Assembly: GCA_963402885.1 (NCBI GenBank)
Contig: OY727095.1
Span: 6,577,001 to 6,641,000 of the forward strand
Direction: 5' to 3'
From: Antedon bifida
Lineage: Eukaryota; Echinodermata; Crinoidea; Comatulida; Antedonidae
Length of the DNA stretch: 64,000 nucleotides
Shown in pieces: positions 1 through 64,000 of this stretch. The notes under the pieces are model-generated. The model did no database searches. It was not told the origin of the DNA and saw nothing but the letters and a program-made list of their open reading frames with translations. The translations under genes were made by a program, and so were the position numbers. Numbering within the stretch: position 1 is the first letter of the stretch; the number at the start of each line of letters is the position of its first letter.

Positions 1-299
1 TATTTTAGTAAATATTGATAGCCTCCCCCTCCCCTCCCCCACTATTGATTGTAATTTGTTTATTTCATAAAATGAATTCATTTCTTGTCAGAATTCCTTT
101 AGCAAGTCAAAACCATATTAGCTGGACTCATTTTGGAGGTAAGGTATTTTCTTGTTTTGTAGATCAATAAAAAACATTTTAGAAATAAATATATTTACTT
201 GAGGAACCCTTGTAGTTTTTGACAATTGTTTGCATAACCTCATTTTTACAGGTGTTGAATAGTATTTTAAATAATTATTTCTCTGTATATTATTTTCAG

Positions 300-3200
300 G
301 TCATCCGCCTGCAGATGAAATTGAACTGTTAAAAGGTCAAGTGTTCTTGTTGCATACTCAGCTACAATTTGAAAGAAACCAACGAGAACAACACGAGCAA
401 AGAAACCGAAGACTACTAAGGAAAACGCACAAAGTTCGTTCACTATTTAGTTTTTACCAATATATGCAATAATAGTAACTTTTTAAACCATTAGATGTAA
501 TTAAAAACTGTTTTCACTCCACTCCCTAAAGCTCTGTCTACACTATCAAACTTTATGTGACAAAAAAATGTGATGTGCCCATGTATGGACATGATGATGT
601 CATATCACTACCATATTTGGCCATATCACTACAATATTTGGACACACTTTTTTTTATGAAACTAGTTTGATAGTGTAGATAGAGCTTTAGCCTGAAATGA
701 AAAATTGCCAACACATATTTTGTAATTGGCAAGTTATTTCCTGCTGAATGTTTATGAAATTAAAAATATATATATTATTTTTAAATGTCTCATTGTGAAA
801 TATATATTTCCCCTAGTATCGTTTCATGGTACTTTAATAGGGTCGTCCCAAAGGAGGGGGTTCTACTGTAGATGAGATGAGAAGCACACTGTCTTTTATC
901 TTTGTAGTTGTAGTACATTATTTTCAAGATTACTGTCATTTTTTTTGGCTACATGTTTGGAAAAAATTGTAGAAAATGATTAAAATAAATGAATTTTGTC
1001 TTGAAGGCTAAAGCATATGAAGAGGGTAACAACGCCTTACAGATGCAATTAAAACACTATCATCGAGAGAAGCTTGAGTTGATAAATGGATGTACTCAAA
1101 TAAGAAAAGAAAGAGATGAATTGAGTGCTATGTGTGAAGCAATGAGGAAGGACCTAGGCCTAGAAAGAGGGTGAGTAATATGACCATTTGAGGGTGAGCA
1201 TTTTGATCATTTGAGGGTGAGCAATATGACCATTTGAGGGTGAGCAATATATCCATTTGAGGGTGAGCAATATGACAATTTGAGGGTGAGCAATATGACC
1301 ATTTGAGGGTGAGCAATATATCCATTTAAGGGTGAGCAATATGACCATTTGAGTGATGAAATAGGTGACCTGAATTTAAGTCTAAAGCAATGAAAAGAGG
1401 TGTATGTATGTAAATGTAAATGAAACATTTGTTGTATTCGATTGGTAACTTTTGTACTCATAGATATTCGTTTTTGTATTTGAATTGTAAATTGTAAACG
1501 GATTGTGCTCAACAGAAAATCATTCGAATAGAAAATGTTGACAATGCAAGCTTTTTCATTAAGAACAATCTCAATGCTCAAAATACTCTGTTAAATAAGT
1601 ACTCAACTGAAAACTCAACAGTAAAAGTCTCAATCAAATGCGACAATTAACAAAGGCTTGATTTATAGGGTCAAATCAGAGTAAAATGATGGCATCTCTT
1701 GCATTGTATTGTTTTTTTCTCCCAATAGGAAAAATACATTGGTTATTAGAGAGCTGCAAGAAGCCAAAAAAGAACTCCAAAAACTACTGGTAGAACACAA
1801 GCAAGAGGTTGAAAGAATTAAAAAGGTTTCTCTTCAATATCCTAAGAACTGTCTACACTATCAAACTTTATGTGACAAAAAAATGTGATGTGCCCATATA
1901 TGGACATGATGATATATCACTACCATATTTGGGCATATCACTACCACATTTGGGCACATCACACATTTTTGTCAAATTAGTTTGATAGTGTAGACAGAGC
2001 TTTATATTTTGTTTTACCATCATTCATCACCGACATATTTATCATGAGGGCGCTATGCGGTGTGGGTAGACATGATTTTTAGTGGCTCCATGTTTAAGTG
2101 CTCCCAACAATCATGATAACGATCAAAGATCAATCTTAATATGGTCATTATCATTCTGTTGATGCCTTCTTATCATTATTTCTTTTTTTACAGGATTGGA
2201 AAATTGCAGAAAACCGTCTTTGTATTTTAGAAACAGAAAAACAGAACTTGTTAGATGAACTAGATGTTAAAAAACGCTTGGAAAGTGAGGTACAGTAGTT
2301 ATTTTAAATTGTTTTAATCTATAAATGTGTGTCTTTATTTAGAGACTTAACATAATTGTGATAGAACATGTTTTGTATTATGTATGGAGTGAGTGCAGAA
2401 TCTGTTGCCTATTCTCACACCTGGTCATTTAGGAGGGCAGGTGGCATGCCTGCTGGATTCTCTGATAATAAATATAAGTTATAAGTTATATATAAAATTA
2501 AATTATGCAGGTAAATTTTCTGAATCGTCAATTGTTATTAATGGGTGAAGTGAACATGAAATACCAGGAAAGAGTGGATGATGAGAGGGAAAGCCAGCAG
2601 GGAAAAGAGGAACTACAAATGTATAAGAAAGCATCAAGAAGGGAGCTTTATAGTAAGTTCTTAACATGTTATTACACTCACCCACAAAAGTATATAGAGT
2701 TCTGGGACTGTATTCACCAATCACACTTAAGTGAGATATTTCCCATAAATATAAGTATTTTCCTTACATTATATTCATTTAAATAGAAGATTTTTTTAAG
2801 GGTAATTGTTTCCCTAAAGCTCTGTCTATAGTATCAAACTAGTTTGACAAAAATAATGTGATGTGTCTAAATATGGTAGTGATATGCTTAAATATGGTAG
2901 TGATATGACATCATCATGTCCATATATGGGAAGACATTTTTTTGTCAGTTTGTGTAGACAAGGCTTTAGTCTAAGTGTGAATGGTGAATTTAGCCACTGG
3001 TTGCAGTAATATGAGAGCAGCAATGGGAATTGAACCATGACCCAAATGAATACTGTTACAGTATTATTGTCTTTTTTTCAGATTTGTCAGACACATGTAA
3101 ACAGAAGACTTTGCAATTAGAAGCTGCAAGATCGAGAATAGCAGAGCTGGAACAGGCTAGAGAACAACAAGTGAGAAAGCTTTAATAAAGCTATGTCTAC

Positions 3201-5133
3201 ACTATCAAACTAGCTTGACAAAAAAAGTGTGATATGCCTAAATTTGGTAGTATATGACATCATCATATCCATATATGGGGCACATCGCATTTTTTTTGTC
3301 ACATAAAGTTTGATAGTGTACACAGAGCTTAACATTATATAGCACTTTTTATCAAAGCCCTTTACAATAGATATAATTGTACTTCTACTACGGTTAATGA
3401 TGAGAGCCTGGTACCTGACCTGTGCTAATATTATTGTTGTGGTTTGCAGGGCCCCTAGCATAACCCCTCGGCCACTCCTTTGATATTTAAATTGTGTCCT
3501 TCAGTCAATTTTAATTTATGTAGTATTATATTTTATATAACATCTAAATAAATTCCTGTCATTTGATTGGACGATTGTGGGTCACATGGCACGCAATAGT
3601 ACTATTGAACGGTCTATTAAAATACTATATGCATTATGTGTACTACACTTAACTAATAATTAAGTGTCCAAAGCTCCCAAGAATAAAAATTCGTTCAGAC
3701 TTTTGAATAACATTTTTGCATTTTCTTTATCATTACTTCATATAAATTCACAATTTTTCATATACTTTAGGAATTATCAATTGTTGAGCAGAAACGTTAC
3801 CTTGAAAGTGTTAAAAGTCTCTCAAAGGCCAAAATGAAGGTAAGAAGAAATTACTGCTGAAGGAAAAAAAATCATTAGCTGAAATTTTTGCTGAAAAAAT
3901 TCATGTAATTAAGCCCTCGGCTCACATTTATCAATTTGTTTGCTTTGCCTAAATAAATCTAGTTAAGAAGTGCTTAAACTGAGGCTTTATTTATCAAACC
4001 AGTTATTTTTATATTATAGAAAGGAGTTGCAATCTAAAGCCTTGTCTACACTATCAAACTTTATGTGACAAAAAATGTGATGTGCCCATATATGGACATG
4101 ATGATGTTGTACCACTACCATATTTGAGCATGTCACCACCATATTTGGGCACATCGTAGTGTAGACAGAGCTTTTGAATTTAAGATAGATGGTAGTGCCC
4201 TGGGCTGGCATTTATCTCTTTTGCTAAAGTCAATATAATTGTGTAATTTATTATTTTATATAAGTTATTTTTATATTATGGAAAGGACTCATCTAAGATA
4301 AAGTATATAAACATAATTTGCTTGGATTACTTTCAAAATGGATAATTACTTCAACATTTTTTTTGTTTGTTTTTTGCTAAGCTTGTTTGATAATTCTCAC
4401 CTCTGGACTTAAATGCTGTTTTTGTTGCATTTTGCAGGCCATGGAATTCAGGGTCACTTCATTCAAGAAAATTATTCAAAGACAGGAATCGTGGTTTTTT
4501 AAACTTCAAAAGCAGATAATTGAACTGCAAGCAGATTCATCGGAATCTAGTAAATCATTAAACAGACGACAAAGTAACATATCACGCACAAGTAATCTGA
4601 CATCTGGCACTAGCACACCAGAGATGTTTGCACAAGAACGACTACAGCATGTTCCAAACAGCGAAGAGGCAATTGACAATGCTATACAGTCGTGGTCGAA
4701 ACCTGACAGTCCAGGCGGCACAGACACACGATCATCGAGAAAGTGCTCTTTGAAAGAGGATACAACTTTGAATATAGACTTTGATAGAATGAAGCAATCG
4801 TTAAATGAACGCAAAATGGAAATTCCGTGCAAAGCTGAAAATCTACCCAACCAGATTCTGTCTAGTCCGCCGATTACTTTTAGCGCGACATCGCCTTTTA
4901 GACGCGTAGAACCAAGAACGAAGGCGAAGAAAACTAATTTACAAGATGTTCATCAAAAGTCAAGCAGTTTGCCACGAACGTTCAAAGAAACATCATCGAA
5001 GAGAAAAACGGATCTTGACAAAAATCCTGAAACAACAATTTCCCAAGAAAATACGCAAAAATGCATGGATGATGTCACTAATGATGTCACAATTGGTACT
5101 AATTTGATTGGTTCAGATGGCAGTAATGTATAA
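300..5133 (+). CDS. TSC1: Hamartin (TSC1), C-terminal coiled-coil part, 8 exons
   Basis: Hamartin partners tuberin (TSC2) in the complex that restrains Rheb-mTORC1. Only the 3' part of the gene is here. Exons read as 300-433, 1007-1170, 1729-1825, 2194-2289, 2511-2652, 3082-3170, 3771-3839 and 4438-5133; phases agree across all borders and give 494 residues plus TAA. The first exon has EIELLKGQ followed by a run ending RNRRLLRK, and the fifth has FLNRQLLLMGEVN; both match the human hamartin coiled coil as I know it. After the heptad-rich segment the last exon becomes Ser/Thr/Lys-rich and low in complexity, as in the family. Introns hold five copies of the window's main MITE and a 23-bp minisatellite. 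Upstream exons lie outside the window. Identification is strong; exact borders are by eye. Confidence 0.88.
528..689. repeat. MITE-1 copy 1 (intron of TSC1)
   Basis: Near-complete copy. The ends are inverted repeats related to AAGCTCTGTCTACACTATC, followed inward by TGTGACAAAAAA and TGTGATGTGCCC, so the whole unit can fold back on itself. The core carries a repeated ATATCACTACCATATTTGG motif. There is no coding capacity. Confidence 0.85.
1171..1350. repeat. 23-bp minisatellite starting at a TSC1 splice donor
   Basis: About eight head-to-tail units of roughly 23 bp (GAGGGTGAGCAATATGACC plus ATTT). The first unit begins at the real 5' splice site of the preceding TSC1 exon (AGAGG then GTGAGTAATATG). 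Later units keep GGGTGAGCAATATG, so each contains a near-consensus donor. Confidence 0.9.
1844..2003. repeat. MITE-1 copy 2 (intron of TSC1)
   Basis: Nearly full-length copy about 20 bp after the donor of the third exon. Both terminal inverted repeats are present, with the left end slightly decayed (AAGAACTGTCTACAC). Confidence 0.85.
2385..2482. repeat. Dispersed repeat with GTGAGTGCAGAATCTG core
   Basis: The segment GAGTGAGTGCAGAATCTG, then TATTCTCAC and CCTGGT, recurs at about 16168-16260. It ends in an A/T-rich tail (AATAAATATAAG), as a short SINE-like tail would. Class not determined. Confidence 0.5.
2815..2968. repeat. MITE-1 copy 3 (intron of TSC1)
   Basis: Inverted in core orientation relative to copies 1 and 2 (AAATATGGTAGTGATATG repeated). 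The right end is decayed (TGTGTAGACAAGGCTTTAG). Confidence 0.8.
3187..3331. repeat. MITE-1 copy 4 (intron of TSC1)
   Basis: Begins about 16 bp after the donor of the sixth TSC1 exon; both ends are recognisable. Confidence 0.8.
4036..4174. repeat. MITE-1 copy 5 (last TSC1 intron)
   Basis: The left end is complete; the right arm is shortened between GGGCACATC and GTAGTGTAGACAGAGC. Confidence 0.75.
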
Positions 5134-5368
5134 ATGGTTATCCACACATCATGTGAAACAGATTGACTTCAGAAGTGTGCATTTAGGGTGTGTCCCTAAA
5201 CTTTAAATATGAAAGTTCAAACAATGCATACTTTATTATTATTATTTAATTTTCGCAGACATATTGGACACTTTCAGTAGAGTTAAATGAACTACAGATA
5301 TTGTAATTGATAATATTACTGTATAATTTATATATTCCATCTATAAAAAATATACATCACCGAGATGA

Positions 5369-5470
5369 ATAGGGGGTTACTCCGGTGTACTAGCCACTAA
5401 TCATGACTGGGCTCTCTGGGAGAACAGTCTTTTACTGAAAAGGTCACCCGGTATAAATAAATAATATTTA
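5369..5470 (+). repeat. Tail fragment of tRNA-derived SINE family A
   Basis: CTCTGGGAGAACAGTCTTT, then GACTGAAAAGGTCACCC-like text and an AATAATATTT tail, matches the 3' end of the full copy at 28766-29068. The tRNA-like head is missing. Confidence 0.65.
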
Positions 5471-5961
5471 AAAAAAAACGTATTAATTTATGAATTAATG
5501 ATACTTTTATTATATTTATTACCAAAATAATTAATTGGAATTTGCAGGTTTGCAATCCATTTGTTTTGTATGGTGTGCGCCCTAGATTGTGACATAGATT
5601 AATTATGAATTGGAATTTGAGATTACAACCACTGCCAGTTAATTGTCAGTACTGAATAACATTTGAATTTAAATAGTTATTCTATGGAGGAAATTCCTCC
5701 ATGTTTCATTGTATATTCAATGAATTTAAAAATTGAGGTGCAAGGAATTTTTATTAAATTATTATTTCAATAACTTTTTACTTTTACTGCTGTAATCTTA
5801 ACTCAACATGCCCTAAAGGCTGGTATTTTTTTTTCATCATACAAGACATTAACAAGGAAAAGGCTGGTATTATAACACTATAGTAATCATATATTCTGTT
5901 GAATAATTAAATTTAATACACGAACTGTGTAAGGATTAAATCATGTTATGGATTGTATAAA

Positions 5962-6049
5962 GTACTACCATATTTGGAAATATCACTACCATATTTGGGC
6001 ACATCACACTTTTTTTGTCAAACTAGTATGATAGTGTAGACAGAGTTTA
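5962..6049. repeat. MITE-1 copy 6, right half only
   Basis: Contains only the CTACCATATTTGG core repeats and the right arm ending GATAGTGTAGACAGAG. The left arm is missing. Confidence 0.7.
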
Positions 6050-7324
6050 ATACATAAAATGTATAGTCATAAATTGTATACAATTCTGTAGTAGATTGTC
6101 ACGTGTGACTAGTAGGCACTGCCCTACGTTGTTGTAGACATGTTAATTCCAATTGGTTGAATCTTCAGAAATTCAACCAATCCGAACGTTTGTCAAACTT
6201 GTTTTAGCAGACAACAAAAATTACTACACGCGCACAGTTTACCCACCCCGGAGTTTACCATCTCACTCCTTGATATAAATAAATTGATTTTAATTGATTA
6301 TTCGAAGAAAATAGACAAGCAAAACAGACAACAAAGGCCCAATGGCCACTTGTGACTAATAGAGGAAATAACATAGGCCTAGGCCTAACAGTACTGTCGA
6401 ACTTGGAACAGAAGGTATGTTAAAGCTAGCCTAGGCTATGTCTTTATCAAAATCTGTATTGGGTGCCTAGCCTGTGCTGTATGCATGCCTCTCGCCCTGG
6501 CATTGTATGCATGTCTAGCCTAGTCTAGGCCTAGCTGAGGGTATAAATATGCCTAGGCCTAATTGATGTTGGTGGTAATGTTTAAATCCAACATTGACCA
6601 TGTGTGGCTCCATTACGCCATTATGTTTGTTTAAATTTGTTTTTTTTTAAAAATCTCTTTAAAATTATTTATTCAAGAACGCATGGTGACAATGTATATT
6701 TAAAATTACCGCTCACCGGTTGTTCGGTTGCGCGTGTGTGCGCACACACTCACATCGTATTTCAATTCAAAGTGTGAAGTGAATAGTGAATACCAATTTA
6801 TATTGTGTTGCATGGTAGTGTAAGTAAATAAAAGAAACTACCAAGTGTGTAGACATACTGATTTCAATATTCTAGAATTGAAATATTTGCAATAAATTAA
6901 TGTCTCTTAATTAATAATCCAATATATGAAATGTTTTCTAATATAGTACATATTTTTTTAGGGATGTCTGTTGAATCAATAATGGATATCTTGTCTTCGT
7001 TCGTTTCACGGGAAAGTGTCCCTGAATAGGAGGATCTAATGTAGGCTTATTTAATACGCTATTGGTTCAGTTCTCTTTTTTTTTGCCTCTTTTAATGTAT
7101 CAAAGTTCGATTGCCTAGGCATTGTTACACGTCATTCACGGAGAAAGTGACATCATTATACACCCATGTTCGGCTTTATGTTATCCTCTGATACCAGCAG
7201 AACTAGATGAAATACTTTCGTTGCAGTCAAGCCATATCTAAAAAATTATCAAATAATAACAAAATAAATATTAAACAACGTATTTAATTAAATGTTATTA
7301 CATAAATGTATTAACGGTTACAAA

Positions 7325-9492
7325 TTATACCGGAGTGTTTGATATCTCTCTGCTATTACACGGCCTTGCGTCATCTTTTTTTCCAGTTGCGTTTCCTTTC
7401 AGTGAAAATCTGTAGAAGTTATCCCCTTGACGAATACTTTCAGTAGACGGTATGGTTTGTCGCACGGTGTGCCTCCTGCGCATAAACACTGGCAACTTCA
7501 CTCCTATATGGTGACTTGTCGGGGCATTTTGTTTTGGTAGTGGAGGTAAGCACCAATCTGCTGAAAGTTCTCCTTCTTCATCAACTAATCCTGGAGTAAG
7601 AAATCGTTTTCCACGGATCCAAACTTGACTCAAGTTTGGCGATTTGCTTCGTATGGGAATTAAGCTGTCGTTTAACATTTGAAAGTCCTAAAGAAAAGAA
7701 CATGACAATAAATCATCAGAAAGCTTGGATGCTTCCTGAGTTACTTCAGTCAACAGGGTGACGACTTTAAAACTGAAAGGAGGAAGCTTTCGATTTACGA
7801 CGACTGGCGTCATGTTAATTCTGATTCATTGTGCGTACGCGGGAAAGTTGAGACGCGCTACTTCATTCTCTCCCTCAGTTTTGGTTGTTCCTAGGTCCAG
7901 ACGACGATCGACGACACGTCAATCGCGGCGTACAGTCGTCGATTGTCTTTCCCATATTTTTCCTCAACTTACCTTTTCCTTGACAGCGCGTAAATACGTG
8001 ACAGCGTTGACAAGTCGAGAGTACAGATCGTACGAATGCGAAGGAGTTTGTCTGCGTACAATTCCGGGTGTGTTTCCAAACAATCTGCAAATAATTAGGG
8101 AGGCGCATTAACATTACCTCCTTTATAAATGTTTTAAACTACGGTTTTCTATATCGTATTTTCTAAATATCTTTATGCGCCCACAATTAGGTTGTAAGTT
8201 TTACCTTTATAGTATTATTATTGAAAGGTTAATAAGAGATCTGGGGAGGATCCAGTGTTTTTTTTAACGGAGAGGGCTAAAATATAATAAATTATAATCT
8301 TTCAAAAATACATCAAAAGTATAGTTCATAATTTCATTTTAGATTCAAAAACCCGGTAGAGCTCACCCTGGATCCGCCCTGTGGAGATACAATATAAGAA
8401 CCAATTGGAAGTGCAAAAGTGTGTGAACGACACGTAGGCGTAGGCCTAATAAGATTAGATTATGAGTTAGATTACGTCACGCAACTTACTCATTAGCGTC
8501 GTTCAAATGCAAGTCGTAGAAACATTACACGCTTCTGTAAGTCTATGGTCTTCGATCGATCCGAGAAATAACTGAAAATCACAACAAACAAATTGAAAAA
8601 TCACAACCAAACCAAAGAAGATAGATATCAACAAAGTTAAAGAAATATGTGCTCACGCCAATAAAGACTCGATTCCATACTCAATACACATTGATTTTAA
8701 ACAAGTGTTTACATTTTAACCTTACCCGAGTGCTCGATTATGAAGAATTGTGTGACGACTCGACAACTTCGGCGTCTGAGTTGGGAAGTATGGCAACTGG
8801 GGACGAGCGGGAGTTGTTCTTCCCGGAGTAAGATTCAAATTACGTCGAATCATGTTTATAACGGGAATATCCTGAGTATTAGCACCGTACGAATTCGCCT
8901 GGTTTACTGCATGATGTCGAAGAACATCCACTGCTATGGATCCCATAGATAACTGTTTCTTAAGTAAATCGTTAGAGAGTGCAGGTGTCTCGTCCAAGTT
9001 AGTTGGCATTCCGTGATATTGAGACAACTTTGTATTGCAGTGTCTAGACTTACGTCCTGTTGATTCCAATTTAATTGGCTTGTGGTATGATGGATCATCT
9101 GTATAATAAAGTGTTTTGTATCGTTTATCATCACCCGATTCGGTCACGCTTCGAAGCGGACCAGAACATGTATTATACCGTCTGTATTGCTCCATATATT
9201 TTCTAAGGTTGCTATAATGATGAAAATTGTAATCTATCTGTGGCGTCGACTCGTAACCAAGGAAATTGTGCCTGGCTTCTAGCGATTTCAGTGCCGCGCG
9301 ATTTGTTACGTGCGTTTTACGGTAACTTATTCGTTCATTCAAAATCCATCCACACAACTCGCAATTGAACTGGGTTTTTACTGAGTCAGATCCGACGGTG
9401 TCTAGCGACGCTAGTTCTTCGTCTACTGCCATCAATTCTTGTGACAAATCTCGCTCACAACGTTTCGATAATCTGCAGGATTTTGCAACCAT
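7325..9492 (-). CDS. Unrecognised protein, 413 aa, 3 exons
   Basis: I do not recognise this protein. The exons are 9492-8726, 8084-7973 and 7687-7325. Exon 1 ends two bases into a codon at a GTAAGG donor. Exon 2 lies between TTATTTGCAG and a GTAAGTTG donor, supplies the one missing base and stays open. Exon 3 follows TTCTTTTCTTTAG in frame and runs to a stop. All three phases fit, which is strong support for a real gene. The protein starts MVAKSCRLSKRCERD, has a CELC pair near residue 44 (possible metal site, unproven), is rich in Arg/His/Tyr, and shows no signal peptide or membrane segment. The C-terminal half has an SP/TP-rich basic stretch. It diverges from the HMGR-like gene. Confidence 0.7.
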
Positions 9493-11470
9493 TTTAAAAA
9501 CTATACAGTAAATTCCACTTTGTATAGTAAGAGAAAGTCCGTCGTAGGCCTCTGTAGCAGCTTCAGATAATCAACCACCAAGTTATGAATAATTCTACTG
9601 CATTATCCAGATTTATTTTAGCCAACAAGATCGATTGCAATTCTTATAATTTCCTCAGAGAGTACGGAATCGTCATTTTTTATGCGTGAAGTAAATTTCC
9701 AGCTACCTGTAATAACACTGAATTAATATCAAAGAAAACAGCAGGTTACGTAAGCCTAATCTGAAGAATAAATGATCAGAAAAATGAACCTGCTTCAGGT
9801 ATCGACCACCCGAGTCTGATTGTAATCCTGGCCTTGGTTACCAAGCCTCAATCACCGTTTACGGGCCCCAATCGATCTTCCTAACAATGTTCATTAATTG
9901 CCTTATTTGCTTCGGTAACCAATCTTATAAGAATACAATCAATGGTGAAATAAAGATAAATACTGTATATCATCATTATACCTTAATCACTTCATTTGGT
10001 GAATTAAACAGTTCTTGTTAATTATTCCCATTCGAACACTAGGCGGCGCTAACTCACAGGACTATATACTACCACCTACGTCACCAGAGCTTTCGTCATA
10101 TTATTATTCTGCTTTTGAATTATTACCAGTAGGTCTACCTAAAGTGTCATGAAGAAATATAATTAACTCCATGGTTTGTTGTAAAACATATTAAAAGATG
10201 AAAACGGTATTTTCAGACTATGTGGGAGGTAAATTCTAACCAATACCGGTCTTTGATGGGTACAAGGGAATAACCGACCCATAGCCTCATTACCGCCCCC
10301 CACAAGGCCGTAACCGTTGTTTTATTTAGAAACGTATTGCTCAGTACGTGACATGGCTTGAACACAGAAAGCATCGTAGTTCACCGCCAGGGAGTTGTTA
10401 TTATCCTGGATATCCCCCCATATCGAAACAATGCTTTACCAATTACATTACATTATAAATAGAAACAGTTCTTTTCAGAACTATATACGAGGTGTACCCA
10501 ATGATTTTATATAGCCGAAGGCTTTACTTACCTCACTGGGTGTACCGCAAACTTTATATCAACATTATTTTTATAATAATCGATGCGCATTGATTCCAAT
10601 CGACACAAGTTCGTCAACAAGTGTCACGTGTACTCATTGATTGTGTTCGAACATGATCAAATATGTTTCAAAACATGGAGCTATATCAATTATTTTTTAG
10701 TGCGACTAAACAATATCTGATTTTAAAATAAATTGTGATTTCAACTATTAATAAGATTTTTGTAAACATATTTAATCATTTGAAACTGCATTGTATAGGC
10801 CTAACGCTTTTAGTTGCTGTACTATAATCACATCTAGTATTAAGGTTAAAATCAACATTTCGTAACAAGACATATTATTGGCTTAGAAACATACTCGATA
10901 TCTGATAATCTAAATACCTGATAGACTCACTCTCTTCGTCTACTCGAAGGCTAGTCCAGCTAGTTCGACTTACTCGGAGGCCTACTAACCGTCTTTTTCT
11001 AAACTCAAGGATTCACAATATTGTAGTACGTATATTTACAGCATTTACAGGTATTTTTTGTGAAAAAAACAATGCCACGAATATAATATGTTTATTATAA
11101 AAATAGACACTAAAGGTATAACATTTCGATTTTATTTCGTTGTTACGGGAGCGAAATGTAGGCATGGGTTGGTTTTTAATTAAGGCACAATAGGCCTAAT
11201 TGGTAGAGAATTATCAAACAAGAAAACTTTCTTATCCGTCATAAGTTATAATATGGCTTAAGCTTAGCATGTTAAGTAGTAAACTAGAACAATATTCAAC
11301 CGTAGGCTTATGAGATAACAGCACACTAGCCTTTAACGGTAGGAATGAGTTGCTAGGCATACTAGCTGATTTAATGCGAATTACGACCGTGAATAAAGCA
11401 TTATAGACTGACAAGACCTACATGAAAAAATATATTTGATTGATATCATAAATGAAAGTGTTATAATGTA
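9493..11470. other. Intergenic region between divergent genes
   Basis: No ORF or RNA gene is supported. It must hold the promoters of the 413-aa gene (-) and the HMGR-like gene (+), but I see no clear TATA or initiator. Two short GGCCTA motifs occur (about 10797, 11192). Confidence 0.4.
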
Positions 11471-14400
11471 ATGTCGTCAAATGTATGTACACTTTTTACG
11501 AAACAGATTATGTCAAAGTTATTTAGTTTGCAGAAGGTGGTTTCGTGTCATCTTCCTAGGAGATATATTACTTTTTTGAGGCACACCAATAATGGACATC
11601 ATAATGATGATTATATGACCTCTAAAGAATCCAAGAATCCTGCAAAAATCCAACCGTGAGTTTTACAATTTGCGCCGTGAAAGTTTTGCAAACTGTTCTA
11701 AAAAAAAAAATATATATATATAATGATAAATAAACCCATAAAAACCACTGTATTATACCCTTTTAATTATAGAAACAAACAAAATTTGGTTGACGATACC
11801 ACCAGTGCTGCAACGTTAAACCGTCAGAGGTATATTAACAATCTGGAAACATTCGATCTAACAGCTTTGGACGATGTACAAAAAGATGATGTATACACAC
11901 ACAACATTGAGAAGTATATTGGAACCGTGAAGATTCCAATTGGAGTCGTCAACGTCGACGTAAATGGTATGTACGCCAAGGGATCTTACTCTGTCCCCAT
12001 GGCTACAACTGAAGCTGCGTTAGTAGCCTCCTACTCAAGAGGCTGCAAAATGGTCAGTGCTTGTGGAGGCGTCAATACCGTTGTCGTTGAGAAACCTGTT
12101 CTATTGTCTCCAGAATTCTGTTTCGGAAACATATCTGACGCAAACAACTTTTTCCAGTGGTTTAATTGTCCCGAGATATTTGATATAGTTAAGAAGGCTG
12201 CAGAAACTGCTAGCAGTCATGGAAAGTTAAAACAAACATCAGCTACATTACACGGTAATAAAGTGCTCACTAAGTTTGTGTACGAAAGTGGAAAAGTTTC
12301 TGCTGAACCAGGCTATAGAAGCACAACGGCTGCCAATGTGGCTATTAGAGAGCTACTCCAAGAAGCACCTGTTCAACCACAGAAATGGTGGCTTAACGCA
12401 GTTGGGTTTGACCATAACAGTGGGCCTTTTACGAATTCAAGAAGTTTTTACGTGACTGGTGAAGTTATCTGTCCTAAAGATTATGTTGAACAGATTTTAA
12501 GAACAACAGGTACTTCTTCGAAATACATATTATGCATTTTCTTTCATATCAAATAAAATTATTTTTTTTACTATCTCCAAGTATACGCTCACTTGCATTG
12601 AAAAAAAAGTTAGTGTTATTTAATAAGCTCTGAAATTTCTTTGTGATTGTTTTAGTTTATTGTTTTTATTTAGCTGATACACACAGCATTGTCATTTTTT
12701 CAGTGTTTATTTTATTTGTATCTCCATTGAGATCCATCCACTGATACCCACAGCATTGTCATTTTTTCAGTACATATTTTATTTGTATCTCCATTGAGAT
12801 CCAGCCACTGATACCCACAGCATTGTCATTTTTTCAGTACATATTTTATTTGTATCTCCATTGAGATCCAGCCACTGATACCCACAACATTGTCATTTTT
12901 TCAGTGCTTATTTTATTTGTATTTCCATTGACATTCAGCCACTGATACCCACAGCATTGTCATTTTTTCAGTGCTTATTTTATTTGTATCTCCATTGACA
13001 TCCAGCCACAGAATTGTATTTTTTTGGATTAAAATGGACAAATGAAATAATGTGTTTAATTTGTCCATGGATTATCTTCGACAAACACTTCAATTTGCAA
13101 TAATTTGAATTGTGTCATTTCAATTTGTCAACTATTTTCCTGTTTATTATAATTATTACTTTTAATGTTAAGTTTATTAAATATATTATTTGTTTAAATG
13201 TATTATTAAATTATAAAAACGTATGAACCTTTTCAATTTTTAACATTATTCTGATTAATACTCATATTCTATTTACCAGTTGAAAATTTGATTATTTTGA
13301 GCGAATCAGTGATGGTTACTCAGTACATGCAAGGAGTGAAAGGCAAGTTTAAATCATTCTTTTCAAAAAGTAGTATTATGTTTATGTTACGTGAAATTCC
13401 CTTGAATACATCCCACGTTAAATTATTCATTACCGTTGAAAACTATTCATTGCGCATTGCATACAGTTTTTTTCAAAAGTTCAATATGTACTGTCTAATG
13501 TCTGTACTTTATCATGAATGTCTCGTGACATAGAGTTATACACATTATATTATACAATGTTACACCCTCTCTCCTAAGATCGAAAGTGACCTTATCTCGT
13601 ACAAACCACAATGTCTGAACAAGGTCTAAATAGTGTTTATTTTGTATGTATATTCTATATCTATAGATAAACACTTGCATGTAACTTGTGCAAATAATTG
13701 ATCATGATAAATGTTATGATAAATGATATGGTTATGAACATTGTGTTCTATGGTTATTGACGATTATGCGTTGATTGTCAGTAACACCACAGATTGGTAC
13801 TAAAATGATACTATCTAACGCGCGCATTTAAATCCAGATGGTAATGTACACCTTTTTTACGCGCGCGTCGATGTTGTGTCTTCTTGTGTTACTGGTGGTG
13901 AAGTAAGGCCAAATCTGACAGCGTCGTACGACGAGGCCCGACGATAAGGTATTCGGCACCATTTTTGAAGAAAATCTCTCCCTGGCAAAAACATATTGGG
14001 TTTTTTTAAACAATATCTAATTACAAAAAACTAATAATCAATATAATTAAAAAAACTTTTAAAAAATAATGTAGGAATAACATGCCATGCCTCTAATGGG
14101 TTGGCCGCCATTTATATTGCATGCGGACAAGACGTTGCTTGCGTGGCCGAATCTCAAGTTGGTAGTACAGAGATGATTAAAACACCAGAAGGTGATATTC
14201 GGGTACGCACAACTATTCCATCAATGATGGTTGCAACTATTGGAGGCGGCACTGGTCTGCCTTCTCAAAATGTAAGTACCGTTTAATTTTTTTTTGGCAC
14301 AATTAATTTATAAATGATTGTTTGTTTCCCTTGTAATTTTAGTGACCTAAACTTCTGTTCTGTTTAAAGGAAGTTTAAAACTTAATTTTTATATGCATTT

Positions 14401-14698
14401 CATTTGTTTTCTGCAAAAGAAAATTTGTATGTATAGTCATGTCGAGAATATAAATTCTCTCTCACATCATACGTTGTAGTTGTACAAGTATTGTACGGTG
14501 ACATTTTAACAGAATGTTTTCCTTGTATTTTAGACGTGTCTTAGTATGTTACAACTGCCCGAAAAGAACAGCAGAGATGCTTTTGCTGAAGTAATAATGG
14601 GTGTTCTCATAGGCGGAGAACTGTCTGTTAGCGCAGCAATGACCGCACATCATTTTTCGGCTGCACACCAAAAGTTCACCAGAGGTTCCAAACACTAG
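11471..14698 (+). CDS. HMG-CoA reductase-like protein lacking the catalytic-lysine motif
   Basis: Exons 11471-11655, 11773-12509, 13280-13342, 14075-14271 and 14534-14698 join in phase to give 448 residues. Family signatures seen: IEKYIG (E108, equivalent to ENVIG), PMATTE (137-142), AIYIACGQD (D348), IGGGTGLPSQ, GGELSVSAAM and a C-terminal H-x4-H (H439). Human HMGR uses Glu, Lys, Asp and His for catalysis. Here the TDKKPAAINW segment with the catalytic Lys is replaced by a different, shorter run, and the GDAMGMN motif is absent. No sterol-sensing membrane domain precedes the catalytic part. Instead the first about 45 residues are basic and nearly free of acidic residues (LPRRYITFLRH), like a mitochondrial presequence. 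An in-frame TGA lies six codons before the chosen ATG. It is probably a diverged paralogue, perhaps a pseudoenzyme. The third intron uses a GC donor. AATAAA lies at about 14842. Confidence 0.8.
12673..13015. repeat. 67-bp minisatellite, array 1 (intron of HMGR-like gene)
   Basis: About five tandem units. Each reads CTGATACCCACAGCATTG, then TCATTTTTTCAG, an A/T-rich spacer, and CTCCATTGAGATCCAGCCA. The TTTTTTCAG in every unit resembles a 3' splice site. The same unit forms a second array at 36797-37268. Confidence 0.9.
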
Positions 14699-15430
14699 AG
14701 GGCTCCTCCCACACTTCACGTTCACACTGCAGGAGTTTTAATTGCAAGAAACCAATTATTTCAATGTTCTGTATATTCTAATTTCATTATTATTAGACAC
14801 ATGAATACCGTATTCATCTCCATGCACACGACTTTAATGATAATAAATGTAATATTATATTAATAATATAATATCACATTTTTCACTTTGTAATTTTTGT
14901 TTATTCAGTATACCGCAATATATTAGAATTATTAGGTATAAAAAATAATTGTTATCAAGGCTGTAGCTAGGATTGGACAATGGGGTTCGGACACAAAGTA
15001 CTTAAAGGGGGCTTCACTGTGAAAAGGGATTCGTCCAAACCATAAAACCCCTCCTAGAAGCCTGTTATTTGTTTTAAATGTATATTTTACAATCATCCGT
15101 ATGTACTGCAAAAATTATATTTTATATACTGTACTAAAAGCAATGACGTCATCGGTCATTTTATGCGTACATAAAAATCCAGGGAACGTAATACGAAGGT
15201 TCTACTGTACTGTAGTTCAGTTGTGTTGTAACTGTTTTTTTTTCTGTTAATAAAAGAAAAAAAAAACATAAAATAGCATCATTACAGTATCGGTTTCATT
15301 TATTTACAATTTACCACACAGTACCAACAGAATACAAACTGCAGATGAGAAGGGCACACATAAATCTCAAAATGAAGCTCTTTTCCATATCATTTTGGTA
15401 ACTTAATATTATAAATCATTCGCAACATTA
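14699..15430. other. Convergent intergenic region, HMGR-like / MED22
   Basis: The 3' UTR of the HMGR-like gene (AATAAA about 14842) meets that of MED22. An A/T palindrome lies near 14845-14875. No gene is seen. Confidence 0.45.
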
Positions 15431-15790
15431 TACCAATTGAGAGGGCATTCTAAAATGACTTGGGTCAATATCTGGCTGTACTCATTTATTTTGTGTAGCC
15501 AGATAGTAGTCGTTGGCGACAAGAAACATAGTACACTTCTTTAGAGAGGTCATATCATAAGTGTACACATTCTTTTACATCATCTATGCTGGTTGTACCC
15601 ATTTATGCTCCTGTGCAGTATTCACTTGTAACATGAAGAGTAGTACTCTTCTTCAAAGTTGTGTAGGGGTCATATTAGCGAGGTCATATCATAAGTGTAC
15701 ACGTTGTTTGCTGGCTGTACCCATTAATGCTCCTGTGCAGTATTCATTTGTAACGTGAAGAGTAGTACTCTTCCTCAATGTCATATAGGT
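15430..15790. repeat. Tandem duplication of the MED22 3' end
   Basis: Segments 15551-15663 and 15669-15786 are about 85-90% alike by eye. Each runs from GTCATATCATAAGTGTACAC through TGCTCCTGTGCAGTATTCA to GAAGAGTAGTACTCTTC. The distal copy includes the last MED22 codons (EEEYYSS region); the other is a non-coding echo. A third, weaker copy starts near 15430 (CAATATCTGGCTGTACTCA). Confidence 0.75.
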
Positions 15791-16688
15791 CCTTTGTGAG
15801 GTCATCCCGAAGCTGTATGAGTTTTACATCAATATCTGTCTGTACTCCCTTTAAATAACGTGACCTTTTGGTAATGGCTTCATTAACTGATGGAAAGTCA
15901 TTTAGAATAAGAAACTGCTTGATGTCGGCTACGAGTGTCATCAGGGATTCACCAGCTCGAACCTGAATACAATATTAATTTACAAAAATTATGTACGAAA
16001 TTTTACATTACACTTTACAAATGTCATTATTTGTACAATGAAGGTATCTTCCACCAGATTTGTACCCATGTTGCTAAATAAAACATACATGACTTGGGAT
16101 TACTAATAGGCACCAGGCTGGGGTGCACACTCCCCCATTTTGACAGCTTAAATACAATTATGAACTACTTAAGAGTGAGTGCAGAATCTGTTTTTGTTTC
16201 TATTCTCACTCCTGGTTATTTCATTAGTGACCAAATAAATATTATTATTACTTTTTGATACCTATTTTTGACAGACTATTAATAACATGTCAGCAAATAC
16301 AAACACTCTGAACTACAACAATCAGAAGCACGGAGCGAATCAGCCAATCAAGTTGTCAGTGATTTAAGTTTGTCCTTACTATATTTGCAGCTCTCACTTG
16401 CATTTCATTATGGTCTTGTTCCCCTTGTGTTTGCTGTGATACTTGACCAACTTCTTCAACCTATAAAAATTAGGGTTAGATTAGAGTAAAAGCCATTATG
16501 CAGGTTTGAAAAGTGTACGAAAATATCATTAATAATATAAATTGTAGTTGACATACTTTTGCAAGTTTGATTATTTCTGTGAAATTTTCGAGCATTGATC
16601 TAACGTCATCTTTGAGTCTCTTGTTGTATGATCTTAATAGATGGTCTTTACTTTGAGGTATGGAGGAACGTTGTCCAGCCTGTGCCAT
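15744..16688 (-). CDS. MED22: Mediator subunit 22 (Surf5)
   Basis: MED22 is a small head-module subunit of Mediator, the RNA polymerase II coactivator. The exons are 16688-16557, 16460-16380 and 15962-15744, all phase 0, giving 143 residues (the short human isoform is about 140). Diagnostic stretches: [45 protein letters not shown] and a C-terminal EEEYYSS, which match human MED22 as I know it. The start MAQAGQ also matches. It is mostly helical, with no signal or membrane segment. It lies head to head with RPL7A, 769 bp between start codons, so the two may share a promoter. Confidence 0.95.
16168..16260. repeat. Second copy of the GTGAGTGCAGAATCTG repeat
   Basis: Lies in the second MED22 intron. 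It shares GAGTGAGTGCAGAATCTG and TATTCTCACTCCTGG with 2385-2482 and ends in AATAAATATTATTATT. Confidence 0.5.
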
Positions 16689-17457
16689 TATTAATATTAT
16701 AATATTTACCAAAAGCTGTATAAAAAAAAGTATACAAATTACAATTATTATTTAATTAAATTCAATATTTTCAATTCCAATCAATGTGGTTCAGTTACAC
16801 TGACAGTATTCATCAACAATATGTAGGCCTAGGTCTACTGTAATAGAAAACAGTGAAGTGCATTTCGGTGACGTGCCATGAATGTGGGGCACCATTCTAT
16901 AACGGGCGGCCGAAATGACTGGTATGGTGGCCGAAATGGTCAGACACCGCTACACTTCTTTGTGGCCTAGCTAGCTCCTAGCTAGGCTATAAAGTATAAA
17001 ATAATAATAGAGAGAGGGCCTTAAAATACTAGCTAGGCCTGAGTTACGATATACCTGATCGAACTCTAGGGAATATGCCTACTTTAAAACTTTAGATTCC
17101 GATTTAGTTATTATTTATGCTTATAATGAAAGCTAGGCCTAAATGCTAGGCCAACTTACGTGCCAAACGCACCTCTCGTTGTCCCTTGTGTTTTGTCTCA
17201 ATTTTTCCATCGCGCCCCCTATATTTTAAAGAAATGAAAGAAAAGCAGTTCATGAAATGCAATTTTAAATTTTTATTTTATGAGTTATTACAAATATATT
17301 TATTTTAAATGTTATATTTGTAACGAAATATGAATTATTTTGTATGATATTTCCATTCTATTGTAGAATAATACTTTATTTTAGACACTAAATGAGTCGC
17401 CTATAGAGCACTTTTCATTGATGAAACAATCCCTCAGCCTCTCAACCTTCGGCCAAA
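16689..17457. promoter_or_regulatory. Bidirectional promoter region, MED22 / RPL7A
   Basis: Divergent genes share this 769-bp space. The RPL7A side ends in a pyrimidine-rich run (CCCTCAGCCTCTCAACCTTC, about 17431-17450) just before the ATG, which could be a 5'TOP. Several GGCCTAG-type motifs lie between 16820 and 17160. No TATA box stands out. Confidence 0.5.
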
Positions 17458-20400
17458 ATGGTGAGTGTTCGTAAATGAATAATGTCTGCAAAAATCTGTT
17501 TATATCTAGAAAATCACCGTCAATAATTGAATTATTAGTAATCTCATGAAATTATATGAATTTTAAAATTAAAGTTAAGTGAATTTGATATATTAAAATA
17601 TTAGAACAGCTATGTTATATGAGATTATATGAATACGTGTCTGATCTAATCTAGGCCAACAATACATACATCACCATACAGGAAAGGATAAGCTTTAGTC
17701 GCGTAGTCAGATCACAGGGTTGGTGTCACTATGAGAGTAGATAGTACTGTAAATCATATGTTGTCCGTCTAGATCGAATGAGTATTTCATTTGTGTTTTC
17801 ACTATAATTTGGTTTTGAGAATTTCGTTTTAGGCCTTAAATAATAGAATTAAAACAATCAATGAAATATTTGTACAAATTGCAATAATAATTCATTTAAT
17901 ATGTGACCCGATCTGGCAAAACCCTACTTTTGTCGGAAATATTCATTTTGTATTTTTTTATATATTTGGATTATTTGAATCATAAGCTTTGCAATGGTGT
18001 TTATTTCATAAAAATTGAGTAAATATTTAAAAAGTTATTATATTTTAAACACTTACAAATCATTCAATTAGTTTACGAGAAAATCGCGTTTGAAGTTTGC
18101 AATGAAATTCTTTTTGATACGCGCTGAAAACTCACTCCGTAGCAACGCGGTATTTTGGTCTAAGGCACAATGACGTCATACCAGGAAGTGTGTGCGATAT
18201 ATAGCAGCAGCGTGGACACTATGGTCAATTTGACTGATTTCAGACGCCGTTTTAACCTATTTAGTCACTCGAATTAACTATTTTGCACTATTGAAAAGCA
18301 GCATTATAACTACCAAGCTAATGTTAACTGGTTTCGGAAGTGTTTACGATATCAACAGCAAAAAACCAAGCAGGCCTAGCTTGGCCTAGATAGGCGCGCC
18401 TATTCAGATTTTCGCCGTCATCGTCTGTAAGACCTACTGATGATGGGTGTTCATCAGGCCGTGTATGGCAGCGGTGCATCGACACGGGGGCTAGCGTTAG
18501 CCTAGACAAGTTAGGCGCCTTGCAGAGTCACAGCTAATTGCAAGCTAACATTACATTGTATTGACGATTACATTTGTTTTTTTTATAACGTGGAAGATTC
18601 GCTGTGATGTTTGGGCTTGAATCCAATGATTTAAAAAAATATTTAATATGAAAGGAATGGACAATAAATTAAATAAATAAATAATTAAGAGCCGATTGGA
18701 TATATAAAATGTATAAATAAAACTATTGACAAAATATAAAGCTAGGCCCTAGTAAGCCTACAACCATAATAAATAAAATTAGGCCTAGGGCCTAGCCCAA
18801 AAAAATATAGAAAATACAATTGAATTTATGACGTGAATTGTTTTTGACTTGTCTATTTTACTATGGAATAAACAAATACACACTACAGCTATTGCAGAAG
18901 ACTTTACTTTGAATATTAAAATCGTTTTTATTCCAATTTACGACATGCAGTGTGTAAAATAAAAATAACCTCACAAAAATGTAAACAACTTTTTATTTCC
19001 GCGCGTAGAGCGTATAACATCTAGCGCGTTGACCAATAACGTTTGTTATTGCGATGATGCGCCATAGCAACACACGCAGTTCGCTGTTCCAGAAACTTCG
19101 AAGAACCGAATTTTCTGAAATTATGTCATAGTAAATCAAAGTTTTCATTGGTTCCTTCTTTAAACTCCGCCCTAAAACTTCCATATTTGGAATGTCAAAT
19201 GGATGAGCTTTATTTTGATGTGTGACCTTTCAACATTGTGCAGCGAACTGGCGATCAAAATGTCGTAAAACTCGGCAACTTTCAACTGAATTTACGCAAC
19301 ATTTTAGCGTAGATCGTGAATAAATTGTTAGGCTTGAGGAAAATACATGTTTTTAAAACTCTCTTTTTTCATAATTTTAGTTAAATTTCGGGAGTTTAAA
19401 TCAGGTAGACGTATTCTTAAATAGTGAAATATTTCGAAAATGCAAAAACATGTAATCTGCCAGGGTAGTCGATTTGGAGGTATTTTGACTGATTACGTGA
19501 ATTTTGAATTGCCGACAAAGAGAGGGTTTTGCCAGATCGGGTCACATATGGTTCCAATAATATAAATTCCTAACAGTAACTTTATTAGGCTAGGCTACTC
19601 CCCTACTCTCAATCTAGATAGAGACCTACTGTAGACTTGGCTGAATAAACTAGCAGTTACATAAAAGCTAGGCCTAAGTTTGATATAACTAATAAGCTTT
19701 AACCAATTTGATGCATAGGCCTATAATAATTGCATGTATAAGATATGCAGTCTCTCATAAATATTAAAACATACTGTGAAATTTATAAATTATTTTTTTC
19801 TTAATTCAAAGCCAAAAGCCAAGAAAACAAAGGGAAAGAAGGTAGCTCCGGCACCTTACGCAGCAAAGACCGCTGCACCTAAAAAGGTCGTCAACCCACT
19901 CTTTGAGAAGCGACCCAAGAACTTTGGTATTGGCCAAGACATCCAACCAAAACGTGACTTGACACGTTTTGTAAGATGGCCCAAGTATGTACGCTTACAA
20001 AGACAGAAAGCTGTACTTTATCAACGACTTAAGGTTCCACCAAGTGTCAACCAGTTTTCACAGGCTCTTGACAGGCAAACAGGTAATAAATGAAAAAGAG
20101 ATTTAACTTTCGATAAACCAATTATCCAGTACTCATTTACTACGTTTCCGCTATTTTCAGTGGCCTTGGTAACGCAAATAACTATTGAGTATTTGATAAT
20201 TGGTTTATTGAGAGTTAATTTTTTTATACAATATTATTTTGAAACCAGATTACATTTTTTGAGAATGATTCATGGAGCATTAGCAGTGTCGAGAACAAGC
20301 CCTTATATTCTGCTTTAAGCCCATGATTTACTGGAAAATAAGTGCTATTACGACATTTATAAGTTCACCTCATGTAGATCAAATGTTACCCCAGCGTAAG

Positions 20401-22288
20401 CATACTGTATATCAATGTGATACTCCAATGATGCACTTGAATATTTGCTAAATGAATGGCATTGTTGCAAATGAAATAAGCTTTTACAAACTGAGGCGTA
20501 TCACTTTCATATCTGTACATTGATAAGCCAAAGGCCTATAATGAGTTCAATTGGTTGGTGGATAAATCTTTAATACAGTTACTAACATGTTGAGTGTATA
20601 TCACATCCTGGCATTACTAATACTACCCACATGTCTGTATTCAGAAGTCTGTATTCAGAAAATTAATTAATACTTACCATGTTAAATTTGGTCAATTTGT
20701 TACAGCTACTCAATTATTTCGTCTTCTGAACAAGTACCGCCCTGAAAACAAGGAGGAGAAGAAAGCTCGTCTTCGAGAACGTGCTGAGAAAACTGCAAAG
20801 GGCGAAGAAAGTGCTCCAACTAAGCGTCCCCCAGTTGTACGCCAGGGAGTAAACACGGTCACTTGTTTGATTGAGTCTAAAAAGGCTCAATTAGTTGTCA
20901 TCGCTCATGATGTAGAACCTATTGAGGTGAGGTTATAAGATTTTATTTTGTTTTTCGCTCTGTCTACACTATCAAACTAGTTTGACAAAAAAGCTTGATA
21001 TGCCCAAATATGGTAGTGATATGCCCAAATATGGTAGTGATATGACATCGTCATGTCCATATGTGGGCACATCACATTTTTTTGTCACATAAAGTTTGAT
21101 AGTGTAGACGAAGTTTTAGCTTGCAATGATGTTTGAATTTCTTCACCTGAATTTATATGTGGATAAAAAACCGAGCTTTTTAATACTGAGCAAGCACATG
21201 CACTCAATATACCATTCTTTTTTTTCTATTCTAATTTTATATACATAAAGTACAGTAGAACCCTTTTTGGGACACTTTCCCATAAAATGGACGAGGATAT
21301 TTATGGGACACTTTTGTTTGGGCCTATTTTTTTGGGTCCCGAAGGTGTCGCCTCTTCTCTACTGTATTAAAACTTATTAAAATAAAGTTAGTGGTTGAAA
21401 TTAATTGAAACTGCAGTGTTAACTTCTTTGTTTCTGGTAAATGATTATAGATCGTCATGTGGCTTCCAGCACTTTGCCGCAAAATGGGCGTGCCATACTG
21501 CATTGTGAAAGGCAAAGCTAGACTCGGGCAAGTGGTTCACAGGAAGACATGTACATGCTTGGCTTTCACCCAGGTAAACAGCGAGGACAAGGGCTCCCTC
21601 AACAAACTCATTGACGCTGTCAGAACCAACTACAATGACAGATCTGAGGAGGTAGGCCATTGTTTCACTAAACTATTTTTAATCGTAATGTGATGATAGA
21701 AATATAATTGTATTGTACAGAGTGCTTGCAATGATGCTTGAATTTCTTCACCTGAATTATACATGTGGTTAACTATTGAGCTTTTTAACCCTGAGCAAGC
21801 CAAACACATCCTTAAGTTTACACTTTCCAAACTAGTTTGACAAAAAAGTGTGATGTGCCCAAATATGGGCATATCACATTTTTTTGTCACATAACTTTTA
21901 TTATAGTTTAGACTGAGCTTAAATATATAAAGCTCTGTCTACACTATCAAACGTAAAAAAAATGTGATGTGCACATATATGGACATGGTGATGTCATATC
22001 ACTACCATATTTGGGCACAAACTAGTTTGATAGTGTAGAGCTTAACAACTGTGATATGACAAAGTAAATTGAAAAGACTGGTTTTGTCTGTATCTACCAT
22101 AAAAACTTAAACCTCTATCACTTGTCTAGATTACATCACTATTACTTAATGCTATATTTTTCATAATTTGATAAATTTTTTTGCAGATCCGTCGCCATTG
22201 GGGAGGTGGACAAGTTGGCAAGAAGAGCCAAGCCAAGATTGACAAATTTGAGCGTCTTAAAGCTAAAGAACTCGCCAGTAAAGTTTAA
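17458..22288 (+). CDS. RPL7A: 60S ribosomal protein L7a (eL8)
   Basis: Exons 17458-17460 (the ATG alone), 19812-20082, 20706-20926, 21451-21651 and 22187-22288 give 265 residues; human RPL7A has 266. Clear family text includes [67 protein letters not shown] and [11 protein letters not shown]. Its introns carry a SNORD24-like and two SNORD36-like RNAs, the same host relation as in vertebrates, where RPL7A hosts U24 and U36. Intron 1 contains a 1.6-kb inverted-repeat element; introns 3 and 4 contain MITE-1 copies next to the snoRNAs. The ORF is undamaged and expected to be highly expressed. Confidence 0.97.
17902..19546. mobile_element. 1.65-kb DNA element with inverted ends and TA duplication
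   Basis: The left end TGTGACCCGATCTGGCAA is matched inverted at the right end, with about 24 perfect bases and similarity continuing through TTTGTCGG. It is flanked by TA on both sides (17900-17901 and 19547-19548), as for the Tc1/mariner-type superfamily. The inside has no ORF over 63 codons and no transposase, so it is non-autonomous. It sits in RPL7A intron 1. Confidence 0.8.
20098..20222. repeat. Short fold-back element, RPL7A intron 2
   Basis: The arms TTAACTTTCGATAAACCAAT and its near inverse (ATTGGTTTATTGAGAGTTAA) enclose about 80 bp, with pairing continuing inward (CCAGTACTC / GAGTATTTG). Non-coding MITE-like hairpin. Confidence 0.65.
20417..20504 (+). ncRNA. Box C/D snoRNA, SNORD24-like (RPL7A intron 2)
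   Basis: The terminal stem GTGATAC/GTATCAC encloses box C (ATGATGC, 20428-20434) and box D (CTGA, 20491-20494). Inside, GAATATTTGCTA is a 12-nt perfect complement of 28S rRNA TAGCAAATATTC. It is the same as the D'-linked guide of vertebrate SNORD24 (28S C2352 by my recollection), with the key G five bases before a degenerate D' (ATGA). The vertebrate D-box guide CCACCAAGATC is not here. Position in RPL7A agrees with SNORD24. Confidence 0.75.
20956..21117. repeat. MITE-1 copy 7 (RPL7A intron 3)
   Basis: Near-complete, starting about 30 bp after the exon 3 donor. It ends directly before the SNORD36-like RNA at 21119. Confidence 0.85.
21119..21195 (+). ncRNA. Box C/D snoRNA, SNORD36-like copy 1
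   Basis: Stem GCTTGC/GCAAGC, box C ATGATGT (21126-21132), D' CTGA (21147-21150), D CTGA (21186-21189). The D guide GAGCTTTTTAA pairs with 18S TTAAAAAGCTC, placing the first A of the A-run five bases from D (human 18S A668, a U36 target). The D' guide GAATTTCTTCAC pairs with 28S GTGAAGAAATTC (the second U36 site). Vertebrate RPL7A also hosts U36. Confidence 0.88.
21248..21362. repeat. Fold-back repeat with GGGACACTTTCCC core
   Basis: TACAGTAGAACCC at the left and CTCTACTGTA at the right are inverted; the core repeats GGGACACTTT. Fragments of the same text occur near 840-875, 7010-7045, 15190-15215 and 26670-26710. Confidence 0.5.
21724..21800 (+). ncRNA. Box C/D snoRNA, SNORD36-like copy 2
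   Basis: Same length (77 nt) and layout as copy 1: stem GCTTGC/GCAAGC, box C ATGATGC, D' and D both CTGA. The guides are conserved: GAATTTCTTCAC before D', and GAGCTTTTTAAC before D, one pair longer against 18S GTTAAAAAGCTC than in copy 1. It lies in RPL7A intron 4. Confidence 0.88.
21811..21921. repeat. MITE-1 copy 8 (RPL7A intron 4)
   Basis: Shortened core with damaged ends (CTTAAGTTTACACTTTCC at the left). It follows SNORD36-like copy 2 by about 10 bp. Confidence 0.7.
21928..22044. repeat. MITE-1 copy 9 (RPL7A intron 4)
   Basis: Back to back with copy 8. The left end is perfect; the right end is shortened (GATAGTGTAGAGCTTA). Confidence 0.75.
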
Positions 22289-22746
22289 ACAAAAAAACAG
22301 GACTAAATATGAAAAACTGTCTTTACTCTGTAAAATTAAAATGAAATAAGAAAAGAAAGTTACTTTGTCAGTCTCTTTTGTTTTAGTTTGAAGTTGTGAT
22401 GTTATCATTTGCTTATACAACTGTACGATGTTATTGTAGTCTGTATATTAAAACTTGTTTTGTCTTGATCATTCAAAAAGTAGTTTTACCTCACTTTAGT
22501 TTTAACTTTAATGTGCAGAATAGTCAAATAATAATCAAATATACTGTGATGGAATTCAATAATAACATTTAATCGGTATAGATGTAAATTATATATATTT
22601 ATAGACTTCTCCTGTACTGTACAGTAGTTTGATTTGAGCACGGAGAACAGATAAATTAAAGTGATTTTTAAAATACACACCACGTGTGGATCGGTGTACA
22701 ATGATACTATAGAGGGCGGTTTTTCATAACAAACTAAAGTCACAAC

Positions 22747-25700
22747 ATGGCCGAGGAGATGAAAGAAGTGTTACTTTCTTTAGTAGGTTTTTAAAACATT
22801 TATAGCACATTACATGCGAAATAGTTTTTACTATTTTATGATGCATGTTCACTAGCTTCAGCAGGCGTCATTCTCTCTTGATATGTGGGCCTACGCCTAG
22901 CTTAATTGAAAAATTGTCTAGGCCTAGCTAGCTAGGCTGGCATATACACTGTCACTGCTGCTACCGGCTACACGAAAGTGTACACTATAATATAACTTAA
23001 TTGATTTATGGACAGAGACCAGCCAAGTAGAATACGGTATTTGGGCCTAGTTTTTATAAATATTGATCTAAACAATGGTTGGCTGTTCAACCCCTCTCTC
23101 TAGGCCTAGATAATAATATTAATAATTTGTGTATAAAACTTAATTATTAATAAATTAATCCTTAAACCTTACTTCCTATTTATTATTATTCAGACAGGTA
23201 TCATAAGTAAATGGTTCGGTGCTACTGCACTTAAGTTCACACTCTCAAGCTTACCCAATTTAAAAATGTCATTCACCCGTTTTCTGGAGGTGATGGCGAG
23301 TGACCGTGTTATGGCCAGTTTTAGGTGTTAAAGTGCAGTAGTTCTAGCAAATGATGGCACCCGTTCGCAATTCACCTACTACAGTAAAAGGGGAAGATTC
23401 ACGACCCAACAAAAGTGTTGTCTTCTTTATCTTTAACCATCATATGATGAACATGGGTGTCCGATCCTAGTACTGATCGCAATGAATTGTTAAAAATGTG
23501 AACCTGGTGTGTTTCTGTAATGTATCACTGGAATAATCACCATACATATCTAAATAACCAATTCAGAGTCCAACAATGAAGTTGTAAGGGAGCCAAGCTC
23601 AGAGAGTGTTAATTTCCCTCTAACCTGGTATTGTATTCCTTTGTTTACTCAGGAGGAGAGAGGAAAAGTAGATGAAGATGTTTGTATGCGATTCATTGTA
23701 GCTGCTAAAGTCTGCCTAAAACAAAAACAGTCAGACATTCTTATCGATGCCGTTACCAATCATGAGGTAGGGATACAATCTGTATACAGGTATATACAAA
23801 AGCATAATTGTCCGACACAATTGATTTTTGCCATTATGAATTTATATCATTTACCTGCAATTTGCTCCAGTAAAGAAAAGGTGATATATAAAAACTTCAC
23901 TTGACATACCAATAGTTGAAACTAAAGCTTGGTTCCCACTAGGACAATGCAAGGATGTAAGTTCAACAGCAAGTTGATCGATGACAAGCAGCGATTCAAA
24001 TAATACCTGTACATTGCTAGTGATTGGTCAAATATCTTGCGTTGCGATTATATACTTGCTTTGCCTCCTCCTGAGAACCAAGCTGTAGTTAACTGCATAC
24101 TGGAATATAAACTAAAGCTCTGTCAAAACTATCAAACCACCAACTATGGTGGTGATATGTCTAAATATGGTAGTGATATGACATCATCATGTCCATATAT
24201 AGACACATCACATTTTGTTGTCAGCTAAAGTTTGATAGTGTAGACAGAGCTTATAGTTTGTGTGTGTGCGTACTTTCACACTATTATGAAAAGTTCTATC
24301 TTTCATAATTTACATTGGTGTTTTCGGTTTTTAGGTTCTTCTACTGGATACGGGCTGGGAGTTGCTACCAATCATATGTCCTTATTTGATGAACACTGAA
24401 GATAGGGATGATGTAAGCTATGAAAACTGTGTGACACTGTTAGAACTCATTGCAAAGGTAATATATGTTTTTAATTCACTGTAATGTTAAATGAACATGG
24501 AGTGGGTTTCTAGAAAAAACTAGTAAAAATGGGATTTTTTAAACAGTATCCAATACAAAACTTTTAAACATAATCACTATACTAAAGAACTGCACGAAAT
24601 ACTTGTCTTTTGAAAATTGATGTGACAAAAAAATATGATGATGTCATATCACTACCATATTTGAGCATATCACTACCATATTTGGGCACATCATTCTTTA
24701 TGTGTCAAACTAGTTTGATAGTGTAGTCAGAGCTCTAGTGTGTAGAAGTTTACCAAATTGTAATCGCACAAGAGGGCATTTTGGGAGTGTGTTAGGTGAG
24801 TGGTCTGTAACAAGTAAATGCAGTTTTTGTATAAATATTTTGTAGGTTGGCAAACCAAAGGAAATAGTGCTTGGTCTATTGGAACAAATTGATCGTTTTC
24901 TTGACTACTCAGTGTTTTTAGATTTCATAAACCCTATTCAGACAGGTAAGCATATTGGAACTGGTGCATAGCAACAGAACGTGGCTAGATGCATAATTAT
25001 AATTAAAATGCCTGGTAACATTAATCCAAACATAAAGGTATTAGGGAAATTAATTTTCAGTCCCACAGGCATGCTATTTAAATATTACATTTGTTAGATG
25101 GCCAAGTTCAATCTGCAATAAGATTCCCCTTCCTCTACCAATACCCACTCCCTGCACCACACCCTCCCTCTACCCCACCCCGTTCCTCTAACCCAATCCC
25201 CCTTCCTCTACCCCAACCCTCTACCCCTCCAAAAGTTCTGACTTTCCCCAATCTATGGCCGACAACAAGAAATTAGATTCTTCACAGCAAAATGTTTGTG
25301 TTTAAATTTAAATTGAATATTGTAATATATTGTGTTTTTTGTTATATTGTGTTTTTGTTCGTTTAGCACTATGTCGTATGGAGACTGGATTTGCAAAGAG
25401 TCTAGACATAGTCCTGTCAACCATTTATGCCCATGTTAAAACTATACAGCTACCTGGCTATGAAACACTCGCTGAGGAGGAACTGTTACTGATGACGCAA
25501 GACACAAATTATAGACGTTTTGAGGAAATTGTGGTGATCTTGATGGACTTTGTCTCTCCGTTTGTGTTTAGGGTTGTGCAAGCTAAAAAAGATAACAATT
25601 TAAACAACAACATGCTCACTATCAGGAGAGATATAGAATTATAGTAAGTATTTTATATTGTATTCACTAGGTATTTGATAACGTAGGAAACTCAGTGGTG

Positions 25701-28700
25701 GAAATATCCTAGAGACTCTATAGGGATTCCTGTAAATTTATCAGAAATAAGAAAGTGCAATCTATAAAATCTCTTTTTGTACAAAGGTTCACGTAAAATT
25801 TGTACAATTGCAATCATTGTGAGTTTAACCTGGGCCTTTCTGTATGATAGTGTCTTAACTATGTGACTACCACAACTCATAAATCGTCTTTATTTAGTAC
25901 ATTTCAACCAATTTGTTTAACAATGCCTTAATTAAGTGACGGAACAAAACCATAATTTTAAATGGTCTTTTTTAGCTTGTTGAAATTACTTGACTATCCT
26001 TTGGTGTTCTTAAGTCTTGTGGATAAAGATGATGATAAAGACAAACTACCAACCACATTTGCTACCTGTGCCCAGCAAATAATGGTTAGTGTTTTACATT
26101 CATGTTTGCTTGTGTTGTTCTTGCCTATGAAATGTCCTCTCTTTGTAATTTATCAAATTTTTTAAATTTTTCTATTTCATACGCATCCAACAATTACAGG
26201 ATGAATAAACTATTATATAATTTATCGTGCTTAAAAGTCTCATTTGAGGCTTAGGAAGTGGAGTTGAAAGAGTCGTGACTTACAACCCGGCACTAGGTCA
26301 GGATTGAACCCTGGACCCTGGGATTGGAAGGCAAGCATGTTAACCACCAAGCTACAGCTCTACTAAAGATTTTGATGCAATTTTATTATCTTATGTTAAA
26401 TATTTAATTCAATCATTATTATTTCAGAAATACTTTGAGGACATGAATACTAGTTTTACCAATTTAATATTCTATGCATTAAATAACAATGTGAAGTCTA
26501 AGCCTAGCAAACAGGAAGGACCAGTAGGAGAAGATGCGTCTTCAGCGGGGGATGATGCTGATAGCTGTCTGCCTGAACATGGCCTAGCTTGTTTTGCGTA
26601 TCTTACTCTTTCTGTACAATTGTGTGAAGATCAGTTCCCTAGTATCTATAGGTATTCAATTGTAAACAAGAGTAGAACCCTCCTTTGTGACACCCATATC
26701 CAGGAGGAGAATAAGGATTTAATATTAATTTATTGTACTGTAATCTCATGTTTTTTATAATTTATTAATGGTCTCTGCTTAAAGTCTATTTCTAGACTTA
26801 TTGTAACCACCATCCACATTTATAAATATTTAAAGTTTTTTATTTCTTTTCACATCAGTGGTCAACATGTTTTTCAAGCTGCTTCTTCGTACATCATTAA
26901 CCTTTTACAACGCCCTCAAGCTTATGCAGTTTCCAAAGGACTTGTAAGTAAAATGTTTAAATTCTAAGAAATTCAACAACCACAGATCATCATCATCTTC
27001 CTATAACATTAAGAATCCTGTTTGAATGTACGCGCACATGGGTTGTTTTTACTAAGCTGAGCTTTCTAATTTTGTTCTAAAAATTGTGTGTGCCACACAA
27101 AATGAAAAACTGCATTATTTTTTGTTAATGAATTTCAGATTTTTGTAAAATTTATTTAGGACCTTCTAAATTCAACTGTGCATGATGTTGATGATTTATC
27201 ACTCCCAAGTAAGTGGCTGGATAGCAAAGACTACATGCAAATTGCGAATCTACTTATAACCATTATGATACGTTGTCCTGTAGAACAACTAGTAAGTATA
27301 TTATTGACTGATTGAAAAAAATATAAAATAGGCAGACTGTTTTTTTTTCTTTTTTTTTCTTTCATTAATTTGTATTACAGGTATAACCTTTTAACATTAA
27401 ATAGTCAGGTACAGTAACTAAATTTTTCAAGTTAGCCACAATATTCTTTCCTACAGAGAAAAAGTGCTGTTTCATTACTGAAACCATTTATTAAGAAATG
27501 GGAGTTCAAAGGTCGCTACCAGTTGCTAAGGAAACAATTAAGAGAATCAAATCATTTTGGTGTTGCTGGCTATCTCATTGGAATTCTTAAAGATTTTGTT
27601 CATGAAACATTACAGGTAAAAAAATTAATAAGTAAATTATATTTATTATTATTTTTCCAATAATAAGTTTTAGTGGAGCTGTAGCTTGATAGTTAAAATG
27701 CTTGCCTTCCAATACTAAGGTCCGAGGTTCAATCCTGACCTAGTGCCATGGTTGTAACTCACGACTCCTCAAATGAAACTTAGTTTATAAGCATGATAAA
27801 TGATTAACTATTTTATCCATCCTGTAATTGGTGAGTTACTCGCTGTAGGATGCGTATGAAATTCAATAATTTATTTGTGAATTTAAAGATTAAAAGGTCT
27901 TTTTCAATGGATACTTTATTTACAGGATACTTCAAGTAATTCCTGGTTCATAGGTCAACATCTTGTTGACCTCTGTCAGTATGTATTTGACCTTCCAGAT
28001 GGGGCGGAATCAGACATTTTAGAACAATCTGATAAGTAAGTCTAATATAAATTTCTTATAATTGAATATCTATTTTTACCAATATATTTTTTTAGAAAAA
28101 AAAAATAAAAAAATCAGTAGTCATGGCCGCATTCACTAATCACACTTAGGCCAAGAGAAACTTTTGAAATCTAAAAATTCTCCTAAGTGAATGGATCTTA
28201 AATTTATTGACTTTTAAGTGAAATACTTAAGTTAAGTGAAATATCTCACAGCAAATATGGCCACTATATATATGTCTTTTAAAAAAGCATAATAACCAAG
28301 AAAGTTGTAGGCCAACAATGTGTCTTTTAAAAATTAACTATTGGTTTAATTTCTTTACATCTGAAGAATAATAGCAGCATTAAATTTCCTACGTTACCTG
28401 ACATTACGAGATAAACTAGAAGTGAATGCAACTGGTGTGTGGACACACCTTAATGACCTAGATGAAGAGTATTTACAACCGCTTCACAAAGGGTTAGATC
28501 TATCAATAGCACATTATGAACTGAAGTTAGAAGAGATACAAACAAAGGGAGCAAAGAAAGGTAAACACAGCTCTGGAATTTCACATTTTACCCCAAGAAA
28601 TAATTAATAAATATTTATGTTCATTTATTGTTCTATTTTTATTTTATTGTATTTTATTTCAACTACATTCAACAGCGAGAAATCGCCAATTATAGGATTC

Positions 28701-29842
28701 CTATATTACAAACAACATAAAGCGTGCTATACTAAAATAATTTATTTCCAATGCTCTTCAAATGTGAGCCAGTGAGTGGCCGAGCGGTTAAGGCAGTTCA
28801 ACCGGAAATATGTAGCCATAACATCTGCAAGGGTTCGAGGCTCGTTCACTCAATGGTTCTGGTGGTAGAACGAGTCTTCTCGGAATAAGAACTATAAACC
28901 GTAGGTCCAGTGTACACATCTAGCTCATGTGCACTTTAAAGAACCTAGTACATCTTTCTAGACGAGTGGGATACACACAGCCACTGTCACTCACAGCCAA
29001 TCATAACTGTGACCTCTGGGAGACCAGTCTTTGACTGAAAAGGTCACCCAGCATAAATAATAATATTTCGGAATCAGTTTTATGTAGTAGAACAAAACAT
29101 TGAATTCTCATTTATTTTGAGTTTCACTTGCTTTATTTATATATTCAGTAATTATTTAGAAATTTGGGAACTCCCATTGAATTGAATTTAAGATTGAATT
29201 TTAGTCTTTATCATGATTATTTTTTGTTTCAATCCAGATGATAGACTGAATGTTTCTGTTGGAGGTCAGGATCTTCCTGCTATGCCAGTTGCACAGCAAA
29301 AAGAGGTAAAAAAACAAATAAATTGTTAAATGCAAAATTACACAAGCAGTTTGCAGGTTTTGAAAGCTGTGGGTGGTTACACACACACACACACATGGAC
29401 CCACACACCATTCCTGCGCACCACAAACAAACCGCCTGTTATATCCATACTACTCTCCTCTCTTGAAATGTTTTCCGTCTTTCAGACATTACGCTTTCCA
29501 CGATTTGTTTCCATATTTTTCTGTTTTTGGCAGGATGGTTTGTTATTGTGTTAATGTCTACATTTTTCCCTTTTAAATCTTTTTTTTCCATTAATTAATG
29601 TGTTGCATTTAAATGCAGGACCAGAATCTAGCCGTAATATAAAAACTGTAATTTAACTCGGATAAAGACAAATGCATCAATTCAAATTTTGCGCATCATA
29701 ATTCATGCTTTGTACAATATTCTTTTGACAGGTTTTAAAATCAGCACAGTTCACCTTTGACCTTATAGCAAGTTTATTAGGCCGAGTTGGAGAAGTGATT
29801 TCCACGGAGAAGAGAATGCAAAAAGATCCTAAATTATGGTGA
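22747..29842 (+). CDS. GLMN: Glomulin (FKBP-associated protein)
   Basis: Glomulin is a HEAT-like repeat protein that binds the RING of RBX1 and restrains cullin-RING ligases. Fourteen exons join in phase: 22747-22782, 23653-23766, 24335-24457, 24846-24945, 25367-25643, 25976-26084, 26428-26651, 26859-26943, 27160-27291, 27457-27615, 27926-28035, 28367-28560, 29238-29305 and 29732-29842, giving 613 residues (human 594). Matching text: GWELL, NPIQT, LPDGAESD, LNFLRYL, GVWTHLNDLDEEYLQPLHKGL, HYELKLEEIQ and QFTFDLIASLLGRV. There is no signal or membrane segment. The start is the ATG followed by EEM; the short first exon needs a GTAGGT donor to keep frame. The TGA stop runs into AATAAA (TGAATAAAG). 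Introns hold MITE-1, two SINEs and a C/T-rich tract. Confidence 0.93.
24113..24252. repeat. MITE-1 copy 10 (GLMN intron 2)
   Basis: The left arm is shortened (CTGTCAAAACTATCAAACC); the right arm is intact to GTGTAGACAGAGCTTA. Confidence 0.8.
24615..24735. repeat. MITE-1 copy 11 (GLMN intron 3)
   Basis: The left terminus is lost; the copy begins at TTGATGTGACAAAAAAATATG. The right terminus has a mismatch (GTGTAGTCAGAGCTC). Confidence 0.75.
25125..25240. repeat. C/T-rich simple-sequence tract (GLMN intron 4)
   Basis: Imperfect CCCTTCCTCTACCC-type units on the + strand, almost without G. Low-complexity DNA; the 61-codon ORF across it has no other support. Confidence 0.7.
26163..26370 (-). repeat. 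tRNA-derived SINE family B, copy 1
   Basis: On the minus strand the head reads TAGAGCTGTAGCTTGGTGG, then a B-box-like GGTTCAATCC and CTGACCTAGTGCC. It continues into a tail that matches 27669-27882 in opposite orientation (GTCGTGACT, CTCAAATGAGAC, ACAGGATG). It lies in GLMN intron 6. Confidence 0.75.
27669..27882 (+). repeat. tRNA-derived SINE family B, copy 2
   Basis: The head GTGGAGCTGTAGCTTGATAG with GAGGTTCAATCCTGACC looks like pol III A and B boxes. The tail ends CTGTAGGATGCGTATGAAAT. It lies in GLMN intron 10. Confidence 0.75.
28766..29068 (+). repeat. tRNA-derived SINE family A, full-length copy
   Basis: Starts GAGTGGCCGAGCGGTTAAGG and has GGGTTCGAGGCTCG about 50 bp later, close to the A and B boxes of a Leu/Ser-type tRNA. 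It is followed by an about 220-bp body ending GACTGAAAAGGTCACCC and an AATAATATTT tail. It is about 300 bp long and lies in GLMN intron 12. Confidence 0.85.
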
Positions 29843-30331
29843 ATAAAGTTTAATATCTAATGGAACTATGTTGAATGGCATTTGGGGTTGTATTTCAATT
29901 TTGAATTGATTCAAGAGAAGTAATATAAGATCACAAAATACAAATGAATGTGCATACAAATTTATTGCATTTATTCTGAATATTTCATAATTATTAAATA
30001 ATTAAATTATATAGGGTGCACTTTTGCATATACAGTCACTAAGTAACAATTAGATAGTTTTTATGCTATATATACGTACTTAAGTAACCTAGAGTAAATG
30101 TCCTTTAAATCAGCCTACATTGGTTTTTGGCTGTTAAGTACAGTATAATATATATATTATCTGGAAGATCCGAAAACACATGAATAAATATTATTTTATT
30201 GCCATAAAACAAATTGCTCATAGACGCATAAATTATAATTGTATTATAATGCATACTCTAGTACAACAATTAGTACAAACACAATATATATTGTTTAATT
30301 TAAATAAATGTTATGGATATGTTTAGTATTC

Positions 30332-30481
30332 TTAAGCTCTGTCTACACTATCAAACTTTCTGTGACAAACAAATGTGATGTGCCCAAATATGGACATGAT
30401 GATGTCATATCACTACCATATTTTTGGGCACATCACACTTTTTTTTGGTAAAACTAGTTTGATAGTGTAGACAGAGCTTTA
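30332..30481. repeat. MITE-1 copy 12 (3' flank of the transporter gene)
   Basis: Full-length copy with both ends. It sits about 50 bp downstream of the transporter stop codon, so it is probably inside its 3' UTR. Confidence 0.85.
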
Positions 30482-30529
30482 TATTACAAATTTGGCAAGT
30501 ATTTGAATATTTATGTATTTTTACAAATT

Positions 30530-33500
30530 TTAAGTTGATTGATTTAATATATTGTTTTCTGATACAGTTCTTGATGACTTTCGTTTCAACATACAAGCAA
30601 CGATGCTAAACAGGACACCAGCTGTCACTAAGCAACCAACAATGAGCACCATCATGGTAATGCGCCAACCATACGCATCGGTCATCGGTGTCACCAGTAC
30701 ATTCAAGTTACCACCAATCATGGTGTAACTAAAGTAATAGACAGCCAGACATGAGGTAATGGTGTGTTTGGGTGAAATGTCAATTATTACTGATAGCCCC
30801 ACCCCCAACCAAAGCTCAGACAGTGTTGCAAAGGCCAGTAACCAATAGAAAGCACCAGGTGGAGGAGTAAGTAATGCACCAACAAACAAAGGACTTGCTA
30901 CAAACTGAAGATAAAAAAAATATATTCATTGAGAATTGATTAAAGAACAATTTTGGATATGCAGTTTGTGGTGTTTCTCCAATTAGGTATATGTAATATT
31001 TTTTTATTTAGCATTCATAAAATACTTCATTTTATTTGTCCAAAAGGAGATTCATGTTGACATAAAATTGCCAAAAATTAGTTTAATTTAAAATATACAA
31101 CATAGCGACAAAATTACTCTGATGAACAATGAATTAACTTACCGTACTTAAAATAACGACCAGTAAGCGCCCAGCAGATCCCCAACGTCTAGACAGGTAG
31201 TCTGCTAATAACCCGCCTATACCTGTTCCTATACATCCAGTGACCACTGGAGACCAAGTCATGAATATCTCGGTTGGGTAATTCGGGTAATAATGGTGAA
31301 AGTAGTTGTTTATGTTATATGCAAATACGAATCCGCTACCGTTTCTTACACTCATTGCTAAAACGAGCATGATATGCTCTGGCGACTTGAATACTCGTAG
31401 CGTTTCCATGATGTTTACTTTTTTGTTGGTAATCTGTAATATGAAGTAAAAAAGTAGGTCACATTAAATACCGAGTGATTTTATGGTTGCATACAGTACA
31501 GTATATTCACATGAAATGTCTCGGATTAAAGTTATTCAAATCTAAACTTTTATATATTTTAATACAGTAATGATCAGAAATTGTCATATTTCAAAATCCT
31601 GGATCCACCACTGTCCAGTAACACCACAGAAACTGTAGTTAAACGAAAGAAAAAAAAAACGGTGGCAAATTTAGAGTTTGCAAACCAAAGTTAAGTTTGT
31701 TAGACAGTTTAAGAATAGGAAACTTAAGATTGGTCTTGTGTTGAATGAGTATACAACCACCCCCCCCCCCCCCCTTCCCGTTACCTACCAGTTTGTCATC
31801 TGGCTTTAACTCCTTAACTGTAATGAATAGTATGACACTTATCACCAGTCCTGGTATGCCACTAAGCCAGTAAGTCCATCTCCAACCCAACGCATCGTCC
31901 AAGACCGATAACAAGAAGGCTGAACCAAACCCGACGAAAACACCAATCTGCAACGTTGCTATTACGATACTGCGATGTTTCTACGTAGAAAATACAGGCA
32001 TAATGATGAGAATTAAAAATGTGTACATTTTAAAATCTTCAGTTTTATTAGATTTTTGATTTTCGATAACCAACCTAGATCAGGTCAATCAATGTGTTGT
32101 CGTCTGCACTTAGAAACCTGTGTCGAGGTGAGGAGCGAGGACATGCGTCCCAATATTGACACATGCGCACAATGAACTAACAGTTTGGTTGTTGGACATC
32201 ACAAATCGAAAGCTTGTTAGTACTCACCATGTAAAACATTGTAGTACTAAATTTACTACCGATCTAAGACAATAGAGATTTTTTCTTACCTTTGAAAAAT
32301 AACATGAAGCAAGAGAAGAAGAAAAAGTCAAATATGGAGCCTCACTGAAAGAGAAATTAATTTTTAAAATATTTATTCAGCAAAAGAAAAAGGTTGTTTC
32401 ATTTTCATTCAACACTTAAAAAAGAAAGTCAACTAATAGATTTAGTAATGCAAAAAAAAAACAAAAACAAATAAGATAATTGAACAACATTTTATACTAT
32501 TAAATTAAACTACAATACTTTTCATTAGAAATCATATTAGAAGTTAAAAAAATCCTCTAAAAAACTGTAAGTTTTAATGACTTTTAAAAATATCTTTTTG
32601 CTCAACAGAAAACTGTTTTTAATCAAATTGAATGTTAATTAGCGAAAGCTTATTCGCCGAGTACTAACTTAACGTTGAGCAATAAAATACAATATATGGA
32701 ATAAAAATATGGTACACAGATAAGTGTTCCTCCTATGCTGTACTTACAACAGTGCCAGCATCATTCGGGCAATAGCCACTTGCCAGTACTGAGTAGCCCA
32801 TCCTGTGACTAGCGTAGCGATGCTCCAACCAAACACACAAATTGACAAAACAGTCTTACGATTGAAACTCTTTGCTTCAGATACCAAACTAACTGGAATG
32901 CCGGTAAAGCTTAAAACTACCATAAACAGCGGTCCGACTAGGAGTTCGTATGTGATTCCTGTACCAGAATACCACCATTTACAAAACTCTGTTAGATTTT
33001 TGTCGTCGCATCTTGCTCCATCATTCCAGGAGCAGAATTGAACACTACTTTCGTTCATTTTATTTTCTTTTAGGAAATGTTCTAAAGCTGAAATATTTGA
33101 GACATTGCACTTTTTGTCCCCAAACTCAAGATCTTGTGCCATGCTCTGATTGGTTGAAATCAACACAAACCTTTAAAAAATAAATAAATATGGTTTAATA
33201 TAAGAAATAAAAGAAACACAATTGAATTAGACTTGTACATTTGAGTGTAACCAAGGCAATCTAACAACAGGACACTGTGCTCGCCTTGCCAAGATAGGAA
33301 CTCGTAACAGTCTTTTGATCTTATGTCTGGCTGCGACAAATACTAACAGTACTGTACTATGTACATATGCTTTGTAGCGTGCGGTGTCTGTTATGGGCCG
33401 TGGCACTGATTGTGTCGCAGCCACAGATCAACCCTTTTATCTCCGGAGCTCAGCATCCTGTTGTTAGATTGTAACTAACCTGCATAGCTGATTCAGTATA

Positions 33501-33637
33501 TTTCCAACCATTAATATAATTACAATGTAAACCGCATAAGGACTAACAACTTGCGCAATATCTTTCGCAGGAACTTTCTTCTCTCTACCCGAGTTTAGTA
33601 ATGGTTCGATCTCACTTATGTTATTCTCTGTTGCCAT
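30530..33637 (-). CDS. Spinster-like major facilitator transporter
   Basis: Six exons (33637-33480, 33170-32748, 32344-32290, 31980-31789, 31433-31143, 30904-30530) join in phase to give 497 residues. The layout is that of a 12-helix MFS carrier: NILNQLCRF in place of the spinster NYMDRF motif, SFNRKTVLSICVFGWS after helix 2, FEAPYLT (like GEASYST) and GWRWTYWLSGIPG. Spinster homologues are membrane exporters, for example of sphingosine-1-phosphate or lysophospholipids; the substrate here cannot be told. The first extracellular loop is unusually long (about 75 residues, several NxS/T sites, about five Cys). A poly-C run (about 31759-31774) starts just after the fourth exon's donor. Confidence 0.8.
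32065..32200. repeat. Dispersed repeat (TAGAAACC / GCGTCCCAATAT)
   Basis: Shares AGGTCAATCAATGTG, TTAGAAACC, GCGTCCCAATAT and ATGCGCACAAT-like text with about 37710-37805 in the PPAN gene. Class unknown. Confidence 0.5.
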
Positions 33638-34801
33638 GGTTTAATCTGTTGGAAAAATATCATTAGTTGGTCAGTACATAGAGTACTCCATAGTCAGTAA
33701 GCCTTCTGAAGAAATAATTGTGTAAACAAAAATTGTTTTTCTTTTGGTAAATATTAATTAAAAAATAAAAAAGGCCTAAATTTGCAAACTGTTAATTGAA
33801 AAGATAAACTTTATTATCACATTTACAAGTGAGGTGCACATTACAATTTGTTGACATTACAATTTTAGTTTATTTATTTATACTTTCTTTATTTATACTT
33901 TCTTTTGACTGGATTGCATTTTCAGTAACATATAAGTAGTACTGCTTTTCAAAATTGTCCAGTTTCAAAGGTTTAAAAATAAAGAAAAGTTATAACATAT
34001 ATACAGAAAAATAAAACATAATTTGAAAGATATACAACATAGATATATACATTGCATTCTGATTAGAAATTATGAATTGAATTTTAAAATTTTGGGCAAA
34101 GTTATTACATGGAGGAGTTATACATCCATGGTTATTCTACTAAGGATACAAACAGAGATTTAGACCGGATAGGACATAAATAACTATCTTACTAGCTGAC
34201 TTAATTCTCATTATTTATACAGTATCTAGCATGTACTTATTACTATCATAGAGTATCTCTATGCTACTATTCTACTGTATGAAAATTACCCGGGTGTTTA
34301 CCACCACTGGTCCAATTCTTCTTGAGGATCTGGTGGTATAAGATGTCATAAGTACAAAAGGCCCGGCAGTGTAACTCTTGCAGCTCTCAGTAGTCGGTTC
34401 CAAGTGACTGGAAAGACAGGATTAAGTTTGACTATGAAACGCCGATAGTGCTTTCTGTCAACAAAGTATTTATCAGCAACTTCATTGAGATTTTACTCTC
34501 TATATATGATTGCATATTATTATTTCACACCAAAACAATTAAAAAATAAAGGTAAGGTACTTTTTTCTTCGTATACTATTACGGCAACTTTTTTTTAATT
34601 TGTTTTTGCTGCAATAAATTATAGGCCCTAATGTTCTTCCATATTTTCTGAGTAGGATAAGCAGGTGTTACGTCATCAATAACATAACCTTTGCACCCAA
34701 AAAGTGAAAACTTTAAACACGCGACACGTGCTCAGCAGCCTTGCTGTTACTATTTTTATAAATATTTACTTGTGATATTCTAGTTTGTAGGTTAAATAAG
34801 T
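33638..34801. other. Divergent intergenic region, transporter / PPAN
   Basis: Mostly A/T-rich DNA with no ORF of note. PPAN lies downstream on the plus strand. A tandem TTTATTTATACTTTC repeat occurs near 33875-33902. Confidence 0.4.
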
Positions 34802-37800
34802 ATGGGGAAAAAGCAGGTAAACTTTATTAAATTGTTAGTAAGCCAAATGTGAACGAAACGTTTTAATCTAAATAAGAATCTAGGCCTAGAGCTACGCTGG
34901 TTCCAGGCTTGCCTAGGCTAGCTAGCCAGAGAACCTTATTGATTGTTCTGTTGTCTGTCTCCAAGCAAGTGGGCATACCTACCTAGTGGGTAATAAATCA
35001 GAGTCGTTTCGCCCATTTAACATTTCAAGTCTAGCCAAGTTGGGAGGGTTTAGATTTAATTTATTAGGTAGGTCTATATATTGAATATTTGGATTAGATT
35101 TCCTTTTCTTTTGATTGTTTTTAATCTTTTTTCTAATCCAGGGACGAAATAAGAAGAAGTCCCGATTAATGAAAGCAACAAATCAAAATAACTTTGTAAG
35201 AGGTCCCCACACATTTGTTTTTCAACGTGGTACAGTTGGTAAAAATGTACAACAACTTGTACTGGACACTCGTCGAATCATGGAACCGTTTACATCTACT
35301 GGGTTGAGGGTTAGTGTGCTTAATAATATGATTTTACTTTTTGATTATCTGACATGATTTTATTGGATTGCAATGTACATTTCGTTGTGTGGGACACAGC
35401 ATATAGAACAATCAATTTACAGTTGGCCATAACCAGTTATAATTGTTTAACTTTATTTTATAAAAAAAGAGATAAGAATGAATAAGTACTGTACTTTTAA
35501 TTTTTATTTCAACTTTGAAATTAGTTGAATTATACAGATATATTATATACAATAACAATGAAAAAAACATATTAAAAAATAAAATTAAAATGAAAAATAA
35601 CATTGTAACAACTGTAATTAAATGAGGAAGAAAATAATATGATTTTTTTAGGCACGGAAGAAAAATGTTTTAAAAGATTTTATCAGTGTTGCTGGACCAC
35701 TGGGCGTTTCCCACCTGCTTACGTTTTCAAAAACACAAACTTCAGTAAACATGGTATGTATTCAATGACAATATTTTTTAAGCGAATTAACTTTTACCCC
35801 CACCTCCCTATAAACATCCCTTAAATCTTACATTGAAAGAGCTAACATCACAAACTGTAGCCACCAGTTTGGTTGGTAAGGTTTCAACCTGACCACTTGT
35901 TCACAGGCTTTTGACAACCTAGTGGCCAGAACAAAGATTGTTCCCTGTTCTTGTAACCACCTCACCTCTTTATTTCTTGTGGCTACATCACCGCAAAACA
36001 CTAATTTTATACCTTTAACAAGCTGCCTCTTCAAAAAGGTCAATAAAAATGATTTTACCATTTACAAATTAGATATTAAATACATTAAAAGAATTAAACT
36101 AATTTGTCTTTTACAGAGAGTCATTCGTCTTCCAAAGGGTCCAACTATTACATTCAGAGTACAACAGGTATTTGTCTATTTTAAATTTGATTACTGTTTA
36201 GTTTCAAATAAGAGCTGGGGGTGGGATTATACTGGAGCACTGGATTATATTCATCATATACAGTATTACTTTAATATTAATTCATAAAAAAACAAACAAT
36301 ACACTCTATTCTGTTTATGTTTTCACAGTACTGCCTAATTCGTGATGTCGTCTCACAACTAAAGCGGCCTAACATGTACGCCTCACAGTTTCAAAATCCC
36401 CCACTACTTGTTCTCAACAACTTCAATAAGGACGCTATGCACATGAAGCTCATGGCAACCATGTTTCAGAACATGTTCCCTTCAATTAATGTACACACGG
36501 TATGTATAACATTCTCGAAAATATTAATATAAAATGATATTCATCAATTCATGCAATTATATTTTGTATAAATTTACAATTTTTAGAATGAGATTGATAG
36601 AATATTTGTTTTAAAACAGGTGAAATTGAACAGAATTCGTAGATGTGTGCTTTTGAACTATGACCCAGAAACAAATATGATTGACTTGCGTCACTAGTAA
36701 GTACTGGTTTATACTTTATAATGTTTAATAAATAAATAGAACAAATATTATTTGAAACTAATTAACACTAATAAAATACATAAGTAAATATGTCAGACAA
36801 TTTGTATCTCCATTGAGATCAAGCCACTGATACCCACAACATTGTTATTTTTGCAGTGCTTATTTTATTTGTATCTCCATTGAGATCCAGCCACTGATAC
36901 CCACAACATTGTTATTTTTTCAGTGCTTATTTTATTTTGTATCTCCATGGAAATCCAGCCACTGATGCCCACAACATTGTTATTTTTTCAGTGCTTATTT
37001 TATTTTGTATCCCAATTGAGATCCAGCCACTGATACCCACAACATTGTTATATTTTCAGTGCTTATTTTATTTTGTATCCCCATTGAGATCCAGCCACTG
37101 ATACCCACAGCATTGTCATTTTTTCAGTGCTTAGTTTATTTTGTATCCCCATTGAGATCCAGCCACTGATACCCACAGCATTTTCATTTTTTCAGTGCTT
37201 ATTTTATTTTGTATCCCCATTTAGATCCAGCCACTGATACCCACAACATTGTTATTTTTTCAGCCTTTGGATTTTTATACGATTTTGGATAATCTGCTAA
37301 TATATTTTATATATTTTTTTGGTCAACAGTTCTATTAAAGTGGTTCCAGCTGGTATGAGTCGCAGTGTTAAGAAACTTTTAAAAACAAAAGTACCGAACT
37401 TGAGTAGGTATACTGACGTCAGTGAATACTTCACCAAGTAAGCTTGTTTCATTTGTACTTAAGTCAATTATGAACAATAAAGAATATTCCTTCACCAGCA
37501 TGGATAGAATAAAGTAATTGTTAATAAGCATGTCTGATGTTTATTTGATTTACAGTGCTGGTGCTTTATCAGAAAGTGAGCCTGAACAAGATGGCCCCCA
37601 CAATGAAATCAATCTCCCACAATCCATTGGTAGCCGTGGTAACATGGCAGCTGAGAAGAGTGCCATTAGACTTGTTGAGGTAAGTTGTCAGTCAAATTTT
37701 GATTTGTGACCTAGGTCAGGTCAAATGATGTGTCGTGGGTCGTCGCTTGAACCTAGAAACCATCAAAACTGCGTCCCAATATCCCAGCATATGCACAATA

Positions 37801-40107
37801 CAATAAAATAATCCTTTCAATTCAATGATGTTTTGTTTTTAGATTGGACCTCGTATTCAGTTCCAACTTGTTAAGATTGAGGAAGGGGTTTGCAGTGGGG
37901 ATATAATTTATCATCAATATGGTTAGTTAAAGGCTCATTTGTTTTTCATCTCGAATATCAATTGTCAAATTTTCAACTCTTAATTTAGCTGTGAATTACC
38001 CACTACAGGTGTGTTTTTGATTGAGTGTGCATTATTCACCAGACTAGGATACACAATAAACAATAAAATCCTCAACGACAACGCACCCATGGGATGGATC
38101 CAAATAATAAACAGCTTGTGATATGTAATAAACCCAAAAGGATAAACTTATGTATTTTTTAATAGCCTGTTGACTGTTTACGCTATGGCTGTGCTGTATA
38201 AAATGATTGTGTGCCTTTTAAACAGTAGGCTAATGTTTCTTTTATAATTTTTCATTTTCTATTTTCAGTAAAGAAATCAGAAGAAGAAATTGCTGCCACA
38301 AAGTTAGCACGAGAAAAGAAGACGTAAGTAAAGCTCTGTACACATCAAACTAGTATGATGTGGTCATACATGGTAGTGATATGCCCAAATATGGTAGTGA
38401 TATAACATCATCATGTCCATATATGGGCACATCACATTTTATTGTCACAAAGTTTGATAGTGTAGACAGAGCTTAAATGTGGTCATGCTGCTTGTGATTG
38501 TAATGCAGTAGTTATTGTTTCAAATAGTCATTCAGTACAAACTTTCAGTTGGTGATAATTCTAGTTAAATAATAATTTGTTTCAATGTAGTTCAGCTAAA
38601 GAAAGAAGAAGAAACCAACAGAAGATGAATGTACTGAAAAAGAAAGAGTTAAAAGAAAAACATAAAGAGAAGTCACTTGAGGGAATGCAGATGAAAAATG
38701 AACAACAAGAGGAAAACATGGACGATGATGAATGTAGGTATAAGCTAAGACTGACATGGGAAATTTTGATTACGAAGATTAATCTGGGAAACTTTGTTTA
38801 AATTATCTGAACTGTATCTCCATATATGGCATATCCAGTATAATAGGCAAATTCTGTAATACAGTGTAACATATGTATCACATGCGGTGCCTGTACTATG
38901 TTAAGATTTAGGTTTGGCTTATATCACATATGTATCACATGTGGCGCCTGTATTATGTTATTAAGATTAAGGTTTGGCTTATGGCCTATTATACAGGTCA
39001 CATGACATGACATCCATGATACTGCACTGTAATGAGAATTGGCTATTTACTTTATAGTACATTTTGTTTACCTTTCACAGCTGAAGAAGTTTCAAAAGCA
39101 GTAAATGTTGACGATGAGGATGAAGATGATGCGGAGTATTACAGACAAGAGGTTGGAGAAGAGCCCGAGCAAGGTGAGAAGAACCGCAACAAACAGCTTA
39201 CAGAACTAATAATAATTTTGTTTGGCTTAAACACGTATGGAAACATACTCCCATAATGACCTTACCAGGCACCCATTTGTACACCTCTGATTCAAACCCA
39301 TAATCTCACAAGCCCACACGCCCTTACTACTAGATATTCATTCATTCATCCGTGGAAAATTATTTCCATTTATTGTCAGTTGCATATAAAATATAACTAG
39401 AAATTATGTTTGCTCTGAGATATACAAAAACATGAATGAAATGAAAAACTAACAAAAACAATTACAAAGTGTCACTCTTGTACGGTATACTGACGAGCAT
39501 TCAGTGCCTGAATGACAGCTGGATAAAAGTTGTTATGATACCTACTCTGCATAAAAATTACAAAACCCATCAGATGCAGTACTGAAAACCCTGTCAATAT
39601 TTCATTAGATCTTCTTTTCACTGTGTTATACTGTAAATACAATTTGTAAAATACATTTGTTCATTATACATACTGTTATTCTAAATTAAACTTTATTCAA
39701 TTAATCTGCTGTTTTCAAAAACTGAACATGTTATAGAACCATTACGGTGCAGTAACTAATACTAAATGGAATGCGATATGAAAATAAAAAAAAACAAAAT
39801 GTTATGGATATACTCGGTCACATGCCCTTTTCTGTGCATTAAAACCATACCATATTTAGTCAATATTCATTTAAAATTCATTTCTTTTGTAGGATTGTTC
39901 CAAAAACGAACACAGTTGAAGAGAAAGAAACAGCATGAAAGTGAAGGGAATTTAAAACGATTCAAGGGACGCAAGAAAAAGAGTGTTCCTCCAAGTCATC
40001 GAGATAAACGCACAATTGGAATAGCACGCCCTCCTACTCACAAAGCTAGTTTCAAAGTTAAAAAAAGTCGTTCTGCAAGCAAATCATCCAGAAAAGGGCG
40101 TCGATAA
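34802..40107 (+). CDS. PPAN: Peter Pan homologue / Ssf1-like Brix-domain ribosome biogenesis factor
   Basis: PPAN/Ssf1 is a nucleolar Brix-family protein needed for 60S subunit maturation (ITS2 processing). Thirteen exons in phase: 34802-34816, 35142-35309, 35652-35753, 36117-36167, 36329-36499, 36620-36696, 37330-37437, 37556-37679, 37843-37921, 38269-38323, 38591-38733, 39081-39173 and 39893-40107, giving 466 residues (human 473). Brix-type text: GPHTFVFQRGTVGKN, LVLDTRRIMEPFT, DFISVAGPLGVSHLLTFSKT, IRLPKGPTITFRV, NPPLLVLNNF, IGPRIQFQLVKIEEG. The C-terminal third is Lys/Glu-rich with an acidic block (DDEDEDDAEYYRQEVGEEP) and a basic tail ending SSRKGRR. The first exon encodes only MGKKQ. 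The stop overlaps an AATAAA (40106). Confidence 0.95.
36797..37268. repeat. 67-bp minisatellite, array 2 (PPAN intron)
   Basis: About seven units with the same sequence as the array at 12673-13015 (CACTGATACCCACA, GTTATTTTTTCAG, CCATTGAGATCCAGCC). It lies upstream of the real acceptor at 37329 and offers several CAG acceptor-like sites. Confidence 0.9.
38330..38475. repeat. MITE-1 copy 13, directly after a PPAN splice donor
   Basis: The element's AAGCTCTG end begins immediately after GTAAGTA of the tenth PPAN exon. The left arm is shortened; the right arm is intact. Confidence 0.8.
38868..38982. repeat. Two-unit tandem repeat (PPAN intron)
   Basis: ACATATGTATCACATG, GCCTGTAYTATGTTA and AAGGTTTGGCTTAT-like text occur twice in tandem (unit about 57 bp). 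Confidence 0.7.
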
Positions 40108-40160
40108 TAAAATCGTTATGCATCTCTAAAAGAAACGATTAATAATAAATGTTCATTTGA

Positions 40161-40640
40161 TTAAAGATGTATTGTCCCCCGAACACGAAAAATAGATTAA
40201 TAAAATCATACTTTGAATGTGCCTCTTTGTAATTTTATACCCTTTTCACATCTACAACTTATAACCAGGTTTGCATAGTGTGAAGACAATTTTTTTTGGA
40301 AAATCACACTGATGACACCATTTTTTCTTCCAAGATGTTCCGTGTATTGCCTGGGTATTAAACGGACCTATCAAATAGCGCCAACTGCGCTTTCCTTTCG
40401 AGATTTCTCATGGTTCCATATGAAAACATATATATCGGGAGCTCAAATCTGGTTACAAGTTGTAACAATTTATGCAGATGTGAAAAGGGTATTGGTAAAG
40501 TTTTAACCCCAACAAATGGTTTCATTTACCCCAAATCCTGCCGTCTTCCAGACAATTGGAGCTTCCACACTTTTTTTTGTAGTGAATGTATTAAAATGGT
40601 GTATTTAACCATATTTTTTAGGGGACAATATATATATTTA
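40161..40640. mobile_element. Short inverted-end element (ATTGTCCCC type), copy 1
   Basis: Left end TATTGTCCCC at 40170; the inverted right end GGGGACAATA is at 40621-40630. Text at the left (TTAAAGATGTATTGTCCCC, then GATTAATAAAATCA) recurs inverted at 63780-63839, giving a second family member. No ORF. It lies between convergent PPAN and HSPA5. Confidence 0.6.
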
Positions 40641-41110
40641 AACCATTTTATAAATAAAAATACTTTACAAAATAAAATACAAGTAAACAAATGATTCTTG
40701 TAAAATGTACACGCATTTTATTCTTTAATTTAAATTTGTACAAAACTGTAATTGCAGTTTGAGCAACAAGAGAAAGATCTAACAACAACATAGTAACCAA
40801 ATGGAATTGAAAAAGAAAAAATTAATAGAGAAATCAAAAACCATTTTTCTTGGGAGGCATTGGTGCCAAACAACAACTTGCATGGTAAAGAGACCATTCA
40901 TCAACAGTTTGGGATGCTAAAAGGTCAATTTCTTTTTGTGGGCCAGTAGATGTTACTTGGGCAACGACAGTCTTGAAATGGGGCAGCATTGAATTTAACT
41001 GGAATGGTACGCAACAGAAATACTGCATAGAACATATCAATTTGCCCCATCAAGTAAACAACCCATATTTAATATAATAATTTAATTTCTTCCCTAATTA
41101 ATAAAATTTC

Positions 41111-44425
<3,315 letters not shown>

Positions 44426-44864
44426 CTAAATCAATTTATTAAAACCAATATTAAACAATCTTCAAAAACCTATTTCTAACAACAAAAACAGTATTCTAGC
44501 CAAGTTAGTACAGTAGTTTGACAATACAGACTATATGAGTATATGTATTAGGCCCCGAGTATATCGCCGGTACCCCCACACCCGCCGGTGTGTGATCCAC
44601 ACCACATGGTGGACGGAATGGACAGTTGAGATGCAGAACACATGAATTAAAAAAGCTTAGGCCTAGCCATCCTTGTTCAGTTATCGCTCATAAATACTTT
44701 TTTATTGAATTTAATTACAATAACTAACAACACATACCTTATTTATTGCTGAATAAATTATTAATATTGGCTAGGCTCTGCTCATCAACCAGTCTCATCA
44801 GCGGATTGAAATACTTTGACATCCGTTTGGGGATGCTTATGTTTTTACACGATATAAGGCCTAG

Positions 44865-44916
44865 CGTGTCTTTTTCTGATTGGCTCAACTGGCTATTTGT
44901 GGCTACCTCTGATTGG
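44865..44916 (-). promoter_or_regulatory. Two ER-stress-element-like sites upstream of HSPA5
   Basis: The vertebrate ERSE is CCAAT-N9-CCACG. On the minus strand, 44916-44898 reads CCAAT-N9-CCACA and 44883-44865 reads CCAAT-N9-ACACG, each one base from consensus with exact spacing. A TTACGTGTAA core lies about 20 bp upstream, and a TTATATC motif lies about 10 bp downstream on the minus strand. The arrangement fits ATF6/NF-Y control of BiP. Confidence 0.6.
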
Positions 44917-45073
44917 TCCAATCTTTATTACACGTAATGTTACCATTTCTGTACGTGTCCTTTTTCCTTTTTACCCGGTTTCTGTAGTCTTGTTTGTCCA
45001 GAAACAATTGCGCCCTCTAATATAGCCTGGACACGGTAGACTAATGATCAAAGACCGCATGGCAAGCGGATTT
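44917..45073. promoter_or_regulatory. Shared divergent promoter, HSPA5 / snoRNA host gene
   Basis: Space between the HSPA5 ERSE-like sites and the inferred start of the plus-strand host gene. It ends in a pyrimidine-rich run (CCTCTCAACTCTTCCTTTTC, 45074-45093). Confidence 0.5.
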
Positions 45074-45926
45074 CCTCTCAACTCTTCCTTTTCTCACCAA
45101 CTCTCATTTGAGTAACACGTGTACTAGAGAAGGTGAGAAGACTGATGTAATAATTGACTATTTTGGGTTGTAATGGATTAATATAGTTTGCAAATAAATG
45201 TATTATTATAAACCATGCAATATTATTTCATTATTCAACGTTTATAAGGTAAAAATAGAGTCGAAAATTGTAGCCTAGTTTTCGCGAGGTGAGTGTGAGT
45301 GAACTTAAAGCATGCGCGGCAGAGCAACAATCCGAAGGGCACGTGTGATGTGATGGTCTACCATCTTAGTGTTAAAGTAGCCTAGCTAATAGGAAGGTGT
45401 GAATGATCGGCCTACCCTAGCCGAAATATCGACGATGATTTCTATAGAGAGATTTTGATTACTTTACGATAATGACAATTTGTATTCCATTTTTTTGGGG
45501 GGTGCTCATAATTTTGATGTTAACTCTGCCTTTTTTTAGGAGACATGATTAATTAATTGCCGATGTTGTTTTGTTGATTATCTTCTTGATGTTAATTTTA
45601 TCAAATATGTTTTGATGTGTTAATAAAGAATTGAATTATATTTATAGACGTGTGTATCAATTTCAATAAATAATTTCTATTTATTGGTGCGGCAGGGCCA
45701 ATATAATTTTTGTCTCAATGGAATGCATTTTTTCACTGCATTTTTTTATGCGACTCAATAAGTAACATTGGTTTTGAATGTTCTTGCCAGGTACCTATCT
45801 ATACTTTATACATTACTAGGGAGAGGCCTAATGAATGTAATTTATGAATTCATGGTAAAAAAAAAATAATTGGCCATATTTTTTGATTAGAATTTAATAC
45901 ATACATTTCACTTTTCGCTCGGTATC

Positions 45927-47216
45927 AAATTAACCTCAGGGGTGAGGGAATTTCAATTTCTTTCACTTGTCCCAGGACAAGTACCTGCATGGAATTCACT
46001 TGTCCGAGAAAAAAATTTACTTGTCCCTCTTTATTGCGCAATAGGCGTAATATTGCGCAATAGGCGTAAAATTGCGCAATAGGCGTAAAATTACACAAGT
46101 GTCAACAAATGTCACGCAAGTGTTTATTGTCTATTTAAAATTCAGCAGTTTATAGGCCTAGCCTAGACTTTTTTAGCCCGCTCAATATTTTGATAAAAAT
46201 AACGGTCATTTTTAGGTTTTATTTTATTAACAAAACAGTGTGAGTACTGTAGGCCTAATTAATAAATAGTAGTTAAATAAAAAATAAAAGAATTGAATTA
46301 CCAAAAAAACTGTGGTGTCTATTAATAAATACAAACGTATCATAGCCTAGTCATACATGTGAACTGATCTTTAGTACTGCAGCTATGCCGGCTAGCTAGG
46401 TATTTTTTTTTTTTTAATAATTTCTATTTTGTCCAGGCATAATTAATTAACAAAATAATACCTAATTAATGTAGGGCTAGCTAGGCCCAATACTAATTAA
46501 AGCTTAGGCCTAGACCGTCACCATGGAGAGAGAGAAAAATACCTCCTCTTCAGGCCCCAGGAGGCCATCCATACTCTAGAAGTTAGGCCTCCTACTCTAC
46601 AACTTCTGTACGGAGAGAGGATGTTTTTGTTATTATCCAATTCACTAAATAAAATAGCTTGTTGCATCATTTCACAGGTAAATTTATAAAAAACACTCTT
46701 TTCCCTATGAAACCACTTTATCAATTGTCCGCTCCATGCACGATGTACAGAGAAAAATGAAAATACTGGGCCTACCACCTCCTCGCGTGTGTACAGCCTC
46801 CATGTTGATGCATGGTATTTTTCATCAACAATACCTGGTAGAGTCCATTAATTACGGGGGTTCTTTTTAACTGGGAATTTTTTAATTACCCAGTTAACCT
46901 ATGTCTCAACCACTGCATGGTCCAAAAATGTTTTAATTACCTCCCCAAATAGAAAATCGTGTAATCTATAATGATGTGACTCAGGTCATTGACCAATCAG
47001 TGATGTATTAAATGCACTGGGTTTAATGTGCTTTGAAGAAGCTTGCTATTTTTGTTAATGCACATGGCTAAGTGTTGGCACATGGTTTTCTGTGCTCTTA
47101 GTTTTAATTTCCTGAATTTCAAAAGTGCTTGTCCTGGGACAAGAGGATATGTCAAATGTGGTTGTCCGACCGTAAAAAACACTTGTCCCGGGCGTCGGGC
47201 AAGTGGGTTCGCTCAG
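45927..47216. mobile_element. Possible hAT-like element with CAGGG ends (intron 1 of the host gene)
   Basis: Left CAGGGGTGAGGGAA and right TTCGCTCAGCCCTG are near-inverted. Inverted ACTTGTCC/GGACAAGT motifs lie inside both ends (45964-46025, 47118-47205). CAGGG..CCCTG ends are typical of hAT. The flanks share only AACCT, so the target duplication is unproven. No transposase ORF. Confidence 0.5.
46032..46095. repeat. 19-bp tandem repeat, 3 units
   Basis: ATTGCGCAATAGGCGTAA repeats three times with A/T variation between units. It lies inside the hAT-like element. Confidence 0.85.
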
Positions 47217-47624
47217 CCCTGAACCTTTCCCTTATAGTGTAGAAATTCATAAAAGAAAGGTCTGTAGTATACATAAATACAGGGATTTACTTGAATAGGT
47301 TTTGGTATTTAATTGCCCAATCTTGATTATGTATGTAATTATGTGTCTTCCATGTTTGTTTATAGCGAGTGTATGGTTTTGTGATGATTTTTTTTTAACC
47401 CGATATTAAATGAAGGAAATATTATTAGCTCTATCTGAAAACCATATTAGTATCTGTAGAATCTACACTAGTCATCATTCCCAAATAAATCTTATTATTT
47501 TCTAAATTTACTATATTTCTTGTTTAGAATTGAGCGACTGTTAATCTGTGAACTGAATTTGTCATTGAAATTGAAAAAAAGGTAAATTTTCGTATAAAGA
47601 ATTTAAATTTAAAGAATTGATTTA

Positions 47625-47704
47625 GTGTTGCTATGATGCTCGCATAGTTCAGCTGATTACCATGACGATCTTGCCATAGGATTTCGCCCCTATCTGAGCA
47701 ACAC
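47625..47704 (+). ncRNA. Box C/D snoRNA, SNORD80-like copy 1
   Basis: 80 nt; stem GTGTTGC/GCAACAC; box C ATGATGC; D' CTGA; C' ATGACG; D CTGA. The guide before D' (GCATAGTTCAG) and the guide before D (GGATTTCGCCCCTAT) correspond to CATAGTTCAGC and TTTCGCTCCTAT in vertebrate SNORD80, which targets 28S near A1521 and G1612. SNORD80 resides in GAS5 in vertebrates. Confidence 0.88.
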
Positions 47705-47768
47705 TCTTGAATTGTTTATTGCAATCCCAAGGCTATACTTAATTCAATACATAAATATAGCATAATTA

Positions 47769-47925
47769 TAAAGCTCAACACTATTGAAGTAGTTTGACAA
47801 AAAGTGTGATGTGCCCAAATATGGTAGTGATATGCCCAAATATGGTAGTGATGACATCATTATGTCCCTATATGGGCACATCACATTTTTTGTCGCATAA
47901 AGTTTGATAGTGTAGACAGAGCTTA
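47769..47925. repeat. MITE-1 copy 14 (snoRNA host, intron 2)
   Basis: Both ends are recognisable. It separates the SNORD80-like copy 1 from its 3' splice site; without it the spacing would be about 130 nt instead of 288. Confidence 0.8.
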
Positions 47926-48424
47926 TGGCTCAATAAATGCAGGTTCATTTCTAATTTACGGTATAATTGTGGCTAATTTGATTGTTTTCAGGATTGGTGT
48001 TGTCGAATAAAAACAAAAAATGTTGCAAGTTCAGCTTACAGTAAGTAGTTTATTATTGATTGTATTGCAACAGGCATAACCTTCTGTAAAGATATTTAGC
48101 TTCATTTGCTAAAAATAGTATTTTTCTACATTAAATTTATATAGTTTTTTTCTTAAGAAAATTCCTTAAATACATTGTGGGCAAACGTTGGTGAATTTAA
48201 TGTTTAAACATTAAAAGTCCTATGCCATCATTCTTTAAAAAAAGCTGTGATATAAGTGGGTCATTACTTGCCAAAGAATGTTAAAACTAAAACCATTGTC
48301 TCGTGCCGGCAAGACATTCAAGCTCTTGTTTCACTCTATGCTACATCTCTAATGATTATACTAAATACACAATTTTTATTAAATTTAAAAGCATGATATA
48401 ACTTGTGTAATTATTTTGTAATAC

Positions 48425-48504
48425 GTGTTGCTATGATGCTCGCATAGTTCAGCTGATTACCATGACGATCTTGCCATAGGATTTCGCCCCTATCTGAGCA
48501 ACAC
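48425..48504 (+). ncRNA. Box C/D snoRNA, SNORD80-like copy 2
   Basis: Identical to copy 1 over all 80 bases, exactly 800 bp downstream. It ends 71 nt before the next exon. Flanking intron sequence is not similar, so only the RNA unit is conserved. Confidence 0.9.
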
Positions 48505-48780
48505 AAATTCCAATATTACAGGATAGGTTTGCAGTGAAACATTTGATTTTTAAATATTTTATTTCATTTTTTTAGGCACTAAATATGGTACATGGCAACA
48601 TATTATTGAGAAGAAAAGTAAGTTATATTTTATTTTTCATTTTATTAATTTCGGCAAACACATTATTACAAACAAAACAAGACAAAATAGCTAGATTGCA
48701 CTAAGGAGTGGCAAAAGATTAGGCCAATTAGGCGTGCCACTCGAGTCATAATGCTACTTGAATTTTTATTTGTGTAACCT

Positions 48781-48865
48781 TTTTTGCAAGTGATGATTGA
48801 AGACTAAATTGTCTGATGGACAGTGACTGACCCACGACTTCAACTAGGGCGATCTGATGCAAAAA
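48781..48865 (+). ncRNA. Box C/D snoRNA, unassigned family B, copy 1
   Basis: Stem TTTTTGCA/TGCAAAAA, box C TGATGA, D' CTGATGG, C' GTGACTGA, D CTGA. The D guide ends AACTAGGGCGAT; its target was not identified. It ends 71 nt before the next exon. Confidence 0.82.
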
Positions 48866-49043
48866 ATTGAAAGTTGATATTTGCTTTACATTTCAAATTT
48901 GTCATTGTGTTCTAATTATTATTTTTTATTTTGTAGCACTTAAGATATTGTCGCATGATATGGCCATTGAAATGAGGTAAATTTTCTAGTTTTGTATGCA
49001 AGCTTTTACTCTATATTTTTTGATAATTTATAATTTTTACAAA

Positions 49044-49122
49044 GATTTGTCGAGGAAGAAAACATTGCTACTTTTGACTGTCGTATGATAGTACCCTACC
49101 ACCAAGATCTCAGAGGCAAATC
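49044..49122 (+). ncRNA. SNORD76/SNORD24-like snoRNA with altered boxes, copy 1
   Basis: 79 nt, stem GATTTG/CAAATC. CTACCACCAAGATCT is a 15-nt complement of 28S AGATCTTGGTGGTAG and places 28S C2338 (the SNORD24 site) five bases before the D position. TTGCTACT before a TTGA-type D' matches the SNORD76 guide (28S A2350). Box C reads TCGAGGA and box D reads CAGA instead of TGATGA and CTGA. It ends 76 nt before the next exon. Confidence 0.72.
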
Positions 49123-49330
49123 AATATTAATATGAATTTAGTAAAAATGTAATTTAAAAATATAAATTGTTAAGCTTTATGAATTAAAATTTTTGTAGGT
49201 TTACTAAATTGCAGAATGGATGTTCTCTGGACGAAGTAATACGTAAGTGAAATTGATCTTTTTGTCTTTTTCTTGTATAATGCACAATTATCAAACGTGA
49301 CTATATATTGATATGAATATGTTGTTTCCC

Positions 49331-49468
49331 GATTCTAGAGTCACTGTCGTTGATACATACGTACATGAAACGACCGGTGCTTAAAGTCTCGGACATTAAA
49401 CCTCAGTCTTGCCATATTCGCTGATAGCAGATATCCGCTGCTTTTCAGGCACCCGGTTCGACACAATT
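49331..49468 (+). ncRNA. H/ACA-type snoRNA candidate, copy 1
   Basis: 138 bp repeated almost unchanged at 49691. The first hairpin has GTCGTT/AACGAC; a hinge with ACATTA (fits ANANNA); the second hairpin has AGCAG/CTGCT and outer TGCC/GGCA; the end has ACA plus three bases (GACACAATT). Alone in its intron. Confidence 0.7.
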
Positions 49469-49690
49469 TATAATAAATATATCTGGATTGAATGTTTTGA
49501 ACGTAAATAATCTTCATTTAAATGATTTATGATCGGTTTCTGATAAACTTTTTGTTAAAATGCACCGTTTCATTATATATTAGGTGATGCCTACATTGGA
49601 TGTGTTGGAACGTGCACAGCTTGCAACATTTTATGCACTTGAATAAAATAAGTAAGTTAAAATACATTGACATATGCTTAAAACTTTACC

Positions 49691-49828
49691 GATTCTAGAG
49701 TCACTGTCGTTGATACGAACGTACATGAAACGACCGGTGCTTAAAGTCTCGGACATTAAACCCCAGTCTTGCCATATTCGCTGATAGCAGATATCCGCTG
49801 CTTTTCGGGCACCCGGTTCGACACAATT
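49691..49828 (+). ncRNA. H/ACA-type snoRNA candidate, copy 2
   Basis: Differs from copy 1 at about four positions (for example ACATAC/ACGAAC and TTCAGG/TTCGGG), leaving stems and ACA intact. Copy 1 and copy 2 are in adjacent introns 360 bp apart. Confidence 0.7.
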
Positions 49829-50110
49829 TCGTATCATCTAACAAAAGATGTATTTGATTGGTTACTCGCAAACGCCTCGCAGTTAGCTACTCCCACGAAA
49901 TAAACAGTCTGTAGTTGGAGGAGATAGATCTGCTGATTATATGCACACAATAGCCTATTTCCCCTCTAATGAATATATGTCTATAAACTAAACTATAAAC
50001 TTTTATATAAATTTCAGGAAGTCGCACCAAGGAGGAAGACGGACGTTAGTCGCACCAAATGGTAAGAATAATTTATTTTAATTATTTAATTTATTTTTAA
50101 AGATTATATT

Positions 50111-50184
50111 GTTGCAAATGATGACATCAGAAAGTCATGAGTCACATGATTAAACTAACTTTGGATCGATAGGACTGATGCAAC
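50111..50184 (+). ncRNA. Box C/D snoRNA, unassigned family C
   Basis: Stem GTTGCA/TGCAAC, box C ATGATGA, C' ATGATT, D CTGA. The D guide is CTTTGGATCGATAGGA; target not identified. A TTTTCATAG acceptor 77 nt downstream supports an exon at 50262. Confidence 0.8.
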
Positions 50185-50446
50185 TGAAAATTAAACATGT
50201 TTGATTATATGTATCTGTGTAAATATTGCCGACTATTTGATTTTGGAAATTATTTTCATAGTGAAATGAAAAATGCTGTCTGTCATTGCGTGAAGTTAGA
50301 GTGAAAATGATAAACCTAAACGCAGCTTGCTGGTTGCATCTGATGGCGGTATTTTACATACGTTTTTGGGGGCGTAGCTCCGTGGCGATAAGTCGGCTCT
50401 CTCAAGATTGCCTTTTGACAATGGGTAAGGATGTAATAAATTGATA

Positions 50447-50529
50447 ATTTGCAAGTGATGATTGAAGACTAAATTGTCTGATGGACAGTGACTGACCCAC
50501 GACTTCAACTAGGGCGATCTGATGCAAAT
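50447..50529 (+). ncRNA. Box C/D snoRNA, unassigned family B, copy 2
   Basis: Identical to copy 1 from GCAAGTGATGATTG through CTGATGCAAA. Only the outer stem differs (ATTTGCA/TGCAAAT), still paired. Confidence 0.85.
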
Positions 50530-50951
50530 TAATTTTATCAATAGCATATCATGGAAAAATTTCATTAAAAAATTTTGTTTAGCAATATTGCTAATCAAAC
50601 TGATTTTTGAGTCAAGAAATAGTTTTGTCTTGTATCAATTGTATTTTTTGCTACACAATTTTAAAAATGTGTAGCAATAAGTTTGTTTTGTATAGCTTTT
50701 TGCTATGCTACACTGGCGAAATTATTCCCTGAATATGAAAATTATTATTCTAGAAATATCGGGATGGTGTCCGACGGGGGATAGTTTCACCAAGTACAAA
50801 TTTGGATACTGGCACAATTTGGTAAGTAAATAATCTTGTTTCAATAGGACCCTTTTCCTTCCAAAATATGTTGATTGTTGAAAGAGAAGCTGTTTCACAC
50901 TGCTTCTATGGCAGGCTAGTTACAGAAATTCCTTTCAAGATCATTAAGATT

Positions 50952-51033
50952 TTGCCATAAATGATGACACTAGATAGGGACAAACGATTTACAATGATTA
51001 TAACAACCAATAGTAGTAGACCTGATGTGGCAA
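50952..51033 (+). ncRNA. Box C/D snoRNA, unassigned family D
   Basis: Stem TTGCCA/TGGCAA, box C ATGATGA, C' ATGATT, D CTGA. The D guide is CCAATAGTAGTAGAC. It ends 73 nt before the next exon. Confidence 0.8.
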
Positions 51034-51208
51034 TCTGTTTAAAATAATTCTTGCAAAAAAAAATCCTTTTTATTTTATTAATCTATATTATTTCTTATTT
51101 TAACAGAAACGGCTGGTGTCCAATATATACCATATAAGGTAAAGCACATAACGAATCATACTATGTTACACAATGTCCCAGTTAAGCACTGCATTACATT
51201 TATCATAC

Positions 51209-51376
51209 AAAGGCCAATTTACACAGAGAAGCGGTAACGGTAATACAAATATAAAATCTGTTATTCCTTATAAACATTTACACACAGCGCAGGGTGGACG
51301 GGCGGTTTCCGCTCAGGTTAGATACATATTCTCTGTGGGACAAGGTACGCTGCTCATCTGTGTAAGTTGGCCTTAA
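51209..51376. repeat. MITE-2 copy 1 (AAGGCCAATTTACACAG ends)
   Basis: Left AAGGCCAATTTACACAGAG and right CTGTGTAAGTTGGCCTT are inverted; GCGGTAAC/GGTTTCCGC-like text lies inside. A second member lies at 54963-55122. It lies in the host-gene intron upstream of 51403. Confidence 0.8.
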
Positions 51377-51402
51377 AGGTGTATTGTGATAATTTTTACA
51401 AA

Positions 51403-51481
51403 GATTTGTCGAGGAAGAAAACATTGCTACTTTTGACTGTTGTGTGATAGTACCCTACCACCAAGATCTCGGAGGCAAATC
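51403..51481 (+). ncRNA. SNORD76/SNORD24-like snoRNA with altered boxes, copy 2
   Basis: Same 79-nt unit as 49044-49122, with about three changes between the guides and in box D. Box D is CGGA here (CAGA in copy 1). Stem, box C variant TCGAGGA and both rRNA-complementary guides are unchanged. It ends 69 nt before the next exon. Confidence 0.72.
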
Positions 51482-51707
51482 AAACCATTAAAAAATAGAT
51501 TTTTTAACAATTTAAACAAAGAAAATGAATGAGTTTTTATTTCTCTACAGAACAATGAAACATTGGTATGACTGAGCTATGCATAAAGGTATGTTTTAAA
51601 TATTTGTTTACGATTTGCACGCCTAAGAACTGAAAGCAATTCACATTCCTAGTGGTGAAACAATAGGCTTTTAAACAATTGTTCATTCTAAAATTGCCTA
51701 TAGACAA

Positions 51708-51781
51708 TACCTGTTATGATGACTCAAGAATCGCTGCTAGGGATTTTATATGTGACCATCTTTACTTAGTCTGAGCAGGTA
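51708..51781 (+). ncRNA. Box C/D snoRNA, unassigned family E
   Basis: Stem TACCTG/CAGGTA, box C ATGATGA, D CTGA. The D guide is CATCTTTACTTAGT. A MITE-1 fragment follows at once; without it the distance to the next exon is about 60 nt. Confidence 0.8.
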
Positions 51782-51789
51782 CTTGCTGT

Positions 51790-51912
51790 TGTGCCCATGT
51801 ATGGACATGATGTTGTCGTATCACCAGCTCCCATATTTGGGCATATCACTACCCTATTTGGGCACATCACACTTTTTTGTCAAACTGGTTTGATAGTCTA
51901 GACAGAGCTTTA
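51790..51912. repeat. MITE-1 copy 15, left-truncated
   Basis: Starts at GTGCCCATGTATGGAC; the right arm is complete to GACAGAGCTTTAG. It abuts the snoRNA at 51708-51781. Confidence 0.75.
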
Positions 51913-52054
51913 GACCAATACAATATTAATAACCTGTATAATTAATACAAAATTATTTTTTCAGATTGACTAGATACTGAATATATCTACATGTTGGTTT
52001 AGAAACTAATTGTTACCATGTAAGTAAACTAACTTTAATTAGTTATGTTAGTTG

Positions 52055-52126
52055 CATCGATGATGATTTTGTATCAGAGTGATCCACTAAATGATATCTT
52101 GTGATTTCTCTTCTGAATCTGAGATG
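52055..52126 (+). ncRNA. Box C/D snoRNA candidate F
   Basis: Short stem CATC/GATG, box C ATGATGA, C' ATGATAT, D CTGA, one per intron as elsewhere. The stem is weak, two CTGA motifs overlap the 3' end, and it ends about 197 nt before the next exon, so it is less sure than its neighbours. Confidence 0.5.
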
Positions 52127-52435
52127 AAAAGTTGTTTTTCTTTTGTTACCTACTATCTGCATTTGTAAAATAAATTTCCTGTCTATGTAAATCTATGCTT
52201 ACAAAATGTATTTAAGTAAAGTTGGTAGAAGTATTCTGCATTTAGCTAGCTTGTTCGGTTTCCTTTTGTATTGATAATATTTCCAGTAGTACCAAATTTA
52301 CATAACATCCACATGTTTTACAGATTTGTGATGTTGTCGTTATTGGTTGGCACAGTGTAACCACCATCTTTGAGCCAGGTTAGTATACATGCTTATCTCC
52401 ATTAAGGTCATAGGTCAATGTAGTTTCCTGTGAAC

Positions 52436-52506
52436 TCGCCAATGATGAACAATCTGAGTGATCCAGATGAAAGGAATGATTACATGTATCTTGCAACCTG
52501 AGGTGA
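52436..52506 (+). ncRNA. Box C/D snoRNA, unassigned family G
   Basis: Stem TCGCC/GGTGA, box C ATGATGA, C' ATGATT, D CTGA. The D guide is GTATCTTGCAAC. A MITE-1 fragment follows; without it the distance to the next exon is about 60 nt. Confidence 0.7.
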
Positions 52507-52511
52507 ATCAC

Positions 52512-52594
52512 TGTGATGTGCCCATATATGGACACGGTGATGTCATATCACTACCATATTTGGGCACGTCAAAACTAGTTTGATAGTGTAGACA
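52512..52594. repeat. MITE-1 copy 16, reduced
   Basis: Left terminus missing; the core has one CTACCATATTTGGGCAC unit and a right end GATAGTGTAGACA. Confidence 0.7.
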
Positions 52595-53566
52595 CGTGTA
52601 TCTGAAACATTTCAACGCAATCTGTACCAAGCATCCTTTTTTTGTTTCAGATGAACAAGCATTTATGATTGCACCGGAACGACACTGAGAACAGTCCCGC
52701 TCCGATCTGACCAGCAATAGACAGCTTTTCTGTCAGCTGACGTACAAACTCGTCCGGTATTACCTGCCTCATTCTTTCATTTCATACTCTGCCATTCACT
52801 CTGCCTTTTCTTGTTTACATCTGGCCAGCCGATTCCAGAATGCACGAGAGTCATAGTTGCTTTATTATATTGCTGAAAGAGCATCTTTTACAGCATCAAT
52901 CTTGTATGGGATCACATGAACAGCCTTCAGCATAGTCATTTTCTATAATCATTAATCCATCGTTCGCAATCAATGTTGTAGAATGTATCATTTCGACCAC
53001 CGTGATTTCAATTTTGATGCAATTCAGTCGTGGCTGGCTAAAAGCTAGATCAGCTTGCAAATTGACGTGTAGCATAATTTATTTCCACAGTAAGTAAAAA
53101 AGGGCTTACTTTGTAATGCATGTTCTGCTTTAGCGATAAAAAAAAACAGGGTTAATATCCTTCTTGTTGCCAATGTTTATATTTTAAAACTTTTTTAACC
53201 TGGAGTTGCCCTTTAATGTATGTGTTGGTTGATAATGATTTGTGTCTTCAAATGATGACTATGTGAGGAATCTCACTGAATTATAAATGAAGATTTTAAG
53301 TAGTGGACTGATGCGGACACAAGTCAAATAGATTTCTTTATTAGGATTGGGAATAACTTATCCTTTTGGCTCATTGTATGGTTTGTGATGTAAATAAAAA
53401 CAATTCAGTAATATTGTATTTGGATTTTTCAGATAGGTGTATGATACTGTGTTGGCTGTTCACCTGCAATTTTGAAGGTAATAAATTGATAAACATAGTT
53501 AATAAATTCTGTATACAGCAACAATTACTGACATTTGGTTTCTCTTGAGTTGAATCGTTTTGACCT

Positions 53567-53641
53567 TTGACCAATGATGCAAAACTAATTCTGCCATCAA
53601 GAGTAATTCGATGATAGCAACATTCCGTTCACTGAGGTCAA
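53567..53641 (+). ncRNA. Box C/D snoRNA, unassigned family H
   Basis: Stem TTGACC/GGTCAA, box C ATGATGC, C' ATGATAG, D CTGA. The D guide is CAACATTCCGTTCA. It ends 77 nt before the exon at 53719. Confidence 0.78.
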
Positions 53642-53864
53642 TCAATCGGACCAGATTTTATTGATGACGTAGATCGATAAAATATATTATTAAATAATCT
53701 CATCCATTTGCTTTCCAGAGCTTCAATTCCATGTTTCTTTCCAGGACTTAAAAAAGAGAAATTGTGGTGGTAAGTATCTTCTATTTTTTTAACAGTAGTT
53801 TAATTAATTAGTAAATTTAGTGTAGATCAAAATGTTATATCCGAAATGCTTGTTTTGTTGCAGA

Positions 53865-53935
53865 AAGACATTTGATGAGAACATTTAACTCTCTCGCTGA
53901 AATTTGTTGAAGAGAACGTTTAGTTCTGATGTCTT
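53865..53935 (+). ncRNA. Box C/D snoRNA, unassigned family I
   Basis: Stem AAGACA/TGTCTT, box C TTGATGA, D' CTGA, C' TGAAGA, D CTGA. The D' guide TTAACTCTCTCG resembles the complement of the 28S GAGAGAGTTC region but is imperfect. It ends 67 nt before the exon at 54003. Confidence 0.8.
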
Positions 53936-54057
53936 AAAATACTACTACTATATATAAAACCATAAAATAACAAGAAGTTAATATTTTTATTTTATTTTAC
54001 AGACTCGCAGAAAGCTGTTTGTGTTGTGGGGATGGCTACTCCAGATATATTATTAAG

Positions 54058-54171
54058 GTTCATTTTCAGCTAGTCACTGAACTATTGAGATTGAGTGGTG
54101 GTGACCATGACAAAGTTACCACTGATGTCGTTTGGTGTACTTTACTTGTGGGAAGTTTTAGCAACACAATA
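54058..54171 (+). ncRNA. Duplicated ~115-bp segment, possible H/ACA RNA, copy 1
   Basis: Nearly identical to 58349-58462. GTCAC/GTGAC forms a first hairpin and CCAC/GTGG a possible second, and the end is GCAACACAAT, with ACA near the 3' end. No convincing H box is seen. It fills the last intron of the host gene. Confidence 0.45.
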
Positions 54172-54962
54172 TTTTATATAATGTTACTATATTTTATAGC
54201 ATTATGTTCTTTTCACTTGTAAATTTTGATTCAGTTCCTGACTGCAATAAACATTTTGCAAAACATTTATTGGTTTATTTTCATCAACATCCATTAATGC
54301 TGTGTGAAGACAAGCCTCCAGCATAGCACCAGCATTCCATTTGCATTGTTTTATTCCCTTTTTCCATGCTCATTTTCGACGAAAATAAAACAGCCGACGA
54401 GCACTCTTTGGCAATGCCTTTTGTCACTCCCAGCCCCTGTTGACGTCACATATTGCATATGTGGCTAACTAATTCAACATCATATAGTTTTTCATCTCTA
54501 TGCAAATAACTTAGATGTTAAAATTGGTCAATTTGAAATAAAAAATGTTAAAAAGATACTGTACTTTGATTGTAGTTTGTAATATTTTTGTGTCACTTTA
54601 TCTGGGCAACACAGTACTGTTGCTAGATCTATATAATTCCTCCATGCCTAGTATGTGTGTGCATTATACAAATAATTAATGATATGAGAATATTTCATGA
54701 GTTGAAAAATTGAGTTGGCCTCGTTCGATAGAGAGTCGACGTTGCGTAGCAAAAATTCTCAAAATGTTTGCAGAAACCTTTTTCATGAGATAGGACTAAT
54801 TCCAAATGATATGTCATGCCTAACTGACCAATCAAATTGCATGAATACAATCAGGCGTGTTATAAATATGTATAACGGCTATACAGCCTGTTCCTGAAAA
54901 ATGAGACTGGTTTCATTTTTGGAGTATTATTTATTTAGCATGTGTATGTAGCACACTGTGTT

Positions 54963-55122
54963 AAGGCAAATTTACAGACGAGCGGTAACAAATTCTCTGT
55001 AACGTGCATTAACCTCGAGGCCTACAAGCACCCACTTTCCACCACTCGGCTTGCAAATTACGTGCTCTGTGTAAATGGGACAAGCCAGGCAGTTTCTGCT
55101 CGTCTGTGTAAATTGGCCTTTA
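54963..55122. repeat. MITE-2 copy 2
   Basis: Left AAGGCAAATTTACAGACGAG, right inverted CTGTGTAAATTGGCCTTT. It abuts the 3' tail of the LINE. Confidence 0.8.
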
Positions 55123-55130
55123 CATTGTGT

Positions 55131-58100
55131 TGATTTGATTTGATTTGAATTTATTTGGAAAATCATCATAAAAAAAAAAACATACAAAGTGATAACATAA
55201 ATTACGGACATTACAAATAATACATTTATAAGAGATTTTCCAGGATAGCCCAAAAAGCTTATCAGCTTATTTCCATTGGGATCCTTTTACAATCTAAAAT
55301 AAAAAATATAATCATTACAAAGTATAGCATTAAACACGTAAATATAACAATAATATTAAAAAAAACAGTTAAATTAGAGACTATGATTGACTTATATAGT
55401 TATTTGGTAGAACAGAAATGTGATTTAACATTTTTCTTAAAATTAAATTTGTTTTCTATTTCTTGAATGGAATGAGGTAGGTTATTCCATGCCTTTATGC
55501 CTGTATAATAAAACGTTTTAGATATTTGACTATCAGATTTAGGAACTGAAAAACCATTGACACTACTTCTAGTCATATAATGGTGGTTAGATGAAACTCT
55601 TTGAAACTTTTCAGTCAAATAAGGTACTGATTTTCCATAAAAAATCTTATGAACATGATTAAGTTTGAGTTGGCAAATTCTATCCTCTAGACATAATTGA
55701 CCGATTTGGTTCAGTTCGTCTTTACCAATATGTGCACGATTATTTTTATTTAATATAAACCTAGCAACTTTATTTTGACTGGTTTGGAGTCTTTGTTTAA
55801 GTTTTTTAGAAACACCTGAAAACCAGGAGCAACATGCATAGTCAAAGTGACAAGTAATCAGTGCCGAACATAGAATTTTACGAGAAAAGAAATTTAGACA
55901 TGCAGAATGTCTATACAAAAATTTAAGTCTTGAATTAGTCTTACTAAGAACTTTTTGAACCATAGATTCTCCAGACAGGTCTTCATCAAGCAAACAACCA
56001 AGATATGAGATCATATTCTTCTTACATATCAACTTATTTTTAAACATAACAGCAAAATCATGATGAACATTCTTAAGTTTTCTTTTAGTACCAAACAATA
56101 TTGATTCAGTTTTATCAGGATGTAATGATAGTTTGTTGTTTATAAGCCAGTTGTTACATGATTCCAGGTTTGAACTTAAATCATTAGCTATTTGTCTAAT
56201 ATCATTACCAGAAGACAACAATATCGTATCATCAGCATATAACATAATATTGCAATTTACACTAATTGGGATGTCATTCATGTAGCATATGAACAAAAGA
56301 GGTCCTAAAATGCTACCTTGCGGAACTCCGCTAGATATAGTACATGGTTGGGACTGAACGCCATTTACTGATGTAATTTGTTTGCGATCTTTCAAATATG
56401 ATTCAAACCATAATAAAGAATCTTTATCAATGCCCATATGAACCAGTTTTTGCAATAATATCTGATGGTTGACTGTATCAAAAGCCTTTTGTATGTCAAG
56501 GACCACCAAACCTGTAAAGTTACCTTTAGATATTTCAGATCTTATATGATCGGTTAAATTAATTAAAGCAGTATCAGTAGAATAATTTCCTCTAAAACCT
56601 GATTGAAAATCATTAATTACATTGTTTTCATTGAGATAGTTATGTAATTGTACAAAAACAGCTTTTTCGATTATCTTAGATATTACGGGTAAGATGCTAA
56701 TAGGTCTATAATTACTAACTTCCTGCCTATTGTTCTTTTTAAATAATGGTGTGACCTTAGCAAATTTCATATCATTAGGAAAAACCTTTAGAGATAATGA
56801 TAAATTAACAATATGTGTTATTGGCTGAACAATAATATTAGCTCCATCCTTAAGAAATCTAGCAGGAATGTTATCAAGTCCTGTACTTTTGCTAGGATTT
56901 AAAGAATTTAGTTGGTCAAGTACAAAATCATTAGATATAGTTTGTAAAACGAAACTGTTCTTCTTTATCCCTTTGTTCTTATAGTATTGTTTGAAGGGTG
57001 TAGTATTAACACCAAATATATTATTACAATTTGGTAATTTATCAGTTAACAAAGAAGCAACATTAGTGAAAAATTTGTTGAAGAGATTAGCTACAGAAAA
57101 TGGTTCAGTGCATGGATGACCATTATTATTAAGTACAATTGTATTTTGAGATTTACTTTGTTGACTAAAACCTGTAGATTTTAGGGTTTGCCAAAGTTTT
57201 TTGGGATTACCCTTGTTTTCCTCAATCTTAGTTTTGAAATATTCTGACTTAGCTTTCTTAACATCTCTTTGTATCTTATTTCTTAATTTACAATATTTAG
57301 AGTACATGTCTTTACAATGGTATTTCTTAAATAAAAATAGGTGTTTGTCTCTTTGACGAATATCCAGAAGGATATTATCATTCATCCAAGGTTCAGTTCT
57401 ACATTTAATTCTAACTTCTTTCACAGGAGCTATTTCGTCAATGACACCTAAAAATACAGTTTTAAACCTAAACCAAGCCTCATTTACTTCGTTACATGAT
57501 AAAGTTGACTCCCAATTAACATTAGCAAGTTTGTTAAGCAAGGACTCCTTATTGTAATGTCTCATGCTACGAATACGTATTGTATTATGTCTGTTAATTT
57601 GACATTTCCATATTTTACGGGTACAATATGTGATCAAGTGATCACTTAGACCAACATTTAAAGTACCATATTGTAATATTTTTTCTTTTGAATTGGTAAT
57701 TATATGATCAAGAGTAGTAGCTGTAGTATCGGTTATTCTAGTAGGGATGTCTATAATTTGAGAACAATTAAATAAACTTAATACATCTTTATACCTTTTC
57801 AATAGTGGTTCATCTTGACTATTAAAATTAATATTAAAATCACCTAAAAGATACAATTCACAATCAGATCTTAAGTTTAAGAAGGATGACTCTAAGTTTT
57901 CAAGAAATGCTTTACAAGTGGGAGGGCGATAAAAACATCCAACAGCAATAGGTTTCGACTTGGGTAGCAATATATCAATCCAAATTGATTCTAGACTGTC
58001 AATATTCATTTCAGGTTTTGTATTGAACGATACATCATTTCTTATGTAGATACACACTCCTCCTCCATTTCGATTTCTGTCTTTCCTTGTGATTGTATAA

Positions 58101-58190
58101 CCTTGAATCTCTACTTCAGCATCTGTTACACTGTTGTCTAACCAAGTTTCAGATAATGCTAATAATGTTGCACATTCATAACGATTTGTA
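55131..58190 (-). mobile_element. CR1/L2-type non-LTR retrotransposon, 5' truncated
   Basis: The minus-strand body runs from about 58190 to a 3' tail of repeated TCAAA units near 55131-55152. It has no 5' UTR or ORF1, and its 5' break lies against a MITE-1 relic. Clade is inferred from the protein layout and tail; it could be another member of the Jockey/CR1/L2 group. Confidence 0.88.
55400..58057 (-). CDS. LINE ORF2: endonuclease and reverse transcriptase
   Basis: An uninterrupted 885-codon ORF that stays open upstream another about 44 codons to 58190 (ALSETWLDNSV, an endonuclease motif), so the true start is lost. APE-type endonuclease text: GCFYRPP near residue 42 and LGDFNINF near 72. 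Reverse transcriptase text: NYRPISILPVISKIIEK, DFQSGFRG, VVLDIQKAFDTVNH, SSGVPQGSILGPLLF and the catalytic LYADDT (YADD, near residue 606). A C-terminal region with conserved Cys/His/Trp follows (CHFDYACCSWF). The absence of stops suggests recent insertion. Confidence 0.93.
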   Translation of the reverse strand: MCIYIRNDVSFNTKPEMNIDSLESIWIDILLPKSKPIAVGCFYRPPTCKAFLENLESSFLNLRSDCELYLLGDFNINFNSQDEPLLKRYKDVLSLFNCSQIIDIPTRITDTTATTLDHIITNSKEKILQYGTLNVGLSDHLITYCTRKIWKCQINRHNTIRIRSMRHYNKESLLNKLANVNWESTLSCNEVNEAWFRFKTVFLGVIDEIAPVKEVRIKCRTEPWMNDNILLDIRQRDKHLFLFKKYHCKDMYSKYCKLRNKIQRDVKKAKSEYFKTKIEENKGNPKKLWQTLKSTGFSQQSKSQNTIVLNNNGHPCTEPFSVANLFNKFFTNVASLLTDKLPNCNNIFGVNTTPFKQYYKNKGIKKNSFVLQTISNDFVLDQLNSLNPSKSTGLDNIPARFLKDGANIIVQPITHIVNLSLSLKVFPNDMKFAKVTPLFKKNNRQEVSNYRPISILPVISKIIEKAVFVQLHNYLNENNVINDFQSGFRGNYSTDTALINLTDHIRSEISKGNFTGLVVLDIQKAFDTVNHQILLQKLVHMGIDKDSLLWFESYLKDRKQITSVNGVQSQPCTISSGVPQGSILGPLLFICYMNDIPISVNCNIMLYADDTILLSSGNDIRQIANDLSSNLESCNNWLINNKLSLHPDKTESILFGTKRKLKNVHHDFAVMFKNKLICKKNMISYLGCLLDEDLSGESMVQKVLSKTNSRLKFLYRHSACLNFFSRKILCSALITCHFDYACCSWFSGVSKKLKQRLQTSQNKVARFILNKNNRAHIGKDELNQIGQLCLEDRICQLKLNHVHKIFYGKSVPYLTEKFQRVSSNHHYMTRSSVNGFSVPKSDSQISKTFYYTGIKAWNNLPHSIQEIENKFNFKKNVKSHFCSTK

Positions 58191-58263
58191 AAGCTCTGTC
58201 TACACTATCCAACATTTGGGCACGTCACACTTTTTTGTCTAACTAGTCAAGACGGAGCTTTAG
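58190..58263. repeat. MITE-1 copy 17, internally deleted
   Basis: Both termini remain, with only CATTTGGGCACGTCACAC between. It sits exactly at the LINE's 5' truncation. Confidence 0.7.
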
Positions 58264-58348
58264 ATGCGGTGTGTACAAAAACATAATAATGCTTGCCTTA
58301 GTTGAATGATTAATGATCGACTGAATAGTTGAATACAGAATTTGACCT

Positions 58349-58462
58349 GTTCATTTTCAGCTAGTCACTGAACTATTGATATGGAGTGGTGGTGACCATG
58401 ACAAAGTTACCACTGATGTCATTTGGTGTACTTTACTTATGGGAAGTTTGAGCAACACAATA
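58349..58462 (+). ncRNA. Duplicated ~115-bp segment, possible H/ACA RNA, copy 2
   Basis: Matches 54058-54171 with about seven changes, from GTTCATTTTCAGCTAGTC to AGCAACACAATATTTTAT. It lies on the far side of the LINE from copy 1, outside the inferred end of the host gene. Confidence 0.4.
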
Positions 58463-58635
58463 TTTTATAATTATTAAATACCATTCACAAGTATGATTAG
58501 TTACAGAGAATTTAATTTGTGTGTACAATATAAACTAAATATATTACTACTGGTTGTAATGCAATACACCGTATACAGAATTGTACTATACTATTCTGCA
58601 AGTACGATTCATTATAAGAAACAAAACTACAATCA

Positions 58636-58690
58636 TGGGCACATCACATTTTTTTGTCGCATAAAGTTTGATGGCGTAGACAGAGCTTTA
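58636..58690. repeat. MITE-1 copy 18, right end only
   Basis: ATGGGCACATCACATTTT through CGTAGACAGAGCTTTA; about a third of an element. Confidence 0.65.
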
Positions 58691-58927
58691 AATTACAATG
58701 TGGGAGTAAAAGAAACCAAATGTCGCTAGTTGTTGCTGTATACAGAATTTATTAACTATGTGTATACATGTACAGATTACAATCTGGGAGTATGAGAAGA
58801 GAAAGCAAATAACGCTATTAGTTGCTGTATACAGAATTTAAAGTGTACATTAATATCTGCAAGTAGTGTAGGAGTATATATTCCAGGTTGTTGTTGATTG
58901 TCACTGGTGAAGAATATCTATTCACAA

Positions 58928-61900
58928 TTAAGTACTCCCAGACGGTCTGTAAAAAAAATACATTTGTATTAGTTTTTTGGTTTGTTGAGACAAATTGCCT
59001 GAATTCATTCACTATCCTTCTTAAAGGTGGCAATCCTGTTCGCATACATATACACAAGATGCTCTACATAAACAAAGTCTTATTACAAGTCTTTGGGAGT
59101 GGAGTTGTAAATTGTCATTAGAAAAAATCCTGACATGACAGGACTTGAACCCAGGACCCTTGGATTGGTAGCCGAGCATCATAACCACCAAGCCTCAACT
59201 CCACTAAACTAAAAATACTGTATTACAAAGCATGAGAGATTTCTACTTACTTTGCCCATTCAACTTTGAGAATTAAATGATCATAACCATAACCGGAGAC
59301 TCCAGCAATAGCTCGAGCGGCGTCCTCTCGATGATGAAAATTAATAAAAGCAAATCCCTGCAATAATAAACAATGTATCCATAAACGATGTCTGTATTAT
59401 GTGGGTTTTACTATTTGCAGTGTTTTAATATTTGATATCAACAGTGTATAAAGCTCTGTCTACACCATCAAACTAGTTTGACAAAAAAATATGCCCAAAT
59501 ATGGTAGTAATATGACATCAACATGTCCATATATGGTGACATCACATTCGTTTGATAGTGTAGACAGAGCTTTAGATTTTTGATTTACCTTTGACATGCC
59601 TGTATTTTTGTCCATTGCGAGGTATATCCTCTGAATCGCTCCAAAAGGTCGGAATAATTCTTGAAGGTCAGGCTCCCTGGTATCTTCTGATAAATTAGTA
59701 ACTCTAATAGTTGCTCCATCATCTAACAAAAAACAAAATTTAACCCTTTTTATTTGGTCAAAGCTGTAGATGTGGTGTACAATCACTCACCTAACACACC
59801 TAAAATTCCCTTGTACACACAAGATACAAACAACAAACCTACACCCCTGGATGTAGCTACACCCCTGGATGTAGCTACACCCCTGGATGTAGCTACACTA
59901 CTGGATGCAGCTACACTCTTGGATGTATGTGTAATTAACACTTTAGATTAGAAACATTTATCTTACCTCTTTTGTTATCACGATCACCCCCTCTGGCTGC
60001 TTCTGCTCCCTTCCTCTTGCCAGGTGGAATGTACTTGCCAGTTGAGGCCCCTGTAGATCCAGGCTCGGCAGCTTCAAATAAATAAGATTATAAAAATTAG
60101 TTAACTACATAATTGTTAATGCGTCTTTGTGTACGTTCATAATATAATCACCAACTTGGTGTGTTGGTCCAAATAGATGCACCATGGTATCATTAAAGTT
60201 ATGCCCTACTGGCAACGTTCGTCGATAAATATTTGTTGTAATTTATTATTTTAATCGTTTTAACAGTATTTTACAGAGCCTTTGGCGCTTTTGTAATCTG
60301 CATTTTTAATAGTTTTTTAACAGTATTTTAACATTGCCTTTTGCAATTTGATGTATTTTTCTTTGTTGTTTTATTGTCTTAATTTAATGCCAAGCAAAAC
60401 AAATTTCCATTTTAAAGTGGACCAATAACATTCTGGAATATTCTTGAATAGGCAGATCCAGACCAAATTGCAATGCAAAAGATAGGACATAGGTTAGGTT
60501 CAGTACCTAATTTTACAATGTTTAGGCCCTAGGCCTAGGCTACCCTACCCTGCTGACCAACTTACTTCCGTTCTCCTCAGGTGGCTTGTCTGCTGCTGCT
60601 AGCTCTTTCTGCAGTGGTTCCAATGTATCCTTATATGGACATTTTGTTGTCCAATGGTCTCCTTTACAGACACGGCACATTACCATCTTTTGCGCAGCGG
60701 CGATACGCTTGATTGGGTCATCACTCTCATTGGTTGCATTCAACTCCTGAAAACAAGAATACATTTTATAAATAAATTCAAATAACGCAAAATATTTGTC
60801 AATCCATTCCAATCAACTGGCATTCATTTACTGTATTTTTTCTTCAATTTTCGAATTCGGTTATGCATTATCATGCGTAGTTATTCATGCTCACTGCTGA
60901 TTGGACAAAAGAAAAAACAATTTCAGCAAGCAAATGGCTTCTTGATCTATTGCACACAAATTTGGAGTCCGAATCAGGTACGGATTCAAATCATACAAAT
61001 TCAATGTGAACGATCTTATGCTTTGCATTGAACCCATTTTCCTTGATAATTTACTCAGGGCACCGGAGTAAATCTGGGCGTGATGTGAAAGCAGCAGCTC
61101 TTTCTCCACAAAAAAATGTGATGTGCCCATATATGGACATGATGATGTCATATAACTACCATATTTGGGCATATCACACTTTTTTGTTAAACTAGTTTGA
61201 TAGTGTAGACAGAGCTTAATATTGACGATATCTGTTGATATTATCTGGCTTACATCTTTGGCCGTGATGAACTGCATGAATATATCGTCAGAGATTGTAG
61301 TTGTAACTGGGTTAGGTCCTGAACCATCTTGGCTAGCTGAACCAAACTTAGGCCAAGCCTGCAAGAAATCACATCATATAATACTACTCATTTTGTATTT
61401 AGACTTTATGTGTATATTTTTATTGCATTATTATCATTACTTATTCTTTATACTGGGTGGCCTTTTCAGTCACAGACTGTTCTCCCAGAGTGGCTGTGTG
61501 TGTTCTAGTACACCGGGGTAAACCCCTACTCGAAAGATGTAGTAGGTTCCTTAAAGTGCACATGAGCTAGATGTGTACACTGGACCTACGGTTTATAGTC
61601 CTTATCCGAGAAGACTTGTTCTACCTCCAGAACTATGGATCGAATGAGCCTAGAACCCTTGCCGGTGTTATGGCTATGTAATTACGGTTCCACGGTCTCC
61701 ACCCTTTAGCCACTCAATCGTTACTTCATGTGTCTTGTGTATTGTCAATTGAAGATAGATTAAATAGTTACCTTTCTTGTTGCAACTGTTTTAGAAGCTT
61801 TTCTTTGTTCTATATTGAAGGTTCGTATAACCTAAAAGAAAATAACCAGAAATTACATGAAAGAGAATGCAAAGATACAAGAGAAGAAATACTCTTTTAA

Positions 61901-62438
61901 AATCATTTTAGGTTGTGTTGTAGTATTGAACAATTTTCTTTCTTTTTTAAAATAAATTTACCTTCTGTAGTTTTCCGTTTTCTTCCCGTCTGTATTCAAT
62001 CAATTTCTTTGTGTTTCCTTTAATTATTTCTTCATTTTGAGGAACGTCTAATTAATAAACATATTTATAAATATTACATTAATTAATAGGCTTATTAAAT
62101 TAGGCCACTGACGCAAGGACCTGGCCTATAATTATAGTATTATTATTCAATATAAAATAAAAAGGTAAAGTAAATTTAGAATTAGGCCTAGGTTCAAATC
62201 AAAGCTAAGTATCTGCTGATTGATTGACAGATGATTGAAACATCGTATTTTTATTTATTTATACATCACAGAAAATGAACCACGTGTATACGTTATATTG
62301 CAAATATCCTAGGCCTTGTATTCGCCTAAAACACAAGTCAACCAACACAACACAGTTGCCCAACGGCAGAAGGCCAGTCTGTTCGGTCTACTTACGTCGT
62401 TCCTCTTCGACTTGATCGGCCCAACTTTTGCTGTTCAT
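58928..62438 (-). CDS. EIF3G: Translation initiation factor eIF3 subunit G
   Basis: eIF3g is an RNA-binding subunit of the eIF3 initiation complex in the cytosol. Nine exons (62438-62396, 62047-61962, 61831-61772, 61358-61254, 60746-60566, 60071-59967, 59722-59589, 59357-59251, 58946-58928) join in phase to give 279 residues (human 320). Order: [10 protein letters not shown] terminus, [19 protein letters not shown], zinc knuckle [17 protein letters not shown], linker [13 protein letters not shown], then an RRM with [21 protein letters not shown] (RNP2/RNP1 surroundings) and [17 protein letters not shown]. An in-frame TAA follows EWAK at the exon 8 border, but splicing to a 19-nt coding tail adds PSGST, close to the human PSTN end, so I chose the spliced form. 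Confidence 0.93.
59117..59206 (-). repeat. tRNA-derived SINE family B, head only
   Basis: On the minus strand: AGTGGAGTTGAGGCTTGGTG and CTGGGTTCAAGTCCTG (B-box-like). It lies in the last EIF3G intron; the body is absent. Confidence 0.65.
59449..59574. repeat. MITE-1 copy 19 (EIF3G intron 7)
   Basis: Both ends present with a shortened core. It lies about 15 bp from the donor of the seventh exon. Confidence 0.8.
59843..59928. repeat. 17-bp tandem repeat (EIF3G intron 6)
   Basis: Five units of ACCCCTGGATGTAGCTAC; the first three are identical, the last two diverged. Confidence 0.9.
61106..61218. repeat. MITE-1 copy 20 (EIF3G intron 4)
   Basis: Left terminus lost (starts CACAAAAAAATGTGATG); right terminus complete. 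Confidence 0.78.
61448..61720 (-). repeat. tRNA-derived SINE family A, second copy
   Basis: Inverse of 28766-29068: GGGTGGCCTTTTCAGTCAC at the tail side, ATGAGCTAGATGTGTACACTG in the body, and a decayed tRNA head near 61660-61720. It lies in EIF3G intron 3. Confidence 0.8.
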
Positions 62439-63123
62439 TTTTATCTAAGCAAGTAAAAATATTTCGGTCATTACACAAAATCCTTTATTAAGCATATTAG
62501 GTGTATATATTAGTAAATGGATTTTGTAATTTACTTACGTTTAAGCCTACCATATGAACAATATAATCGCCAAAGAAAAAACCATGCGGCTCACTATCTT
62601 CCGATCCTTCTTTTCTTCCCCCTCGTTTTAATTATTTTCCCTAATGTCGTAGCGCGTTACAATTGCGTCAGTAATCTTAAGTGTGAACGCAATCCGCCCA
62701 ACTTCGGTTTTAATTTACCTGCTGCTGGACTTTATTAAAATGCTGCCCTCTATAATACAGTAAAATAATTCGATTCGTACTACTTTTGCGTTGATTGATT
62801 GCGCAACCACCACATGTGCGCGGCGTACATGAATCTGTAATAATATAATGTGGAAACCAATAAAATAATAATAATAATATTTGCAAGTAGACAAAATTCA
62901 TAACTATATTTTTTTAGTCAACTTTCATTTTGTGTGTCGGGTTCGTACTTATGGTACAAACTAGGTCTGTCCGTCCTTCAGAGTTCGCCACATGGTCGAT
63001 GAGGAAAGTTTGTTTACTGTTTTTTTTGTTTACTCTGTGTTTTTATATAAAAACAAATCCAGTATGGACCAGTCGTGATAATTATAACAACTGGTCACTG
63101 TTGTTGGTTGTTAATTCATTTAA
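62439..63123. promoter_or_regulatory. Divergent promoter region, EIF3G / FOXRED1-like gene
   Basis: Start codons are 685 bp apart on opposite strands. No TATA box is evident. Short plus-strand ORFs here overlap both 5' regions without support. Confidence 0.45.
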
Positions 63124-63414
63124 ATGGCCACTATTCGGCTATTTCCAAGACTATTTGGTAATGCAGTAGAACAAACGATAAGCATAAGGTTGCGTAAACA
63201 TGTATCCGGTTCTTTTATCGGTTCTAGGCACCATAATTGTCTAGGCCTAACAAGGACGAGGAATCTGAACACTGACTCGCCGCATAGAAATCGACCTCCC
63301 CCTGATGTGGACGTTGTGGTTATCGGTGGTGCGGTGATGGGGTCTAGCATAGCATACTTTTTAAAGAAACACAATTATAACATGTCTGTTCTGGTTGTTG
63401 AGAAAGATTCACAG
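63124..63414 (+). CDS. FOXRED1-like FAD oxidoreductase, first coding exon
   Basis: 97 codons end in phase 0 at CAG before GTTTGTG; the rest of the gene is outside the window. The first about 50 residues are basic (MATIRLFPRLFGNAV, RLRKHVSG), like a mitochondrial targeting sequence. Then comes the FAD-binding beta-alpha-beta start VDVVVIGGAVMGSSIAYFLK and VLVVEKDSQ. The layout matches FOXRED1, a mitochondrial factor for complex I assembly, but sarcosine or dimethylglycine dehydrogenase relatives share this motif. The middle Gly of GxGxxG is Ala here (GGAVMG, residues 68-73). Confidence 0.65.
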
Positions 63415-63493
63415 GTTTGTGTATTTTATTTGAATGTTTAAATTTATTGCAGGACAGGAACTTATTCCCGGCCTAGGCCTAGGCCTATATTGA

Positions 63494-63826
63494 ATTGTCC
63501 CCTCACCCCTACTAAAATTGTTTGTTCATTTTAATGTCACATAATTAACTTTGACAACAAATTTGATCGAAAAAAAAATTATTTACCTGAAAAAATGTAA
63601 TTTCTTAAAGCAAAAAGTACCGAAATTGTCAATCAGACAATAGAAAGAATATCAATAGCTTTTGGTTACAATTAACAGTTTCTTTTGTCTTTTTATAATA
63701 AGTGAAGTAATTTTTTTTTCTTCAGTTTTTTCCCTACAGAAGAAGTGAATAACTTGTTTGAAGCTGCAAAATGGCCTATTCAAAGTCTGATTTTATTAAT
63801 CTTCATTTTTCATGTTTTTGGGGACA
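63494..63826. mobile_element. Short inverted-end element (ATTGTCCCC type), copy 2
   Basis: Left ATTGTCCCC at 63495 and right GGGGACAAT at 63817 are inverted. The right side (TGATTTTATTAATCTTC, then GGGGACAATACATCTTTAAT) matches the left side of 40161-40640 in reverse. It lies in the first intron of the FOXRED1-like gene. Confidence 0.6.
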
Positions 63827-63978
63827 ATACATCTTTAATATTTTATTTACCATCTGTTTAATATTCTAATCAAGTCTATAGACTATATGAAAATTACTAA
63901 TGTCTTCTCATAGAGGTATGAAAAACCATCCTTTAAAATCTTATGAAAATCTGGCAAAAACTTGTTGAGTAATCCTTT

Positions 63979-64000
63979 TAAAGCTCTACACTATTAAACT
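63979..64000. repeat. MITE-1 copy 21, cut by window end
   Basis: AAAGCTCTACACTATTAAAC is a decayed left terminus; the rest lies beyond the window. Confidence 0.55.

Follow-up and report, generated by a model that had tools for sequence, protein, structure and literature searches.

How far back can GAS5, the non-coding snoRNA host gene of vertebrates, be followed? To our knowledge, long non-coding RNA (lncRNA) genes are rarely traced beyond vertebrates. The question is raised by a snoRNA host locus in the crinoid Antedon bifida, located on the + strand at about 45.08-54.26 kb of a 64,000-nt stretch of DNA (hereafter, the window) and modelled with 18 exons and 17 introns. We regard this locus as a non-protein-coding multi-snoRNA host gene of Antedon that is most probably orthologous to vertebrate GAS5; the original prediction of a GAS5-like snoRNA host gene was borne out in the sequence, more strongly than first stated. 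An apparent echinoderm non-coding gene with many GAS5-type intronic small RNAs suggests that GAS5 may be older than vertebrates. Among the literature matches listed (e.g., the best 20 of 291 and the best 15 of 789), with the subscription literature mostly outside their scope, no title or abstract start announced GAS5 outside vertebrates, which does not amount to proof of novelty.

The host gene is adjoined by a LINE ORF that shows 98% identity, across 61% of the ORF length, to an Antedon mediterranea protein. This neighbor supports the predicted assignment to an invertebrate genome, and a vertebrate origin of the window was rejected on the same grounds.

Exon model and coding potential

The anatomy of the locus was read directly from the DNA, whereas the exons are predicted: the model was drawn up by visual inspection for consensus splice sites, after the snoRNA-like units had been located. 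Exon 1 (45082..45132) carries the 14-nt pyrimidine tract CTCTTCCTTTTCTC at 45082-45095, the 5'TOP-like tract that had been predicted at the presumed start site, and ends in the donor GAAG/GTGAGA. Splice consensus places, all on the + strand, exons 2 (47528..47581), 3 (47992..48040), 4 (48576..48617), 5 (48937..48976), 6 (49199..49242), 7 (49584..49651), 8 (50018..50061), 9 (50378..50424; the weakest donor in the model), 10 (50754..50821), 11 (51107..51138), 12 (51551..51588), 13 (51965..52019), 14 (52324..52378), 15 (52651..53089; unusually long, such that a further intron may hide inside), 16 (53433..53477), and 17 (53719..53769; alternative acceptor possible at 53745). The last exon, 18 (54003..54262), was placed by its sequence and acceptor, with AATAAA at 54246-54251 and a presumed 3' end. 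Sixteen of the 18 exons measure 32-68 nt, and the remaining two measure 439 nt (exon 15) and 260 nt (exon 18).

The spliced model is 1481 nt long, and its longest ORF, in the 3' part, encodes 79 aa. This ORF is the one feature that speaks for a protein-coding host whose reading frame was missed; however, 52 of 300 shuffles reach an equal length, and the lengths of the predicted exons keep no reading frame. A protein-coding host is accordingly very improbable and was rejected, the longest ORF being within chance. The anticipated structure of about 18 short exons without a shared ORF holds in the sequence, and the modelled locus displays the many short exons without a conserved ORF that are typical of GAS5, as judged from exon sizes and the chance-level ORF in this sequence only.

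Small RNA units in the introns

Each of the 17 modelled introns contains one snoRNA-like unit, namely, 15 C/D units and two H/ACA copies, all on the + strand. The expectation that almost every intron would hold one unit was correct, but the expected count, about 15, was too low; two of the units are H/ACA, and four distinct units each occur as a near-identical pair, reflecting unit copying with unrelated flanks. At the level of sequence, one snoRNA per intron, the hallmark of the multi-snoRNA non-coding host class (UHG/SNHG), is found in 17/17 modelled introns, 12 of them by an automatic finder. This C/D finder accepted a C box RTGATGA with at most one mismatch, an exact CTGA, and a terminal stem with four or more Watson-Crick pairs. 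Within 45133-54002, it returned 12 matches on the + strand and none on the - strand, compared with a mean of 0.21 and a maximum of 2 in 100 dinucleotide shuffles, so that chance clustering of C/D units was rejected; with zero C-box mismatches, eight matches were found in the gene and none in the shuffles. In the rest of the window, there were two (+) and one (-) at 1-45000 and one (+) and none (-) at 54300-64000. The 12 matches fall in 12 introns, at most one per intron. The units of the remaining five introns were assigned by eye, Rfam, and folding and consist of the two H/ACA copies, two C/D copies with degenerate boxes, and one C/D unit with a terminal-stem mismatch.

The H/ACA-like copies in introns 6 (49329..49468) and 7 (49689..49828) are 97% identical. 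Copy 1 folds into two hairpins, with an H box ACATTA and an ACA tail recognized by eye; copy 2 was also assigned by folding, and its only Rfam match was to SNORA3 (20.1 bits; E 2.5). The C/D unit CDa, detected by the finder in intron 4 (48784..48863), recurs with 100% identity in intron 9 (50449..50528), where the D guide in the Rfam family snoU43 is aligned to AACTAGGGCG at 27.5 bits, below the cut-off of 45. Unit CDb in intron 8 (50113..50185) carries the D guide GGATCGATAGGA, complementary to CCTATCGATCC, presumably a 28S stretch. The finder also identified CDc in intron 12 (51709..51782), which matched no Rfam family up to E 1, as well as CDd in intron 13 (52055..52127) and CDe in intron 14 (52437..52507), with weak Rfam matches only (best, 19.4 and 22.2 bits, respectively).

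Under the mechanism that we propose for the locus, Pol II would start at the 5'TOP-like initiator, and splicing of the pre-mRNA would join about 18 exons, most of them short. A spliced transcript that responds to growth and to NMD is characteristic of GAS5. Every one of the 17 introns would be debranched and trimmed to yield one snoRNP-protected snoRNA, with the exonic RNA as a by-product. Most of the C/D units with a recognized guide would direct 2'-O-methylation of 18S and 28S rRNA at the sites guided by vertebrate GAS5, and the two H/ACA copies are predicted pseudouridylation guides.

Guides for GAS5 sites and the origin of the gene

The original prediction named two GAS5 guides, with both guides of SNORD80 in one unit and that of SNORD76 in another. 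Both are present, each twice, and were joined by more: SNORD44, SNORD75, SNORD79, and SNORD81 in register, SNORD74 when the D' box is relaxed, and, as a tentative case, SNORD47. The SNORD80/snR60 unit, with both guides, occupies intron 2 (copy a, 47624..47705) and, with an identical 80-nt core, intron 3 (copy b, 48424..48505); both copies exceed the gathering score of Rfam RF00309 (51.3 and 50.9 bits; cut-off, 41). The SNORD76-site D' guide, TTGCTACTT-TTGA, is combined with a guide directed at C2112, the SNORD24 site, in intron 5 (49043..49122), in a unit with degenerate boxes (C, AGGAAGA; D, CAGA), and in a 97% identical copy in intron 11 (51402..51481; D box CGGA). In these two units, the SNORD76-site guide is weak alone (57/500 shuffles), and the matches to Rfam SNORD24 (33.9 and 33.2 bits) lie below the cut-off of 41. 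Intron 1 (47374..47444) contains the SNORD44 guide TTATTAGCTCTA-T-CTGA, the target of which we take to be 18S A166 in human numbering. The unit in intron 15 (53241..53322) is a double guide, with SNORD79 at D' (GGAATCTCA-CTGA) and SNORD75 at D (AAGTAGTGGA-CTGA; Rfam SNORD79, 30.1 bits, below the cut-off of 47). The SNORD81-type unit in intron 17 (53864..53937) carries AACTCTCTC-G-CTGA at D', a run of 9 reached in 4/500 shuffles (Rfam SNORD81, 31.8 bits, below the cut-off of 50); 28S is predicted to read GAGAGAGTTAAA at this site.

Two further assignments are looser. The SNORD74-type unit in intron 10 (50953..51032), with the D' guide CTAGATAGGGACA and the degenerate D' box ACGA, pairs over 12 bp in register when a 2-mismatch D' box is allowed and fails under a stricter box; its Rfam matches, to Me28S-C2645 (29.0 bits) and TtnuCD23 (37 bits), are both below cut-off. 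In intron 16 (53563..53642), AATTCTGCCA lies near D' of a SNORD47-type unit (Rfam SNORD47, 24.9 bits, below the cut-off of 50; SNORD115, 26.6 bits). This assignment stays tentative because no D' guide was in register with the target from the reference rRNA (L002), the human target, or a hypothetical Antedon variant, and the human target pairs at the D guide of this unit (8 bp, including two G-U pairs). Thus, in the Rfam comparison, SNORD80 stood above its gathering score, and SNORD79, SNORD47, SNORD81, and SNORD24 stood below their cut-offs; the matches listed for these units included no family named SNORD74, SNORD75, or SNORD76 and no SNORD44 family match. A search of the gene for a SNORD78 guide found none.

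That guides match these sites, and do so more often than expected by chance, was observed directly, in an in-register test of 24 rRNA sites (9 GAS5 and 15 other) that allowed at most one D-box mismatch and took its targets from L002, which may differ from the rRNA of Antedon. The 24 sites did not include that of SNORD78, and C2183 was left out, its letter disagreeing in L002. At the loosest cut-off (7.5), guides were found for 7/9 GAS5 sites versus 2/15 other rRNA sites, and at the strictest (9), for 4/9 versus 1/15; the shuffles averaged 0.45 and 0.09, respectively. Site C3330 was matched with a 2-mismatch D' box. Hence, intronic C/D guides are present for most of the GAS5 set. Scans of viral contigs for eukaryotic rRNA found none.

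These matches bear on the proposal that GAS5-type organization predates vertebrates or arose twice, which gains support from the 44, 75, 79, and 81 guides beyond 80 and 76. Under a second origin, crinoids or echinoderms would have evolved a non-coding host of their own, into which common rRNA guide snoRNAs moved via intragenomic mobility, some of them overlapping with vertebrate GAS5 by happenstance. The copying of units with unrelated flanks, the different upstream order, and the H/ACA units fit such a history; snoRNA mobility and unstable association with hosts across eukaryotes are documented (PMC3511168), and separate Uhg genes, in which each intron carries a single snoRNA, exist in Drosophila (PMC4430873). 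Conversely, 7 of the 12 distinct C/D units belong to GAS5 families, compared with 9 GAS5 residents among 83 chicken guide snoRNA families (hypergeometric, 6e-6; 1.7e-4 without SNORD47, leaving 6, and 2.5e-3 without SNORD74 as well; these figures, the order figure, and a splice-distance test are all post hoc). No such excess appears at the 15 other rRNA sites tested, and the order 79-47-81 recurs at the 3' end (24/5040 permutations, in a test chosen after the order was seen, with other residents disagreeing in order). Independent origin is therefore unlikely, and the guide content favors common descent.

Common descent might reach deeper still, if GAS5 and the Antedon gene were both remnants of an ancestral bilaterian or animal cluster whose protostome counterparts are unrecognized among the Uhg genes. 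The SNORD74-type unit, whose two guides both resemble those of the Drosophila family Me28S-C2645, and the architecture shared with the Uhg genes (PMC4430873) agree with this extension of the best explanation, which we consider fairly unlikely. On the preferred reading, that the locus is most likely a GAS5 orthologue, GAS5 would predate the echinoderm-chordate split. We lean toward the view that GAS5, as an inherited non-coding gene, dates back at least to the echinoderm-chordate ancestor. Its snoRNA payload would have kept it together as a unit while its exons, its upstream order, and the pairing of individual guides changed, and it would then rank among the oldest traceable lncRNA genes. Since that split, copies would have been gained within the gene, SNORD78 lost or never present, and guides moved between molecules. 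If this is true, the crinoid locus dates GAS5 to the deuterostome ancestor, permits direct tests in several phyla of which GAS5 features are old (payload, TOP start, or one unit per intron), and shows guide recombination between snoRNA molecules (SNORD79 with 75, and SNORD76 with the C2112 guide).

Comparison with known snoRNA host genes

The Drosophila Uhg genes (1-5, 7, and 8) are without a recognizable ORF, and their introns, which number up to 16, almost all carry just one snoRNA each (PMC4430873). The Antedon gene is like them in lacking a recognizable ORF and in carrying one snoRNA per intron, a likeness in architecture. The same window allows a comparison with a conserved link between snoRNAs and their host, because its RPL7A contains SNORD36 twice and a U24-like unit; chicken RPL7A hosts U24 and U36. 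Pfam reported no family in the first piece of this RPL7A, which was then confirmed separately. Unlike the GAS5-like gene, RPL7A with SNORD24/SNORD36 is a protein-coding host.

Several features set the Antedon gene apart from vertebrate GAS5. It carries 17 units, including the H/ACA copies, whereas human and chicken GAS5 hold C/D snoRNAs only, a property that we do not take as defining. SNORD78 was not found, the 79 and 75 guides share one molecule, and the SNORD76 guide is paired with the C2112 guide. The neighbors in the window are HSP70, eIF3g, an FAD oxidoreductase, and RPL7A, with no synteny to the vertebrate GAS5 neighbors; such synteny would be supporting rather than defining. The upstream order differs as well: human GAS5 reads SNORD74-75-76-77-44-78-79-80-47-81, an order common to chicken (mRNA CR387333) except for U77/U80. 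The four upstream families 44-80-76-74 are reversed relative to chicken, an observation given no weight.

Conversely, the Antedon gene is like vertebrate GAS5 in being non-coding, with many short exons, intronic snoRNAs, and a putative 5'TOP-like start, and in its content: of the nine families, six have guides in register, SNORD74 can be added when the box is relaxed, and SNORD47 is a tentative eighth. As in chicken GAS5, there are two SNORD80 copies, and introns 15-17 carry 79-47-81, with 47 tentative, in the same order at the 3' end.

Anatomy and surroundings of the host gene

The host gene lies on the + strand, where the sequence places a pyrimidine tract at its presumed start (45082-45095) and an AATAAA in its last exon (54246-54251). 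Splice consensus on that strand yields 18 exons and 17 introns; 16 of the 18 exons are 32 to 68 nt long, exon 15 measures 439 nt, and the last exon 260 nt. Because the exons were picked by eye with the snoRNA units already in view, this exon model is to be treated as a hypothesis. The spliced model is 1,481 nt long, and its longest open reading frame, 79 amino acids, was matched by 52 of 300 shuffles. We file the gene as a member of the non-coding snoRNA host gene class.

Upstream, an HSP70 gene (41111-44092, - strand; Pfam HSP70 in both pieces) and the host gene are arranged head to head, with roughly 1 kb between the known HSP70 coding pieces and the pyrimidine tract. The last HSP70 piece bears a terminal HDEL, which suggests a BiP-type protein. 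On the other side, a LINE reading frame (55400-58057, - strand) shows 98% identity, across 61% of its length, with a protein of Antedon mediterranea, an echinoderm of the class Crinoidea, which marks the window as crinoid DNA. A palindromic MITE-like repeat, GTGCCCAWATATGG ... GTTTGATAGTGTAGAC, is dispersed across the window (47799-47918, 52515-52594, and many other places), including the introns of the host gene and of RPL7A. Intron 1 of the host gene also contains three tandem copies around TTGCGCAATAGGCGTAA at 46036-46095.

Intronic snoRNA-like units and their guides

Each of the 17 modelled introns contains one snoRNA-like unit. An automatic finder recovered C/D units in 12 of these introns, 12 in total, compared with a mean of 0.21 and a maximum of 2 in 100 shuffles; on the opposite strand of the host gene, it recovered 0 C/D units. 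Of the remaining five introns, two each hold a copy of an H/ACA-like RNA, which has a pair of hairpins, ACATTA as its H box, and ACA at its end; two each hold a copy of a SNORD24/76-like unit (49043-49122 and 51402-51481); and one holds a SNORD79-like unit whose terminal stem includes a mismatch. The outer boxes of the SNORD24/76-like copies are degenerate, with AGGAAGA in both, paired with CAGA or CGGA; despite these degenerate C and D boxes, the guides and the terminal stem are intact, and the copies may be either working variants or decaying copies. Four units of the host gene are present twice. The copies are 97 to 100% identical in one comparison and 96.6 to 100% over the stretches aligned in a second, in which the 60-nt flanks on each side are just 22 to 40% alike; the copies moved as units rather than as introns.

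The guides were compared with 24 rRNA sites, 9 from GAS5 and 15 others, using as targets the rDNA sequence L002 and four typed contexts. Site positions in L002 follow the numbering of the chicken table and were checked against the base found there, and a guide was considered in register when the fifth base from a D-like box fell on the methylated base. At a cut-off of 7.5, guides were found for 7/9 GAS5 sites versus 2/15 other sites; the corresponding counts were 6/9 and 2/15 at a cut-off of 8, and 4/9 and 1/15 at both 8.5 and 9. Across 500 shuffles, the number of GAS5 sites passing averaged 0.45, 0.33, 0.13, and 0.09 at cut-offs of 7.5, 8, 8.5, and 9, with maxima of 3, 3, 2, and 2, respectively. 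Individual sites were matched in none (G1560), 1 (A1469), 2 (A165), 4 (C3514), 4 (A413), 6 (A3319), and 57 (A2124, the SNORD76 site) of the 500 shuffles. Of the two non-GAS5 sites that passed, C2112 has its guide in the SNORD76-type unit itself, whereas the match for G3388 falls within an exon of the model, exon 17, and not within a unit.

The SNORD74 site, C3330, yielded no guide in the in-register test owing to the D' box ACGA; 12 bp are in register once two D'-box mismatches are tolerated. The SNORD47 site, C3376, likewise yielded none in the host gene; the tentative SNORD47 assignment comes from a 24.9-bit alignment, in which another family scores slightly higher. A SNORD78 guide was searched for in the host gene and not found.

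Common descent with GAS5 or convergence

Six of the 12 distinct C/D units belong to GAS5 families, or seven with SNORD47 counted. Against the chicken background of 9/83, the post hoc hypergeometric values are 1.7e-4 and 6e-6, respectively, and 2.5e-3 with SNORD74 also dropped. The position of the guide within the molecule is the same as in chicken GAS5 for SNORD44, 80, 76, 74, 79, and 81 but disagrees for SNORD75. The 3' end of the host gene, 79-47-81, also resembles that of chicken GAS5, for which the available chicken entries place 79, 47, and 81 in introns 9, 11, and 12 and give no entry for intron 10. In a further post hoc count, 7/9 GAS5-guide units lie 65 to 83 nt from the 3' splice site, versus 1/6 other C/D units.

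These likenesses favor common descent; convergence on a GAS5-like payload is less likely. The upstream units, which are ordered differently from those of vertebrate GAS5, the H/ACA copies, and the missing SNORD78 all count against descent, as does the lack of neighbors known to be shared with vertebrate GAS5. The mobility of snoRNAs, as described in PMC3511168, points the same way. The chicken paper, in its account of GAS5, presents the gene as a vertebrate hotspot for the expansion of snoRNAs, so turnover would be expected in a GAS5 orthologue. Orthology of the host gene with GAS5 is likely, albeit unproven.

RPL7A, identified in the same window by an eL8 match, provides a comparison case. 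Its introns carry, on the + strand, a U24-like unit (20424-20500) with the D' guide ATATTTGCTA and two SNORD36 copies (21121-21194 and 21726-21799); the U24-like unit is absent among the Rfam gathering-score matches. According to the chicken entries available for this gene, RPL7A there likewise hosts the U24 and SNORD36 snoRNAs. The snoRNA linkage of vertebrate RPL7A is present in the crinoid window.

Proposed working and known architecture

In C/D snoRNPs, guides bring fibrillarin to rRNA. Judging from its anatomy, the host gene would be transcribed as a TOP-class Pol II gene, the introns of which would be the product, with splicing releasing one snoRNP from each; the released guides would then direct fibrillarin to rRNA. 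This architecture is of a known kind, given that the Drosophila Uhg genes, as far as they are described in PMC4430873, are similarly built; what is new is that the payload, here in an echinoderm, is that of GAS5.
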